DNA of 64,000 bases, taken from NCBI GenBank assembly GCA_025174535.1, contig JALBUN010000038.1, positions 1 to 64,000 of the forward strand, read 5' to 3'. This document shows positions 1 through 64,000 of this stretch, piece after piece. This DNA comes from Cantharellus purpuraceus. Its lineage: Eukaryota > Basidiomycota > Agaricomycetes > Cantharellales > Hydnaceae. Under the pieces are notes generated by a model, which worked only from the letters and a program-made list of their open reading frames with translations, ran no database searches and was not told where the DNA came from. The translations under genes and the position numbers were made by a program. Within the stretch, counting starts at the first letter, position 1. Every line of letters begins with the position of its first letter.

Positions 1-455
1 TTTCCCTATCAAATTCCATTTATGCAGCACTAATGTGCTATACTTTGCTTTTCCATTCCTAAATATCAGCATATACTTGATGCTTGTACCTGGAATAGAC
101 TTATTCAAATATTCTCTAATTTCTCACATTTTTTCAGGAATATTCCAAGCAGAACTCAGCCCAGAATCAATTATTTCTGCTGTGCTACAGCTGTGGACCC
201 ATAGGCGGTGCCCACAAACCTCTCGTGATTGTTTCTGCTCTCCCATTTTGGACCAGGCATTTGGCTTGAATTCAAGCTCAGATGTCTTTGATCAATAAAT
301 ATTCTGTAACTTGACAACCACAGCCTATCAGGGCACTATTTTCCATGGAGATCATCATCTGAGATGTGTCTATCCATGGCTGTCCAAACTAGTGCAGAAA
401 ACAGGGTGGACACCCTTCTTTTGCCTGATCAGTGCCTAGTTCAGGGTCAGATCAG

Positions 456-690
456 GTGATTGCCTTGAATATTCTACCCCTTTCCATAACATTCTAGCTG
501 TTTCCTTCTATCACCAGACAGAACATTGCAGAACCATTATTCAGCTCCTTATCAGTGTTAGCACAGTGATCAGAACCTGTGATTGGCATTGCAGGAATAT
601 TCTACCCCTTTCTTTCACCTTCCACAACCTTCCAGTAGTTTCCATCTATAATAGGTAGAATATTCCAGAAGCATTAGTCAGTCCCTGTAA
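456..690. repeat. degenerate tandem direct repeat, ~125 bp period
   Basis: Two adjacent units share the order GTGATTG, then GAATATTCTACCCCTTT, then a GTTTCC box, then TCAG-CCCT-like sequence (about 456-560 and 578-690). The copies are clearly diverged. They may be subrepeats of an LTR or of a promoter region. Confidence 0.45.
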
Positions 691-991
691 ATACAATATA
701 TAAGGAGGCCATTTTGCCTCTGAAATAATAACATATTCTACCACTTCTGTCAAGAATTTATTCAAATACTATTCCGACCTATTGGAGTAAGAAGGGAGAG
801 TTTTTATGATAAGGGAAAGTTGTGAAAAGTTTAGGAATTTTTTGATTAAGGGATGAGGAGGAGATGATTTTCAATTTTATTTTGTGAGCCATCCTTTCAT
901 TCTACGGGGGTGGCTACTACTCAAAAGGGAGGTATTATGATGATTTTCATTTGTCATAAACCTCAAGTCAAACGGGTAAAACTCCTTTCTC

Positions 992-998
992 TATAAAA
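992..998 (+). promoter_or_regulatory. possible TATA box (TATAAAA)
   Basis: TATAAAA lies in a C/T-rich context, about 55 bp after the sequence TGATGATTTTCATTTG, which looks like the start of an LTR. No downstream gene is recognised, so this is only a candidate remnant LTR promoter. Confidence 0.2.
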
Positions 999-2232
999 GG
1001 TTTTTCCTATGACATCACATATTATCAGTATCCACATCATTTCTTTTATCATATGTTTCAATCTTACTAAAGGGCATTCTTATCATGTGATTGTCAAATT
1101 GTATATTAGCTACAACTGTGTACGAGTATCAAGGTATTGAATTCACTGTTCTCAATCCTTTCCAAGCTGTAGACAAACAGCTTGTGTCAACTTTCTGTCG
1201 TTCCTGGAATAACTCCTAAACAACCTATTCAATTTGAAATCTTTGCATATCCCATTAGGATATTGCATCAACTATTGCTATCTCAAATTACGAACGATTC
1301 GGATCATTACATCCATTTCTATTAAGCAAACACTTTTTCAAAGTGTTGCTATTCCCATTTCTGCTCAAACATTTTGCAGAAGTCCCAGTTCTTAACCGAA
1401 TATTCTGATATTTGGTAACATCACTCTACTAAACAACACCTCTCCATTGACCCTGCATATATCTGCATCCTTGCAGTAATTGCTCCCCTATTCAAAATCT
1501 ACTTCGCAACCATCCCTCACCTTCATCTTACACTCACACACAACACCCCTCCACATCTTTTTTTTTAACAACTTCTACCCATCTTCTGCACCCCAGTGTG
1601 ACTGGAGTGACATACAGTGTCATCCTCTATCTCAGTAACTGTTGATTACCAGTTCAAGGATCTTTTACAGTTGTTTAACTGTACTTGATTGCACTTGAAG
1701 TAGAGATATTCCTGCTTTGGGTGTGAGTGTAGCATCTGCCTCATGTAACTACAAATCTACATGGTGAGATTGTCTGTTGATAGTCCTGCCATTAGTGCTC
1801 TTGTTTAAGTAACTAGTGTGTACTGCCTTTGCAGAGCATTAGAAGATTGAACTCGTGTGAAGCAGTTGCTAGACTACTTCACACATTGCTGTTACCCGCT
1901 TCTGAGTGCCACTGGTTGGATGGTTGGATTCATCCACCTACTTCCTTTAGCCTCTAAGTGCATTCCCCTCTTTTGGAATATCTGGACCCCTAAGCGTCCG
2001 TGAACTCTAGACTCTGGAAGTCTTATTCATTTCTTGCTGCTAAGAAATGTATTACTTTTCTGCGTATAGTCTGCATTGACCAATACAAAGGATTGTAACC
2101 AAAGTACAAACATTAAATCATTTCTGGAGTTGTGCTGTAGTAGGGTTTGATATTCTTCTCAGCTGTTCATTCACGGAATTGTGGTAATTTAGAGTTTGCC
2201 CTAACACCATAATTTTGCGGGTTCCAAAACAA

Positions 2233-3239
2233 TAGTACTGCAAAACTCAGAGTTGAAGACCATTGGCATCAGGGATGTATATCCGGTCATTGTGTTGGAG
2301 GTGTCCTTTGGGGTCAAGCAACTATTTCAGATTGGAAAGGTCATCCAAGTGTTTAACTGCAACAGGGGCAGATCAGAGTGATGAGTGGATGTTGGAGCAG
2401 AGTTGGTCAATGTCCATGATGGTGACAGCTTGGAGGGTGGGAGTCATGAGGGTGGATGCTTGTAGGGACAATGCCAGCTGCTTGTTAGTGAACACAGGAC
2501 AAAAGTTGTGTGGATTTACAGTGGCATAGTCGCTACTCCCTTCTTTAGGGTAGACATCCCAGTGTCTAGTTAACATGTCAGGCTTTGCTCCAAGTCAATC
2601 AGGGTGGAAGTGGATAATGAGATTGAACTGAGACAGGTGTTTGGACCATCAGACTTGTCTCTGGGTGAGTAGTTTTGTTGTGGAGAAGTATTCCAAGTTC
2701 TTGTGGTCTGTTATGATGTCTACTAGATTGGAGGGGCCTTCGAGGTAGTGTCTCCATATCCAGAAAGCTTCATATATGGCAAGGAACTCTTTGTCATGGA
2801 CATCATAGTTCAGTTTGGGGGGTGTAAATGTACAAGAGTGAAAAGCAATTGGGTGGGCTTGTCGGTCATGCAGAGAGATGATTGGACAGGATCACAGTGC
2901 ATAGTCAGAGACATTGGTCTCTAATAGGATAGGAGTGTCTGGAACCCAATGAGTCAATATTGGAGTGGAGGTAAAGGCCTTTTTCAAGGTCTCAAAGCTG
3001 TGTCTACATTCATCGGTGAATTTCCATTGGATACCCTTCCTAGTAAGCCAGGTGAGTGGAACAGTAATATCAGAGTAGTTGTGGATGAAGCATTGGTAGA
3101 AGTTGGCAAACCCTAGGAAGGACTGTGCATCTTTGACTTTCTGTGGTTCCAGCCATTCCTGTATGGCTTTGATTTTGTCATCGGACATTGTCAGTCCTGC
3201 AGGGGAGAGGATATAGCCTAGATACTTGACTGAGTCAGA
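2233..3239 (-). pseudogene. TE1 RT thumb and RNase H remnant
   Basis: The frame at 2,892-3,188 reads the conserved connection of gypsy pol: FLGFANFYQ, then LTRKGIQWKF, then LLETNVSDYAL, where the last corresponds to the first RNase H aspartate region (ETDASDYAL in TE2). Downstream fragments to 2,233 align with the RNase H end and the integrase start of TE2. Several stops and frame changes break it, so it cannot give a working enzyme. Confidence 0.8.
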
Positions 3240-3929
3240 GTGGAATTTGCATTTGTTGACATGGATGAAGAGGCCATGTTGGTGGAGACATCAGAGTACC
3301 TCTCGGACATGTGTCTGATGTTCATCTTCATTATCCAAATATACCAAAATGTCATCTAAGTAAACAAGGATGGTAACATCAAGGAGATCAGCGAAGGTAT
3401 CATTCATGAACTGCTGGAAGGCAGCCAGAGCATTGGTTAGTCCAAAGGGCATGACACCATTCAAAAGATCCATATTAATGTGGAAAGTCATTTTCCACTC
3501 ATCACCTTCTCAGATATGGACTAGATGATAGGCATGTTGGAGATCAATTTTGGAATAGATCTTAGCCTTTTGCAGGCTCTTGAGCAGGTCTGTGGTGTGG
3601 GGTATTGGGTACTGGTCTTTCTTGGTGATCTTGTTGAGTCCACAGAAGTTGACACATAAATGGAGTGATCCATCCTTTTTGCAGACAAATAGGACTGAAG
3701 CTCCATGGGGCGATAGGGATGGGCAGATGAAGCCCATGGCCAAGTTCTCATCTATGAATGTTTGGAGAGCCAGTAGCTCTTTTTGAGATAGCAAGTAGAT
3801 AGGGCCAAGTGGAGGGGTGGAGTTGTCATCCAACTCAATCTTGAGATCATATGGCCAGTGTTCTGCTAAAGAGTCAGCTTTGGACTTGCTGAACATGTCA
3901 GCAAACTCATGATATTCCTTAGGAACCAT
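3240..3929 (-). pseudogene. TE1 reverse transcriptase remnant
   Basis: Two frames (3,510-3,929 and 3,291-3,491) carry RT blocks: MGFICPSLSPHGASVLFV, a DGSLHLCVNF block, a YSKIDLQHAYH block and the catalytic YLDD box within [11 protein letters not shown]. The gap between them contains a stop. The product would copy element RNA into DNA during retrotransposition. Similarity to TE2 29,128-29,796 is high over the whole domain. Confidence 0.88.
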
Positions 3930-3950
3930 AGATAGGTCCGGTGGAGCTGA

Positions 3951-4805
3951 TCAAGCAGAACAGGTGACAAGGAGCACTGGATTGGAGAGGTGAACCTGGA
4001 ATGTTTGTGATCCATCCAGCTTGCTTAGTCTGGTGAAGACCATAGTGTCCACCATCAATATAGACAGGGGGGTAGGCAGAGTATCTATTGGAGTGGAGTT
4101 AGCAGAGGTGGAAGACAATTTTGCACCTATGGTTGCTGGTGACATCAGGGATGACACAGCCTGCACTGGAGAACAGAATGTGATATGGCCCAATGCCCAG
4201 TCAATTAATAGATTGTAGCAGGTGAGCCAGTTATGTCCAAGAACCACAGAACAGCTGGAGTCAAGCAGAGTAACATAGAATGTAAGGTTCTGGATTTCTC
4301 CAACAGAAAAATGGATAGACAGATCTATAGCTTGTGAAATAATAGCATTAGTAGTGCCATCAAATAATCGGAGTGATATTGAAGTTATGGTGTATGTATG
4401 GAGTTTATGTAAATTGGAAAAAGTGGAATCAAGGAAACAGTGAGTAGAACTGGAGTCAATTAATGCTTGGATAGTTGTATTGGGAATGGAATCAGAGTGG
4501 ACAAGGAGGGTGAGAGAGTCAGAGTGAGAAAGAGTGGATGCATTCAGGTGGGCCTCATTTGTCACATGGGGAGTACCAATGCAGCCCTCAGCCCATACAG
4601 AGGCTAGAGGACTGCTTACTATTTTTTTGGTCTGTCGCTTTAGTGTCAGACTTGTCCATTGTAGCATTGGCTGCATGGCCCTTTGCTTTTGCAGTGGACA
4701 AGGTTGCCTTGTTGCAATCCTTGGCTTGATGACCAGGCTTTCTGCAGAACAGACAGAGGTTGTTGTCCATGCAGCGCTGGTGTTCCTGCTGGGTAAGTTT
4801 GCCAT
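3951..4805 (-). pseudogene. TE1 gag-pol segment with retropepsin-like motif
   Basis: The 284-codon open stretch contains IQALIDSSSTHCFLDSTFS, which sits where retropepsins have ALIDSGAT-type active sites. The usual Gly is Ser here and also in TE2, so this is a family trait rather than a copy-specific lesion. The following GEIQNLTFYVTLLD and VVLGHNWLTCYNLLIDW blocks are typical of the protease-like domain before RT in fungal gypsy elements. The frame overlaps the knuckle-encoding frame, so a shift separates gag from pol. Confidence 0.75.
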
Positions 4806-5157
4806 CCTTTCTCAGCTTGGTGGAGAGGTCTGGAGTACTCTTGCAAGCTCCAGAGTTGTTGCTGGGGCTGGAGTTATTTTGACTGGAACCGGAAGTGGCA
4901 GCATTACCAGTGTTTGACTTTTGGCCAGAGTCAGGGGTGGTCTTCTTATTGGACCCCTTGTTGGACTTTGGGGTCTTGTCTGACAATTTGTCTGACTTGT
5001 TGTTAGCTGAATTTTTGCAAGAGACCTCAGATTGATGTTCCCAATAATGGGTGTCAATGGATTGGGTGAGCTTGCAAAGGTTAACCAGAGTATCCAGCTT
5101 ACTGACATGTGATATCTTGTCCTTGATGTGGGATGGGAGGCCAACATAAAATTGGCA
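4588..5157 (-). pseudogene. TE1 gag C-terminal part with CCHC zinc knuckle
   Basis: The frame at 4,588-4,986 reads a Ser/Asn/Lys-rich linker followed by CLFCRKPGHQAKDC, a CX2CX4HX4C nucleic-acid-binding knuckle of retroviral type. It is continuous with the gag body through a TGA at about 5,157. TE2 has the same TGA at the same place, so the stop is either ancestral or a repeated CGA-to-TGA change. Confidence 0.8.
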
Positions 5158-5715
5158 TCAGAGTGTGGCATTGCCCCATTGGACCTTTGGAGCTAGCTGC
5201 TGGAAACTAACAATGTATTTTGCAATCTTGTGGTTTTCCTTCATCCAAAGTTGATTGAGTTTGTTCTCAGCATTGGCCTTGGGGTTGTAAGGACCAAAAT
5301 TGGTCTGGAGTTTGGAGATGAAGTTGGAGTAGTCCTCTGACCATATCAGATCATCAGAGTCATCCATGAGTGCTGGCTCAATGTAGTCCAGTGTGGTGCC
5401 CTTGAGATAGGACATGGCGAAGGTGACCTTCGCCCAATCAGATGTGAATGTGTTGGGGTGGTCACAGAAATTCAACTGGCATTGCACCAGGAATGGTTGG
5501 AGTTTGTGTGGATTGGAGCCATCAAAAGGGTTGGGTTCCTGGACCTTGGTCTGGGACTTAGGAGTTTGTGGGGTATGGATGCTGCTGGCAAGCAGGGAGA
5601 TGGCTTGCACCAGATTTGGGGAGGGTGGAGTATCATCCTCTTCATTGACAGCCTCTATGTGACCCATCAGTTCTTTGATGACCTCAGGGATGGTGTTGAT
5701 GCTGGGAGCAGGCAC
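5158..5715 (-). pseudogene. TE1 gag body (capsid-like)
   Basis: This 185-codon frame encodes the retrotransposon gag core: FDGSNPHKLQPFLVQC, FAMSYLKGTTLDYIEPAL, YSNFISKLQTNFGPYNP and ELNQL-like segments. This Ty3-gag layout assembles the virus-like particle. The first codon chosen by the open frame is not the likely start; an ATG further upstream in the leader (near 5,750) is separated from it by stops. The copy is inactive. Confidence 0.82.
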
Positions 5716-5794
5716 TTCGATGGTTCATGTACATTTGGAATTGGTGGTGGATCATGGCATTGGGGTAGGAATGAGTACAGCAGTTCAAATATAC

Positions 5795-6150
5795 TGTTAC
5801 ACACTAGGTCTGATTGGAGGTTGGAACTTGGATCAGAGTTTGGGGTTGGAGTTGGAGTGGGATTGGGGTGCATCAGGGGGTCAGAATGGACTTGGCTTCA
5901 GCTTATGTGCTGCACCCTCACTAATACCAGTGTCCAAGATTTTGGAGATGGAGTATGACTTAGATAATTCAGATTGGACTTAGGAGCTAGGTGTGATTCA
6001 ATATTTGAACTGGGGAATGAAGTCCCCAGGTGTACAACTTAAATACATATTTGAAATCTAATAATAGTTACTCCAGTGGTGGGTCTCTGAGGCCAATGGC
6101 CTTATGTGAATATGTCTGACTCCGATGGGGACAGATGTCTGGGTTCCTAT
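5795..6150 (-). repeat. TE1 5' LTR, inner part
   Basis: The sequence runs from TGTTACACACTAGG (reverse complement of the LTR 3' end) and matches the TE2 LTRs throughout. It breaks at CCTAT|GACGC, where the tandem element starts. The missing ~175 bp are found at 19,237-19,411. The two parts add up to about 530 bp, the size of the TE2 LTRs. Confidence 0.88.
6148..6150. other. target-site duplication TAT (partner 19,237-19,239)
   Basis: The LTR reads CCTAT before the insertion and TATGGTG after it, and an uninterrupted LTR reads CCTATGGTG. The 3-bp TAT duplication fits the TWA duplications of PIF/Harbinger transposons. Confidence 0.8.
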
Positions 6151-6527
6151 GACGCTTATTCAGAAATACAACAAATACATATGTACAACCTATTTTCCTC
6201 AAATTTTATACAATACACTTCAATTCAAACTTATTTTCATATTTCAACATGATTCTCAAATTTTACACAATATACTAGATTAAAACATATTGTGATATTT
6301 TGGCATAATTCTCAAAAATAATTGTTTTTTCCCCATTTAGTGGTGGCAACTCTCTTGAAGGAACATCCAAATATCATTGATTCTTTCTTATACAATACTT
6401 GTAACATAATTTGAACTATCTTTAATCCCCACCTGGTATTTGTATATCTAAATACCCTATATAATACCAACTATATTCATATATTATATCCATGTAAATG
6501 ATTATGTTCATCTCAACCAAATATAGA
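6151..6527 (-). repeat. terminal repeat R of copy A, truncated
   Basis: It begins GACGCTTATTCAG and follows R for about 375 bp. At CAACCAAATATA it jumps straight into the sequence next to the tail-anchored gene, losing the other end of R and the adjacent ~80 bp that copy B keeps (12,500-12,765). The join shows only an A/T-rich microhomology, so this looks like an internal deletion. Confidence 0.85.
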
Positions 6528-6534
6528 CATGCCA

Positions 6535-7017
6535 TTATGAATTCTTATCTTCATTGGTATGTCTGGACACTGTCCAACACAGCAAAGCCAATAGTATACC
6601 AATACTAGTTATGTAGATCATGTGCACTGTACGGCCAAGATATAGTTTCTGCCTATTTATATCTGGGCCTGGCTGTCTAACAAACGCCTGATTCACATGT
6701 GTGGTTATAATGTGTGCATATCCAGAGGTTGGATCAGAACCACTTACAAATCTGTTGGTTTTATTCAGAAAACCTGAAATAGGATCACTTTCATTATAGC
6801 CTATTTTATCAGGTTGTAGACCAAGAAATACATATTTGATATGAGGATACTTTGAAAGCTGGAACACTTCACCTTCAGCATATGAACGGTCCAGATACTG
6901 CCCAAAGGGGTACCAGTCACACGTTGTACAATTAGCTAGCCGGTGTGGATTGCTGTGAAAAGGCTTTTGGTAAAACTGTTGATTGAGACGCTGTTTCAGT
7001 AATGGATCAGTCTCCAT
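6535..7017 (-). CDS. tail-anchored membrane protein, copy A
   Basis: A 160-aa frame identical in plan to the 165-aa protein of copies B and C, but with a 15-bp in-frame deletion that removes FVAEF-A between DPI and GFLNK. The only strongly hydrophobic segment is at the C-terminus (ITSIGILLALLCW) followed by a short charged tail, so a tail anchor with the N-terminal part in the cytosol is predicted. No signal peptide is seen. The protein also has an NCTTC motif near residue 30. I recognise no family. It lies directly downstream of the transposase, on the same strand. Confidence 0.7.
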   Translation of the reverse strand: METDPLLKQRLNQQFYQKPFHSNPHRLANCTTCDWYPFGQYLDRSYAEGEVFQLSKYPHIKYVFLGLQPDKIGYNESDPISGFLNKTNRFVSGSDPTSGYAHIITTHVNQAFVRQPGPDINRQKLYLGRTVHMIYITSIGILLALLCWTVSRHTNEDKNS

Positions 7018-7072
7018 AGATACCTATAAGTATAAAACATACAAATATTCAATTTTATTCTGGGAAAAAAAT

Positions 7073-8548
7073 TTACAGTTGAATGTAGCATAGGTATACA
7101 ATAATATTATTACTATTGTCTTTCCAATACTCTTTAATACATTCTGTAGATTTAAAGCTTGATGTTGCTTCCCAAGTTTTCTCTGCATAACATTTCCATT
7201 TAACTAAATATTCTACGTACTTTCCTTTTTCTTTGCCTTATTATTTGTTCTACTTCATTTTCAGTCTCATAATGCATCTCCACATCATACTCACATCTTT
7301 CTAATAGTCGTTGTTGAGATTGAGTCATCTTGTCAACATCTTCTGCTCTTTCCAGTAATGATCTGGGTGGCTCAATATCTGGGTCCTCTTCCTCAGGGTA
7401 ATCAAAATATTGTTCACACCATTTTTCATGATAAGGGGATGGTTTGATCTTACGTAGTTCTACAAATTTCTTAATATTCCATAATAGACATGCTACCTTT
7501 AATTCCAGATTAAAGACAGCAGGATTTGTAGTTCTAATAGATCTCTTATTATCAAATTTTTCAAACAATCTTGCAAACCCTCCAAAGAATGCTTCTACTG
7601 TTGAACGAAAGGCACCAAACTTCTTATTAAAAATCTTTTCTTCAGGTTTAAGTTCAACATTTTTGGCTTCCGAAAAGGATAAAAGAAGTTCTTAGGCTTT
7701 AATATACTTGCCTTTACTACTTCTGGAATAGCAGATGGATAAGCTCCATCAAAGCCTATCTGATCATTCTTATCTATTTTATTCCATACAGCCATCTCTA
7801 CAAACATTTTTGCATCAGGATTTAGTTTACATGCCAATGAAGGTGAGGTGAATAGAACCATTTGATTAATGTCAATGCATACTTGAGTACGAAATCCTGC
7901 CTTTTTAAATTTATATGAGTACCCCTCTTCAGATGCCGATCCAATCAAAATTCCTCTTGTATCATGACCATCAAGAAGTAATGTCACTGATTCCATTTTT
8001 GGAGGATTCTTTATAAGAGCTGATAATATCCTTATTATTATATTTGAGAACATTGTACGCAGTGAATCAGTAACTTGTTTATCTAGATCAAAGTTAAGAT
8101 GATGCAGACGACCATAAAATTCCTTATGAACATCATAAAAGCTACTTGATGGCATGAAATTTCCTATTTCTTCATAAGTAGGACCTTTGAGTAGATGATA
8201 TAGTACTAACAAGCCTTTTTCTATCTCTCTATAAGGTGTAGAATGTTCTTCAACTGAAAACAATACCACAAGAAAGAAAAATACTGGTATTGGTCCAAGC
8301 TTGTTATATACTACTTTTTTTACATCATCCATATCATTCATATCTTTTAGTTTTGTTCTATGATATTTTTTGTGTTCTAAGACAGGCCACTTTGTGTATA
8401 GAAAATTCCAATGATTGTCCATCAACTTATTATATGCTCTGTCCCTTTGATCATTCCACATTTTAAGTTGCTGAAGCTCTTTTTCTTCTTTCTCTTTTTG
8501 CTCTTTCTCTTTTTGCTCCTTTGTGCGTTTTTGCTGGTCTGAGGGCAT
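7073..8548 (-). pseudogene. DDE transposase with chromodomain, copy A (frameshifted)
   Basis: This is the same gene as at 13,324-14,800 and 42,377-43,853, but a T-run of five instead of six at about 7,660 shifts the frame after residue ~300, between the second D and the E of the DDE triad. It reads as two frames, 7,595-8,548 and 7,200-7,568. The out-of-frame chromodomain (to the stop at 7,073) is the same as in the other copies. Copy A therefore probably depends on a transposase from elsewhere. Confidence 0.85.
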
Positions 8549-8643
8549 TTTGACTAAGATACTCTTATATTACAGTAAAACAAAAATATGTTCATTTTTT
8601 GATAATTGAATTTTAAATTAAATAATATTTATTCTATGAAGCT
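8549..8643. promoter_or_regulatory. divergent promoter region, copy A
   Basis: These 95 AT-rich bases separate the start codons of the transposase (minus) and the 216-aa gene (plus). The same spacing and sequence occur in copies B and C, so both genes must share a compact bidirectional control region. No canonical TATA box stands out beyond A/T runs. Confidence 0.55.
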
Positions 8644-9294
8644 ATGTTGTCTGTCTCTAAGCAAGTTGTTCGTAAAATATCTACTGTCTTTGTTAAAAAA
8701 GAACCAGAGGATGATGAAAATCCTTTGTATATAGACTCTGACACCATCTACATAAAATTCAGATTAAGAAATCCCCCAAAGGACTTCTTTCCAGCTGGAT
8801 CGGTTTCTCAGGAAAGAGATAAAACACCAGAAGCACTGTACAATAAGATGATTGAAAAGGGCAATGAAATAAGTAATTCAACCTGGATTCAACAAAATCA
8901 TTGTATGTCAAGTCTGCAAACCATGCAACAGGATAATCTGCCTAGTTGTAATATTTCTATTGCTAGAGAAACTGGCAAGAAGTGTGATATTTCTATTGCT
9001 GGGGAAACTTGTAAGAACTGTGATGTGTATAACAATTTGGTTACATCAATGGTTGTTGCATTGAAACAACAGCAGAGAGTTTTCAAGAAAAGTAAAATCA
9101 CAATCTATGGTATGATCATAACTAAGGATGGTAGGTTAAAATTATATGAAACCACCAATAACAATCAGGGTGTTTCAATTGTTGTATATCCTTCCTCTGG
9201 ATACAGCATAGAAGCTCAGTTTGAAGAGTGTTCTAATGCTATTGACATTATATTCCAAAGTATAAGAAATCAGATGTTCAAAGAATCCTCATAA
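8644..9294 (+). CDS. 216-aa element protein of unknown function, copy A
   Basis: Intact frame, essentially identical to the copy C gene. The N-terminus is basic (SKQVVRKIS) and followed by VKKEPEDDE, which fits a sumoylation consensus (hydrophobic-K-x-E). The middle has two repeats of an ISIARETGKKCD-like unit with paired cysteines (KNCD). The C-terminal third looks like an alpha/beta fold (KITIYGMIITKDGRLKLYE). No family is recognised. Harbinger elements usually encode a second Myb-like protein that helps the transposase; this gene occupies that position but shows no obvious Myb tryptophans. Confidence 0.7.
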   Translation: MLSVSKQVVRKISTVFVKKEPEDDENPLYIDSDTIYIKFRLRNPPKDFFPAGSVSQERDKTPEALYNKMIEKGNEISNSTWIQQNHCMSSLQTMQQDNLPSCNISIARETGKKCDISIAGETCKNCDVYNNLVTSMVVALKQQQRVFKKSKITIYGMIITKDGRLKLYETTNNNQGVSIVVYPSSGYSIEAQFEECSNAIDIIFQSIRNQMFKESS

Positions 9295-9312
9295 GGAGTT
9301 GATTTAAAAGTC

Positions 9313-9507
9313 CTAGTTTCTACACTCACAACATTTTTCATCTATTTTCACTTGGATAATTTCAAGATTTGAACTTTTGTTCACACAACAATAAGTACCA
9401 TTAGTATCATGATGAGTATTTTTTGAATGTTCAGAGCTCTTAGGACATTTAATATCCTTACAATCTGTAACTACAGATGTAGTAGTTATATGATTTGCTT
9501 TAAACAC
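9313..9507 (-). CDS. small cysteine-rich frame, copy A
   Basis: About 60 codons reading TTTSVVTDCKDIKCPKSSEH and ending KCCECRN, with eight cysteines. The frame starts with a GTG in this copy, so it is probably the 3' part of a larger or spliced gene; in copy C the same segment also lacks an ATG. It is convergent with the 216-aa gene and ends 19 bp from it. Function unknown. Confidence 0.35.
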   Translation of the reverse strand: MFKANHITTTSVVTDCKDIKCPKSSEHSKNTHHDTNGTYCCVNKSSNLEIIQVKIDEKCCECRN

Positions 9508-10049
9508 TATTGTAGAAAATTCTTTCTACTATTAATATTTTTCATACCTTTTACTGTTACAGGGAAACAACACCTCACATTTGTTATCACTTCTGAAAAA
9601 AAACCTTCTGTGATAGCATGATCAAACTCTCTTGTAACAGTTACTATGTAAAACTGGGTGACTTTTCTCGATGTTTGAATGCAAGTTATTGTCATTTCCT
9701 CTAAAGCTCTTTTTCCCTTATTCTTCCTAATCTTTTTATTCAATTGAAAAACTGCTATAGCTCTTGCTATAATCTGCAGTTCTGGATTTATCTGATTTGT
9801 GTTCTCATGTGTAAAAAACAGTATCTCATTATCATTTTTTATAACACACATCTCTATAACATTTCTTGTTATATTTCCCCTCACATTCATAGTGATTTTA
9901 TTATGAGTGATGATTAATCTTTCATCCTTGTCATATTTCATGAGAAAGAGCACTTCTCTGGTAAAATCATTAACCAACGTAGATCCTTCCCTGACTCTAG
10001 TAGATCTATCTAAGTATGTAAAAATTTTCTTGAAGACTCCTTTAAACAT
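9507..10049 (-). CDS. 180-aa element protein, copy A
   Basis: ATG frame starting two bases after the stop of the upstream small acidic frame (TGAAATG arrangement). Sequence blocks include IFTYLDRSTRVREG, INPELQIIARAIAVFQLNK and FYIVTVTREFDHAITEG. It is mixed alpha/beta, soluble and not recognised. Its 3' end is altered: copy C keeps a longer C-terminus plus about 420 bp that are deleted here, while copy C has lost the middle of this gene. Copy B lacks almost all of it. Confidence 0.5.
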   Translation of the reverse strand: MFKGVFKKIFTYLDRSTRVREGSTLVNDFTREVLFLMKYDKDERLIITHNKITMNVRGNITRNVIEMCVIKNDNEILFFTHENTNQINPELQIIARAIAVFQLNKKIRKNKGKRALEEMTITCIQTSRKVTQFYIVTVTREFDHAITEGFFSEVITNVRCCFPVTVKGMKNINSRKNFLQ

Positions 10050-10050
10050 T

Positions 10051-10218
10051 TCACATCATCTTTTTGTAATCAAAACTGAGGATCTCATCATCAATATCTA
10101 AAGTAATATCTCTAAAATCTGTCTCAAAAAACTGTTTAGTCCATTGTGTGTCAACCATTATACCATAATCCCAAAGATCAAGAGAACTCCAATCATTGCA
10201 CTTATTATCTTTACCCAT
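10051..10218 (-). CDS. small Trp/Asp-rich protein, copy A
   Basis: 55-codon frame MGKDNKCNDWSS...SFDYKKMM with a conserved ATG in all three copies. The protein is acidic and rich in Trp, Asp and Phe. Its end depends on an A-run: five A here, six in copy B (61 codons), seven in copy C (54 codons). A change of one base could fuse it with the 180-aa frame that follows. No family recognised. Confidence 0.45.
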   Translation of the reverse strand: MGKDNKCNDWSSLDLWDYGIMVDTQWTKQFFETDFRDITLDIDDEILSFDYKKMM

Positions 10219-10365
10219 GATGTCAATAAAGAAGGATATATAAAATTTATTTCATTTTTTACTAGATATGTGCATAGTTCTGAAGAGCAGAATGGTGAAT
10301 CAAATCAGAATGTTGTAGTAAACATCCATATTTTTATCTAATATTTATAAATTGAATTATATATA

Positions 10366-10793
10366 TTAGGTGTACCAGCCGATTGGATATTATCATATCA
10401 TGGTAATGACGTCGGATGGAAGGTCACCTTGTCAGGAGCAGTTTGATCACATTATCAAAGGACAGCCTTTTGGCTGTGAGGGTTGATAATGATGCACTTA
10501 CTGAGCCTGTGGATGGATGGATTGTGATGTAGAGTGTAGACTTAGAGCTTGGACTTTGACTTTAGAGTGTTGTCTGAAAACTTGTTGATTTATCCCAAAG
10601 GCGAAAACTAGCGCCCTTTATATACAAATTCCCAGGGCACAACGACACAATATGAGGAGCAATTGATGCTATATGATGCAATAAATGCTTATAAAGCCAG
10701 CTGACGAAGCTTGTGATGTTGAACTACTATTGGGTAAATCTTGGAGAAATGAAACGACAGATAGGGACATCATTAGACTGCTCATGGACAGCC
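10366..10793 (-). repeat. remnant of TATA-bearing repeat I in copy A
   Basis: It matches both ends of the ~0.8 kb repeat at 16,171-16,985 and 39,515-40,360, including the CAAAGGACAGCC block and the reverse of TATATAAAAGGGCG, but the middle ~170 bp are deleted. The deletion also removed the RS-rich 3' end of the neighbouring coiled-coil gene. Confidence 0.75.
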
Positions 10794-10796
10794 ATT

Positions 10797-11591
10797 CTAT
10801 CTATTTAGTCTACAAGACTGATCTGAGTCTATAAGTATATAATCTACACCTCTTTTCACTATCTTAAATGTCACCTTTCTGGTACCATTTTCCTGTAACC
10901 TTGTTACCTCCTGTTCTTGTTTTCCAGCCCAGTGATTCATATCAAATTTCCAGTCAACAATCTCAGATATTATTGCTTTATATTTATCACCCTGTTTCTG
11001 AAGTTTATTAATGTCTGTTCCAAGTTCCACTACAGTATCATCTGTTTCTACAATCCACTCATGCACTTCAGATTTCCATTCCACAATGTCTGATATTGTT
11101 GCAATACATCTATTAACCTGTTTCTGAAGTTTATGAATATCTGTTCTATGGTCCAATATAAGATTCTCTGCATTATGTGTATTGACCTGTTGATGAATAT
11201 CTGTTCCATGGTCTGATATTGTGGCAACACACCTATTAACCTGTCTCTGAAGTTTATGAATATCTGTTCCAAATCCTGATACAATATCATTCATTTCACT
11301 CATCCATTCATCTAAATTCTCTTTCCTGTCTGTCAAAGTAGTTATAATTGTATTTTTTTCCTCAACCTGTTTCTTAAGCACCTGAATTTCCTGACTCTGG
11401 GAATTAACCTGTTGTTCAAGTATAGTGATCTGCCTATCCTTTTCACTCATCCAAGACTTGACATTTATAAGATCAGATATTAATTCATCTTTTACTTCCA
11501 TTTGACTTGCCATAGCTTTTATCAGTGCATCATTGTCACTTATCCAGCCTTTGATTGCTTTTATATCTTCAAAGATTTGTGACATTTTCAA
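10797..11591 (-). pseudogene. coiled-coil protein, copy A (C-terminally truncated)
   Basis: 264 codons of the same coiled-coil protein as copy B (17,024-18,139, 371 aa). The heptad-rich part is kept, with units of the type GTDIHKLQRQVNRC repeated three to four times. The frame ends soon after SDQSCRLNR because sequence up to repeat I has been deleted, which removes the RS/DS-rich tail. The coiled coil could still oligomerise, but the basic tail is absent. Confidence 0.75.
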
Positions 11592-12125
11592 ATCCCTCTC
11601 TGCTTATAAAACAGAAATGAAAAAACATAATAATCATTTTTTTCTGAACATTTGATATTTTGTATAGGCAGTAGATATATACATCTTGCTTTCTTAATAA
11701 AATGATTATTATGTTTTTATGTTATAAGCATTATGAAGATGCTCTCTTTTATGCTTCAATGCAAGATAGAGTTTGATAGAAGAGTTAATGATTGGTATAT
11801 ATCTCGGATAGGATCCCTCCATGATTTGTTTCTGAGGTAAGTTCCTTTATAAATATCAAGGTTCCAATCACTGACTTTATACAGATGTACTGATGGCACA
11901 CTTCTGGAACAGAAATTAACAGAGTTATATACTAGTATGGAGCAGGATCATTATTTTCCACCACTTTGGATGGAAAATCTGATGGTATTGCACCCTAAAG
12001 TACGAGGGATAGTCATACAGTCTCATGTTAGAACAAGATTATCTACCACTATGCCCTAACTAAGTTACTTTGTTTTAAAAATAGCTTCACTGCATTAAAG
12101 GTGTTTGTTTCCAAGACTTTCCTAA
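11592..12125. other. non-coding internal end of copy A
   Basis: About 530 bp between the coiled-coil start codon and repeat R, nearly identical in copies B (18,140-18,672) and C (37,871-38,403). No open frame is conserved. It ends TTTCCTAA|GACGC. A leader or promoter for the coiled-coil gene is the most likely role. Confidence 0.6.
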
Positions 12126-12690
12126 GACGCTTGTTCAGAAATACAACAAATACGTATATACAACCTATTTTCCTCAAATTTTATACAATACACTTCAATT
12201 CAAACTTATTTTCATATTTCAACATGATTCTCAAATTTTACACAATATACTAGATTAAAACATATTGTGATATTTTGGCATAATTCTCAAAAATAATTCT
12301 TTTTTCCCCATTTAGTGGTGGCAACTCTCTTGAAGGAACATCCAAATATCATTGATTCTTTCTTATACAATACTTATAACATAATTTGAACTATCTTTAA
12401 TCCCCACCTGGTATTTGTATATCTAAATACCCTATATAATACCAATTATATTAATACATACATTCCTATTATATCCATGTAAATGATTATGTTCATCTCA
12501 ACCAAATATCTTATCTTTTAAAGTTTATTAAAATATAGAATATATGTTTATATTTATGAAAATTTCACACATCCGAAATCTTTTAAGATATCCAAATTGT
12601 AACTCCCTGGCTTTATGTATCATTGAAATTCTGATGTATATCTCATATACATTAGAATATTGTATACTGACATGATTCCGAACAAGCGTC
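12126..12690 (-). repeat. terminal repeat R shared by copies A and B
   Basis: 565 bp from GACGCTTGTTCAG to GAACAAGCGTC. It is in direct orientation with the R copies at 6,151 and 18,673 and is flanked by internal sequence on both sides, with no target duplication. Near one end it holds a perfect 13-bp hairpin in copy C; here one arm is slightly changed (GATGTATATCTCATATACATTAG). Confidence 0.88.
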
Positions 12691-12769
12691 TAGGGAGGTC
12701 ATTTTAAAAACAAAAATCATCACCTTATATCATCAACAAGCTTCTTTCTCCATAGATTTAGACATGCCA

Positions 12770-13267
12770 TTATGAATTCTTATCTTCATTGGTATGTCTG
12801 GACACTGTCCAACACAGCAAAGCCAATAGTATACCAATACTAGTTATGTAGATCATGTGCACTGTACGGCCAAGATATAGTTTCTGCCTATTTATATCTG
12901 GGCCTGGCTGTCTAACAAACGCCTGATTCACATGTGTGGTTATAATGTGTGCATATCCAGAGGTTGGATCAGAACCACTTACAAATCTGTTGGTTTTATT
13001 CAGAAAACCTGCAAATTCTGCTACAAAAATAGGATCACTTTCATTATAGCCTATTTTATCAGGTTGTAGACCAAGAAATACATATTTGATATGAGGATAC
13101 TTTGAAAGCTGGAACACTTCACCTTCAGCATATGAACGGTCCAGATACTGCCCAAAGGGGTACCAGTCACACGTTGTACAATTAGCTAGCCGGTGTGGAT
13201 TGCTGTGAAAAGGCTTTTGGTAAAACTGTTGATTGAGACGCTGTTTCAGTAATGGATCAGTCTCCAT
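12770..13267 (-). CDS. tail-anchored membrane protein, copy B
   Basis: Intact 165-aa frame, matching copy C. The N-terminal ~135 residues are soluble, with an NCTTCDWYPFG block near residue 29 and potential N-glycosylation sequons that would not be used if the N-terminus is cytosolic. A single hydrophobic helix lies at about residues 138-155, then a 10-residue charged tail. That pattern predicts a tail-anchored protein of ER or other membranes. It follows the transposase gene with a ~57 bp gap. No homologous family is recognised; carriage by a DNA transposon is unusual. Confidence 0.75.
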   Translation of the reverse strand: METDPLLKQRLNQQFYQKPFHSNPHRLANCTTCDWYPFGQYLDRSYAEGEVFQLSKYPHIKYVFLGLQPDKIGYNESDPIFVAEFAGFLNKTNRFVSGSDPTSGYAHIITTHVNQAFVRQPGPDINRQKLYLGRTVHMIYITSIGILLALLCWTVSRHTNEDKNS

Positions 13268-13323
13268 AGATACCTATAAGTATAAAACATACAAATATTC
13301 AATTTTATTCTGGGAAAAAAAAT

Positions 13324-14800
13324 TTACAGTTGAATGTAGCATAGGTATACAATAATATTATTACTATTGTCTTTCCAATACTCTTTAATACATTCTGTAG
13401 ATTTAAAGCTTGATGTTGCTTCCCAAGTTTTCTCTGCATAACATTTCCATTTAACTAAATATTCTACGTACTTTCCTTTTTCTTTGCCTTATTATTTGTT
13501 CTACTTCATTTTCAGTCTCATAATGCATCTCCACATCATACTCACATCTTTCTAATAGTCGTTGTTGAGATTGAGTCATCTTGTCAACATCTTCTGCTCT
13601 TTCCAGTAATGATCTGGGTGGCTCAATATCTGGGTCCTCTTCCTCAGGGTAATCAAAATATTGTTCACACCATTTTTCATGATAAGGGGATGGTTTGATC
13701 TTACGTAGTTCTACAAATTTCTTAATATTCCATAATAGACATGCTACCTTTAATTCCAGATTAAAGACAGCAGGATTTGTAGTTCTAATAGATCTCTTAT
13801 TATCAAATTTTTCAAACAATCTTGCAAACCCTCCAAAGAATGCTTCTACTGTTGAACGAAAGGCACCAAACTTCTTATTAAAAATCTTTTCTTCAGGTTT
13901 AAGTTCAACATTTTTTGGCTTCCGAAAAGGATAAAAGAAGTTCTTAGGCTTTAATATACTTGCCTTTACTACTTCTGGAATAGCAGATGGATAAGCTCCA
14001 TCAAAGCCTATCTGATCATTCTTATCTATTTTATTCCATACAGCCATCTCTACAAACATTTTTGCATCAGGATTTAGTTTACATGCCAATGAAGGTGAGG
14101 TGAATAGAACCATTTGATTAATGTCAATGCATACTTGAGTACGAAATCCTGCCTTTTTAAATTTATATGAGTACCCCTCTTCAGATGCCGATCCAATCAA
14201 AATTCCTCTTGTATCATGACCATCAAGAAGTAATGTCACTGATTCCATTTTTGGAGGATTCTTTATAAGAGCTGATAATATCCTTATTATTATATTTGAG
14301 AACATTGTACGCAGTGAATCAGTAACTTGTTTATCTAGATCAAAGTTAAGATGATGCAGACGACCATAAAATTCCTTATGAACATCATAAAAGCTACTTG
14401 ATGGCATGAAATTTCCTATTTCTTCATAAGTAGGACCTTTGAGTAGATGATATAGTACTAACAAGCCTTTTTCTATCTCTCTATAAGGTGTAGAATGTTC
14501 TTCAACTGAAAACAATACCACAAGAAAGAAAAATACTGGTATTGGTCCAAGCTTGTTATATACTACTTTTTTTACATCATCCATATCATTCATATCTTTT
14601 AGTTTTGTTCTATGATATTTTTTGTGTTCTAAGACAGGCCACTTTGTGTATAGAAAATTCCAATGATTGTCCATCAACTTATTATATGCTCTGTCCCTTT
14701 GATCATTCCACATTTTAAGTTGCTGAAGCTCTTTTTCTTCTTTATCTTTTTGCTCTTTCTCTTTTTGCTCCTTTGTGCGTTTTTGCTGGTCTGAGGGCAT
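13324..14800 (-). CDS. DDE transposase (IS5/PIF-Harbinger type), copy B, with chromodomain in +1 frame
   Basis: The 449-codon frame (13,451-14,800) begins with a Lys/Glu/Gln-rich coiled segment and has a helix-turn-helix-like stretch near residues 124-147 (PTYEEIGNFMPSSSFYD). The catalytic triad fits DDE_Tnp_4/HARBI1-like nucleases: D193 in LLLDGHDTR, D267 in GFDGAYPSAI and E319 in FRSTVEAFFGG. The frame runs into a chromodomain (NEVEQIIRQRKRK) and then stops, but the rest of the chromodomain (VEYLVKWKCYAEKTWEA) continues in the +1 frame to a stop at 13,324. A frameshift near AAAAAGGAAAG, splicing or an old indel would be needed to join them. The catalytic domain looks intact. Confidence 0.85.
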
Positions 14801-14896
14801 TTTGACTAAGATACTCTTATATTACAGTAAAACAAAAATATGTTCATTTTTTTGATAATTGAATTTTAAATTAAATAATATTTATTCTATGAAGCT
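14801..14896. promoter_or_regulatory. divergent promoter region, copy B
   Basis: 96 AT-rich bases between the divergent start codons of the transposase and the 216-aa gene, nearly identical to copies A and C apart from the length of one T-run. Confidence 0.5.
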
Positions 14897-15588
14897 ATGT
14901 TGTCTGTCTCTAAGCAAGTTGTTCGTAAAATATCTACTGTCTTTGTTAAAAAAGAACCAGAGGATGATGAAAATCCTTTGTATATAGACTCTGACACCAT
15001 CTACATAAAATTCAGATTAAGAAATCCCCCAAAGGACTTCTTTCCAGCTGGATCGGTTTCTCAGGAAAGAGATAAAACACCAGAAGCACTGTACAATAAG
15101 ATGATTGAAAGGGCAATGAAATAAGTAATTCAACCTGGATTCAACAAAATCATTGTATGTCAAGTCTGCAAACCATGCAACAGGATAATCTGCCTAGTTG
15201 TAATATTTCTATTGCTAGAGAAACTGGCAAGAAGTGTGATATTTCTATTGCTGGGGAAACTTGTAAGAACTGTGATGTGTATAACAATTTGGTTACATCA
15301 ATGGTTGTTGCATTGAAACAACAGCAGAGAGTTTTCAAGAAAAGTAAAATCACAATCTATGGTATGATCATAACTAAGGATGGTAGGTTAAAATTATATG
15401 AAACCACCAATAACAATCAGGGTGTTTCAATTGTTGTATATCCTTCCTCTGGATACAGCATAGAAGCTCAGTTTGAAGAGTGTTCTAATGCTATTGACAT
15501 TATATTCCAAAGTATAAGAAATCAGATGTTCAAAGAATCCTCATTTCAAGATTTGAACTTTTGTTCACACAACAATAAGTACCATTAG
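14897..15588 (+). pseudogene. 216-aa element protein, copy B (frameshifted and 3'-fused)
   Basis: One A is lost at about 15,110 (GAAAGGG instead of GAAAAGGG), which stops the frame at codon 75. A second frame resumes at 15,157 with the normal C-terminal part. At the 3' end a deletion joins TCCTCA directly to TTTCAAG of the downstream cysteine-rich frame, so the native stop is lost. Copy B thus lacks a working version of this protein. Confidence 0.8.
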
Positions 15589-15676
15589 TATCATGATGAG
15601 TATTTTTGAATGTTCAGAGCTCTTAGGACATTTAATATCCTTACAATCTGTAACTACAGATGTAGTAGTTATATGA

Positions 15677-15862
15677 TTACTCCTTTAAACATTTCACATC
15701 ATCTTTTTTGTAATCAAAACTGAGGATCTCATCATCAATATCTAAAGTAATATCTCTAAAATCTGTCTCAAAAAACTGTTTAGTCCATTGTGTGTCAACC
15801 ATTATACCATAATCCCAAAGATCACGAGAACTCCAATCATTGCACTTCTTATCTTTACCCAT
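15677..15862 (-). CDS. small Trp/Asp-rich protein, copy B
   Basis: 61-codon version of the protein also found at 10,051-10,218 and 40,625-40,789. Six A's in the homopolymer keep the frame open through DDVKCLKE before a stop created by a deletion that removed the following gene. Function unknown. Confidence 0.4.
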   Translation of the reverse strand: MGKDKKCNDWSSRDLWDYGIMVDTQWTKQFFETDFRDITLDIDDEILSFDYKKDDVKCLKE

Positions 15863-16170
15863 GATGTCAATAAAGAAGGATATATAAAATTTATTTCATT
15901 TTTTACTAGATATGTGCATAGTTCTGAAGAGCAGAATGGTGAATCAAATCAGAATGTTGTAGTAAACATCCATATTTTTATCTAATATTTATAAATTGAA
16001 TTATATATATTTTCTAAAGTTGTCAATAGCCAGATGCATGCACTCGTTCTGAATACTACAACAAAGTCCCATACAGAATTCCCTGTCCTTTCATCTATCA
16101 TTCTTCTACCAGTTCCTTGTTTCCTATCTTGCCAGTCTTTCATTCCAAATTCTTTGCTGCATAGCTAAAT

Positions 16171-16985
16171 AGGTGTACCAGCCGATTGGATATTATCATA
16201 TCATGGTAATGACGTCGGATGGAAGGTCACCTTGTCAGGAGCAGTTTGATCACATTATCAAAGGACAGCCTTTTGGCTGTGAGGGTTGATAATGATGCAC
16301 TTACTGAGCAGACAGTAGGTGAGACTTTGCAGCGGCATGGTGTACCAGATAATTGAATCGTTGTCCTTGAGCAGCCCGATGATGTCACTCGGTGTCGGTT
16401 CGCTTAAGGAATAGATCCTAGCAAACAGGCGGTGTGTAGCGCAGTTGTTCAGCACTCCAAAGATCAATCAGGGTGAGGGGTAAGTAACAGGGAAGTGGGA
16501 TAGTGCTCTGTGGTTGGATGGGGATGGGAGCTAAAGGTCGGTCCCAATGGCTGATCGTGCTCTGTGACTGAATGACAATGTGGAGCCCGGTTGGAAGGTA
16601 CGCGAAAGCTGGTTTCAGGAGAAGCAACCTCTCGGTGGCGGAGGGAAATCTGATCGTTGAACCAAGGTGTTTTACCTCAGTGTAGAGATGATGGATTGTG
16701 ATGTAGAGTGTAGACTTAGAGCTTGGACTTTGACTTTAGTGCGTTGGCTGAAAACTTGTTTTTTGATTCCAAAGGCGAAAACAAGCGCCCTTTTATATAC
16801 AAATTCCCAGGGCACAATGACACAATATGAGGAGCAAATGATGCAAGAAATGCTGATCAAGCCAGCTGATGAAGCGTGTGAAGTTGAGCTACTAAAGGAA
16901 ATCATGGAGAAATGAAACGACAGATAGGGACATCATTAGACTGCTCATGGACAGCCATTCACTCCAAGGTGACCTTGTCAGAAGC
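16171..16985 (-). repeat. TATA-bearing repeat I in copy B
   Basis: About 0.8 kb shared with 39,515-40,360, and its core with 30,650-31,246. On the minus strand it holds TATATAAAAGGGCG and ends of the form TGTCG...CGACA, which resembles an LTR promoter region. Diverged inverted copies of TGAGCAGTCTAATGATGTCC flank that core. It lies between the coiled-coil gene and the small acidic gene and has no conserved protein. It could be an LTR or MITE captured by the element, or a promoter segment; its class is not settled. Confidence 0.6.
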
Positions 16986-17023
16986 ATGGAATGCCTTGTA
17001 TCCTGCGTCTTCGGAGGCTTACA

Positions 17024-18139
17024 TTACTGGGTTCTCCCTCTACATCTTTTTCTTGAACTAGGAATTTGAGATTGATCAGAGTCTGAATCAGATTGATCAG
17101 AGTCTGAATCAGATTGATCAGAGTCTGAATCAGATCGTTCCTTAGACCTTTTTTCTTGATGCCTTGAACTAGGAGTTTGAGATCGTTCCTTAGACCTTTT
17201 TTCTTGATGCCTTGAACCTTGAGTCATTCCTTGCTTCCATGTTTGAAAATTAATCCTATTACCATCTACGTCATATGATGACATTTCATTCTTCCTAGTA
17301 TATATTGTAGATAGTTTTCTAGGCTCACCATTTATGAATAATTCCATTCTATTTAGTCTACAAGACTGATCTGAGTCTATAAGTATATAGTCTACACCTC
17401 TTTTCACTATCTTAAATGTCACCTTTCTGGTACCATTTTCCTGTAACCTTGTTACCTCCTGTTCTTGTTTTCCAGCCCAGTGATTCATATCAAATTTCCA
17501 GTCAACAATCTCAGATATTATTGCTTTATATTTATCACCCTGTTTCTGAAGTTTATTAATGTCTGTTCCAAGTTCCACTACAGTATCATCTGTTTCTACA
17601 ATCCACTCATGCACTTCAGATTTCCATTCCACAATGTCTGATATTGTTGCAATACATCTATTAACCTGTTTCTGAAGTTTATAAATATCTGTTCTATAGT
17701 CCAATATAAGATTCTCTGCATTATGTGTATTGACCTGTTGATGAATATCTGTTCCATGGTCTGATATTGTGGCAACACACCTATTAACCTGTCTCTGAAG
17801 TTTATGAATAACTGTTCCAAATCCTGATACAACATCATTCATTTCACTCACCCGTTTATCTAAATTCTCTTTCCTGTATGTCAAAGTAGTTATAATTGTA
17901 TTTTTTTCCTCAACCTGTTTCTTAAGCACCTGAATTTCCTGACTCTGGGAATTAACCTGTTGTTCAAGTATAGTGATCTGCCTATCCTTTTCACTCATCC
18001 AAGACTTGACATTTATAAGATCAGATATTAATTCATCTTTTACTTCCATTTGACTTGCCATAGCTTTTATCAGTGCATCATTGTCACTTATCCAGCCTTT
18101 GATTGCTTTTATATCTTCAAAGATTTGTGGCATTTTCAA
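17024..18139 (-). CDS. coiled-coil protein with RS/DS-rich tail, copy B (intact)
   Basis: 371 codons from ATG. Residues ~1-245 are heptad-rich coiled coil with recurring GTDIHKLQRQVNRC-like units and periodic tryptophans (EWKSEVHEW, DWKFDMNHW). Residues ~255-305 form a basic, probably globular part (TFKIVKRGVDYILIDSD). The tail has two RHQEKRSKERS units and several SDSDSDQ units (21-bp repeats), like splicing-factor RS domains, and ends RKRCRGRTQ. Such tails bind nucleic acid or direct proteins to the nucleus. Transcription is away from repeat R. No family is recognised; a structural or DNA-organising role for the element is only a guess. Confidence 0.75.
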   Translation of the reverse strand: MKMPQIFEDIKAIKGWISDNDALIKAMASQMEVKDELISDLINVKSWMSEKDRQITILEQQVNSQSQEIQVLKKQVEEKNTIITTLTYRKENLDKRVSEMNDVVSGFGTVIHKLQRQVNRCVATISDHGTDIHQQVNTHNAENLILDYRTDIYKLQKQVNRCIATISDIVEWKSEVHEWIVETDDTVVELGTDINKLQKQGDKYKAIISEIVDWKFDMNHWAGKQEQEVTRLQENGTRKVTFKIVKRGVDYILIDSDQSCRLNRMELFINGEPRKLSTIYTRKNEMSSYDVDGNRINFQTWKQGMTQGSRHQEKRSKERSQTPSSRHQEKRSKERSDSDSDQSDSDSDQSDSDSDQSQIPSSRKRCRGRTQ

Positions 18140-18672
18140 ATCCCTCTCTGCTTATAAAACAGAAATGAAAAAACATAATAATCATTTTTTCTGAACATTT
18201 GATATTTTGTATAGGCAGTAGATATATACATCTTGCTTTCTTAATAAAATGATTATTATGTTTTTATGTTATAAGCATTATGAAGATGCTCTCTTTTATG
18301 CTTCAATGCAAGATAGAGTTTGATAGAAGAGTTAATGATTGGTATATATCTCGGATAGGATCCCTCCATGATTTGTTTCTGAGGTAAGTTCCTTTATAAA
18401 TATCAAGGTTCCAATCACTGACTTTATACAGATGTACTGATGGCACACTTCTGGAACAGAAATTAACAGAGTTATATACTAGTATGGAGCAGGATCATTA
18501 TTTTCCACCACTTTGGATGGAAAATCTGATGGTATTGCACCCTAAAGTATGAGGGATAGTCATACAGTCTTATGTTAGAACAAGATTATCTACCACTATG
18601 CCCTAACTAAGTTACTTTGTTTTAAAAATAGCTTCACTGCATTAAAGGTGTTTGTTTCCAAGACTTTCCTAA
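18140..18672. other. non-coding internal end of copy B
   Basis: Same sequence as 11,592-12,125 and 37,871-38,403, with a few substitutions. It lies upstream of the coiled-coil gene and is its probable leader or promoter. No gene seen. Confidence 0.6.
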
Positions 18673-19236
18673 GACGCTTATTCAGAAATACAACAAATAC
18701 ATATGTACAACCTATTTTCCTCAAATTTTATACAATACACTTCAATTCAAACTTATTTTCATATTTCAACATGATTCTCAAATTTTACACAATATACTAG
18801 ATTAAAACATATTGTGATATTTTGGCATAATTCTCAAAAATAATTGTTTTTCCCCATTTAGTGGTGGCAACTCTCTTGAAGGAACATCCAAATATCATTG
18901 ATTCTTTCTTATACAATACTTGTAACATAATTTGAACTATCTTTAATCCCCACCTGGTATTTGTATATCTAAATACCCTATATAATACCAATTATATTCA
19001 TATATACATTCCTATTATATCCATGTAAATGATTATGTTCATCTCAACCAAATATCTTATCTTTTAAAGTTTATTAAAATATAGAATATATGTTTATATT
19101 TATGAAAATTTCACACATCTGAAATCTTTTAAGATATCCAAATTGTAACTCCCTGGCTTTATGTATCATTGAAAATCTGATGTATATCTCCTATACATCA
19201 GAATATTGTATACTGACATGATTCCGAACAAGCGTC
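18673..19236 (-). repeat. terminal repeat R, outer end of copy B
   Basis: 564 bp, direct repeat of 12,126-12,690. It ends GAACAAGCGTC|TATGG, at the junction with the interrupted gypsy LTR, and is the right-hand end of the composite insertion. Confidence 0.88.
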
Positions 19237-19411
19237 TATGGTGATGCTGATGCATCAATCAGAACTGGAGGCAGATGAGTGGGGTTAATGGTAATGATCA
19301 GACAGACTAAATGGAGATGTGATGGTTTCCAAATGGAGTATAGATTTCATGTGTGTGGGGATCTGGGTGGATTGGATGGGGATCTGGGCATTAATGAATA
19401 TAGTCATAACA
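19237..19411 (-). repeat. TE1 5' LTR, outer part
   Basis: Resumes the LTR exactly where it broke at 6,150 (TATGGTGATGCTGATGCATC) and ends ATAGTCATAACA, the reverse complement of the LTR start TGTTATGACTAT. Apart from the insertion, the LTR is complete. Confidence 0.85.
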
Positions 19412-19712
19412 TTATCCCAAAACTAGGCAATTACTTATCAAGAGAACAATAGACAGTGTTTGGGGTTGTCAGAGATGGAGATGATGGAGATGGAGTAGAT
19501 GGAGGTGGAGATGGCATCTGGAGGTCAGACTTGGTGTTACAGGATATAACATCTGGACATGGAAGACTATCAAAAATATCCCAAGCTCCACAGGCATGTA
19601 AAGCCTCCTCCACATGCCAAAATACTTCCAAAACTCTTCAATTGAGCTCAGCCATTGGAGCTCCCTGATGTAGAAACCAATGTATTATAAAAATCATATA
19701 TATATGTGTGGG
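19412..19712. other. decayed repeat mosaic
   Basis: Holds two recognisable pieces. About 19,480-19,555 matches 47,690-47,765 (GGAGGTGGAGATGG, then GGTGTTACAGGAT). About 19,556-19,640 matches part of the 190-codon frame inside TE2 (GAAGACTATCA, GCTCCACAGGCATGT, CCTCCACATG). No intact gene. It abuts the stop codon of the ABC transporter. Confidence 0.6.
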
Positions 19713-22700
19713 CTATGCCTGCTTTAATGCAACACCCGCTTCTCTAGCTAGCGAGGCAAACATAGAACTAGGGTTATCCAGCAGGACTTCTGGGGAATCG
19801 AACTCGGCGACCTTGTAAGAGAATATCAGCAACAAACTCGACCGACATCACAATATGACAATGACCTTGCCATCACTCATAACTAGCACTCTATCGGATT
19901 CGATGATAGTATTGAGCCGGTGGCTATAGATGAGGTGAGCTTTAAGTGCAAACGGGCGAAGGCTGGCAGACATACGCTATAGTGAATATGGTCGTTTCTT
20001 TAAATTGGGGACCACGAAGAATATCCTGCACCGCTTTGTCCGTATCCAGGTCAATCGCGGAAGTAGCTAGATGATACTCAGAGATTATGTCCCACAACAA
20101 AGATGACGGAGACTTCATACCTTCATCTAGAACGAGTATTTTCGACTGAAATAGCTGTTCAGCAACAAACCTGACGAGAAACAAGGGCGAAAGTAGCTAC
20201 CTTGCGCAACAATGCTCTTGCAAAGCACAATAATTGCCGTTGACCGGAAGACATGGAAGCACCACCTTCTTGCACCTTGGCATCCAGACTCCCTGGGAGA
20301 CTCTGCACAAAGTCCTTAAGGTGAGCTTGTTCCAGTGCCGTCCAAATATCTGTATCTTCATAAATCCCGGTAGGATCGATGTTCTCGCGCATCGTGCCTT
20401 CGAACATTTGTGATTCCTGAGGGATGATGCTTATTGCTGAACGGACTAGAATTTTAAACTATCAGAAAATGCAAACGAGATGTTCGAGAGCCACAGACGG
20501 TCATGAAGGCCAAGGGTAGTAATGTCCACCCCGTCGATCAAGATCGTTCCAGAGGCTGGCTCGAGTATGCGGAAAAGGGCCAAGAGAAGCTGAGAATCGC
20601 GGAATCAGGAAGGAAGTAATCAGTGCAAGGCTCATACCGATGACTTCCCAGCACCTGTGGTTCGACAACATTGTTAGCCTGAATGATTTTCAGAAAAGAA
20701 TAGTCTTCACCTGTTCTCCCGCATATTCCAATCTTTTCTCTAGGTTTCTGAGACAGATGTTCGATTAGAGTGACTGCGAAGTGCAATCCTACTTACAATT
20801 ATAAATGACACATCCTTCAACACCAGATCTAGTTCAGGTCGGTAGCGCATGGAATAAGACCTACAACAGTGTTAGATTTTTGGTGACAGACTGAGACTAT
20901 GAGTGTGATGACTAACTTGAATTCCACTTCTCCCTCCGAAGGCCAATCTTCAGGCAGCGCGTCTGGAATATGCTCAAGTGCCTCTGGTGTCACTTCCGTC
21001 TGGTGAAGAATCCGCTCCACGGACACAAAATTTTGTTCCACCTCACTTGCAGACCGCACAAACCAGTTCTAAAAAAATCGTATTCAGACAGTAAGCATAT
21101 GCATTCGCTAAAACAAACGAAAATGGAGCGCACAAGAGCACTGGAAGTATCCAATCCGTAAGAGAGTACGAGACCAACTAGGCCAGCATTGACTCCGCTG
21201 GTGACAAGAGCTGTACATGCTAACAGTGCCGATATTAGTATCAATAACACTCCTAATGCCTCTGTAAATAAATGAGTCGAGAGTCCCTGCATATGAGGCT
21301 AAACAAACCTAGCCGTACCGCCAGCCAGCGATTCACGGAGATGGATGGAAGGTAACACATTTGGTTGCGATCGATGCGACGCTGATTCTCTACGATGAAG
21401 ATATTCTGCTGTCCGAATGCACGAATGGTCGAAGCACCTCCTAACGTCTCAGCGAATGAGGACTGATTTGATACATGAGAAACAAAGGACTAAACAAGAG
21501 AACGTGCGGACGTACAAATATGGGGGATCGAGACGTGGCATCGAGACGCTTCAACTCGCGACCTGTAGCGAGATAATACCTGTCACTCAATTAAGCATCA
21601 AGTCGGTGGATGAACACGGAGCACTTCACATCATAATACGATGGTAGAGATAGCCCAAAATGGGGATTGCGATGAGGAATGTTGGAAAACTAACAACAAG
21701 AACAACAAGAATCCCTTGGATGCTATTCAGTAGTCAGTCTGGGCTGCCGCGTCATTTAACTTACCTCCGATGTTGGCCAAGTTCCGGAACAACCCTCTAA
21801 TCATTTGCGCCAGAACTTGATCCACCTACGAACCCTTGTCATACACAATAGACTTGACCTACTGCGACAAATTACGTACTACATAGGTATCTCGGGAGAA
21901 TAAGTTGAGGATCCTGTCCCAGTACAATGCTAAGTCATATCCTCTGCTTGGCGACAATTAACTCACCGTCCAGTGGGTGTTTGTTCAAAGAAACTCAGAG
22001 GAGCACGCATGACGGCGATTAACATCTAAATGGATGGGCTTAAGATGCTGACGCCGGAAGTATTAGGAGACTCACGGAGTTGTGCAAGTACTTTGCACTC
22101 CGCAGTGTGCAGAAAACGAACAACAACACTGCTCCAGCCAGAGACGCCAGAATGGTCGAAGTAGAGCATAGACCATACAACATCAGATAGCTCGACATAT
22201 TCGAATTCCCACCCGCCTCCTGATTGTGTTCACCCCACTGCTTCAGCGTAACATTGGCTAGAACCTGTGATGTCTGCTGTAACACCACACATATCAAGAA
22301 GACTATAAATCCTGGAAAAGACGCCGCCTGGATATATGCAGTGTACACGCTCAACTTGACGCGTCCGTGCTCCGTGTGTTCTTGTTTTTCTCCAACAGGT
22401 AGGAAGGAAGCACGCAGTGTGTTTCCTTGTTCCACGAGGGAGGCTCGTCCCCAGCTACGCATTCTCTGTAATTTATCTAGAGACCCCTGCACAGAACTTG
22501 TAGCATCAAGAGTTTCTTGCTCGCTGGGAGAAGTCTCGTCATCTTCGCGAGAACTGGAGGCCCCCGAATGTGAGGCAAGAATGCGACTGTGGCCCATACT
22601 AGCAATGAATCAGGTCAAATGAAGCCCTAATTAAAGCAAGAAATGTCGTACAGTAGCTTATGCAGCTCTTTGCCTTCATCAGCCAGGATATCTTGGTATG

Positions 22701-25700
22701 TCCCGCTCTCTAGGATAATTCCACGACGAAGGAAGACCAATTGATCGTGTTGCTTCAGGAAGGAAACAATGTTTGTGACCAATATTCGAGCCTTTGTCGC
22801 CAAAATACCAGTTGGGCCAATAACATGGTCTGAGAGGATCTCAGGTGAAAGACAATTCGAAGACTCGACTCAATTGCTACTAACCAAAAATGTGGCGAGC
22901 CACATGCGAGTCAACCGCTGCCATAATAAGTGAGGTCTTGCCATTATGACCAACAGAGATTCATGCATACCTGCAAGAACATCATCCAGAAGGTATCTAT
23001 GACAGTAACTGTTTAACAATAGAGTATCAATGCGTTGATATGCACATTGACTCACAAGTCGGCTCGGGCATATACAGCTCTGGCTAATGATATGCGCGCT
23101 CTCTGCCCACCAGACAACTAAATATCACTGTTAGAATACCCTCGCACTAGCGCAGTCCAACTTACAGTGATGCCTGATAGAAGGAAATTGTATAAGGATA
23201 TTAGTGAAAGTGGGCAGTTGCCCGAGAACGAAAACATACCTTTCTCCCCCACCTGGGTCAAATCGCCGTCCTTGAGAAGGGAAAGGTCCACTCTCAGGGC
23301 ACATGCTATTTGTAAGGGTCAGTACACGTGCAAAGCTAAATGCATCATAGCACACCATCCAGAACAATTTCATAAAACTCCGCATCAAATGTATGGGAGA
23401 AAAGGATGTTCTCGCGAACAGTGGCACTCATTATCCTTCACAAGAGAATCAGCAATGGCAGTAGGAGATAGAGAGGACAAACCAAGGAGTTTGTGGACAG
23501 TACGCGATCGTACCGCACAGTGTCAGCTCCCCTTCAGCCTTGATCATCTCGCCAATGATAGCGGATAGTAAACTCGTCTAATCGATTAAGCCCGTCACTC
23601 GCATCACGACATGGTTAAAGGATGTGTATCTCACCTTTCCAGCGCCAACTTTGCCAAGCACCCCCACCAGTTCACCTTTTCTCACAGTAAGGTCTATACC
23701 GTATAACGTCGGTTCCACTTGCTCGCTACTCCACTGGAATTCACCGCCTTGAATTTTCAGCACCTAATGAGTGAGAAAAGTTGGACATCCATTTAGCTAA
23801 GAGATGGTGAGAGCGTGTACCTCATCTCCTTTGGTAAGCCTGTCGGTCTTATAGACGGTTGTTCTAGCATCTGGCTGCAACTCCGCCGCTCGCAAGAAAC
23901 TCGACAGACGATTGACGGACACCATTGCCTGAATCACCGAGGATGTGATTGTTGCAAACTATTTGAAGATGTCAAACAAGCTGTCACAAAGGAAGCCAGA
24001 TGATTCCTCACCATCGTCAATGGGAACTGCAGCAACATGAAAAGCGATATCGCCGGAAAGATGATATCTGATGTGAGAGGCTCGCTAGACGTTGCTGCTG
24101 CCATAACAAACGAACTGAACGCCACCAGAAGTGGTACAACAGTCCACAGGCTGTTATTATATGCCTGTTCAAAATGATGGCTAAGAAAACAAATGAAGAC
24201 GAGAGTGCACAAACGGAGACAAGACCAATTTTCCGCATCATTTTGAACTCTTGGTCGTTGCGAACTCGCAAGATACGTCCGATGAATGCAGGTTCCCATG
24301 CGTAAAGCTTTACACTAACATATAATGTCAGCAAGGAGAGGGTGACACAGGAACATCCAAAGATACCACCTCTTGATATTTGTCAACAATTCACTCATTA
24401 ACCTTGTCCTTTGGTCTCGGTTTTCCATCTGCTGCTCTTGCAACTTCTTCAGATACTTTGCTACCACCGTCTGCGCTGGCACCGAGATGGCCATTATTGC
24501 TACCCCAGCAAAAGCGGGCCAGCCTAAGAGGCTATACAAGGACACGAAGGCGAGCGTGATCTGGAGTGGCCCACTAAGTACGATCAGGCCATAAGTGCAA
24601 AGGTCCTGCATCTTGGTGGCATCTACACTCATGAGATTCACGATGTCGCCTGTGGCACGGTTTCCTCGTTCATCCCCAGAAAGCAGCAGGGCTTTCCTGT
24701 AGATGGCGGTGACTAGCCCTGCACGAACACGCATGCCTGTTTCAAACACGCGCTGGAAGTACTACGATATATTATAAATAATGGTCTCAAGGGTGACGGA
24801 CATAACGACGTACTTGGTGTAATATCACCGACTGGGCCATTGCAACGCCAAACATCAATAGGGCAATGGCAAATCCTTCGTAGGGACTAGGTCCCTTGAC
24901 CCCTTCCTCACGAGAGCGTTGGTAAGAAGTGATGTATGATAGCAACAGTCGCAATAGCTGGGGCTGAAGGAATGCCAAGCAGTCCTGAATAACTTTTAGA
25001 CCTGCCTGAAGGATGCTTAGTAGACCACGAGAATAATAAAGTAAGGACCACCATACAGCAAATGCAAAGGGACCACCATAAGCCACAAAGAGTGAGACCC
25101 AAAGGGAGGAATGGCTCTCCATGACCTTTTGCAATCGGGCACCCAAATTTGCAGACTTGTCAGCCGGCAGAAGCGCGTACATGTCTTCTTCTGTGAGGAA
25201 TTTGGACGACCCCAACTGTCATTGTTTCGATGAAGTACTCCGATTCACGAACAACCAAACACATACCTTCATGAGCGGAGTCATCCATCCAAAGCTCCAC
25301 CGACTGTAGATGTTCGCACGAACAAAAGGACTTTCCTTTTCCATCTTTCCTATTTCCTCGTATTCATCTGCATCGCCCTTGATATCTGTGCCGATTAGCT
25401 CTAAGAGAAAAGAAACGATGCCCAAAGCCGCCGCGACACAAACAAGCCAGACATTGACATCGCGCTTGGATAGTAAAGAGGTCATAGATATACTCCGTAT
25501 CCAGATAAGAAGAGTGAGTATATATGCTGGCCAGAAAACAAGTAAGATTGAGGATGATGTATGGGTGCGCGTATGATTCAGGTATGTGAAAGCTGGAGCC
25601 AAGGAGAACGCGACGACATTAAAGATAGCTGTGAAGACGGGCCAGTGAAATCTCATCGGATGGAGCAAACCAAAGATAAGCGACGCAAAGCTGCATAAGG

Positions 25701-25983
25701 CTGCGAGGACGAGTAACACCTAGTAGTAACAAGAGTTGATAAGCTACAAAAAAAATTGCTTTAACTCGTTGCTCACGAGTTTGGCACTGAGAGTTCTTTG
25801 ACTGCGTGCAGTACGGGGTAACGCATCTTTTCGCGTCAATTGCAATGTCCGAGCGAATGCCAGCACGAACAAAACTCCAAACAATGTTGGCAGTAAAACA
25901 CCTTGCTCGAAACATAGCGTGAGGTCAAAGTCACGATCACGTGAGACAGGGTCCCAGCCGTCTGCATCATAGCAAGAGGTCAT
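19713..25983 (-). CDS. ABCC/MRP-type full ABC transporter (many introns)
   Basis: Spliced gene with roughly 20 short introns; start chosen at ATG 25,983 ([12 protein letters not shown]), stop TAG at 19,713. An N-terminal hydrophobic domain (25.2-25.9 kb) marks the long ABCC form. A TM domain follows ([33 protein letters not shown]), then NBD1 with Walker A GKVGAGK|TSL split by an intron, signature [14 protein letters not shown] and Walker [11 protein letters not shown] domain 2 spans about 21-22.6 kb. NBD2 has [32 protein letters not shown], signature [17 protein letters not shown] and [19 protein letters not shown]. The C-terminus reads [22 protein letters not shown]. Yeast YCF1 and human ABCC1 relatives export glutathione conjugates across vacuolar or plasma membranes. 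I see no clear lesion, but not every junction was resolved. Confidence 0.88.
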
Positions 25984-26757
25984 AGAAGTCACCGAGTAGC
26001 ACGTCAACGTTGGAGGACCGTTGTATAAAGCTACGCTTAAGTACCCTCCGGCGAGCGGTCGCTTGGTCATCACGTGTATACTAGGCGTGTGAACATTCAC
26101 GGTCAACTTTCGCATAATTAAAGCCTGTATTTCTCTGCTCACCTTGATTGGCTGACCCCGATCGTGACCTGGTACTTCTGGTACCGTCTACCACTCACCG
26201 GCACCGCAATCCAGTTCTCAGATAGTGCACGCGTCCCGCGTCAAGTCATAGTATGTGGACAAGGCGGCAAAATGCAATGGAACTGGAGAAGCCGTTGATG
26301 CCACTGGTCAAGCCCAGTAAGAATCGCCACGTCTCAAAACGGACGCCATCGACAGTGCTTGATTTACATCTGGATTAGATCGGATGTCTTTGTATTTACT
26401 TGTGCTTGCTTGAGATCAAGAGGCACATACTTTTGAATCCCTGCAATTATTTTGAGCCTAATTCTAGTTTGAAAGAGCTGTGAACTGACATGTGTTAGTT
26501 ATGTAAGTTGACATGCTTGTTCCAATACTTGCATGACAATATATTGCATCCTGGTAAGCTGCAGCTCCGTGGAGGATGAGCATACCACATTTCTGAGATT
26601 TCACCTCACACCACATGCTATACTCTTATTGGCATGGTTGTCACTGGCTCTGTTTCAGAACTCTATTAAACAGAAAGGTTTGTGCTCATATATGCATACC
26701 AATGTGACATGTAACTCATCATTGCCTTAAAAGCAGATGGAGTTCAATGGATGTAAC
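25984..26757. other. intergenic region upstream of the ABC transporter
   Basis: Contains the presumed promoter of the minus-strand ABC gene near 26.0-26.4 kb and the left flank of TE2. Short frames here do not resemble proteins. Nothing else supported. Confidence 0.5.
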
Positions 26758-27283
26758 TGTTATGACTATATTCATTAACATCCAGATCCCTGTCTGATCC
26801 ACTCAGATCCCCACACATATGAAATCTATACTCCATTTGGAAACCACCGTCTCCATCTACCTGTCTGATTGTCACTGCCAATTCTGCCCACCCATCTCCG
26901 GTTCCAATTGATGCATCACCATCACCATAGGAACCCAGACATCTGTCCCCATCAGACTCGGACATACTCATGTAAGGCTGTCGGCCTCAGAGACCCATCA
27001 CCAGAGCAATTATTATTAGATTTCAAATATGTATTTAAGTTGCCTGACTGGGGACTTCATTCCCCAGTTCAAATATTGAATCACGCCTAGTTCCTAAGTC
27101 CAATCCTAACTCTCTAAGTTGTACTCCATCTCCGAAATCTCGGACACTGGTATTAGTGAGGGTGCAGCACATAAGCTGAAGCCAAGTCTGTTCCAACCCC
27201 CACGACGTGCTCCGACTCTGACCTGACCTCTGGCCTCGATCTCCAACCCAATCTCCAACCCCAATTGGACCTAGTGCGTAACA
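26758..27283 (+). repeat. TE2 5' LTR
   Basis: 526 bp beginning TGTTATGACTATATTC and ending CTAGTGCGTAACA, with TGTTA/TAACA inverted ends. It matches the 3' LTR at 35,904-36,420 with scattered, mostly transition, differences. Confidence 0.92.
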
Positions 27284-27315
27284 GTATATTCAAACTTCCA
27301 TACTCACTCCTACCA

Positions 27316-27916
27316 ATGCCACGATCCACCACCAATTCCGAACATGCACAAACTGTTGAGGTGCCTGCTCCCAGCATCAACACCATCCCGAGGTCATCAA
27401 AGAACCGACGGACCACATAGAGGCCGTCAATGAAGAAGACGACACCCGCCCTCTCCAAATCTGGCGCAAGCCATCTCCCTGCTCGCCAGCAGCATCCGTA
27501 ACCCACAAGCTCCTAAGTCCTGGACCAAGGTCCGAGAACCTGACCCCTTCAACGGCTCCGATCCACGAAAGCTCCAACCGTTCTTGGTGCAATGCTGGTT
27601 GAATTTCCGCGACCGCCCTGACACTTTCACATCCAATCAGGAGAAGGTCACCTTTGCCATGTCCTATCTCAAAGGCACCGCACTGGACTACTTTGAGCCA
27701 GCGCTCATGGACGACTCCGATGACCCCATATGGTCAGAGGACTACTCCGACTTCATCTCTGAACTTCAGACCAATTTTGGTCCTTACAACCCCGAGGCCG
27801 ATGCCAAGAATGAACTCAATCAACTTCGGATGAAGGAAAATCACAAAATCGCAAAATACATTGTGAGTTTCCAGCAGCTAGCCCTGAAAGTCCAATGGGG
27901 CAATGCTGCACTCTGA
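27316..27916 (+). pseudogene. TE2 gag body
   Basis: Likely start ATG 27,316 (MPRSTTNSEHAQ). The gag core is recognisable as in TE1: FAMSYLKGTALDYFEPAL, YSDFISELQTNFGPYNP. Single-base losses near 27,395 and 27,500 break the frame, and a TGA follows WGNAAL at 27,916. It would form the virus-like particle shell in an active relative. Confidence 0.82.
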
Positions 27917-28456
27917 CGCCAATTTTACAGTGGACTCCCATCCCACATCAAGGATTAGATATCACGCGTTGGTAAGCTGGATACTTTGGTTAACCTCTGC
28001 AAGCTCGCCCAATCCATCGACGCCCGTTATTGGGAACATCAATCTGAAGTCTCCTGTGAAAATTTGGCCAACAACAAATTGGACAAATCATTGGACAAGA
28101 CCCCAAAGTCCAACAAGGGGTCTGATAAGAGGACCACCGCCAACTCAGGCCAGAAGTCAAACACTGGTAACGCTGCTGTTTCTGGTTCCGGTCAGAACAA
28201 TTCTGGCACCAGCAATAACTCCGGAGCTTGCAAGAGTACTCTGGACCTCTCCACCAAGCTGGGGAAGGACAGAAAACTTACCCAGCAGGAACGCCAGTGC
28301 CACATGAACAACAACCTCTGTCTGTTCTGTGGAAAACCTGGCCACCAAGCCAAGGATTGCAACAAGGCAACCTCATCCGCAGCAAAGGCAAAGGGCTGCA
28401 CCACCAACGCCACAACGGACAAGTCCAATGCAAAAGTGACGGACCCAAAAAAATAG
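27917..28456 (+). pseudogene. TE2 gag tail with CCHC knuckle
   Basis: After a hydrophilic Ser/Thr/Lys-rich linker, CLFCGKPGHQAKDC forms a complete CX2CX4HX4C zinc knuckle. The frame ends at a TAG next to an A-run (GACCCAAAAAAATAG), a place where a shift into the protease frame would occur. Confidence 0.82.
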
Positions 28457-29124
28457 TAAGCAGTCCTATAGCCTCCGTAGAGGCTGAGGGCTGCATTGGT
28501 ACTCCCCGTACGACAAACGAGGTCCGCCTGAATGCATCCGCTCTTTCCCACTCCAACTCCCTTACCCTCCTCGTCTACTCCAACTCCATTCCCGATACCA
28601 CTATTCAAGCGTTAATTGACTCCAGTTCTACTCACTGTTTCCTCAATTCCTCTTTTTCCGATTCACATAAACTCCATACACACACCATAACTCCGATACC
28701 ACTCCGATTATTTGATGGCACTACTAATGCTGTTATTTCACGAGCTATAGATCTGTCTATCCATTTTTCTGTTGGAGAAATCCAGAACCTTACATTCTAT
28801 GTTACTCCACTTGACTCCAGCTGTTCTGTGGTTCTCAGACATAACTGGCTCACCCACTACAATCCGTTGATTGACTGGGCATTGGGCCATATCACATTCC
28901 ATTCTCCAGTGCAGGCTGTGTCATCCCTGATGTCACCAGCAACTTTAGGTGCAAAACTATCCTCCACCTCTGCTGACTCCGCTCCAATAGATACTCCATC
29001 TACCCCGCCATTTATATCAATGGTGGACGCTATGGTCTTCGCCAGACTAAGCAAACTGGATGGTTCTCACACATTCCAGGTTCACCTCTCCGATCTGATA
29101 TTCCTCGCTGCTTGTTCCGCCTGA
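28457..29124 (+). pseudogene. TE2 retropepsin-like domain
   Basis: Contains ALIDSSSTHCFLNSSFS at the position of the aspartic protease active site, then the FHSPVQAVSS region and VVLRHNWLTHYNPLIDW. Both family copies have DSSST instead of DSGAT, so protease activity of the family itself is open. A TGA after LAACSA separates it from RT. Confidence 0.75.
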
Positions 29125-29127
29125 TCA

Positions 29128-29796
29128 ATGCCACCGGACCTATCTATGGTCCCTAAGGAGTATCATGAGTTCGCCAACATGTTCAGCAAGTCTAAAGCCA
29201 ACTCCCTAGCGGAACACCGACCATACGATCTCAAGATTGAACTGGATGACAACTCCACCCCTCTGCTTGGACCTATCTACTTGCTATCCCAAAAAGAGCT
29301 ACTGGCTCTCCAAACATTCATAGACGAGAACTTGGCTATGGGCTTCATCTGCCCATCCCTATCTCCTCATGGAGCTCCGGTCCTATTTGTCCATAAAAAG
29401 GATGGATCACTCCATCTATGCGTCAACTTCCATGGACTCAACAAGATCACCAAGAAAGACCAATACCCGATACCCCGCACCGCAGACCTACTCAAAAGTC
29501 CTCGAAAGGCTAAAATCTATTCCAAAATAGATCTCCGACATGCCTACCATCTAGTCTGCATCCAAGAAGGTGACAAATGGAAAATGACCTTCTGCACACG
29601 ATATGGATCTTTTGAGTGGTGCATCATGCCCTTTGGACTAACCAATGCTCTGGCCGCTTTCCAGAGGTTTATGAATGATACCTTCGCCAACCTCCTCGAT
29701 GTGACTGTCCTTGTCTACTTAGACGACATTTTGGTATATTTGGACAATGAAGAAGAACATTGGACACATGTCCGAGATGTACTCCAACATCTCTGA
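29128..29796 (+). pseudogene. TE2 reverse transcriptase, N-terminal two thirds
   Basis: Open 222-codon frame with RT blocks in order: YLLSQKELLALQTFIDE, MGFICPSLSPHGAPVLFV, DGSLHLCVNFHGLNKITKK, YSKIDLRHAYHLV, WKMTFCTRYGSFEW and the catalytic [12 protein letters not shown]. The frame is cut just after the palm, where a 1.4 kb insertion separates it from the thumb and RNase H. Confidence 0.9.
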
Positions 29797-29884
29797 AAAC
29801 ATGGCCTCTTAGCCTGTGGCGAGCCAGGACGCATTGAGGACATATATTGACCCACTCTGACAGTCCAACTCCGCCAGCATCTTT

Positions 29885-30457
29885 TTGTATCAACTTTTAA
29901 ATAGCGCCGCAACTCCCTCTCCACCTCAGTCTCTAATTCTAGCCATCAATCGTCACTCGTGTTTCATCGCCATTGATCATTATCAGCCTTCTATTCACAC
30001 CAATCCTTTCATCATCATTCACATGGCTTCCCATTCTGTTCCCCTCTCCAACATCGCTTCTAATAATACGTCACACTGGTCTCTGGACACAGAGGACTAT
30101 CACAAATATGCTGAGCTCCACAGGCATGTTAAGCCACCTCCACATGTCAAAATACTTCCCAAACTCTTTCAACGTCCAAGATCCCCACCATGTCTCTCTT
30201 ATGTCATTGGTGATCCTATATTCTTTCACAATTCCATTGAACCATATACATTCCTTGGCATTTTGCCTCTATATCATAACACAGATAGAAGAGTTGAATG
30301 TGAGGTAGAATTTCAGTCGCCATCGCTGACCTATCCTCCCACTTCAATCCAACTCAGGTTACATCGTGTCAGGCAAAGGGACCAAATATCCTTGGAACAG
30401 GATACCATATGGAGACGTATCACTAAGACAATAAGGAGTATTTGTTGTGGATGCTGA
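29885..30457 (+). CDS. 190-codon frame of unknown function in the insertion
   Basis: Open from 29,885; the more natural start is ATG 30,023 (MASHSVPLSN), giving 144 aa. Recognisable blocks: WSLDTEDYHKYAELHRHV, YVIGDPIFFHNSIEPYTF and TIWRRITKTIRSICCGC. It has a decayed relative at 19,556-19,640 on the plus strand, so it belongs to a dispersed family. No domain recognised. A TATA-bearing region lies downstream rather than upstream. Confidence 0.45.
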   Translation: MYQLLNSAATPSPPQSLILAINRHSCFIAIDHYQPSIHTNPFIIIHMASHSVPLSNIASNNTSHWSLDTEDYHKYAELHRHVKPPPHVKILPKLFQRPRSPPCLSYVIGDPIFFHNSIEPYTFLGILPLYHNTDRRVECEVEFQSPSLTYPPTSIQLRLHRVRQRDQISLEQDTIWRRITKTIRSICCGC

Positions 30458-30649
30458 CTGAAGTCCTCATGTGACTCAGGGTCCTTTACCTTCGGAGCCG
30501 TAGGGAAGATGGTATTGGTGGACATTTCTATTGTTCTTTTATATGACTCACCCCTGTTTCATCTTTTAATTCATTCATACACGACTTACTCATCCTTGTT
30601 CTATTTTCGGTTCTTTTATTACTCATCACCTCCTATTCTTACAAAGATT

Positions 30650-31246
30650 ACCCCTATCTGTCGCTTCATTTCTCCATGATTTCCCCATTAGTAGTTCAAC
30701 TTCACATGCTTTGTCAGCTGGCTTGATCAGCATATCTTGCATCATATCACATCATTTGCTCCTCATATTGTGTCGTTGTGCCCTGGGGATTTGTATATAA
30801 AAGGGCACTAGTTTTCGCCTTTGGAATCAATCAACAAGTTTTCAGCCAATGCTCTAAAGTCAAAGTCCACACTCTAAGTCTATGCTCTTTGCTCTACATC
30901 ACAATCCATCATCTCTACACTGAGGTAAAACACCTTGGTTCAATGATCAGATTTCCCTCCGCCACCGAGAGGTCACTTCTCCTGAAACCAGCTTTCACGT
31001 ACCTCCCAACCAGGCTCCCCATTGTCATCCAGTCATAGAGCACGATCAGCCATCGGGACCAACCTTTTGCTCCCATCCCCATCTAACCACAGAGCACTAT
31101 TCCACTTCCATATTACTCAGTGCTACGTCTACCCCTCGACCTGATTGATCTTTGGAGTGCTGAACAACTGCATTACACACTGTCTGTTTGCTAGGACCGT
31201 TGCGCGGAGGCTTATAGGATCTATTCCATAAGCGAACCGACACCAT
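30650..31246 (+). repeat. TATA-bearing repeat I, core copy in TE2 insertion
   Basis: About 600 bp shared with 39,570-40,133 and 16,400-16,940 (reverse). It runs from CTATCTGTCGCTTCA to GCGAACCGACACC, so TGTCG and CGACA mark possible LTR-like ends. It contains TATATAAAAGGG at 30,794. The flanks differ from those of the copies in elements B and C. Confidence 0.65.
30794..30805 (+). promoter_or_regulatory. TATA box of repeat I
   Basis: TATATAAAAGGG, a strong TATA match, is kept in all repeat I copies (39,703 on plus; reversed near 16,795 and 10,620). It is followed ~90 bp later by a conserved ACACTGAGGTAAAACACC that could hold a 5' splice site (GAG|GTAAAA). Confidence 0.5.
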
Positions 31247-31247
31247 G

Positions 31248-31960
31248 CTGACAAATGCAAATTCCACTCCAACTTGGTCGAATACCTAGGCTATATCCTC
31301 TCCCCGGCAGGATTGACAATGTCTGATGACAAAATCAAAGCCATACAGGAATGGCCAGAACCCTGGAAAGTCAAGGATGTACAGTCCTTCCTAGGGTTCG
31401 CCAACTTCTACCGCCGCTTCATTCATGGCTACTCCAATATCACCATTCCGCTCACCCGACTCACTAGGAAGGGTATCCAATGGAATTTCACTGATGAATG
31501 TAGACAGAGACCTTGAAAAAGGCCTTTACTTCTGCTCCAATACTGACTCATTGGGTTCCAGATGTTCCTATCCTATTAGAGACTGATGCCTCCGACTATG
31601 CACTCGCTGCAATCCTGTCCATCATCTCTCCGGACAACGGACAAGTCCATCTGATCGCTTTTCACTTGCATACATTTATGCCCCCCAAACTGATGTCCAT
31701 GACAAAGAGCTCCTTGCCATATATGAAGCCTTCCAGATATGGAGACACTACCTTGAAGGTCCCTCCGATCCAGTGGACATCATAACTGACCACAAGAACT
31801 TGGAATACTTCTCCACAATGAAACTGCTCACCCAGAGACAAGTCTGATGGTCTGAATCCCTATCTCAGTTCAATCTCATTATCCGTTTCCATCCAGGTCA
31901 ACTCGGAGCAAAGCCTGACGCTTTAACTAGATGATGGGACATCTACCCTAAAGAGGGGAA
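31248..31960 (+). pseudogene. TE2 RT thumb and RNase H
   Basis: The frame from 31,274 reads VEYLGYILSPAGLTMSDDK and FLGFANFYRRFIHGYS, then shifts near 31,505. The second frame has [16 protein letters not shown], the RNase H start with its first catalytic Asp. Further on, TGA replaces CGA at QV*WSES and TR*WDIYP. Inactive. Confidence 0.85.
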
Positions 31961-32248
31961 TAGCGACTATACCACTGTAAACCCACACAACTTTCACCCT
32001 GTGTTTACTAATGAGCAGCTGGCATCGTCCCTACGAGCATCCACCCTCATGACTCCCACCCTCCGAGCTGTCACCATTATGGACATCGACCAACTCCGCT
32101 CCGACATCCACTCATCACTCCCAATCCTATTGCAGTTAAACACTTGGATAACCCTTCTGATCTGAAATGGTCACTTGACCCCAAAGGACACCTCTGACAC
32201 AACAACCAGATATATATCCCCAACGCCAACAGTCTCCGACTCTGAGTT

Positions 32249-33160
32249 TTGCAGTATTACCATGATCACCCGATCTCAGGCCATTTTGGGCAAAATCGCA
32301 CACAAGGATTAATCCGACGAGACTATGTATGGCCAAAAATGCGAGAATACATTCAACACTACTGTAACTCCTGCACCACATGTATGCGCTCAAAATTGCA
32401 AAGGCACAAACCCTACGGAACGCTTAAGCAACTTCCAGTCCCAGAGCAACCATGGAACTCCATCTCCATGTATTTCATAGAGAAGCTCCCCCCATCGCTC
32501 GGATATGACACCATACTCATGATTGTCGACAGGTTCACCAAACAGTCACTATTCATTCCAATGCATGACACCATCACCTCCACCTCACTAGCTAAATTGT
32601 TCATTCTCCACGTATTCTCTAAACACGGAGTCCCATCGCATGTCACATCCGATTGAGGCTTGGAGTTCATGTCCTCCTTCTTCCGCACATTAGGAAAGGC
32701 TCTCGACATGAAGCTTCATTTCACCTCCAGATACCACCCTGAAGGAGACGGACAAACAGAATGAATGAATCAGTCCCTGGAACAATATCTCCAAATCTAT
32801 TGTAACTATCAACAAGACAACTGGGCTGATCTACTTCCAATCACAGAGTTTGCCTACAACAACACTCCAAACGCGACTACTGGCATCTCTCCCTTTTTTG
32901 CTAATAAAGGCTATCACCTGAACATCTCCGTCCACCCCAAGAAAGAACTTGCCTCAATCAAAGCCTGCCAATTCATAACCAACCTCAATCAACTACACCA
33001 ACATCTCCAAGAAACCATCTCCAATGCCCAGAAACAATATCAAGTCTCCACAGACCGACACCGCATTCTGGCTCTGGACCTGCAAATTGGAGACAAAGTA
33101 TTCGTTAAGGCCACTTCTGGACCACCTGCCCATCAAAGAAACTCTCTGAGAAATACTTAG
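32249..33160 (+). pseudogene. TE2 integrase
   Basis: Zinc-binding region HDHPISGH...CNSCTTC (HHCC) is present. The catalytic core reads SMYFIEKLPPS where chromovirus integrases have SMDFIE, so the first catalytic Asp is Tyr. The second Asp is in HVTSD before a TGA at the CGA codon of DRGLEF, and the Glu is in GDGQTE before another TGA. The remainder (FAYNNTPNATTGISPFFANKGYHLN) is typical. The enzyme would insert element DNA into the genome; this copy is dead. Confidence 0.88.
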
Positions 33161-33299
33161 GTCCTTATGAGGTCATTGCTTGCGCAGGCAGCAGGTCCTT
33201 CACCCTCTGCCTCCCTGGCCACTTCCAAGCAGTTCATCTGGTTTTCCATATCAATGCTTGAACCCGCTACTACGAATGAGATCTCCAGTCGCATGCAAC

Positions 33300-33541
33300 C
33301 CCCACCTCCCCTGATCATCATCAAAGGAGACAATGAATATGAGATATCTGAGATCCTGGACTCGAAGATCAACCGTCAATACAAGTGCAAGCTCCAGTAC
33401 TTAGTCAAATGGACTGGATACGAAGGCACCAATGAAGAGTCCTCATGGATCTCCATGTCCGAACTCGATCATGCATCCGAATCCATCTCCGACTTTCACT
33501 CCGCTTATCCAGACAAACCTGGCCCTCTTATGAATCTTTAA
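33300..33541 (+). pseudogene. TE2 integrase chromodomain
   Basis: NEYEISEILDSKINRQY, then LQYLVKWTGYEGTNEESSW and a C-terminal helix ending at a TAA at 33,541. This is a chromovirus chromodomain, which reads methylated histone tails and steers insertion into heterochromatin. A frameshift near 33,160 separates it from the integrase core. Confidence 0.88.
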
Positions 33542-33691
33542 GTCAATTACTAATGCTAATTCCATTATTTCACATCATCATTTTACAAGTCACAAGGGAA
33601 ATTACAAGCCTGCCCAAAAAACTCCAAAGGAATATCACTCCGCCTCATTTTTTCTCCACTCCAAAATTTATAATCATTTTCATTTTTATTT

Positions 33692-35786
33692 TTATACATC
33701 ACGTTTCCTTTTCCCCTTTCCCTTATCTACCTCAGGCTCCATCTCCAACTCATCATCACTCTCTACATCCGACACCCAATCTTTCTCATCCCCCATGTCT
33801 GAATCCTCGTCCAAGGGGGCCATGAACTTCCATAACCGACGTAACTCGGCCGTCCGCCAACCCTCCAGAACCTCCTTCCGTTTCATCATCTTCACCAAGT
33901 CCACTAGCAACCCCTCTGTCCACCGGAGGTGCTCTGACTGCAGGTTAACCAGCCAGATAAGCTGGCCCACAGTACTATTGGGTGCAGAGACACGCCCCAT
34001 ACCTGCACCAGTCGTTGCCCCTTCCGATCCGACACTGCTACCCCTGGCTGCCACAGCACCTGTCTCCATCTGCCACTTTTTGGTCAGACGACCTTCCGAT
34101 TCTTTCTCTGCCCCTCCTTGTACCACTAGTCAGGGCTTGACGCTCTGACTCTGGGGATTGAACTTTCCATCAATCCTACACCCTCCTTTCTGACCCCAAC
34201 AACAATCACAGGACCGAAGGCAGTAAGTTGGGCTGGTAGGCCACACACACTCTATGCCCACATCATGACACAAGTCGCAAGTTACACCGGGCCCGCCGAA
34301 TGACTCTGCTGGAGCCAGAGCCTTGGGTGGTCCACCCCTTCTCAATGCAGCCTCCAAGTGTTCCCTCTCCTCCTCCTTGTCCTGCTGTTCTGCCACTGCC
34401 TTCTCCATCTTGCACTTGCAAAGCTGGATCGCCAATCTAGTGACATGCAGCTCCTTCTTACGGGTCACCAACACGTGACTCTCTGCCTTGCACCATATGA
34501 CCCTCTGATCCACCTCCCACTTCTCCGTATCAGCACTCAGGTGCACCTTCAATGAAAAGACCATGACATCGAGATTCCTCTTGGTGGTAGCGGCATAGAG
34601 CTCTGCTCTTTTGCAAGCCTCAACCATGGCTACCCAAGCCATCTCCTTGTAACAATTTGAAGTTGGATCCGGCTCTGCATCTGTCCTGATGTCCACACCC
34701 ACCTCGGGCTCCGCATTTGTGTCAAGCTCCATATTGGCATCGGGATCTGCCTCCACCTCAGCCCTCTCTGCCTCCACCGCTTCATCTTCCTCAGCTGCAC
34801 CCAACCCAAATAATGGCCATACCACGGACGTAACGGTGAGTCCACCACAGGGACAGTTATCGGACGAGTTGTCTCCATCCATGTAATGGAGATGATGGCG
34901 ACCTCAGGGGTCCCTGTCTGTATAGGCACACTTGGACTCCCTGGGCTGGTCGCCCCTGCCCTGGCCACCTCCTCCTCTACCTCCATGGCAGCTTCTAGCT
35001 CGTGTGCCTGCTCCTCCACTTCCTTCAGTCTCGCAGCCTCCATCACGGCCGCAAGTTCTTTGACCCTGTGGGCTCTCTTGGCCTTTGCTTCCTCCTCTTT
35101 CCTTCTCTGTTCCATCTCTGCTGCCTCTTTCCGCCTCTGCTCCTCCTCCTCCTTCCATCTCCATTCCACCTCCTCCTCCTCCTTCCATCTCTGTTCTGCC
35201 TCCTCCACCTCCTCCACCTCCTCTGCCTCCTCCTCCTCCTTCTGTCTCCGTTCCGTCTCCGTTCTGCCTCCTCCTCCTCCTTCCATCTCCGTTCCGCCTC
35301 CTCCTCCTCCTTCCATCTCCATTCTGCCTCCTCCTCCTCCTTCCATCTCCGTTCCGCCTCCTCCTCCTCCTTCCGTCTCCGTTCTGCCTCCTCCTCCTCC
35401 TTCCGTCTCCGTTCTGCCTCCTCCTCCTCCTTCCGTCTCCGTTCTGCCTCTTCCTCCTCCTTCCATCTCCATTCCACCTCCTCCTCCTCCTTCCATCTCC
35501 GTTCCACCTCCTCCTCCTCCTTCCATCTCCGTTCCACCTCCTCCTCCTCCTTCCATCTCCGTTCCACCTCCTCCTCCTCCTTCCATCTCCATTCCACCTC
35601 CTCCTCCTCCTTCCGTCTCCGTTCTGCCTCCTCCTCCTCCTTCCATCTCCGTTCTGCTTCCTCCTCCTCTTTCCGTTTCCGCTCCTCTTCCTCTTCCTTC
35701 CGTCGGGCCAAGAGCAACTGCTCAAGCTTAGCCACGCTCATACTTGCCAAAGGGTTTGACATCATTGAGGATAAGACCTCAATCAT
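33692..35786 (-). pseudogene. antisense gene in TE2 (charged helix plus Zn-cluster-like motif)
   Basis: Starts at ATG 35,786 (MIEVLSSMMSNPLASMSVAK) and continues as a long (K/R)(E)4-type single helix encoded by a 30-bp minisatellite. The helix part changes frame into the 338-codon frame (ELAAVMEAARLKEVEEQ). Next comes 34,130-34,882 with CDLCHDVGIEC...CDCCWGQKGGC, which fits the C-x2-C-x6-C pairs of fungal zinc clusters, and after one TGA (KP*LVVQGG) an acidic tail ending near KGKGKRKRDV at 33,692. It runs against the retrotransposon and could be transcribed from the 3' LTR side. Similar antisense genes occur in some basidiomycete gypsy elements, as far as I recall. Function unknown. Confidence 0.65.
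35255..35690. repeat. 30-bp minisatellite, about 14 units
   Basis: Units of the form TTCCATCTCCGTTC-YRCCTCCTCCTCCTCC repeat exactly every 30 bp. The length is a multiple of three, so copy number changes keep the antisense frame; each unit encodes ten residues such as RRWKEEEEAE on the minus strand. Variation is mainly T/C and A/G. It is strand-asymmetric (pure CT-rich on plus). Confidence 0.9.
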
Positions 35787-35887
35787 GCCCCTCCTTTTAT
35801 ATGTCTCCAGACCCCCAGTATAACTCTGACTGCGCCCAATCGTCTCACCTATTCAATCCACGGACATGAGGCCTCAGGGGCTTGGCC

Positions 35888-35903
35888 TTAAATGGAGAGA
35901 TAC
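35888..35903 (+). promoter_or_regulatory. polypurine-like tract before TE2 3' LTR
   Basis: TTAAATGGAGAGATAC lies directly before the 3' LTR start, where plus-strand DNA priming takes place in LTR elements. It is purine-rich but not perfect. Confidence 0.4.
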
Positions 35904-36420
35904 TGTTATGACTATATTCATTAACGTCCAGATCCCCGTCTGATCCACTCAGATCCCCACACATATGAAATCTATACTCCATTTGGAAACCACCACATCT
36001 CCATCTACCTGTCCAATTGTCACCGCCGATTCTGCCCACCCATCTCTGGTTCCAATTGATGCATCACCATCACCATAGGAACCCAGACATCCATCCCCAT
36101 CAGACTTGGACATACTCATGTAAGGCTGTCGGCCTCGGAGACCCATCACCAGAGTAATTATTATTAGATTTCAAAATATGTATTTAAGTTGCCTGACTGG
36201 GGACTTCATTCCCCAGTTCAAATATTGAATCACACCTAGTTCCTAAGTCCGATCCTAACTCTCTAAGTCGTACTCCATCTCCAAAATCTCGGACACTGGT
36301 ATTAGTGAGGGCGCAGCACATAAGCTGAAGCCAAGTCCGTTCTGACCCCCACGACATACTCCGACTCCAACCCAACCTCCAACCCAATCTCCAACCCCCA
36401 ATCGGACCTAGTGCGTAACA
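35904..36420 (+). repeat. TE2 3' LTR
   Basis: 517 bp, TGTTATGACTATATTC to GTGCGTAACA, matching 26,758-27,283. It is joined directly to an inverted LTR fragment on its right. Confidence 0.92.
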
Positions 36421-36842
36421 TTCAGCTTATGTGCTGCACCTTCACTAATACTGGTGTCCAAGACTTCAGAGACAGAGTATGACTTAAAGTTGGAACAGAC
36501 TTAGGACCTAGACATGATTCAATATTCAAACTGGGAAATGAAGTCCCTAGTTGTACAACTTAAATACATATTTGAAATCTAATAATAATTACTCCAGTGA
36601 TGGGTCTCTGAGGCCTATGGCCTTACATGAGTATGTCTGAGTCCAATAGGGATAGATGTCCAGGTTCCTATGGTGGTGCTGATGCATCAATTGGAACTGG
36701 AGATGGATGGGTGGGAACAGCAATGATGATTGGACAGACAGGTGGGATGTGATGGTTTCCATATGGAGTATAGATTTCATTTGCACAGGGATTTGCATAG
36801 GTCAGATGGAGATCTGGGCATTAATGAATATGGTTGTGGCAT
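36421..36842 (-). repeat. inverted, 5'-truncated gypsy LTR fragment
   Basis: Begins TTCAGCTTATGTGCTGCACC, mid-LTR, and ends near AATGAATATGGTTGTGGCA, a mutated version of the LTR start. Orientation is opposite to the adjacent TE2 3' LTR, so the pair forms a large imperfect palindrome. Confidence 0.82.
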
Positions 36843-36921
36843 GCTGTATATACAGGATTGTACATACCTTCAAGGACATGTCAGAGTGGTAGTATTCTCA
36901 TGATTGGCAACAGTTACAATA

Positions 36922-37304
36922 TGTTACACTCTGAGTCCATTGGAGGGTTGGATCTTCAGGGTCAGGGTCAGAGTCAAAGTTGTGGTGGTCAGAATGGACT
37001 TGAAGCTTATGTGCTATGCCTTCACTAATACCTGTATCCAAGATTTCAGAGATGGAGTATGACTTAGATAGTTCAAATCAGACTTGAGACCTAGACATGA
37101 TTCAATATTTGAACTGGAGAATAAAGTCCTCAGTTGTATGGCTTAAATATATATTTGAAATCTAATAATTACTCCAGTGATGGATCTCTGAGTATGTCCA
37201 AGTCTGACAGAGACAGATGTCTGGGTTCCTATGGTGATACTGATGCACCAATTCAGAACTGGAGACAGATGTGCAGAAACAGCAATGATAGTTGGACAGA
37301 CTAA
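36922..37304 (-). repeat. third gypsy LTR, part before copy C
   Basis: Starts TGTTACACTCTGAGTCC and follows the LTR to AGACTAA, where copy C is inserted; the remainder is at 45,053-45,134. Total about 465 bp, older than the TE2 LTRs. Confidence 0.8.
37302..37304. other. target-site duplication TAA (partner 45,053-45,055)
   Basis: Left flank AGACTAA, right flank TAATGGAG. The corresponding LTR site at 19,310-19,320 reads AGACTAAATGG, so a 3-bp TAA duplication is the simplest reading. TWA duplications are typical of PIF/Harbinger. Confidence 0.75.
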
Positions 37305-37870
37305 GACGCTTGTTCGGAATCATGTCAGTATACAATATTCTGATGTATATGAGATATACATCAGAATTTCAATGATACATAAAGCCAGGGAGTTACAATT
37401 TGGATATCTTAAAAGATTTCGGATGTGTGAAATTTTCATAAATATAAACATATATTCTATATTTTAATAAACTTTAAAAGATAAGATATTTGGTTGAGAT
37501 GAACATAATCATTTACATGGATATAATAGGAATGTATATATGAATATAATTGGTATTATATAGGGTATTTAGATATACAAATACCAGGTGGGGATTAAAG
37601 ATAGTTCAAATTATGTTATAAGTATTGTATAAGAAAGAATCAATGATATTTGGATGTTCCTTCAAGAGAGTTGCCACCACTAAATCAGGAAAAAAAGAAT
37701 TATTTTTGAGAATTATGCCAAAATATCAAAATATGTTTTAATCTAGTATATTGTGTAAAATTTGAGAATCATGTTGAAATATGAAAATAAGTTTGAATTG
37801 AAGTGTATTGTATAAAATTTGAGGAAAATAGGTTGTACATACGTATTTGTTGTATTTCTGAATAAGCGTC
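37305..37870 (+). repeat. terminal repeat R, left end of copy C
   Basis: 566 bp from GACGCTTGTTCGG to GAATAAGCGTC. It contains a perfect 13-bp hairpin at 37,338-37,366 (TTCTGATGTATAT, loop GAG). It is followed by internal TTAGGAAAG. AT-rich, no open frame. Confidence 0.9.
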
Positions 37871-38403
37871 TTAGGAAAGTCTTGGAAACAAACACCTTTA
37901 ATGCAGTGAAGCTATTTTTAAAACAAAGTAACTTAGTTAGGGCATAGTGGTAGATAATCTTGTTCTAACATGAGACTGTATGACTATCCCTCGTACTTTA
38001 GGGTGCAATACCATCAGATTTTCCATCCAAAGTGGTGGAAAATAATGATCCTGCTCCATACTAGTATATAACTCTGTTAATTTCTGTTCCAGAAGTGTGC
38101 CATCAGTACATCTGTATAAAGTCAGTGATTGGAACCTTGATATTTATAAAGGAACTTACCTCAGAAACAAATCATGGAGGGATCCTATCCGAGATATATA
38201 CCAATCATTAACTCTTCTATCAAACTCTATCTTGCATTGAAGCATAAAAGAGAGCATCTTCATAATGCTTATAACATAAAAACATAATAATCATTTTATT
38301 AAGAAAGCAAGATGTATATATCTACTGCCTATACAAAATATCAAATGTTCAGAAAAAATGATTATTATGTTTTTTCATTTCTGTTTTATAAGCAGAGAGG
38401 GAT
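37871..38403. other. non-coding leader of copy C
   Basis: 533 bp conserved in copies A and B, without a conserved frame, immediately upstream of the coiled-coil ATG. The likely promoter and 5' untranslated region of that gene. A short inverted motif (AATGATTATTATG / CATAATAATCATT) occurs at 38,285-38,370. Confidence 0.55.
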
Positions 38404-39497
38404 TTGAAAATGCCACAAATCTTTGAAGATATAAAAGCAATCAAAGGCTGGATAAGTGACAATGATGCACTGATAAAAGCTATGGCAAGTCAAATGGAAG
38501 TAAAAGATGAATTAATATCTGATCTTATAAATGTCAAGTCTTGGATGAGTGAAAAGGATAGGCAGATCACTATGCTTGAACAACAGGTTAATTCCCAGAG
38601 TCAGGAAATTCAGGTGCTTAAGAAACAGGTTGAGGAAAAAATACAATTATAACTACTTTGACAGACAGGAAAGAGAATTTAGATGAATGGATGAGTGAAA
38701 TGAATGATATTGTATCAGGATTTGGAACAGATATTCATAAACTTCAGAGACAGGTTAATAGGTGTGTTGCCACAATATCAGACCATGGAACAGATATTCA
38801 TCAACAGGTCAATACACATAATGCAGAGAATCTTATATTGGACTATAGAACAGATATTCATAAACTTCAGAAACAGGTTAATAGATGTATTGCAACAATA
38901 TCAGACATTGTGGAATGGAAATCTGAAGTGCATGAGTGGATTGTAGAAACAGATGATACTGTAGTGGAACTTGGAACAGACATTAATAAACTTCAGAAAC
39001 AGGGTGATAAATATAAAGCAATAATATCTGAGATTGTTGACTGGAAATTTGATATGAATCACTGGGCTGGAAAACAAGAACAGGAGGTAACAAGGTTACA
39101 GGAAAATGGCACCAGAAAGGTGACATTTAAGATAGTGAAAAGAGGTGTAGACTATATACTTATAGACTCAGATCAGTCTTGTAGACTAAATAGAATGGAA
39201 TTATTCATAAATGGTGAGCCTAGAAAACTATCTACAATATATACTAGAAAGAATGAAATGTCATCATATGACGTAGATGGTAATAGGATTAATTTTCAAA
39301 CATGGAAGCAAGGAATGACTCAAGGTTTAAGGCATCAAGAAAAAAGGTCTAATGAACGATCTCAAACTCCTAGTTCAAGGCATCAAGAAAAAAGGTCTAA
39401 GGAACGATCTGATTCAGACTCTGATCAATCTGATTCAGACTCTGATCAATCTCAAATTCCTAGTTCAAGAAAAAGATGTAGAGGGAGAACCCAGTAA
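38404..39497 (+). pseudogene. coiled-coil protein with RS/DS tail, copy C (frameshifted)
   Basis: Same protein as 17,024-18,139. An A-run of six instead of seven at about 38,636 ends the first frame at codon 82 (38,404-38,652); the remainder is open from 38,658 to 39,497. The DS-rich tail has fewer 21-bp units than copy B, so the repeat number is variable. If the A-run slips during transcription or translation, some product could still form. Confidence 0.8.
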
Positions 39498-39514
39498 TGT
39501 AAGCCTCCGAAGAC

Positions 39515-40360
39515 GTAGGATACAAGGTCACCTTGGAGTGAATGGCTGTCCATGAGCAGTCTAATGATGTCCCTATCTGTCGTTTCATTTCTCCATGATT
39601 TCCCCTTTAGTAGCTCAACTTCACACGCTTTGTCAGCTGGCTTGATCAGCATTTCTTGCATCATTTGCTCCTCATATTGTGTCGTTGTGCCCTGGGAATT
39701 TGTATATAAAAGGGCGCTAGTTTTCGCCTTTGGAATCAATCAACAAGTTTTCAGCCAACGCTCTAAAGTCAAAGTCCAAGCTCTAAGTCTACACTCTACA
39801 TCACAATCCATCATCTCTACACTGAGGTAAAACACCTTGGTTCAACAATCAGATTTCCCTCCGCCACCGAGAGGTTGCTTCTCCTGAAACCAGCTTTCGC
39901 GTACCTCCCAACCGGGCTCCGCATTGTCATCCAGTCACAGAGCACGATCAGCCATCGGGACCGACCTTTTGCTCCCATCCTCATCCAACCACAGAGCACT
40001 ATCCCACTTCCCTGTTACGTACCCCTCTCCCTGATTGATCTTTGGAGTGCTGAACAACTGCGTTACACACCGTCTGCTTGCTAGGACCATTGCACGCAGG
40101 CTTATAGGATCTATTCCATAAGCGAACCGACACCGAGTGACATCATCGGGCTGCTCAAGGACAACGATTCAATTATCTGGTACACCATGCCGCTGCAAAG
40201 TCTCACCTACTGTCTGCTCAGTAAGTGCATCATTATCAACCCTCACAGCCAAAAGGCTGTCCTTTGATAATGTGATCAAACTGCTCCTGACAAGGTGACC
40301 TTCCATCCGACGTCATTACCATGATATGATAATATCCAATCGGCTGGTACACCTATTTAG
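39515..40360 (+). repeat. TATA-bearing repeat I in copy C
   Basis: Shared with copy B and, for the core, TE2. TATATAAAAGGGCG at 39,703. The core is flanked by inverted GTCCATGAGCAGTCTAATG-like and CATCATCGGGCTGCTCAAGG sequences (about 39,548 and 40,145), and beyond these by near-palindromic AAGGTSACCTT motifs. No protein is conserved. Class unresolved. Confidence 0.6.
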
Positions 40361-40624
40361 CTATGCAGCAAAGAATTTGGAATGAAAGACTGGCAAGATA
40401 GGAAACAAGGAACTGGTAGAAGAATGATAGATGAAAGGACAGGGAATTCTGTATGGGACTTTGTTGTAGTATTCAGAACGAGTGCATGCATCTGGCTATT
40501 GACAACTTTAGAAAATATATATAATTCAATTTATAAATATTAGATAAAAATATGGACATTCTGCTCTTCAGAACTATGCACATATCTAGTAAATAAATTT
40601 TATATATCCTTCTTTATTGACATC

Positions 40625-40789
40625 ATGGGTAAAGATAAGAAGTGCAATGATTGGAGTTCTCATGATCTTTGGGATTATGGTATAATGGTTGACACACAAT
40701 GGACTAAACAGTTTTTTGAGACAGATTTTAGAGATATTACTTTAGATACTGATGATGAGATCCTCAGTTTTGATTACAAAAAAAGATGA
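40625..40789 (+). CDS. small Trp/Asp-rich protein, copy C
   Basis: 54 codons from MGKDKKCNDWSSHDL to SFDYKKR. Seven A's in the homopolymer cause the early TGA here. Same start in all copies. Unknown function. Confidence 0.45.
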   Translation: MGKDKKCNDWSSHDLWDYGIMVDTQWTKQFFETDFRDITLDTDDEILSFDYKKR

Positions 40790-40872
40790 TGTGAAATGTT
40801 TAAAGGAGTCTTCAAGAAAATTTTTTACATACTTAGATAAGGAAGAATAAGGGAAAAAGTGCTTTAGAGGAA

Positions 40873-41118
40873 ATGACAATACCTTGCATTCAAACATCGA
40901 GAAAAGTCCCCCAGTTTTACCTAGTAACTGTTACAAGAGAGCTTGATCATGCTATCACAGAAGGGTTGTTTTCAGAAGTGATAACAAATGTAAGGTGTTG
41001 TTTCCCTGTAACAGTAACAGGTATGAAACATATTAATAGTAGAAAGAATGTTCTACAGTGTTTTGAAGCATTTAAGAAGTTTGTAGATATACTTGATAGG
41101 AAATTAGATGAGAAATAA
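40873..41118 (+). pseudogene. C-terminal remnant of the 180-aa element gene, copy C
   Basis: 81 codons matching the 3' part of 9,507-10,049 (FYLVTVTRELDHAITEG, NVRCCFPVTVTGM), but with a longer C-terminus (FEAFKKFVDILDRKLDEK) that copy A has lost. The upstream middle of the gene (~290 bp) is deleted at about 40,842. Together A and C suggest the ancestral gene was longer than either. Confidence 0.6.
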
Positions 41119-41156
41119 TGAGTTTTGAAAATTAATATATAATAACCAGAGACACC

Positions 41157-41336
41157 ATGTTGAATATACCCGAGATTGGTGATAAGGTATCATTTATCAA
41201 TGCAAGAACACAAATGACAGTGACAGGTATTGTTACATTAGTAACTGGCACTTTGTCAGATGACACTTTGCTAATAACTGTTACTTATGATGACAATGAG
41301 ATTCAGCTACCACTACGTGCACTACAACAAGTATAA
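41157..41336 (+). CDS. 59-aa protein found only in copy C
   Basis: ATG frame MLNIPEIGDKVSFINARTQM... ending LPLRALQQV, then TAA. The alternating polar/hydrophobic pattern with GDKVSF near the start resembles a small SH3-like or KOW-like beta barrel, but this is only a shape resemblance. The region is deleted in copies A and B, so no second copy is available to test conservation. It lies between two other element genes on the same strand. Confidence 0.45.
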   Translation: MLNIPEIGDKVSFINARTQMTVTGIVTLVTGTLSDDTLLITVTYDDNEIQLPLRALQQV

Positions 41337-41419
41337 GATAAATCAGATAAGTGAATATGCAATATTTTTATTCACTCAAATGAAGGCATGTGTGGTGATA
41401 GTGAAAAATTCAAATTACT

Positions 41420-41611
41420 TGGAAGTGCAATCATATAACTACTACATCTGTAGTTACAGATTGTAAGGATATTAAATGTCCTAAGAGCTCTGAACATTCA
41501 AAAAATACTCATCATGATACTAATGGTACTTATTGTTGTGTGAACAAAAGTTCAAATCTTGAAATTATCCAAGTGAAAATAGATGAAAAATGTTGTGAGT
41601 GTAGAAACTAG
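41420..41611 (+). CDS. small cysteine-rich segment, copy C
   Basis: Same C-rich segment as 9,313-9,507 (DCKDIKCPKSSEH...KCCECRN, stop TAG 41,609). There is an in-frame stop just upstream and no ATG, so it may be a 3' exon; the upstream ATG at 41,385 is in another frame. It is convergent with the 216-aa gene. Confidence 0.3.
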   Translation, partial: WKCNHITTTSVVTDCKDIKCPKSSEHSKNTHHDTNGTYCCVNKSSNLEIIQVKIDEKCCECRN

Positions 41612-41629
41612 GACTTTTAAATCAACTCC

Positions 41630-42280
41630 TTATGAGGATTCTTTGAACATCTGATTTCTTATACTTTGGAATATAATGTCAATAGCATTAGAACACTCTT
41701 CAAACTGAGCTTCTATGCTGTATCCAGAGGAAGGATATACAACAATTGAAACACCCTGATTGTTATTGGTGGTTTCATATAATTTTAACCTACCATCCTT
41801 AGTTATGATCATACCATAGATTGTGATTTTACTTTTCTTGAAAACTCTCTGCTGTTGTTTCAATGCAACAACCATTGACGTAACCAAATTGTTATACACA
41901 TCACAGTTCTTACAAGTTTCCCCAGCAATAGAAATATCACACTTCTTGCCAGTTTCTCTAGCAATAGAAATATTACAACTAGGCAGATTATCCTGTTGCA
42001 TGGTTTGCAGACTTGACATACAATGATTTTGTTGAATCCAGGTTGAATTACTTATTTCATTGCCCTTTTCAATCATCTTATTGTACAGTGCTTCTGGTGT
42101 TTTATCTCTTTCCTGAGAAACCGATCCAGCTGGAAAGAAGTCCTTTGGGGGATTTCTTAATCTGAATTTTATGTAGATGGTGTCAGAGTCTATATACAAA
42201 GGATTTTCATCATCCTCTGGTTCTTTTTTAACAAAGACAGTAGATATTTTACGAACAACTTGCTTAGAGACAGACAACAT
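41630..42280 (-). CDS. 216-aa element protein, copy C (intact)
   Basis: Same protein as 8,644-9,294. Basic N-terminus, VKKEPEDDE sumoylation-like motif, Cys-containing repeat (CNISIARETGKKCD / CDISIAGETCKNCD), and a C-terminal alpha/beta part. Divergent from the transposase with 96 bp between starts, which suggests co-regulation. A role as accessory to the transposase is inferred only from position. Confidence 0.7.
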   Translation of the reverse strand: MLSVSKQVVRKISTVFVKKEPEDDENPLYIDSDTIYIKFRLRNPPKDFFPAGSVSQERDKTPEALYNKMIEKGNEISNSTWIQQNHCMSSLQTMQQDNLPSCNISIARETGKKCDISIAGETCKNCDVYNNLVTSMVVALKQQQRVFKKSKITIYGMIITKDGRLKLYETTNNNQGVSIVVYPSSGYSIEAQFEECSNAIDIIFQSIRNQMFKESS

Positions 42281-42376
42281 AGCTTCATAGAATAAATATT
42301 ATTTAATTTAAAATTCAATTATCAAAAAAATGAACATATTTTTGTTTTACTGTAATATAAGAGTATCTTAGTCAAA
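42281..42376. promoter_or_regulatory. divergent promoter region, copy C
   Basis: 96 bp between the 216-aa gene and the transposase, AT-rich, conserved in three copies at almost every base. Any bidirectional regulatory sites must lie here or inside the 5' coding parts. Confidence 0.55.
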
Positions 42377-43853
42377 ATGCCCTCAGACCAGCAAAAACGC
42401 ACAAAGGAGCAAAAAGAGAAAGAGCAAAAAGAGAAAGAAGAAAAAGAGCTTCAGCAACTTAAAATGTGGAATGATCAAAGGGACAGAGCATATAATAAGT
42501 TGATGGACAATCATTGGAATTTTCTATACACAAAGTGGCCTGTCTTAGAACACAAAAAATATCATAGAACAAAACTAAAAGATATGAATGACATGGATGA
42601 TGTAAAAAAAGTAGTATATAACAAGCTTGGACCAATACCAGTATTTTTCTTTCTTGTGGTATTGTTTTCAGTTGAAGAACATTCTACACCTTATAGAGAG
42701 ATAGAAAAAGGCTTGTTAGTACTATATCATCTACTCAAAGGTCCTACTTATGAAGAAATAGGAAATTTCATGCCATCAAGTAGCTTTTATGATGTTCATA
42801 AGGAATTTTATGGTCGTCTGCATCATCTTAACTTTGATCTAGATAAACAAGTTACTGATTCACTGCGTACAATGTTCTCAAATATAATAATAAGGATATT
42901 ATCAGCTCTTATAAAGAATCCTCCAAAAATGGAATCAGTGACATTACTTCTTGATGGTCATGATACAAGAGGAATTTTGATTGGATCGACATCTGAAGAG
43001 GGGTACTCACATAAATTTAAAAAGGCAGGATTTCGTACTCAAGTATGCATTGACATTAATCAAATGGTTCTATTCACCTCACCTTCATTGGCATGTAAAC
43101 TAAATCCTGATGCAAAAATGTTTGTAGAGATGGCTGTATGGAATAAAATAGATAAGAATGATCAGATAGGCTTTGATGGAGCTTATCCATCTGCTATTCC
43201 AGAAGTAGTAAAGGCAAGTATATTAAAGCCTAAGAACTTCTTTTATCCTTTTCGGAAGCCAAAAAATGTTGAACTTAAACCTGAAGAAAAGATTTTTAAT
43301 AAGAAGTTTGGTGCCTTTCGTTCAACAGTAGAAGCATTCTTTGGAGGGTTTGCAATATTGTTTGAAAAATTTGATAATAAGAGATCTATTAGAACTACAA
43401 ATCCTGCTGTCTTTAATCTGGAATTAAAGGTAGCATGTCTATTATGGAATATTAAGAAATTTGTAGAACTACGTAAGATCAAACCATCCCCTTATCATGA
43501 AAAATGGTGTGAACAATATTTTGATTACCCTGAGGAAGAGGACCCAGATATTGAGCCACCCAGATCATTACTGGAAAGAGCAGAAGATGTTGACAAGATG
43601 ACTCTATCTCAACAACGACTATTAGAAAGATGTGAGTATGATGTGGAGATGCATTATGAGACTGAAAATGAAGTAGAACAAATAATAAGGCAAAGAAAAA
43701 GGAAAGTACGTAGAATATTTAGTTAAATGGAAATGTTATGCAGAGAAAACTTGGGAAGCAACATCAAGCTTTAAATCTACAGAATGTATTAAAGAGTATT
43801 GGAAAGACAATAGTAATAATATTATTGTATACCTATGCTACATTCAACTGTAA
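42377..43853 (+). CDS. DDE transposase (IS5/PIF-Harbinger type) with +1-frame chromodomain, copy C
   Basis: 449-codon frame 42,377-43,726 with D193 (LLLDGHDTRG), D267 (GFDGAYPSAI) and E319 (FRSTVEAFFGG), plus a conserved FNKKFGAFR lead-in, as in DDE_Tnp_4/HARBI1 nucleases. Such enzymes cut and paste element DNA and make 3-bp target duplications, matching the TAA seen here. The chromodomain starts in frame (NEVEQIIRQRKRK) and continues in the +1 frame (GKYVEYLVKWKCYAEKTWEA, ECIKEYWKDN) to TAA 43,853. The switch lies at about 43,695-43,706, in AAAAAGGAAAGTACG. Only A-to-T and Y-to-H type changes distinguish it from copy B. Probably the active source in this window. Confidence 0.86.
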
Positions 43854-43909
43854 ATTTTTTTTCCCAGAATAAAATTGAATATTTGTATGTTTTATACTTA
43901 TAGGTATCT

Positions 43910-44407
43910 ATGGAGACTGATCCATTACTGAAACAGCGTCTCAATCAACAGTTTTACCAAAAGCCTTTTCACAGCAATCCACACCGGCTAGCTAATTGTA
44001 CAACATGTGACTGGTACCCCTTTGGGCAGTATCTGGACCGTTCATATGCTGAAGGTGAAGTGTTCCAGCTTTCAAAGTATCCTCATATCAAATATGTATT
44101 TCTTGGTCTACAACCTGATAAAATAGGCTATAATGAAAGTGATCCTATTTTTGTAGCAGAATTTGCAGGTTTTCTGAATAAAACCAACAGATTTGTAAGT
44201 GGTTCTGATCCAACCTCTGGATATGCACACATTATAACCACACATGTGAATCAGGCGTTTGTTAGACAGCCAGGCCCAGATATAAATAGGCAGAAACTAT
44301 ATCTTGGCCGTACAGTGCACATGATCTACATAACTAGTATTGGTATACTATTGGCTTTGCTGTGTTGGACAGTGTCCAGACATACCAATGAAGATAAGAA
44401 TTCATAA
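43910..44407 (+). CDS. tail-anchored membrane protein, copy C
   Basis: 165 aa, matching copy B. Single hydrophobic helix at residues ~138-155 near the C-terminus, charged tail SRHTNEDKNS. It starts 57 bp after the chromodomain stop. Upstream TTATAGGTATCTATG could be a 3' splice site (TATAG|), so splicing from the transposase transcript is possible. Conservation of the full frame in three copies supports function. Confidence 0.75.
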   Translation: METDPLLKQRLNQQFYQKPFHSNPHRLANCTTCDWYPFGQYLDRSYAEGEVFQLSKYPHIKYVFLGLQPDKIGYNESDPIFVAEFAGFLNKTNRFVSGSDPTSGYAHIITTHVNQAFVRQPGPDINRQKLYLGRTVHMIYITSIGILLALLCWTVSRHTNEDKNS

Positions 44408-44486
44408 TGGCATGTCTAAATCTATGGAGAAAGAAGCTTGTTGATGATATAAGGTGATGATTTTTGTTTTTAAAATGACCCCCCTA

Positions 44487-45052
44487 GACGCTTGTTCGGA
44501 ATCATGTCAGTATACAATATTCTGATGTATATGAGATATACATCAGAATTTCAATGATACATAAAGCCAGGGAGTTACAATTTGGATATCTTAAAAGATT
44601 TCGGATGTGTGAAATTTTCATAAATATAAACATATATTCTATATTTTAATAAACTTTAAAAGATAAGATATTTGGTTGAGATGAACATAATTATTTACAT
44701 GGATATAATAGGAATGTATATATGAATATAATTGGTATTATATAGGGTATTTAGATATACAAATACCAGGTGGGGATTAAAGATAGTTCAAATTATGTTA
44801 TAAGTATTGTATAAGAAAGAATCAATGATATTTGGATGTTCCTTCAAGAGAGTTGCCACCACTAAATCAGGAAAAAAAGAATTATTTTTGAGAATTATGC
44901 CAAAATATCAAAATATGTTTTAATCTAGTATATTGTGTAAAATTTGAGAATCATGTTGAAATATGAAAATAAGTTTGAATTGAAGTGTATTGTATAAAAT
45001 TTGAGGAAAATAGGTTGTACATACGTATTTGTTGTATTTCTGAATAAGCGTC
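44487..45052 (+). repeat. terminal repeat R, right end of copy C
   Basis: 566 bp, direct repeat of 37,305-37,870 with about one visible substitution (ATAATTATTT versus ATAATCATTT). It ends GAATAAGCGTC|TAATGG. Confidence 0.9.
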
Positions 45053-45134
45053 TAATGGAGATGTGACAGTTTCCAAATGGAGTATAGATTTCATATGTGC
45101 AGGGATCCAGGTGTTAATGAATATAGTCATAACA
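45053..45134 (-). repeat. third gypsy LTR, part after copy C
   Basis: TAATGGAGATGTGACAG... to ATAGTCATAACA, the LTR terminus. Continues 36,922-37,304. Confidence 0.8.
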
Positions 45135-45466
45135 CAATGAGTGGTCGATTCAAATATTAATTTGCAAGTCATGAGTTGTAACTTGGATATAGTAAAGAGA
45201 GAAATACTTTAGTTGCTCAGCAAAGGAGGCAAACTAATGGTAAAGAGGGAGAACAATGTATGATAATTGGACTGAAGAATCATGATACATGTGAACTGTG
45301 ATTTTATAGCCAACACCAATTCCTTACACTGGAAATATTGGTCCCTATTCCTCTATTGTATGGAAACTGGTTTTCTCTGATAAAGATCTTGTTTACTGTC
45401 CTGAAACTGTACAATTTCACTTCATGGCCTTAAAATATCAGCAAAAACTTGCTGCTCCCTCTTGAT
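45135..45466. other. no feature recognised
   Basis: AT-rich sequence between the LTR end and the solo R. No frame, repeat or RNA gene is supported. Confidence 0.5.
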
Positions 45467-45469
45467 TTA

Positions 45470-45973
45470 GACACTTGTTTAGAATGATGTCATTATACAA
45501 TATTCTGATGTATATGAGATATACATCAGAATTTCAATGATAAATAAGGCCAGGGAGTTATAATTTGGATATCTTAAAAGATTTTAGATGTCTGAAATTT
45601 TCATAAATATGAACATATATTCTATATTTTAATGAACTTTACAAGATAAGATCTTGTTGTGGATGAACATAACTGTTTATATGAATATAACAGTAATGTA
45701 TGTATTAATATAATTGGTATTATATAGGATATTTAGATATACAAATACCAGATGGGGATTAAAGATAATTCAAATTATGTTACAAGTATTGTATAAGAAA
45801 ATCTGAATGATATTTGGATGTTCCCTCAATGGAGTTGCCACCAGTAAATGAGGAAAAAAGAATTATTTTTGAGAATTATGCCAAAATATTAAAATATGTT
45901 TTAATCTAGTATATTGTATAAAATTTGAGGAAATGGGTTGTATATACATATTTGATGTTTCTGAACAGGCATC
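45470..45973 (+). repeat. solo terminal repeat R, diverged
   Basis: 504 bp clearly related to R (same hairpin GATGTATATGAGATATACATC, same TACCAGATGGGGATTAAAGATA block) with degenerate ends GACACTTGTTTAG and CTGAACAGGCATC. It is flanked by TTA on both sides (45,467-45,469 and 45,974-45,976), a TWA duplication. So R either moves alone as a MITE or remains after recombination between direct repeats. Confidence 0.8.
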
Positions 45974-45976
45974 TTA

Positions 45977-47100
45977 GAGTGTAAGTACCCTAGGTACTTA
46001 CTTACTATAGAGTAGTATATATTAATATTAGTATATACAGTATTCCCTTAAGGAGTGCTACTTTTCTTGATAGATATATGCACCCATAGGGTGCATATGT
46101 ATAGTTATTATATAATCAAGTGGGCCCAAGTATACATGTGGGTTCATATGTAGTTAGAGTAATTTAGGTTTAACCACATCACTGTTGCACATAGCACAAC
46201 CAATAAACCTTGGTTGAGTTCTGTGTCAGTGTGAACTAAGTCTAACCTTACACATTTTTGAACTTTCATAGGAAGAATCAACTGATTCTTCCTCTTTATT
46301 AAAGTTTTCTAGCCAGTACTAGAAAACTGGCTGTTGCTGGTGTACAGATGTATACCAACCCCTCCAGTCACTCATACAAGTGAGCAACTAGTAGACTAAC
46401 TTAGTTAGTCTACAGAAGCAGGAGAAGAGGAGTCATCATAATGATGAATTGAAGCAGAACAAATCATGCTGGCAGTGCCCAGGTTCTTTGATAAGAAAAG
46501 AAAAGAGAAGACAGTCATTAACTGCCTCCAATATTCCTAAAGGAAAGGAACATGCTCATGAGATGAGCATAAGTGTCAGGGTTCATATGACTCAGTTTCT
46601 AGTTTTAGTCTCTTTCTTATAGCCCCTATCAGCACCTCTCATCTATTGAGTATCTTGTTGTTGTGGCCTCATCATTCAGCATAGCCCTCACGATGACCTA
46701 GATGCTCAGCAAGTGAGCATTTAGCAGCTTTCTGAGCTGCTGAAGAGGCTCTTAGAGTCTCTTGTTTTCTTTTACCAACTCTGGCAGATTGGTTAATGCT
46801 TCTCCAGAGGTGATGCACTCACAAATACCTCTAGGAGGGGAGCATGAACAGGGATGATGCCTCCCATTCATCTGAGCGGGAGCATGAGCTCTAGTTCAGT
46901 ATGCTCCTTGGGGGAGCAATCTCCCCAATCATACACTCCAGCAATGGAAGCATGGAATGAATCACCAATTGTTGGTGAGAACTTATGACCACTGGTTAAT
47001 GATCCCCAGTGGCTAGAAGTCTGGAACAGAGCCCAGAGATTCTTCAGAAGAACCCTTTTTAGGAGTGGCTTTTTGGAGCCACATCCAGATATCCACATCA
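45977..47100. other. hairpin-dense zone 1
   Basis: Short perfect inverted repeats occur every few tens of bases. Examples (arms): 45,982-45,989/45,993-46,000 (8 bp), 46,076-46,085/46,089-46,098 (10), 46,270-46,280/46,283-46,293 (11), 46,303-46,312/46,319-46,328 (10), 46,391-46,400/46,404-46,413 (10), 46,552-46,559/46,563-46,570 (8). Loops are mostly three bases. No credible gene is open on either strand. Confidence 0.75.
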
Positions 47101-47764
47101 GATAAATTCATTGTACCATCCAACTCCTGTCAGATGACTGGGAGCACCCCATGGGGGTTTACTTGCCACCTGTTAAGTGCTGAAAACTCGGAGTTTAAAG
47201 GAGTAGCTGGTGTTCGGATACTAGTGAGGAAGGGGATGGGACTTTACTGTTTCAGTTCAACTGGAGACAGATGGGGACAAATAACTATTGAGTCGGATCG
47301 AGTGGACTTGGCTTCAACTTATGTGTTGCGCCCCCTCAAATCGTCAGTCCAATATTTTGGAGTTCAGAGTACAAAGTTGGATCAAAGATCTGGAGTTTGA
47401 CTTGTCAAGAAGATACTTGTCAAGAAGCTAGTAACCAAGAAGCTGATGGGGAATCTTAGTCGATATATGAACTACTGTAACATACAAGAAGTCGCCCATA
47501 TAAGTATGTAGAGAATTGAATGGTAAAACTAAAAGCGATAAGACAATAAGACTAATATGGAATACAACATGGGAAGGAGTTTGGAGTTCGGACTCATGTC
47601 TGAACTAATACTAAACAATTAGAAAGTATAACGGTTGTTGTAACCCATAAGAAGAAGACTACTAATGAGAAGAACAATGGCGGGGTCTGGAGTTGATGGA
47701 GGTGGAGTTGATGGAGGTGGAGATGGAATCTGGAGATCAGAACTCGGTGTTACAGGATGTAACA
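47101..47764. repeat. LTR-like remnant and GGAGGTGGAG repeat
   Basis: About 47,300-47,340 (GACTTGGCTTCAACTTATGTGTTGCGCC) resembles the inner part of the gypsy LTR in reverse orientation. 47,690-47,764 matches 19,480-19,560 and ends GGTGTTACAGGATGTAACACC, a palindromic junction. Few hairpins are seen here, unlike on either side. Confidence 0.5.
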
Positions 47765-48830
47765 CCACCCCTGTATGAGGGCAAGTGGTAGAGTAATGAT
47801 GAGGCTCACATTATCAGCATGAGCTAGCAGAGTGCATTGGTACCATTCATTCAGCAAATGGCATGGCCAATGTTTTTTTTGTGTAACAATATGAACTCAG
47901 GAGAGTCTGTATTGCAAATGTTGAACCAGTCCACCCTAATAGGGATGAACTTGCTCAAGGCAAATGGCCTGTGACCATCCTAGGAGGGTCAGCCACAGTC
48001 AAGAACCATGGCATCTATTTGGGGAATGATTTCCCCATATTGGCATGCTCTCAAGCATGCCCAAAGTCATCCCAGTGCTTGCAATAGTTCACTCACTGGG
48101 CTTCCTCCAGTGTCTTCAATGCTGGCTCATTTAACATATGGCTGGTATCACTAGTCATGTACTCCTTATGAAGCTGATCAATTTTAGCCTTGATCTCTGA
48201 TAGGGCAAACTCAAAGAGTTTGCCTGGTTGTTTAGCACCCTTAGGGGTGCTAGACAGGAGGAGACCACATTCATGGTCATAGTCCTCCAGATTGGATCAG
48301 TATTGCCCCAATCTTGACCCTCAAACCCTCAAGGGTCAACCCAAGGCAGTTTGCCTGGGTGATCATCCTCCTTGGTGAGGTCAATCATTTCCTGTGATGA
48401 TGATGCCGCAGGTTATGATGAAGTAATGGCAGAAAATGATTTGCCTGCTGTAGCATGTGATGATGATGCTACTGGGTCAAGCACACCATTGTGAGCTTGG
48501 TTTTAAAGGTAGGAGGCACTTTGGCTGCAGCCCTTGAGCAATTTTAACTCATTCTTGAGATGAGTTACTTCAGATTTCTCCTGTTTGAGAAATTTATCAA
48601 GTTCTTGAACCTGTATGAACAGATTCAAGTTGTCCTTGAACAACTTATTGTAGTCTTTACAATGAGCACTTGCAACATTGTCTTTGATGTTGTGAATCAA
48701 TCACAGTCATGCAATTCTCAATGCTCTCTCCACTGATGCAGTGGAGAGATATAATCAGCTTCTATTTTGAGCCTCAATCAAGTGTGAGACATAGTCATTG
48801 CACTTTTGGCACCCATGAGGGTGATAGATG
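47765..48830 (-). pseudogene. hairpin-dense zone 2 over a decayed gag-like frame
   Basis: On the minus strand about 48,480-48,160 reads DPVASSSHATAGKSF, SQEMIDLTKEDDHPGKLPWV, GFEGQDWGNTDP, interrupted by TGA where CGA would fit. The frame 48,503-48,700 (ELDKFLKQEKSEVTHLKNEL) is coiled-coil-like. This resembles a retrotransposon gag or accessory protein from basidiomycetes but I cannot name it. Hairpins with 8-10 bp arms are superimposed: 48,204-48,224, 48,233-48,252, 48,314-48,339 and 48,726-48,748. Confidence 0.4.
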
Positions 48831-49195
48831 GCAGTGTCTCTGTGCCATCTTCTAGGTCATCTTCGGCTTTATAACCACACCCCTGAATTGTTAAATGGCA
48901 TTGGCGGTGATTGCCTTGGTTTCAACTTTGGCACTGATGCCTTGACCTCTTACTCCTACCATTTCAATAAAATTGGTCGGATCGGCGGCAGGAAGTGTTG
49001 GTTCGGCTAAGGAATGGGAATGCTGCACTGTTTCAGAGACTGGGCGAGCTTGAGGCGATGGGAGGCGGACAGTCTGGTTCTTGTGAGACTCGTGTTGGAT
49101 ATGTGGGAGATAAGGGTGATTAAAATCGGTTGTGAGGCAAAACGAGAAGCGACTCTTATCACTTTCGACTAATGCCTGTCTCCTTGCTTCATGAA

Positions 49196-49270
49196 TGCAG
49201 GTATTCAGCAGGAATTCAGGGACACAAATTCTTCCATCCTCGGCTTCAAGAACGCCACACAGATACATAG
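49196..49270 (+). pseudogene. MAD1-like C-terminal fragment
   Basis: Reads QQEFRDTNSSILGFKNATQ, parallel to PEFKDTMSSILGFKVHT of the larger MAD1 pseudogene at 55,110-55,165, with an upstream 3'-splice-like TGCAG. MAD1 C-termini carry (S/A)SILGFK at this point. Isolated fragment. Confidence 0.55.
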
Positions 49271-49429
49271 CAATCTGTCCTGAATCTGACAACGGGAAGC
49301 TCGGACGCCGTCAACCTCGAAAGCCGGAACACCAGAACCTCCCCCAATCATGTCTAAAAATCCACAGTCCAACGACTGCTCCCAAACGTACACAAGGAGT
49401 CATCACCTTTGCATGCACAGAAACTGTCG

Positions 49430-49640
49430 CGCCCGTGCCCTCAGGTGCAATCTCCTCGCGGTAGTCGAAGAGTGTTTCTTCCAGTTCCTCGATTCACAAA
49501 TTCTGGATTCATTTCAGCCTAGCTTCACAGAACCTGCGCCAGACCCCTCCGCATCAAGGCTCTCTACAAGCGCCTTCAAACCTCCCACCTCCCTCTCTGC
49601 CAACTGCAGTCTTGGGTAGAGCTCCAGACATGCCAAGGGA
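49430..49640 (-). pseudogene. MAD1-like fragment in inverted orientation
   Basis: Minus strand reads LQLAEREVGGLKALVESLDAE and then ELEETLFDYREE, equivalent to LQLAEREVGFLKALVASFNAE and ELEQTLFELRSE of the locus at 54.3-54.7 kb. Stops interrupt it. Its orientation is opposite to the neighbouring fragments, so this copy has been scrambled. Confidence 0.6.
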
Positions 49641-50219
49641 ATGAACATGGCTCTCCAGGGGATTGAGGCTCACTTGCATGAGTTCACTGGAATGTTCCAT
49701 GTCTAAGTGGGCTCAGATGCAGCAGTGAGAGGATGTAAATGTAGCTGGTATGCTGCCGCCGTGTGACCCTGTGTCAGAATTTGAAAGTATTGAAGTTTGC
49801 AAAATGCATTCTTTCTAGGAAGAGCATCGCACGCTGAAAGCGACTGGGGAGGGTAAAACAAGGTGGGATGATGAGGGCGTGGAGCATGTGATGAGAATGG
49901 GAGCGATGTGAAGTAGTTGCGGCACCATGGATATGTGGAAAATTGGGTGTGCGCCCTCAATTCTGCCGCCCGCACTATCCGCTTCATACCCCGTTTCCCT
50001 CATCCCGCACTACCTACCAAATAACTGTCATCAAAACCACTTTCCCCGGGCGCAGGAGTATTTTGTGATAGGAAGCGTCTCGATGGTGCAATTGAAGCCT
50101 GCGCATTGCGCTCGTGCTCATATGAGAGGTTCCGCATGGAGGCGAGCTCTTCCTCGGTGCGATCGCTGGTGAAATTGTAAACACCCGAGATTCTTGGTCG
50201 TTTACGAACTGCTAGTTCC

Positions 50220-50335
50220 AACGTCTCCCACGTGATAATCGGGCGCATAATTGGAAGGATCTACTGCAGAAGATGCTGGATCGGCTCAAGAATGAGAATG
50301 CAGCAATTCTCAGAAGACTGCGGGAGCTGGAGGTA
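50220..50335 (+). pseudogene. MAD1-like fragment
   Basis: Reads DNRAHNWKDLLQKMLDRLKNENAAILRRLRELE and then GTAAGA, a good 5' splice site. It corresponds to DNPAQNW...MDRLRNENAALLRWLEELE at 54.78-54.88 kb, the conserved region before the MAD1 C-terminal domain. Confidence 0.6.
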
Positions 50336-50939
50336 AGAAGCACATCAAACCCCGCTCTGCCATTCATTCCTCACACACCCTGTACTGCACACGTAGCAGC
50401 GCCAAATCCCACTAGTGGTCCAACAGCTGCCCTTTGCTCAGCTTGCATCTACGATGCCGATATGGATCCCGACGGTAGGGCTCTGCGGCGAGTATGAAAA
50501 CATAAATCTGTACAATCAGATGCACAGGGGGCGTATTGTCCGAGCATCGTGATGATGGACTACGAAAGAAGTCATTCAATCCACCGCACTACGAAATCGG
50601 GTACAAACATTCCAATCGCCAACGGAACTACGTCGATCTCCATCCGTTCCTTCCCGCACCTGCGTACCATCCAAGATTTTTCGGATCAGTGATGAGTAAG
50701 ATTCGACATACTTGGCCATCACGTGACTCGAGAAGACGCTTCCTCACGTCCCATCGATTCTGGTCAGAGTCCCATTGCGTACGTCTTGACACCGGGGTTA
50801 TGCTTGCTGAAATGCGCTTTTAAGTATGAATCACCGCGCTAGGATGAGGAGCGTTGGATGCGTCTCAGAGGGACGGGGACGCCCATACGTGGTCGCATCT
50901 CAAGACTCAAGACGATCCCATTGATGCCAGATGTCGCAT
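50336..50939. other. no gene recognised
   Basis: A 95-codon plus-strand frame (50,536-50,823) has no recognisable motif. The region lies downstream of the zinc-finger gene and the MAD1 fragments. Confidence 0.4.
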
Positions 50940-51823
50940 TCAACTGTTGAGGATGTCCTCAACAATGCGCCATGGGACAGTCTCAAGCCCTGTCCCCCAC
51001 TGGAAGGCAAGGACGGGAGAATGAGGATGCCGGCTCAGTGAGTGCCGGCGCACGGTGTCATCCCTCATCCTAATGAAGCATCCTGCAGCCGGGCAACGCC
51101 AAGCGTATTCCTCCGCACGCTTGACCCTCTCCTCGGTAAATAACAATTGCGCATTTGTCTGGTTCAGCTGGCAGATATGGATCCTCTTGAGTTCAACCCC
51201 GATGTGTGTGCTAAGAATGTGGGTCGCAAAGCAAGAATTTTTGCCCATTGCACAATGGTACTTGCATGGCATGCCATTCTCATGATTTAGCACACAGTAT
51301 CGAGATCCTCCATCAACGATAGACAAGCTGGTGAGGCTGATATGGGGAATATCCATATGTGGTGGTGTGGTGTGCGTGGTGGTTGTGTGCCCGGATGATG
51401 CTGGAGGAACACTTGTGGTTGTTCCACCCAGCGTCTGGGCAACTGTCATTGGGGGCTGCACTGCTGTGGCATTCCACGCAGTGGGCCCATACTGATACGT
51501 GTTGTTTATGTCGTTGGGTTGTGACCCAAACGAGCTGTCCAGTTGCCGTCAGGAGTATATCAGGATGATTATAATGCCAATCACCTATTGCTGGGGATAC
51601 CCAGCCAATCTGGAGCTGGATGATAGTCCAGCCTCTGCGGGTCCCATGGGTATGCCAGGGAGTGGGGCGCAGTGGGCACTGGCTCTTGGGACATTGACCC
51701 CAACCCATCCTGCAGTTGGGAGCCGCCCCCGAGCCACGCGTCAGAGAGACTTGACCCTGCCCAGCCTTGAAGGGTCTCTCTCATTATCGCTCTGAGAATG
51801 GTAGAGTCAGTCCACTGTATCAT
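50940..51823 (-). CDS. small C2H2-type zinc-finger protein (two exons)
   Basis: Start ATG 51,823 (MIQWTDSTILRAIMRET), first exon to about 51,597 (LGIPSN), intron GTGATT...GACAG, second exon from about 51,545 (SSFGSQPNDINNTYQYGP) to the stop at 50,940. The second exon has two Cys/His clusters: CKYHCAMGKNSCFATHILSTH and CPAAGCFIRMRDDTVRRHSLSRH, the second close to a classical C2H2 finger. A Thr/Ser/Pro-rich stretch precedes them. Predicted ~265 aa. Proteins of this type are common orphans in Agaricomycetes; DNA binding is probable but not shown. It has the same orientation as the next gene, 19 bp upstream of its start. Confidence 0.6.
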
Positions 51824-51841
51824 GTGACAGTGAAGATCGCC

Positions 51842-52425
51842 TTACTCATCCACTTCTGACGCACTCGTCATGGGGAGGTCATCGACCAACGCCTCTCCAA
51901 AGGCCATGTTGTCGGGGTCGTCCAGTGATGGAGTCCTGAAGGGGAGAACAAGTGAGTGGTGTGCCTAAGACATTGAAATTGCTTGTTGACATACACTAGA
52001 TGGATTGGCCCCTCTTGGAAGGCCCCGACATCACCGCTGTTTGGGAATGCAACCCTGAAGTTGAGAGCAAGGTAAGTGGCTTTCCATGGACATGTCAGCC
52101 ATTGGACATACGAGGGATCGGTTGCGGTGAGGGCTTCGAGTGCATCCTCTGAAGGTGCATAGTTGTAACCGTTTTCAAAAGTAGGACTGCAGGTGAAATG
52201 AATACAAGTCGTACGCCAAACGGACGAGCAGGGGCGAGACGTGAATGGTCCGGCAATGTCACTCACTTTGAAGGATACTGGTTCATGTTGTATGACATAG
52301 GTAGTATCAGTAGATGTGAGAGTAGGTTGCTGTGAGGAGTGAAGGGTTGACGTGAGACAAGGAATTGTCTCGCCCTTATATCTGCTATTGAGAGCTTTGA
52401 TTACAGGATCATGTGAGTGTGCCAA
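51842..52425 (-). CDS. hypothetical protein (two exons)
   Basis: Start ATG 52,425 (MAHSHDPVIKALNSRY), exon 1 to 51,995, intron 51,936-51,994 (GTATGT...TTCAG), exon 2 ending TAA at 51,842 (TPSLDDPDNMAFGEALVDD...SEVDE). The splice keeps phase and gives ~174 aa. It holds LTCPWKATYLALNFRVAFPNSG, but I recognise no domain. The acidic C-terminus and its position directly upstream of the zinc-finger gene may mean co-expression, but eukaryotic genes this close can also be independent. Confidence 0.5.
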
Positions 52426-53336
52426 TTGTGCGTGTAAAGGGGGTGGGGTCCTTGAGGCAACCTTAAGGGACCGATTTGGTCAGGACATGAGATACTGGAC
52501 CTCATTTAGGGACTGCTGACATGATCCTGGCCGGTAATGGTGTTTGTCTGAACCATCCTTCTGGATTGTTTGCTTTGACATGGCCCAAAATAATTCCGGT
52601 CTTGCTGGTTTGTGAATTCACTAGGGCAAATTAGGTCTAACGCATTTACCGGAGCACACGTATCAAGAGGCATGTATCAGGTGTTCAATCTTCCTTTATT
52701 CTCGCATCCGGCCATCCAGACTTCTTCGAAGTGCGTCCCGCTTCCTTGTGGAAATGACGTGCTTCTTTGTCGAATTAGGATATACCCGTGCTCGGCACAG
52801 CTAGGGAGGCTGCCATGTCCTATCTCGATGACAATTTTTATGACCGGATATAGTCACCTGGCGAGTCATTGGTAGCCGGGATCGCGATCCCACCCAGGCC
52901 GGACAGTTAGGGTTTGATAAATATAGCACACGATACCTCAATTGTTGTCTCGATTTTCCGCTGTAGATACATCTTTCAGTTCGGTCGCAGGGGCAACGTT
53001 AGCACGTGGATGTCCCTGAAGTGGGGACCTCGATCTTACATGTCGCCGAGCAACAGAGATTATCAAGCTTTCTGTTATCTTAGCCATTTAGACCTTTCAA
53101 ATGTATCCCTCTGCACTTGGGCTATGAGATCCGAGTCAAAGGTGGGGGCGGAGGAGGGGGTGAGGTGGGAATTGCAGTAGTGGGTCATGGGTGGTACAGG
53201 TGCAAGGGCATCGCCGCCAAGGATAAGCTTGAGTCGAGGATTTGGACTTGGGGACTTCCAACCAACGTTGACTAGAAGTATAGAAGTATAAATAACATGT
53301 TCGGCGTATACTCGAGATGCATGAGTAAATCAGTAA
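52426..53336. other. intergenic, no gene recognised
   Basis: The only open frames (52,612-52,875 and 52,914-53,180) lack recognisable motifs. It would hold the promoter of the minus-strand hypothetical gene and of the MAD1-like locus. Confidence 0.4.
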
Positions 53337-55316
53337 ATGAGAAGCTTGCCGAGTGATCGAAGGTGGCTGGTGGATAGGGAGGAGGAGAGGGAGGAGAAGG
53401 ACAAGGGGGGGAGGAGCGGGAAGAGGAAGAGGTACGTTCTCATGCTGAATATTCCAGACAATTTCATATTAATGATAATATTTCTTCACAGCGAACCACC
53501 GCAGCAACCATTCGCAACCTCCGCATCGAACTCTCCACCCTACGGGACGAGCTCACTGATCTCCAAGAGGCCCACTCCACCCTCCACATCTCACACCATC
53601 AATTCCCAGAAATCACGTCCTCGAACTCACACGACAAGCGGCCGTGGTCGAGGAAGAACTCACCACCGCGCGGCATCTCGCAGACGAGCATGAGCCCCAC
53701 GCACGGGCTTTACGCGCACAGTTTGAGACGCTGACCGTCGGGAAGGATGCGACGGGTGCGGAGGAAGGTTCTGATGCCGCTGCAAGTTTGGCGGGTCGTC
53801 CGGGATGAGCTACATCGCCAAGTCTCGCACATGCGCGCCCTCGAGACAATGAACACACAGCTCATGGGTGAGCTGGTCTCCCTGAAAGAGCGACACACCA
53901 GTATCAAGGTGCTGCGCGAGGACACGCGGGACTTGGAGCGCAAAACCCGGGCGGCGGAGGAGTTGAGGGAGCGCGTGGCGGTTCTGGAGGCTGAGGTAGA
54001 GGCGGGGAGGGTGGAGCGGGAGCAGTGGGAGCAGTAGGCGCTGATGCAGCAGCGGGGGGACGTGGGTGGTGCGGGTACGGGTGCGGGTGCGGGGGCTCTG
54101 CCAGCGAGTGTGAGCGTGGGTCAAGATTTGGCAGAGTTGAGGTTGCGAAATGCGTTGCTCCAGGAGGAGCATGGTGCAGTGGCGGCGGCTCTGCGGCTGC
54201 GGGAGGCGGAGCTGGAGGCTACGATGAGAAGGGGTGAGGAGGCTGTGGAGCGTGTGGCGCTGTTGGAAAGTGACTTGAAGGAGTTGAGGCATCATAGCCT
54301 GAGACGGGATGGGAGGCTACAGTTGGCAGAGAGGGAGGTGGGGTTTTTGAAGGCACTTGTGGCAAGCTTCAATGCGGAGGAGTCTGCTATGGCTTCTGAG
54401 CAGGATGAGGCAAAGCTGAAAAGGATCCAGAACTTGGAGGAGGTGGTTGAGAAGTTAAGGGTGACAACGATCAGTTGGAGCGAGAGGTGCTTGCGCTCGG
54501 GGGTGGAATGAGGCACGGGTCGAGCGGGACCGAGTTGATGCATCATTTGAAGAGGAACAGGCGCGACGAAAGGCGTTAGAGCAAGGTATGTTACAAAACT
54601 ACATTGGTTCAGCCCCGCACTACCCACCCATCGTCACCCCCCAGAAATTACGGAAGCACAGACTGTCAACACCAAAACCCTGGAGAAAGTTGAGGAGCTG
54701 GAACAAACGCTCTTCGAGCTCCGCAGCGAGTTGCATCGGGTGCCCATGTACCCCCCAATGTGCGTGTGTTATCCCTGCGTGATAATCCTGCGCAAAATTG
54801 GACGGATCTATGGCAAGGGGATGGACCGTCTGAGGAATGAGAATGCGGCGCTATTGCGGTGGCTGGAAGAGCTTGAGGCGGCGGGGGGTGGTCAGGCTGG
54901 TGGAGAAATGGTTGGGAGTCAGCTTCTGGTGGAGGCCATCTTGTGCCACGAGAGAGCTGGGAGAAGGAGCACAAGGAAATGTGTGATTTGGAAGAAGTCG
55001 TGAGAAGCGGTCGTTAAGACTGCAACAGGCATGTTTGCATCATGGTTTACATCGGTCGCTCTACACTAATATTTACCCAACGCCTACTTCCTGGGTACTG
55101 GTTTTCAGTAGCAAAGCCAGAATTCAAAGACACAATGTCCTCCATCCTCGGGTTCAAAGTCCACACTGTATGAGCGCACGCGCGAGGGTCGCCGAACTCA
55201 GATGCGATCTCCTGGCTCCTAGGAATGATCTTCGGAGTTCACAGAGAAAATTCAGCCTTTATATGGACATTCTGAATTCTGTGATATATCAGCAGAAGCA
55301 TTATATTGAAAGATGA
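53337..55316 (+). pseudogene. MAD1-like spindle checkpoint gene, broken
   Basis: Coiled-coil protein with MAD1 landmarks in order: IRNLRIELSTLRDELTDLQE (53.5 kb), LELTRQAAVVEEELTTARHL, VRDELHRQVSHMRALETMNTQ, LQLAEREVGFLKALVASFNAE (54.3 kb), LEKVEELEQTLFELRSELHR (54.7 kb), RVLSLRDNPAQNW, MDRLRNENAALLRWLEELE and EFKDTMSSILGFK (55.1 kb). MAD1 anchors MAD2 at unattached kinetochores. The frame changes at about 53,610, 54,810 and 55,020, and a TAG at 54,035 lies inside the coiled coil, so introns alone do not rescue it. The N-terminus is also short. Some introns are recognisable (53,430 GTACGT; 54,584 GTATGT). Either a second, dead copy or an assembly-damaged gene. Confidence 0.72.
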
Positions 55317-55798
55317 TTATGGAAGCGGCAGGAGCTGGTGTTAGCTGAGGGCGCAGCTTGATTCCAATTATTACCAAAGCTTTAGCCCCAGTGAGAAATG
55401 ACAGGGATGAGGTCGGACGACGTCTGAGTTGGTCGATATCTGATGAGCTCAGATGGCTCTAATAACAAGGAGACTATCTCATATTGAATAAATGACTGTA
55501 TCGTATGCAATATGATTCAATCGGACACAGTAGGACGAGGTCTGATATCATATGAGCATATATGAAGAACATAAATCTGATCTATTCGGATCCCATCGGA
55601 AATACACATTTAAACCCTTATAATTACATACAGAGCTGTAAGCAACATTACAAGGTCGTCAAAATACCAAATTCTTGCAGGCAATACAGCAACTGTTCTT
55701 GCTGACGAGGAGAAATATCTCAAAAGACTGAACAAATCTATGGATAGCACCAATCTCTGAAATGATATCCCTAAAAATAACTAGGAAGAAGTAACTCA
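55317..55798. other. intergenic, no gene recognised
   Basis: Lies between the 3' ends of the MAD1-like locus and the HEAT-repeat gene. Repeated GACGAGGTCTGA/GGACGACGTCTGA phrases occur around 55,410-55,560; otherwise nothing stands out. Confidence 0.45.
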
Positions 55799-58700
55799 TC
55801 AGACCAGTAGATGCAGAAATGCCAACATACTATGATGATCTATCAAAACACCGAGGATAGATGTTCCACATGCTTGAAATTCAACGTCTATATGATCAAG
55901 GCTGGCGAAAGCATACAAAACGACGTTCAGAATGGCCGCCGAAAATTGATCCGTGCAAAAAGAGGGATTGATGTAGGACTGGGTGGCAAGTACACCAAAA
56001 AGGCGAGCGGCGGAGGCTGAGACGGTGCTATTTTTGCATTTCAGAACAGTCAGAAGATCTAAGGCGGTAGGTTTATCAGGAAGGCCTGCAAGTGCTGAAT
56101 GCAAAACATCAGCAATGGTACTATATTTGAGAATTACCCGACCGTCACCAGGCAGCTCGGCCAGCAGGTCCATGGCATTCGACTGGGCAAATGGAGAATC
56201 GGTCTTAAATAACGACGTTAAGGACGAAAGCAGAGTATCCAGGAATTGGTCTGCAGGAAAGTCTAAACATCGACTTTGTTCATCCAGTTTACGAATTGCA
56301 TTTGTAGCAGCCGACCGGACTGTTGAATTACGGTCCTTGAGCAATTAGACAATATGAGGAACGGCGCCCTTGATTGTGTCATAGAATGAGGCTATATACA
56401 GACATAAGCTTGTCAAAAACCATGGTAAGCACCATCACATACATTGCTCAGCTAGTTTTCCAATTGTAGTTGCACCGGCCAATCGGACAAACACGTCACT
56501 GTCCTTGAGCAACTCGATGATCTGAGGAACGGAACCCTTGACCGTCTCGTAAAATGCGGCTAGATACGGACATAAGCTCGTCAAAGAGCGCGGTGAGCGC
56601 CATCACATACGTTGCTCAGCTAGTTTTCCAATTGTAGTTGCACTAATTGATTGGGGGTCCCAATACTCATCCTTGAGCAACTCAATGATCTGAGAAATGG
56701 CACTCTTGATCATCTTATGGAATACGGCTAGACACGAACATAAGCTCATTAGGATCATGGTGAGAACCATGACATACGTTGCTCAGCTAGTTTTCCAATT
56801 GCAGTTGCACTGGCCAATCGGACATGCACGGCACTGTCCTTGAGCAAGTCAATGATCTGAGGAACAGCACCCTTGATCGTCTCGTAGAATACAGTTAGAT
56901 ACGACATTAGCTCGTCAAAGACTATGGTGAGCACCATCACATACGTTGCTCAGCCAGTTTACCAATTACTGCACCAGCCAATTGGTCACGCGAGTTGCTG
57001 CCCCTGAGCAATTCGACGATGTGAAGAAAGGCACCTTTGATAGTCTCATGGAATACGGCTAGACACGGACATAAGCTCGTCATAGAATGCGGTGACCATT
57101 ATCACATACGTTGCTCAGCCAGTTTACCAATTGCAGTTTGAGCGGCCCATCGAACATGCCAGTTGCTGTCCTTGAGTAACTCAATGATCTGTGGAACGAC
57201 ACTCTTGATCGCCAAATGGAATACGGCTAGATATGAATATCAGTCTCGTCACCAAGAAAAAGCGCTGTCACTAAACTGTATTTGGCGCATGTACCCATAG
57301 CCACTGTGGCACTGTACCTCAGTTCTGACAGCTGAGATTGGAGCTGTGCAATAATCTGTGTTGAGAAGTGGGGAATAAGGTCTGTGGTTTTGCGGACTGC
57401 AGATGTGATGTGTTGGTATGAGAGGTCAAATTATGGATTACATACTGTAGCAAACCAATAAGGAGAGGCATTGGATCCCATTGTAACGAAGTTCGCAGTT
57501 GTTGCCATTAGCATTTAAGCAGGCGGCCAGTATTGGATTACTATATGAAACCCCTTGCGACACAACACCGTGAGAGGGTCAATGTACTAACAATGGGAAC
57601 TTACTACGAGCATCTATGTGTGATTGTGATGAACTTCTAGGAACCACCGATAAAGAGGAGGATTGGGCGAGAAATGCTGATAGACCATGTCCCAGCCAAG
57701 TTACTGGATCGGCTACATTGTGCATGAGCAAGGACAAAACAATGATTTTACGAACAGGAAAAGCCCACTTCGTTGAGCAATTGATCTTAATACAATGACA
57801 GCTGCATTCACGACAGCAGTGTTTTCATGGACAATCTGGGCATGCAAATTGACCATATCTGTCTTGAGCTGTGAGTAAATGTCCACTAAAATTATTTTTA
57901 GTGACGTGAAAGTCCCAGGAACAAAAAGGATCTTTTACTTTGGCCGGCGAAAATGCCGAGTGCCTTTGTAGCAGCGGACCGGACATCCTGGTTACTGTCC
58001 TTGAGTAATTCAATGACCTGATGAATAGCACTCTTAATTGCCTCATGGAATGCGGCTAAACACAGACATAAGTTCGTCAGAGGGCGTGGTGAGCATCATC
58101 ACATACACTTCTCAGCCAGTGTGCACACTGTACTTGCACTAGCCGATCGGACAGACCAGTCATTGTCCTTGAGCAACTCAATGATCTGAGGAATGGAACC
58201 TTTGACCGTCTCATGGAATGCGGCTAGACACGGACATAAGTTTGTCAAAGACCATGGTGAGCACCATCACATACGTTGCTCGGCTAGTTTCCCAAATATA
58301 GTTGTACCGGTCGATCGGACATGCATGTTGCTGTCCCTGAGCCACTCAATGATCTGAGGAATGACATCTTCTATGCTGCCACAGAATGCGGCTAGAAATG
58401 GATATTGATTTGTCGAAGAGCGTGGCAAACGGCAACACGTACGTTGCTCAGCCAGTGTCCCAATTACATGTGCACCAGCCAATCTGACTTCCAAGTACTG
58501 GTCCTTGAGCAACTCGATGATCTGAGGGATGGTACTCTGGATCGTCTCGTGGGGTAAAGCTAGATACAGACATAAGCTCGCAAAGACCATGGTGAGCACA
58601 ATCACATACGTTGCTCAGCTAGTTTCCCAATTGCAGTTGCACCCGCCAATCGGACATACGAGTTACTGTCCTTGAGCAATTTGACGATGTGAAGAAAGGC

Positions 58701-60988
58701 ACCCTTGATCGTCTCATGGAATACGGCTAGACACAGACATAATCTTGTCAAAGAGTGTGGTGAGCACTACCACATACGTTGCTCAGCCAGTTTACCAATT
58801 GCAGTTTGAGCGGCTAGTTGGACATCCCAGTCTCTGTCCTTGAGCAACTCGATGATCTGAGGAACAGAACCCTTGATCGTCTCGTGGAATGCGGCTAGAT
58901 ATGGACATAAGCTCGTAAAAGCTATGGTGAACATCCTCACATACACTTCTCAGCCAAACTGCCCAGTGCACTTGCACTAGCTGATTGGACGTGCCAGTCC
59001 TCATCCTCGAGCGACTCGATGATCTGAGGAACGGCACTTTTCATCGTCTCATGAAATGCGGCTAGACACGGACATAAGCTCGTCAAAGAGCGCGGTGAGC
59101 GCCATCACATACGCTTCTCAGCTAGCGTGCACACTGCACGTGTACTAGCTGATCGGACATACACGTCATCGTCCTTGAGCAACTCGATGACCTGAGGAAT
59201 GGCACTCTTGATCGTGTCATAGAATGCGGCTAGATACGGAACTAAGCTCATCAAAGATCATGTGAGAACGGTCACACACGTTGCTCAGCTAGTTTTCCAA
59301 TTGCAGTTGTACCGGCCGATCGGACATGTGGGTCACTATCCTTGAGCCACTCAATGATCTGAGGAATGACACCCTTGATCTTGCTGTGGAATGCAGCTAG
59401 ACACAGACATAAGCTTGTCAAAGAGTGTGGTGAGCACCATCACATATGTTGCTCAGCCAGTTTATCAAATGCTGTTTTAGCGGCCGATCTGACACGCACG
59501 TTACTGTTCTTGAGCAATTCTATCATCTGTGGAATGGCACCCTTGATGACTTCATAGAATGGGGCTAGAAATGGATATTGACCTCGTCGAAGAGCATGGC
59601 AAACAGCATCACGTACGTTGGTCAGCCATTTTCCTAATCACATCTGCACCAGCGAGTCTGCCATGCCCATACTGGTCCTTGAGCGACTCGATGATCTGAG
59701 GAATAGCACCATTGATCCCCTCGTGGAATATTGCTGGACATAGACATTAGTTTCATCAAAGAGCATGATGAGCGCAATCACATACGTTGCTCAGCTAGTT
59801 TGTCCAATGCACTTGCACCAGCCAATCGGACATCCCAGTCACTGTCCTTCAGCAACTCAAGGATCTGAGGAACAGCACTTTTGATCGCGTCTTGATATTG
59901 AACTGGCTTTCAGTTTCCATGGCACACCATAATTCCCCAGCTTTGTGAGTCCGAGTGAAGCTGCGTCACGGATGTCAGCATCCCTGTCTTTGAACAACGC
60001 ATAAAGCTTTGCTATTGTATCCTGTTCATTCTTTGTCGACGAAGCCACGCTGTTATCCGTGACACCTTGGTTGTTGCTAGTGACCAATGATCCGAATTGC
60101 CGCGAGGGGTTCCCAATTTTCACGAGCAAAGAGAGTAAAATCGTGCCTGTTCTTTGTAAGCGATAGCCTCCTCTTCCGATACTGCAAGTTGCCGCATCCA
60201 TCAACTTCTTCACCATAAACTGGAAAACCACAGATAGTTCACATACAAGGACGACGTGGATGGATGGAAAGAAGACGTGGATACATTTGCATCGTTCCGA
60301 AGAGTAGAGAGGATTTCCTGTAGCAATAGACTTTGTGGATCTGTCTGCAATTGCTTTCGGCTTTCGATAAGGAATGCAGCCAGAATTCCAGCGAACAGAC
60401 CGGCCTAAGGCACATCAGACTTGGACTTTGTGCAGATGAAAAATTGCACCCACGAATACCAAAAGAGAGTCAAGGCCATTCTGCCATAGTAACACCAATT
60501 CTTTGTCTTCAGCCTCCGTTTCTTTCAAATAGAGTGACCAGATGCGTGCGTCAGAACGATAGTATGAGGCATATGGACTGTTACTGATTCCTGCCTGATC
60601 AGACTCGGAGGCGGTGGTAATGATATCCTTGGGTGGAGGTTTATGGGTGCCTATACATATTCAACAACAGTGTCAGGTCATGAGGACACCATCAGCACCA
60701 ACCTTCAGGGTTATGCTTCTGGCTCTCAGCCTAATGACCAACACGATTGAGTATCAGAAATCGGATATGTACCGCAGGGCTACAGACCTTCTCTTGCTCG
60801 GAGGTGCATGGAGAAAAGTGTATGCCTAATGTCAGGGGATGAAAGCAGGATCGGTATCGTAGACCACCAGGATTGTGTTTCTGGGATTCGGCCTCTGGCA
60901 AGTCAGACGCGTGCTAATAGCCAACACCAGTGAATATCAGCCATAGGGTGTGTACTGAAATGCTACATACCTTCACTTGTTCAGACAT
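55799..60988 (-). CDS. DUF6535 membrane domain and HEAT-repeat protein (many introns)
   Basis: Start chosen at ATG 60,988 (MSEQVK|GTATGT). The DUF6535 part reads DARIWSLYLKETEAEDKELV, LVLLWQNGLDSLLVF and, after an intron (GTGGGT...CTTAG), AGLFAGILAAFLIESRKQLQ, the usual first membrane segment of this basidiomycete family. Then 59,857-60,231 gives LYALFKDRDADIRDAASLGLTKL, followed by about 17 exon modules of the type HETIKGAVPQIIELLKDS...VRLAGATAIGKLAEQ, each one HEAT/ARM-like repeat. The last exon (55,799-56,344) ends at TAG/TAA 55,799. Such proteins are predicted membrane-linked scaffolds of unknown role. Not all splice junctions were checked; the 57.25-57.85 kb part is less regular. Confidence 0.78.
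56440..59850 (-). repeat. tandem exon-intron modules of ~165-170 bp
   Basis: The phrase GTTGCTCAGC-AGTTT-CCAATT recurs at about 56,445, 56,610, 56,775, 56,945, 57,110, then 58,090, 58,270, 58,440, 58,610, 58,780, 58,945, 59,110, 59,275, 59,445, 59,610 and 59,785. Each period contains one HEAT exon and one ~53 nt intron (CTAGACACGGACATAAGCTCG on plus). Introns are as alike as exons. Confidence 0.85.
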
Positions 60989-61557
60989 GGACGCCGAACC
61001 CTAAGATAACGAGGCCGTGCACACCATGAGGCCTTGACGCCTGTGCTTGAACTTTGAAGACGCGCCCGTCAATAGGCACTGCAGGAATACCGGACACTGA
61101 ATCAGTGTTTTATACATTTTGAAAACCAGTGCCGAGAACACTTCAAATCAGACAGACAACAAGGCAGGCCCAATTAGATATAGTACAATCCCACCATGTA
61201 AGAGAGGAACACCCCAAGGAGATAGCAAGTTAATATTCTCAGTCACGACTCCGGTCTCTAATCTATGACAGTAACCAAGAGATTGGATCTCTCACATTTC
61301 ACCCACTCCGTCGACAGTATCACCTTCATAAGCCGCGACTCGTAACGGTGGGTGAAGTATGCATTTGTTGATTTCTTTATGAGGTATATCGTTCACAGGG
61401 AGGTAACGGTTACGTTGCGTCACAGGTCACAGTGTCAATTCCCCTTCCGCTGGGATTAGCCAGTCTGCCGGAAGCGCGGCTGAACTTAGGCACACGCGCC
61501 CGGTTCGAACCAGTTACAAACCAGTTGCTGTAGATCATCCCTCCTACGTATAGAATG
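60989..61557. promoter_or_regulatory. divergent intergenic region
   Basis: 569 bp between the start codons of the HEAT gene (minus) and the ARMT1-like gene (plus), so it should hold both promoters. No TATA box is convincing. A GGTTCGAACC near 61,502 resembles a tRNA B box but no tRNA fits around it. Confidence 0.5.
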
Positions 61558-63856
61558 CCACAGTACACGCCTCCGTATCCACCTTATGATCCTACAGACA
61601 AGACCAGGTCTGTCATACATAAAGTGACACTGTCTAATTCTTAGTGATGAACCCAACACCATAATTTAGTTTCAGATGAAGGGATATCAAAGTTTTCTGC
61701 ACGATTATTTCACTGTGATACAGTTACGAGACAGTGACCAGGAGATGGCCTATAATCCTAACAAGCATTATTGACAACATCTACCAAGAAAATATGGCAC
61801 CTGCTTCCGGAGCTGTGGACGAAGCTCGTATTCGTGAGAAAGTTGCAGAAGGAAAGATAATAATTCAAACTCTGAGCAAACTGAAATACGAGATGGGCCG
61901 CGATCGAGAGTTAGAGTGAGCGAGGAGAGATTGTCCGCCAGACTCAATAACTGTCCTACTTGTCGAGCAGAATTTTGCCAGACGACAGTGGTCCTAACAT
62001 AAGGATATTCAACTCGCTCCTTATTCACCTAGGAGATAAGGATTCGTGGTTCAGAGCTCCTTGGTTATACGCTGAGTATGTACAATCCTATATGCAAGCT
62101 TCCAGGGAACTAAAATGCCAACAGGTGCTATTTGTGAGCGAACCTTTACCCTTGTTATACGTATAAAAGTTCCATTGTCTCAGGTATCGCCTTATCCGCA
62201 CATACTTCTCGCAGACTTTCTGTTGGCGAAGCTACGATCCCTTTCGAACCCAGAAAGAGCAAACGTTTAGATCGAGCGCATCCGCCGTTTATCGTAAGCG
62301 TCATCTTTCGCGTGTACTGCAGTAGTATCTGGCACTGGTGTTGACTTCTGGTCACAGAGTTAGCCCACACGTTCGCGGAGCTCAATAGTGAGAAGCAGAC
62401 ACTCGTGTCAGATACAACCAAGTTGGAAGTTCTGTTCTACGAAATGTTGCAAATGTGCCTATGGTACGTCTTAAATGGACATAGTAGGCTCCCCTGACGC
62501 TTTAATTTCTTTCATCATATTTTAAAGGGGAAATGCAACCGTTCGCTTAGCCGCCTACTCCGTTTAAAACGAATGACACTGAATTCACAGGATCTCTCGT
62601 TATTGACAAATTTGACACATGAAGATATTCAGAAGCTTCAATCCGTCGGAAGAGCGGCACAGCAAGAGCGTCAAGATTCCATCCTTTTAGACAACTCAGC
62701 TGCAGCTTGGAAACAGTTGAGTAGTATCAAGGATGGAAAAGTAAACATCGTGCTTGATAATGGTGAGAGAGTGCGCTTTGTTACGAATCATGTTAGTTGA
62801 CAGCTACCGACACCAAGCGGGTTTTGAGGTGCCTGAATCTCTCTCTTCCTCTCTCGTGTCCCAGATTTACAAAGTCACGGTTTAGCTATTCACAGATCTT
62901 TTATTCGCTGACTTCCTCATCACTTGTACACCTTATGTTTTTCGAGTGGTTTTCCAGTTATGTCCTCTTTCAAAAACGTGTTCTCTCTTCTGATACGCCA
63001 TTAGTCCCAAGACTATTCCGTGGTTTGTCTCGGATGTTATTCCTGCCGATTTTCGCGCCATCTTTAGCCAACTACTCGATGACTCTTTCTTTGAGGATTA
63101 TTCGCCTTCTCCTATCCAACGTGCCGAGTTAGAGCTCCTTGCAAATCGTTGGCAAGAGCATCTAGCCTCTGGCCGTTTCTCGCTCTCTGTTTACCCCGAG
63201 TCAGAGATCGGTGCATCGAACCCTTTGGTCGATTTTTGGACGTCACCATCTCCATTTGCAGTCATGGCATCCGAAGCCCCGGAATTGGCGCGAGAGCTGA
63301 AGGGTAGTGCACTGGTTATCTTTAAGGTGGAATTTCCTTTAGAGTCGAAGGTAATTTTGAGCTGACTTACATATTCAGGGGGATCTTAAGTGAGTTGTGC
63401 ATACTCCACAATTGCCATTCTGGTTTGAACTTCGTGCTGAACCTACACTATCAGCTATCGCAAGTATGTCCTCCAGTGATGGTGCCCTTCTTCATGATCT
63501 AATAGGTTACCAGGCTTACGGCAGACGTCAAGTGGCCGCCTTCAACACCATTTTCAACAGCTTTGGGTCTGAAATAATACCCCACATGAATCTTGAGTCC
63601 AGTGATCTGAATATCTTGCTCTCACCGTCCGTAGGGCCTCTGGCAGGGTTATTCCCCATACTATCCCTTCGTACGTTAAAGGCGGATGTCGCCGTTGGCT
63701 TGACCGAGGACCGTGCGGAGGCCCTGGATGTCGAGGATCCCAAGTGGAGGGTCAATGGAAAGTAAGTCCCATTTCTGATTTGGCGACTGAATCTGGATGA
63801 GACTTATTTGGTTCGATAGGTATGCGCTTATCTCCTTTATCCCAGAGTCGTCTTGA
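61558..63856 (+). CDS. ARMT1-like metal-dependent phosphatase (DUF89), many introns
   Basis: Start ATG 61,558 (MPQYTPPYPPYDPTDKT). Exons: 61,558-61,607; 61,724-61,915 (SYETVTRRWPIILTSIID); 61,971-62,075 (SWFRAPWLYAE); 62,125-62,133; from 62,184 (YRLIRTYFSQTF, YDPFRTQKEQTF); from 62,358 (LAHTFAELN); 62,529-62,541; from 62,591 (DLSLLTNL...VNIVLDN); then CGGGTTTTGAG, LLFADFLITCTPYV, HPKTIPWFVSDVIPADF, FWTSPSPF...LVIFK; GDL-KLTADVKWPP; GPLAGLFPILSLRTLKADVAVGL; end YALISFIPESS, TGA 63,856. DUF89 proteins remove phosphate from reactive sugar phosphates using a metal held by DN and GDLN residues. Odd: the GDLNYRK motif reads GDLK in my best splice, and one junction near 62,829-62,893 does not resolve in phase. 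Identification is strong, integrity less so. Confidence 0.85.
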
Positions 63857-64000
63857 ACACTGAGCTCTTCAACTCCCGGACATGGTCGCGACGAACTCGC
63901 CTAGAAATCCCTTCACTTATGATTTCTTGTTTGAATGCATCACCATCATGGCGGTCTCAGGTCAAGTGGGCAAGATCGAGAATGCAAAAGTATCTTGATC
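63857..64000. other. 3' flank of the ARMT1-like gene
   Basis: 144 bp to the window end with no supported feature; a neighbouring gene may begin beyond. Confidence 0.4.

Follow-up and report, generated by a model that had tools for sequence, protein, structure and literature searches.

DNA transposons of the PIF/Harbinger type usually have short terminal inverted repeats and two genes. In bacteria, a circle carrying a single repeat can enter beside a resident repeat, which yields a repeat-cargo-repeat arrangement; this is the logic of the translocatable units of IS26/IS6 type and of composite transposons. In the IS26 type, the repeat itself encodes the transposase, and the conservative reaction keeps two different repeats.

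A eukaryotic counterpart of this layout is KolobokP, a set of animal elements of the Kolobok superfamily with the organization LTDR-INT-LTDR (Kojima and Bao, 2022; PMC9587614). According to the available parts of that report, in which IS26 is also named, the repeats measure about 450 or 660 bases and have inverted ends of 11-18 bases, solo repeats with duplications and (LTDR-INT)n-LTDR multimers occur, and the duplications are of 3-5 bases depending on the family. The interior contains the transposase and an accessory gene, and a His-Me nuclease is reported. Integration of circles into solo repeats was proposed, and in one family many copies have one repeat excised (LTDR-INT or INT-LTDR). The authors call KolobokP unlike any other DNA transposon (PMC9587614).

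Here, we describe an element of the fungus Cantharellus purpuraceus. The window, i.e., the whole stretch of 64,000 nucleotides that was analysed, is part of contig C38 of the one assembly examined (40.15 Mb, 50 contigs). The element is best explained as an LTR-like composite DNA transposon of PIF/Harbinger type, that is, one with long terminal direct repeats. A first-pass annotation of the window had already proposed a DDE element with LTR-like direct repeats, and this reading is borne out. The same annotation knew of no eukaryotic family with such a layout; KolobokP has this architecture.

Architecture of the Element

The two direct repeats, R1 and R2, are 566 bases long with one mismatch between them, and they enclose an interior of 6616 bases (Table 1), in agreement with the repeats and the 6.6-kb interior first annotated. 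Each R begins GACGCTTGTTC and finishes GAATAAGCGTC, so that it has its own 11-base terminal inverted repeat (10 of 11 positions matching). The proposed duplication of TAA outside R1 and R2 is confirmed by a tandem paralogue of the target without the insertion, which aligns through the insertion point after removal of one TAA; the paralogue's own triplet at this point has diverged to AGG. The target of the window element sits inside a local tandem duplication. At the inner flanks, TTA follows R1 and CTA precedes R2. The two triplets look like the trace of a target-like interior site into which R may have inserted long ago, one base having changed since.

Table 1. Features of the element and its surroundings (positions in the window).
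Feature	Position	Strand	Remarks
Tandem dimer R-I-R-I-R	6151..19236	-	R at 18673-19236, 12126-12690 and 6151-6524 (5' truncated); ATA at both outer ends
Insertion-free tandem paralogue of the target (empty site)	36498..36792	+	approximate limits
Outer 3-base target duplication TAA, left copy	37302..37304	.	from the sequence and the empty paralogue
R1, direct repeat with its own terminal inverted repeats	37305..37870	+	
31-base imperfect palindrome in R1	37337..37367	.	90% complementary; R2 equivalent 44519-44549
Gene A, coiled-coil protein with SDSDQ repeat tail	38410..39497	+	frame change interrupts the window copy
Probable Gypsy solo LTR within the interior	39571..40134	.	matches terminal stretches of a Gypsy element in the window
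Gene B, remnant of a 256-aa gene	40625..41118	+	broken in the window copy
Gene C, 59-aa ORF	41157..41336	+	59 aa in all 20 of 23 fetched interiors where the marker peptide was found
Gene E, 216-aa protein	41630..42280	-	complete in 21 of 23 fetched interiors
Gene F, 449-aa DDE_Tnp_4 (PIF/Harbinger-like) transposase	42377..43726	+	
Chromodomain coding stretch	43689..43853	+	in the +1 frame with respect to F
Gene G, protein of 165 aa whose C-terminal segment is hydrophobic (by eye)	43910..44407	+	165 aa in 21 of 23 fetched interiors
R2, direct repeat	44487..45052	+	1 substitution relative to R1
Outer 3-base target duplication TAA, right copy	45053..45055	.	
Old diverged solo R	45470..45966	+	TTA on both sides

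The Interior and Its Transposase

The interior holds about six genes (A, B, C, E, F and G), instead of the eight or so first counted, and A and B are broken in the window copy. The stretch between A and B was rejected as a gene of the element, since it is most likely a solo LTR; it is absent from some other copies (e.g., L056, L030, L035 and L068). Gene A forms a long ORF in other copies, such as that of 371 aa at positions 17024-18139 of the window (minus strand), and is shortened to 80 aa in 10 of the 23 fetched interiors. Gene B is intact in four of these interiors (L030, L035, L048 and L068). Its homologues come from metagenomes and from Ephemerocybe angulata, and its predicted fold most resembles mitoribosomal proteins and, second and more weakly, PD-(D/E)XK nucleases. 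A homologue search with gene G gave none. Among Pfam matches, no Myb domain was found in the interior ORFs other than F, and no His-Me finger nuclease in A, B, C, E or G.

The transposase was aligned as the window protein with 24 of the 65 homologues found. DDE_Tnp_4 (PF13359) was matched in all 25 aligned members, the window copy itself scoring 21.3 bits, under the cut-off of 24.8. The catalytic residues D193, D267 and E319, first annotated for a transposase of IS5/PIF-Harbinger type, are invariant across the 25 sequences. A chromodomain is matched in 21 of the 25. In all 23 copies that were compared, the corresponding stretch follows F in the +1 frame; in the old copy L109, it is a separate open ORF. 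The homologues are mostly metagenomic; those with names belong to Apophysomyces, Rhizomucor, Mortierella, Actinomortierella and Thamnidium, which we take to be Mucoromycota. The homologues of F and B, together with features of the Gypsy genes of the window, point to a fungal host, probably one related to mushrooms. Gene F has 449 aa in five and 444 aa in one of the 23 fetched interiors, and tblastn gave 12 full-length transposase rows without stops genome-wide. Because several broken types of F recur at many sites, trans-mobilisation is suggested, although a few breaks of common descent make the count less telling.

Copies, Solo Repeats and Target Sites

A 28-base pattern from the 5' end of R, allowing at most three mismatches, was found at 493 places genome-wide vs 0 for a control pattern read backwards. 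Junctions between R and the interior were found at 59 places on the left and 57 on the right. When the interior ends were searched alone, 59 of 59 left ends and 57 of 58 right ends adjoined a recognisable R; the 58th right end belongs to an old copy on contig C23 and adjoins a diverged R. Thus, genome-wide, these end patterns, which more diverged ends would escape, gave no recognisable interior end without R, and the situation that would have spoken against the first-pass reading, interior genes without flanking R in most copies, was looked for and not encountered. There are about 58 elements and about 380 further R 5' ends outside them, so that R is mostly found outside elements.

Outer triplets could be compared in 33 non-tandem R1-R2 pairs among the approximately 58 elements. 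Tandem pairs and unfetched elements were left out, as were elements with an R that was untyped or cut by the fetched stretch (including L014, L018, L022/L023, L025, L085/L086 and L104/L105). The pair of L066 (5 substitutions, 5 gap columns, TTA on both sides) was also left out, its R1 having been typed as solo owing to an altered junction, and solo R were counted without L012 and L066. The triplets are equal in 29 of the 33 pairs, in line with the 3-base duplications expected at the outer ends, and in 26 of 33 solo R. The duplication is TAA or TTA in 16 of the 29 element cases and 12 of the 26 solo cases, the rest being other, mostly AT-rich triplets, and 55 sites reveal a palindromic target preference, CTWAG. 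These duplications agree with the 3-base TWA type of PIF/Harbinger elements. The composite logic first suggested also holds: R forms a unit bounded by inverted ends of its own, and this unit lies mostly outside elements and then usually has its own duplication.

Tandem arrays occur at least three times, on C38 (the dimer of the window), C44 and C45. In the C45 array, the three R are nearly alike and therefore uninformative on the history of R.

Repeats and Interiors Have Different Genealogies

The median number of substitutions between R1 and R2 is 1 within elements, where 12 of the 33 pairs are identical, and 11 between elements. None of 20000 random R1-R2 matchings gave a mean as low as that observed, and the closest R2, ties included, is the own partner in 26 of 33 elements. 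Such likeness is the signature of an LTR pair. This raises the question of how it arises.

The main rival to the model that we favour below is an ordinary composite, in which the whole R-I-R unit moves by cut-and-paste through its outer ends, gene conversion keeps R1 and R2 alike, and ectopic conversion with outside R keeps R diverse. The matching outer duplications are as this reading expects. So is the strong mosaicism of R, in solos and elements: the four-gamete test fails at 158 of the 190 informative site pairs of element R1, and 33 elements carry 31 R haplotypes. Because of this mosaicism, frequent ectopic conversion is taken as real, and it could itself alter R. Moreover, most of the differences between R1 and R2 (66 of 91, counted in 35 pairs including tandem ones) are polymorphisms that other R also show and not private mutations, in tracts in some pairs (L083, L094). 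Four or more substitutions separate R1 from R2 in 8 of the 33 pairs, five of which have matching duplications (L035, L079/L080, L083/L084, L092/L093 and L094/L095). However, proximity alone is insufficient to explain the likeness of R1 and R2, because same-strand R located about 7 kb apart without forming one element differ by 8, 5 and 25 substitutions (three pairs only). In the window dimer, the middle R shows 7 differences from each outer R, whereas the outer R, which are twice as distant, are 1 substitution and a 10-base deletion apart (384 columns). Conversion within the element would also have to outpace conversion by hundreds of other R. On balance, an ordinary composite appears rather unlikely, without being far-fetched.

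Variants common to R1 and R2 and absent from the other sampled R were found in 6 of 33 elements (14 variants, of which L046 has a cluster of 6 and L015 has 4). Private variants amount to 1.06 per solo R vs 0.42 per element for the R1-R2 pair, which is not what equal ages predict.

Interiors could be compared in 18 elements that were fetched in full, including one unit of the window dimer. Their divergence is 0.36% over the right 2850 bases and 0.56% over the left 1550 bases, vs 2.27% for R. Between an element and its nearest neighbour by interior, R differ by 3 to 23 substitutions. For instance, the interiors of L027 and L015 are 0.14% and 0.06% apart and their R 18 substitutions, with R1 identical to R2 in each. 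Since interiors differ by 0.4-0.6% and R by 2.3%, despite the near-identity of R1 and R2 within elements, R and the interior have different genealogies. R distances do not correlate significantly with interior distances (r 0.19 and 0.07); left and right interior distances correlate hardly better with each other (r 0.24, p 0.08), and the argument therefore rests on the levels of divergence and not on the distance matrices. The first-pass annotation had offered two units of transposition, the whole element or two R modules around a cargo, and neither predicts separate genealogies. Overall, its reading of the element is supported in part.

These divergence levels also bear on a replicative (cointegrate) integration of a circle of I and R at a new target, where replication of the single R would produce R-I-R with identical repeats and a new 3-base duplication. 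This mechanism accounts for the identity of R1 and R2, the outer duplications and the heterodimeric array of the window, in which the outer R match and the middle one does not. Yet R and interior should then travel together, and the circle would have to change its R before every insertion. In addition, we know of no established formation of cointegrates by Harbinger-type enzymes. We therefore regard this route as improbable, and more so than the ordinary composite. As for a derivative of an LTR retrotransposon (LARD or TRIM-like) that captured genes and is moved by reverse transcription in trans, near-identical direct repeats, solo repeats and tandem arrays would fit it, but it is strongly disfavoured by ends that are GAC..GTC with 11-base inverted repeats instead of TG..CA, by 3-base duplications and an own DDE_Tnp_4 transposase, and by finding no reverse transcriptase match (Pfam) in the six interior ORFs tested and, by eye, no tRNA-primer or polypurine site adjoining the repeats.

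A Locus Present Twice

The same insertion is present on contigs C36 and C38: one flank is identical at 600 of 600 bases, and both outer flanks agree. C36 has a monomer, with one interior, and C38 the dimer, with two. The right outer R of the two contigs show 0 substitutions, a common 10-base deletion and a common base at position 245 that is otherwise absent among 115 aligned R; the left outer R are 3 substitutions and 2 gap columns apart. Over 501 bases, the C36 interior differs by 3 substitutions from one C38 interior and by 3 substitutions and a gap from the other. It has one change in common with L048 and is without two changes that both C38 interiors possess, and its transposase type, as typed by tblastn, differs from those of C38. 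Thus, as the outer repeats are orthologous and the interiors differ, different interiors lie between two fixed outer R at a locus present twice, as haplotypes or by duplication; this comparison rests on the 501 bases and the tblastn types.

A Proposed Cassette That Enters Resident Repeats

Because R and interior genealogies differ, and because the C36 and C38 interiors differ between orthologous outer repeats, we favour, with a probability of roughly 0.5, a cycle in which the interior enters resident R as a cassette. R is here the unit with transposon ends, as judged from its inverted termini, its CTWAG target preference and its 3-base duplications, and the interior, located between two R, encodes the transposase and the accessory genes. 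By recombining with each other, R1 and R2 would free a circle of I and R and leave a solo R behind. The circle may then re-enter a resident R elsewhere by recombination that leaves the interior flanked on either side by the sequence of the resident R. Such an outcome could follow from gap repair of a broken circle during its integration, as in yeast plasmid work. The transposase would spread R, and possibly R-I-R too, to new sites. The circle, the gap repair and the enzyme that starts the cycle are the parts that we infer.

Entry of a cassette into resident R is favoured by the non-homogenised pairs about 7 kb apart, the lack of recognisable interior ends without R and the pair-private variants. 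Counted against it are the reliance on one assembly and on only three proximity controls, the 8 divergent pairs out of 33, the shared polymorphisms and the mosaicism of R. Moreover, a middle R unlike the outer R in the window dimer is unexpected under gap repair alone.

Relationship to Known Elements and Significance

The element resembles PIF/Harbinger transposons by its DDE_Tnp_4 transposase with the D, D, E triad and its 3-base TWA-type duplication. Its long direct repeats and its gene number, about six, set it apart from their usual layout; a chromodomain is also present in most homologues of the window transposase. Unlike in the IS26 type and bacterial composites, the interior encodes the transposase and both repeats are alike. 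With KolobokP, as described in the available parts of its report, the element shares the R-I-R layout, inverted ends on each repeat, solo repeats and multimers. In contrast, DDE_Tnp_4 is matched in all aligned transposases with no Kolobok-type Pfam match listed, the one-repeat copies of one KolobokP family (PMC9587614) were not seen here, and Pfam gave no His-Me finger match in A, B, C, E or G, the modelled fold of gene B being instead mitoribosomal- or PD-(D/E)XK-like. The element is therefore outside KolobokP, being of another superfamily, and the likeness is one of architecture only. It looks like a second, unrelated lineage with a KolobokP-like architecture.

In the literature searched, which was mostly non-subscription and included the available parts of PMC12730594, no description of Harbinger-type or fungal elements with terminal direct repeats was found, and the word KolobokP occurred in PMC9587614 alone. 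As far as this literature shows, LTR-like direct repeats thus occur in a second lineage of DDE transposons, which belongs to a different superfamily and probably to a different kingdom, and the layout is not a one-off. The available parts of PMC9587614 contain no test of repeat genealogy against interior genealogy. A single 40-Mb genome here offers about 58 elements and, besides them, about 380 R, which makes the question raised by KolobokP, how paired repeats are kept alike and rebuilt, directly testable by haplotypes.

It can tentatively be proposed, at somewhat less than even odds, that the element is two-tiered: R would spread as a transposon and seed hundreds of docking sites, and the cassette, with the transposase, would home between docking sites, copying the resident R each time and thereby coming to resemble an LTR element. 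In that case, DDE transposons would have evolved the LTR-like layout twice, independently and for the same reason, in Kolobok in animals and in a Harbinger-type element in a fungus. If the entry of cassettes into resident R is true, dating by repeat identity would give the time of cassette entry and not that of the arrival of the repeat.

Insertion Target and Terminal Repeats

A very numerous repeat supplies the flanks of the 566-base direct repeat R in L022 and L102, two loci of the genome, and in the contig of the window (C38), as well as the flanks of two further loci, L065 and L067. Because the same position of this repeat is occupied by unrelated R insertions, it is a recurrent target of R. 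Near its 5' end, R carries a 31-base palindrome that is retained also in the diverged solo R of the window; this palindrome is possibly a break or binding site.

Coordinates of the features discussed
Feature	Location	Positions
Palindrome, first R	window	37337-37367
Palindrome, second R	window	44519-44549
Palindrome, diverged R	window	45502-45532
Gene A, SDSDQ repeat at end	window	38410-39497
Chromodomain stretch	window	43689-43853
Presumed Gypsy-type genes	window	3.2-5.9 kb; 27.4-31.2 kb
E/R-rich coding stretch	window	34130-35820
Repeat-rich gene	window	54600-60000
Old copy L109	C23	1090700-1093900

Other Repeats and Genes of the Window

Open reading frames that we take to be Gypsy-type retrotransposon genes are degraded in part. 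The E/R-rich coding stretch is highly repetitive, and each of its two strands contains long open frames. The repeat-rich gene belongs to a large family; its best other copy lies on contig C32 (99%), and the C32 stretch retrieved proved not to be allelic to this region of the window.

Genes of the Interior

The SDSDQ tail of gene A, which encodes a coiled-coil protein, forms a minisatellite within the element and is highly variable in length among copies, the open reading frame reaching at most 509 aa (locus L018). In the transposase, the chromodomain stretch lies one frame off, free of stops, in all 23 copies compared; the cause is a loss that these copies inherited, or else +1 frameshifting that is programmed. 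Finally, since gene G is less diverged from the window than the transposase in the old copy L109 (dS 0.12 versus 0.26), the interiors, too, may be mosaic.
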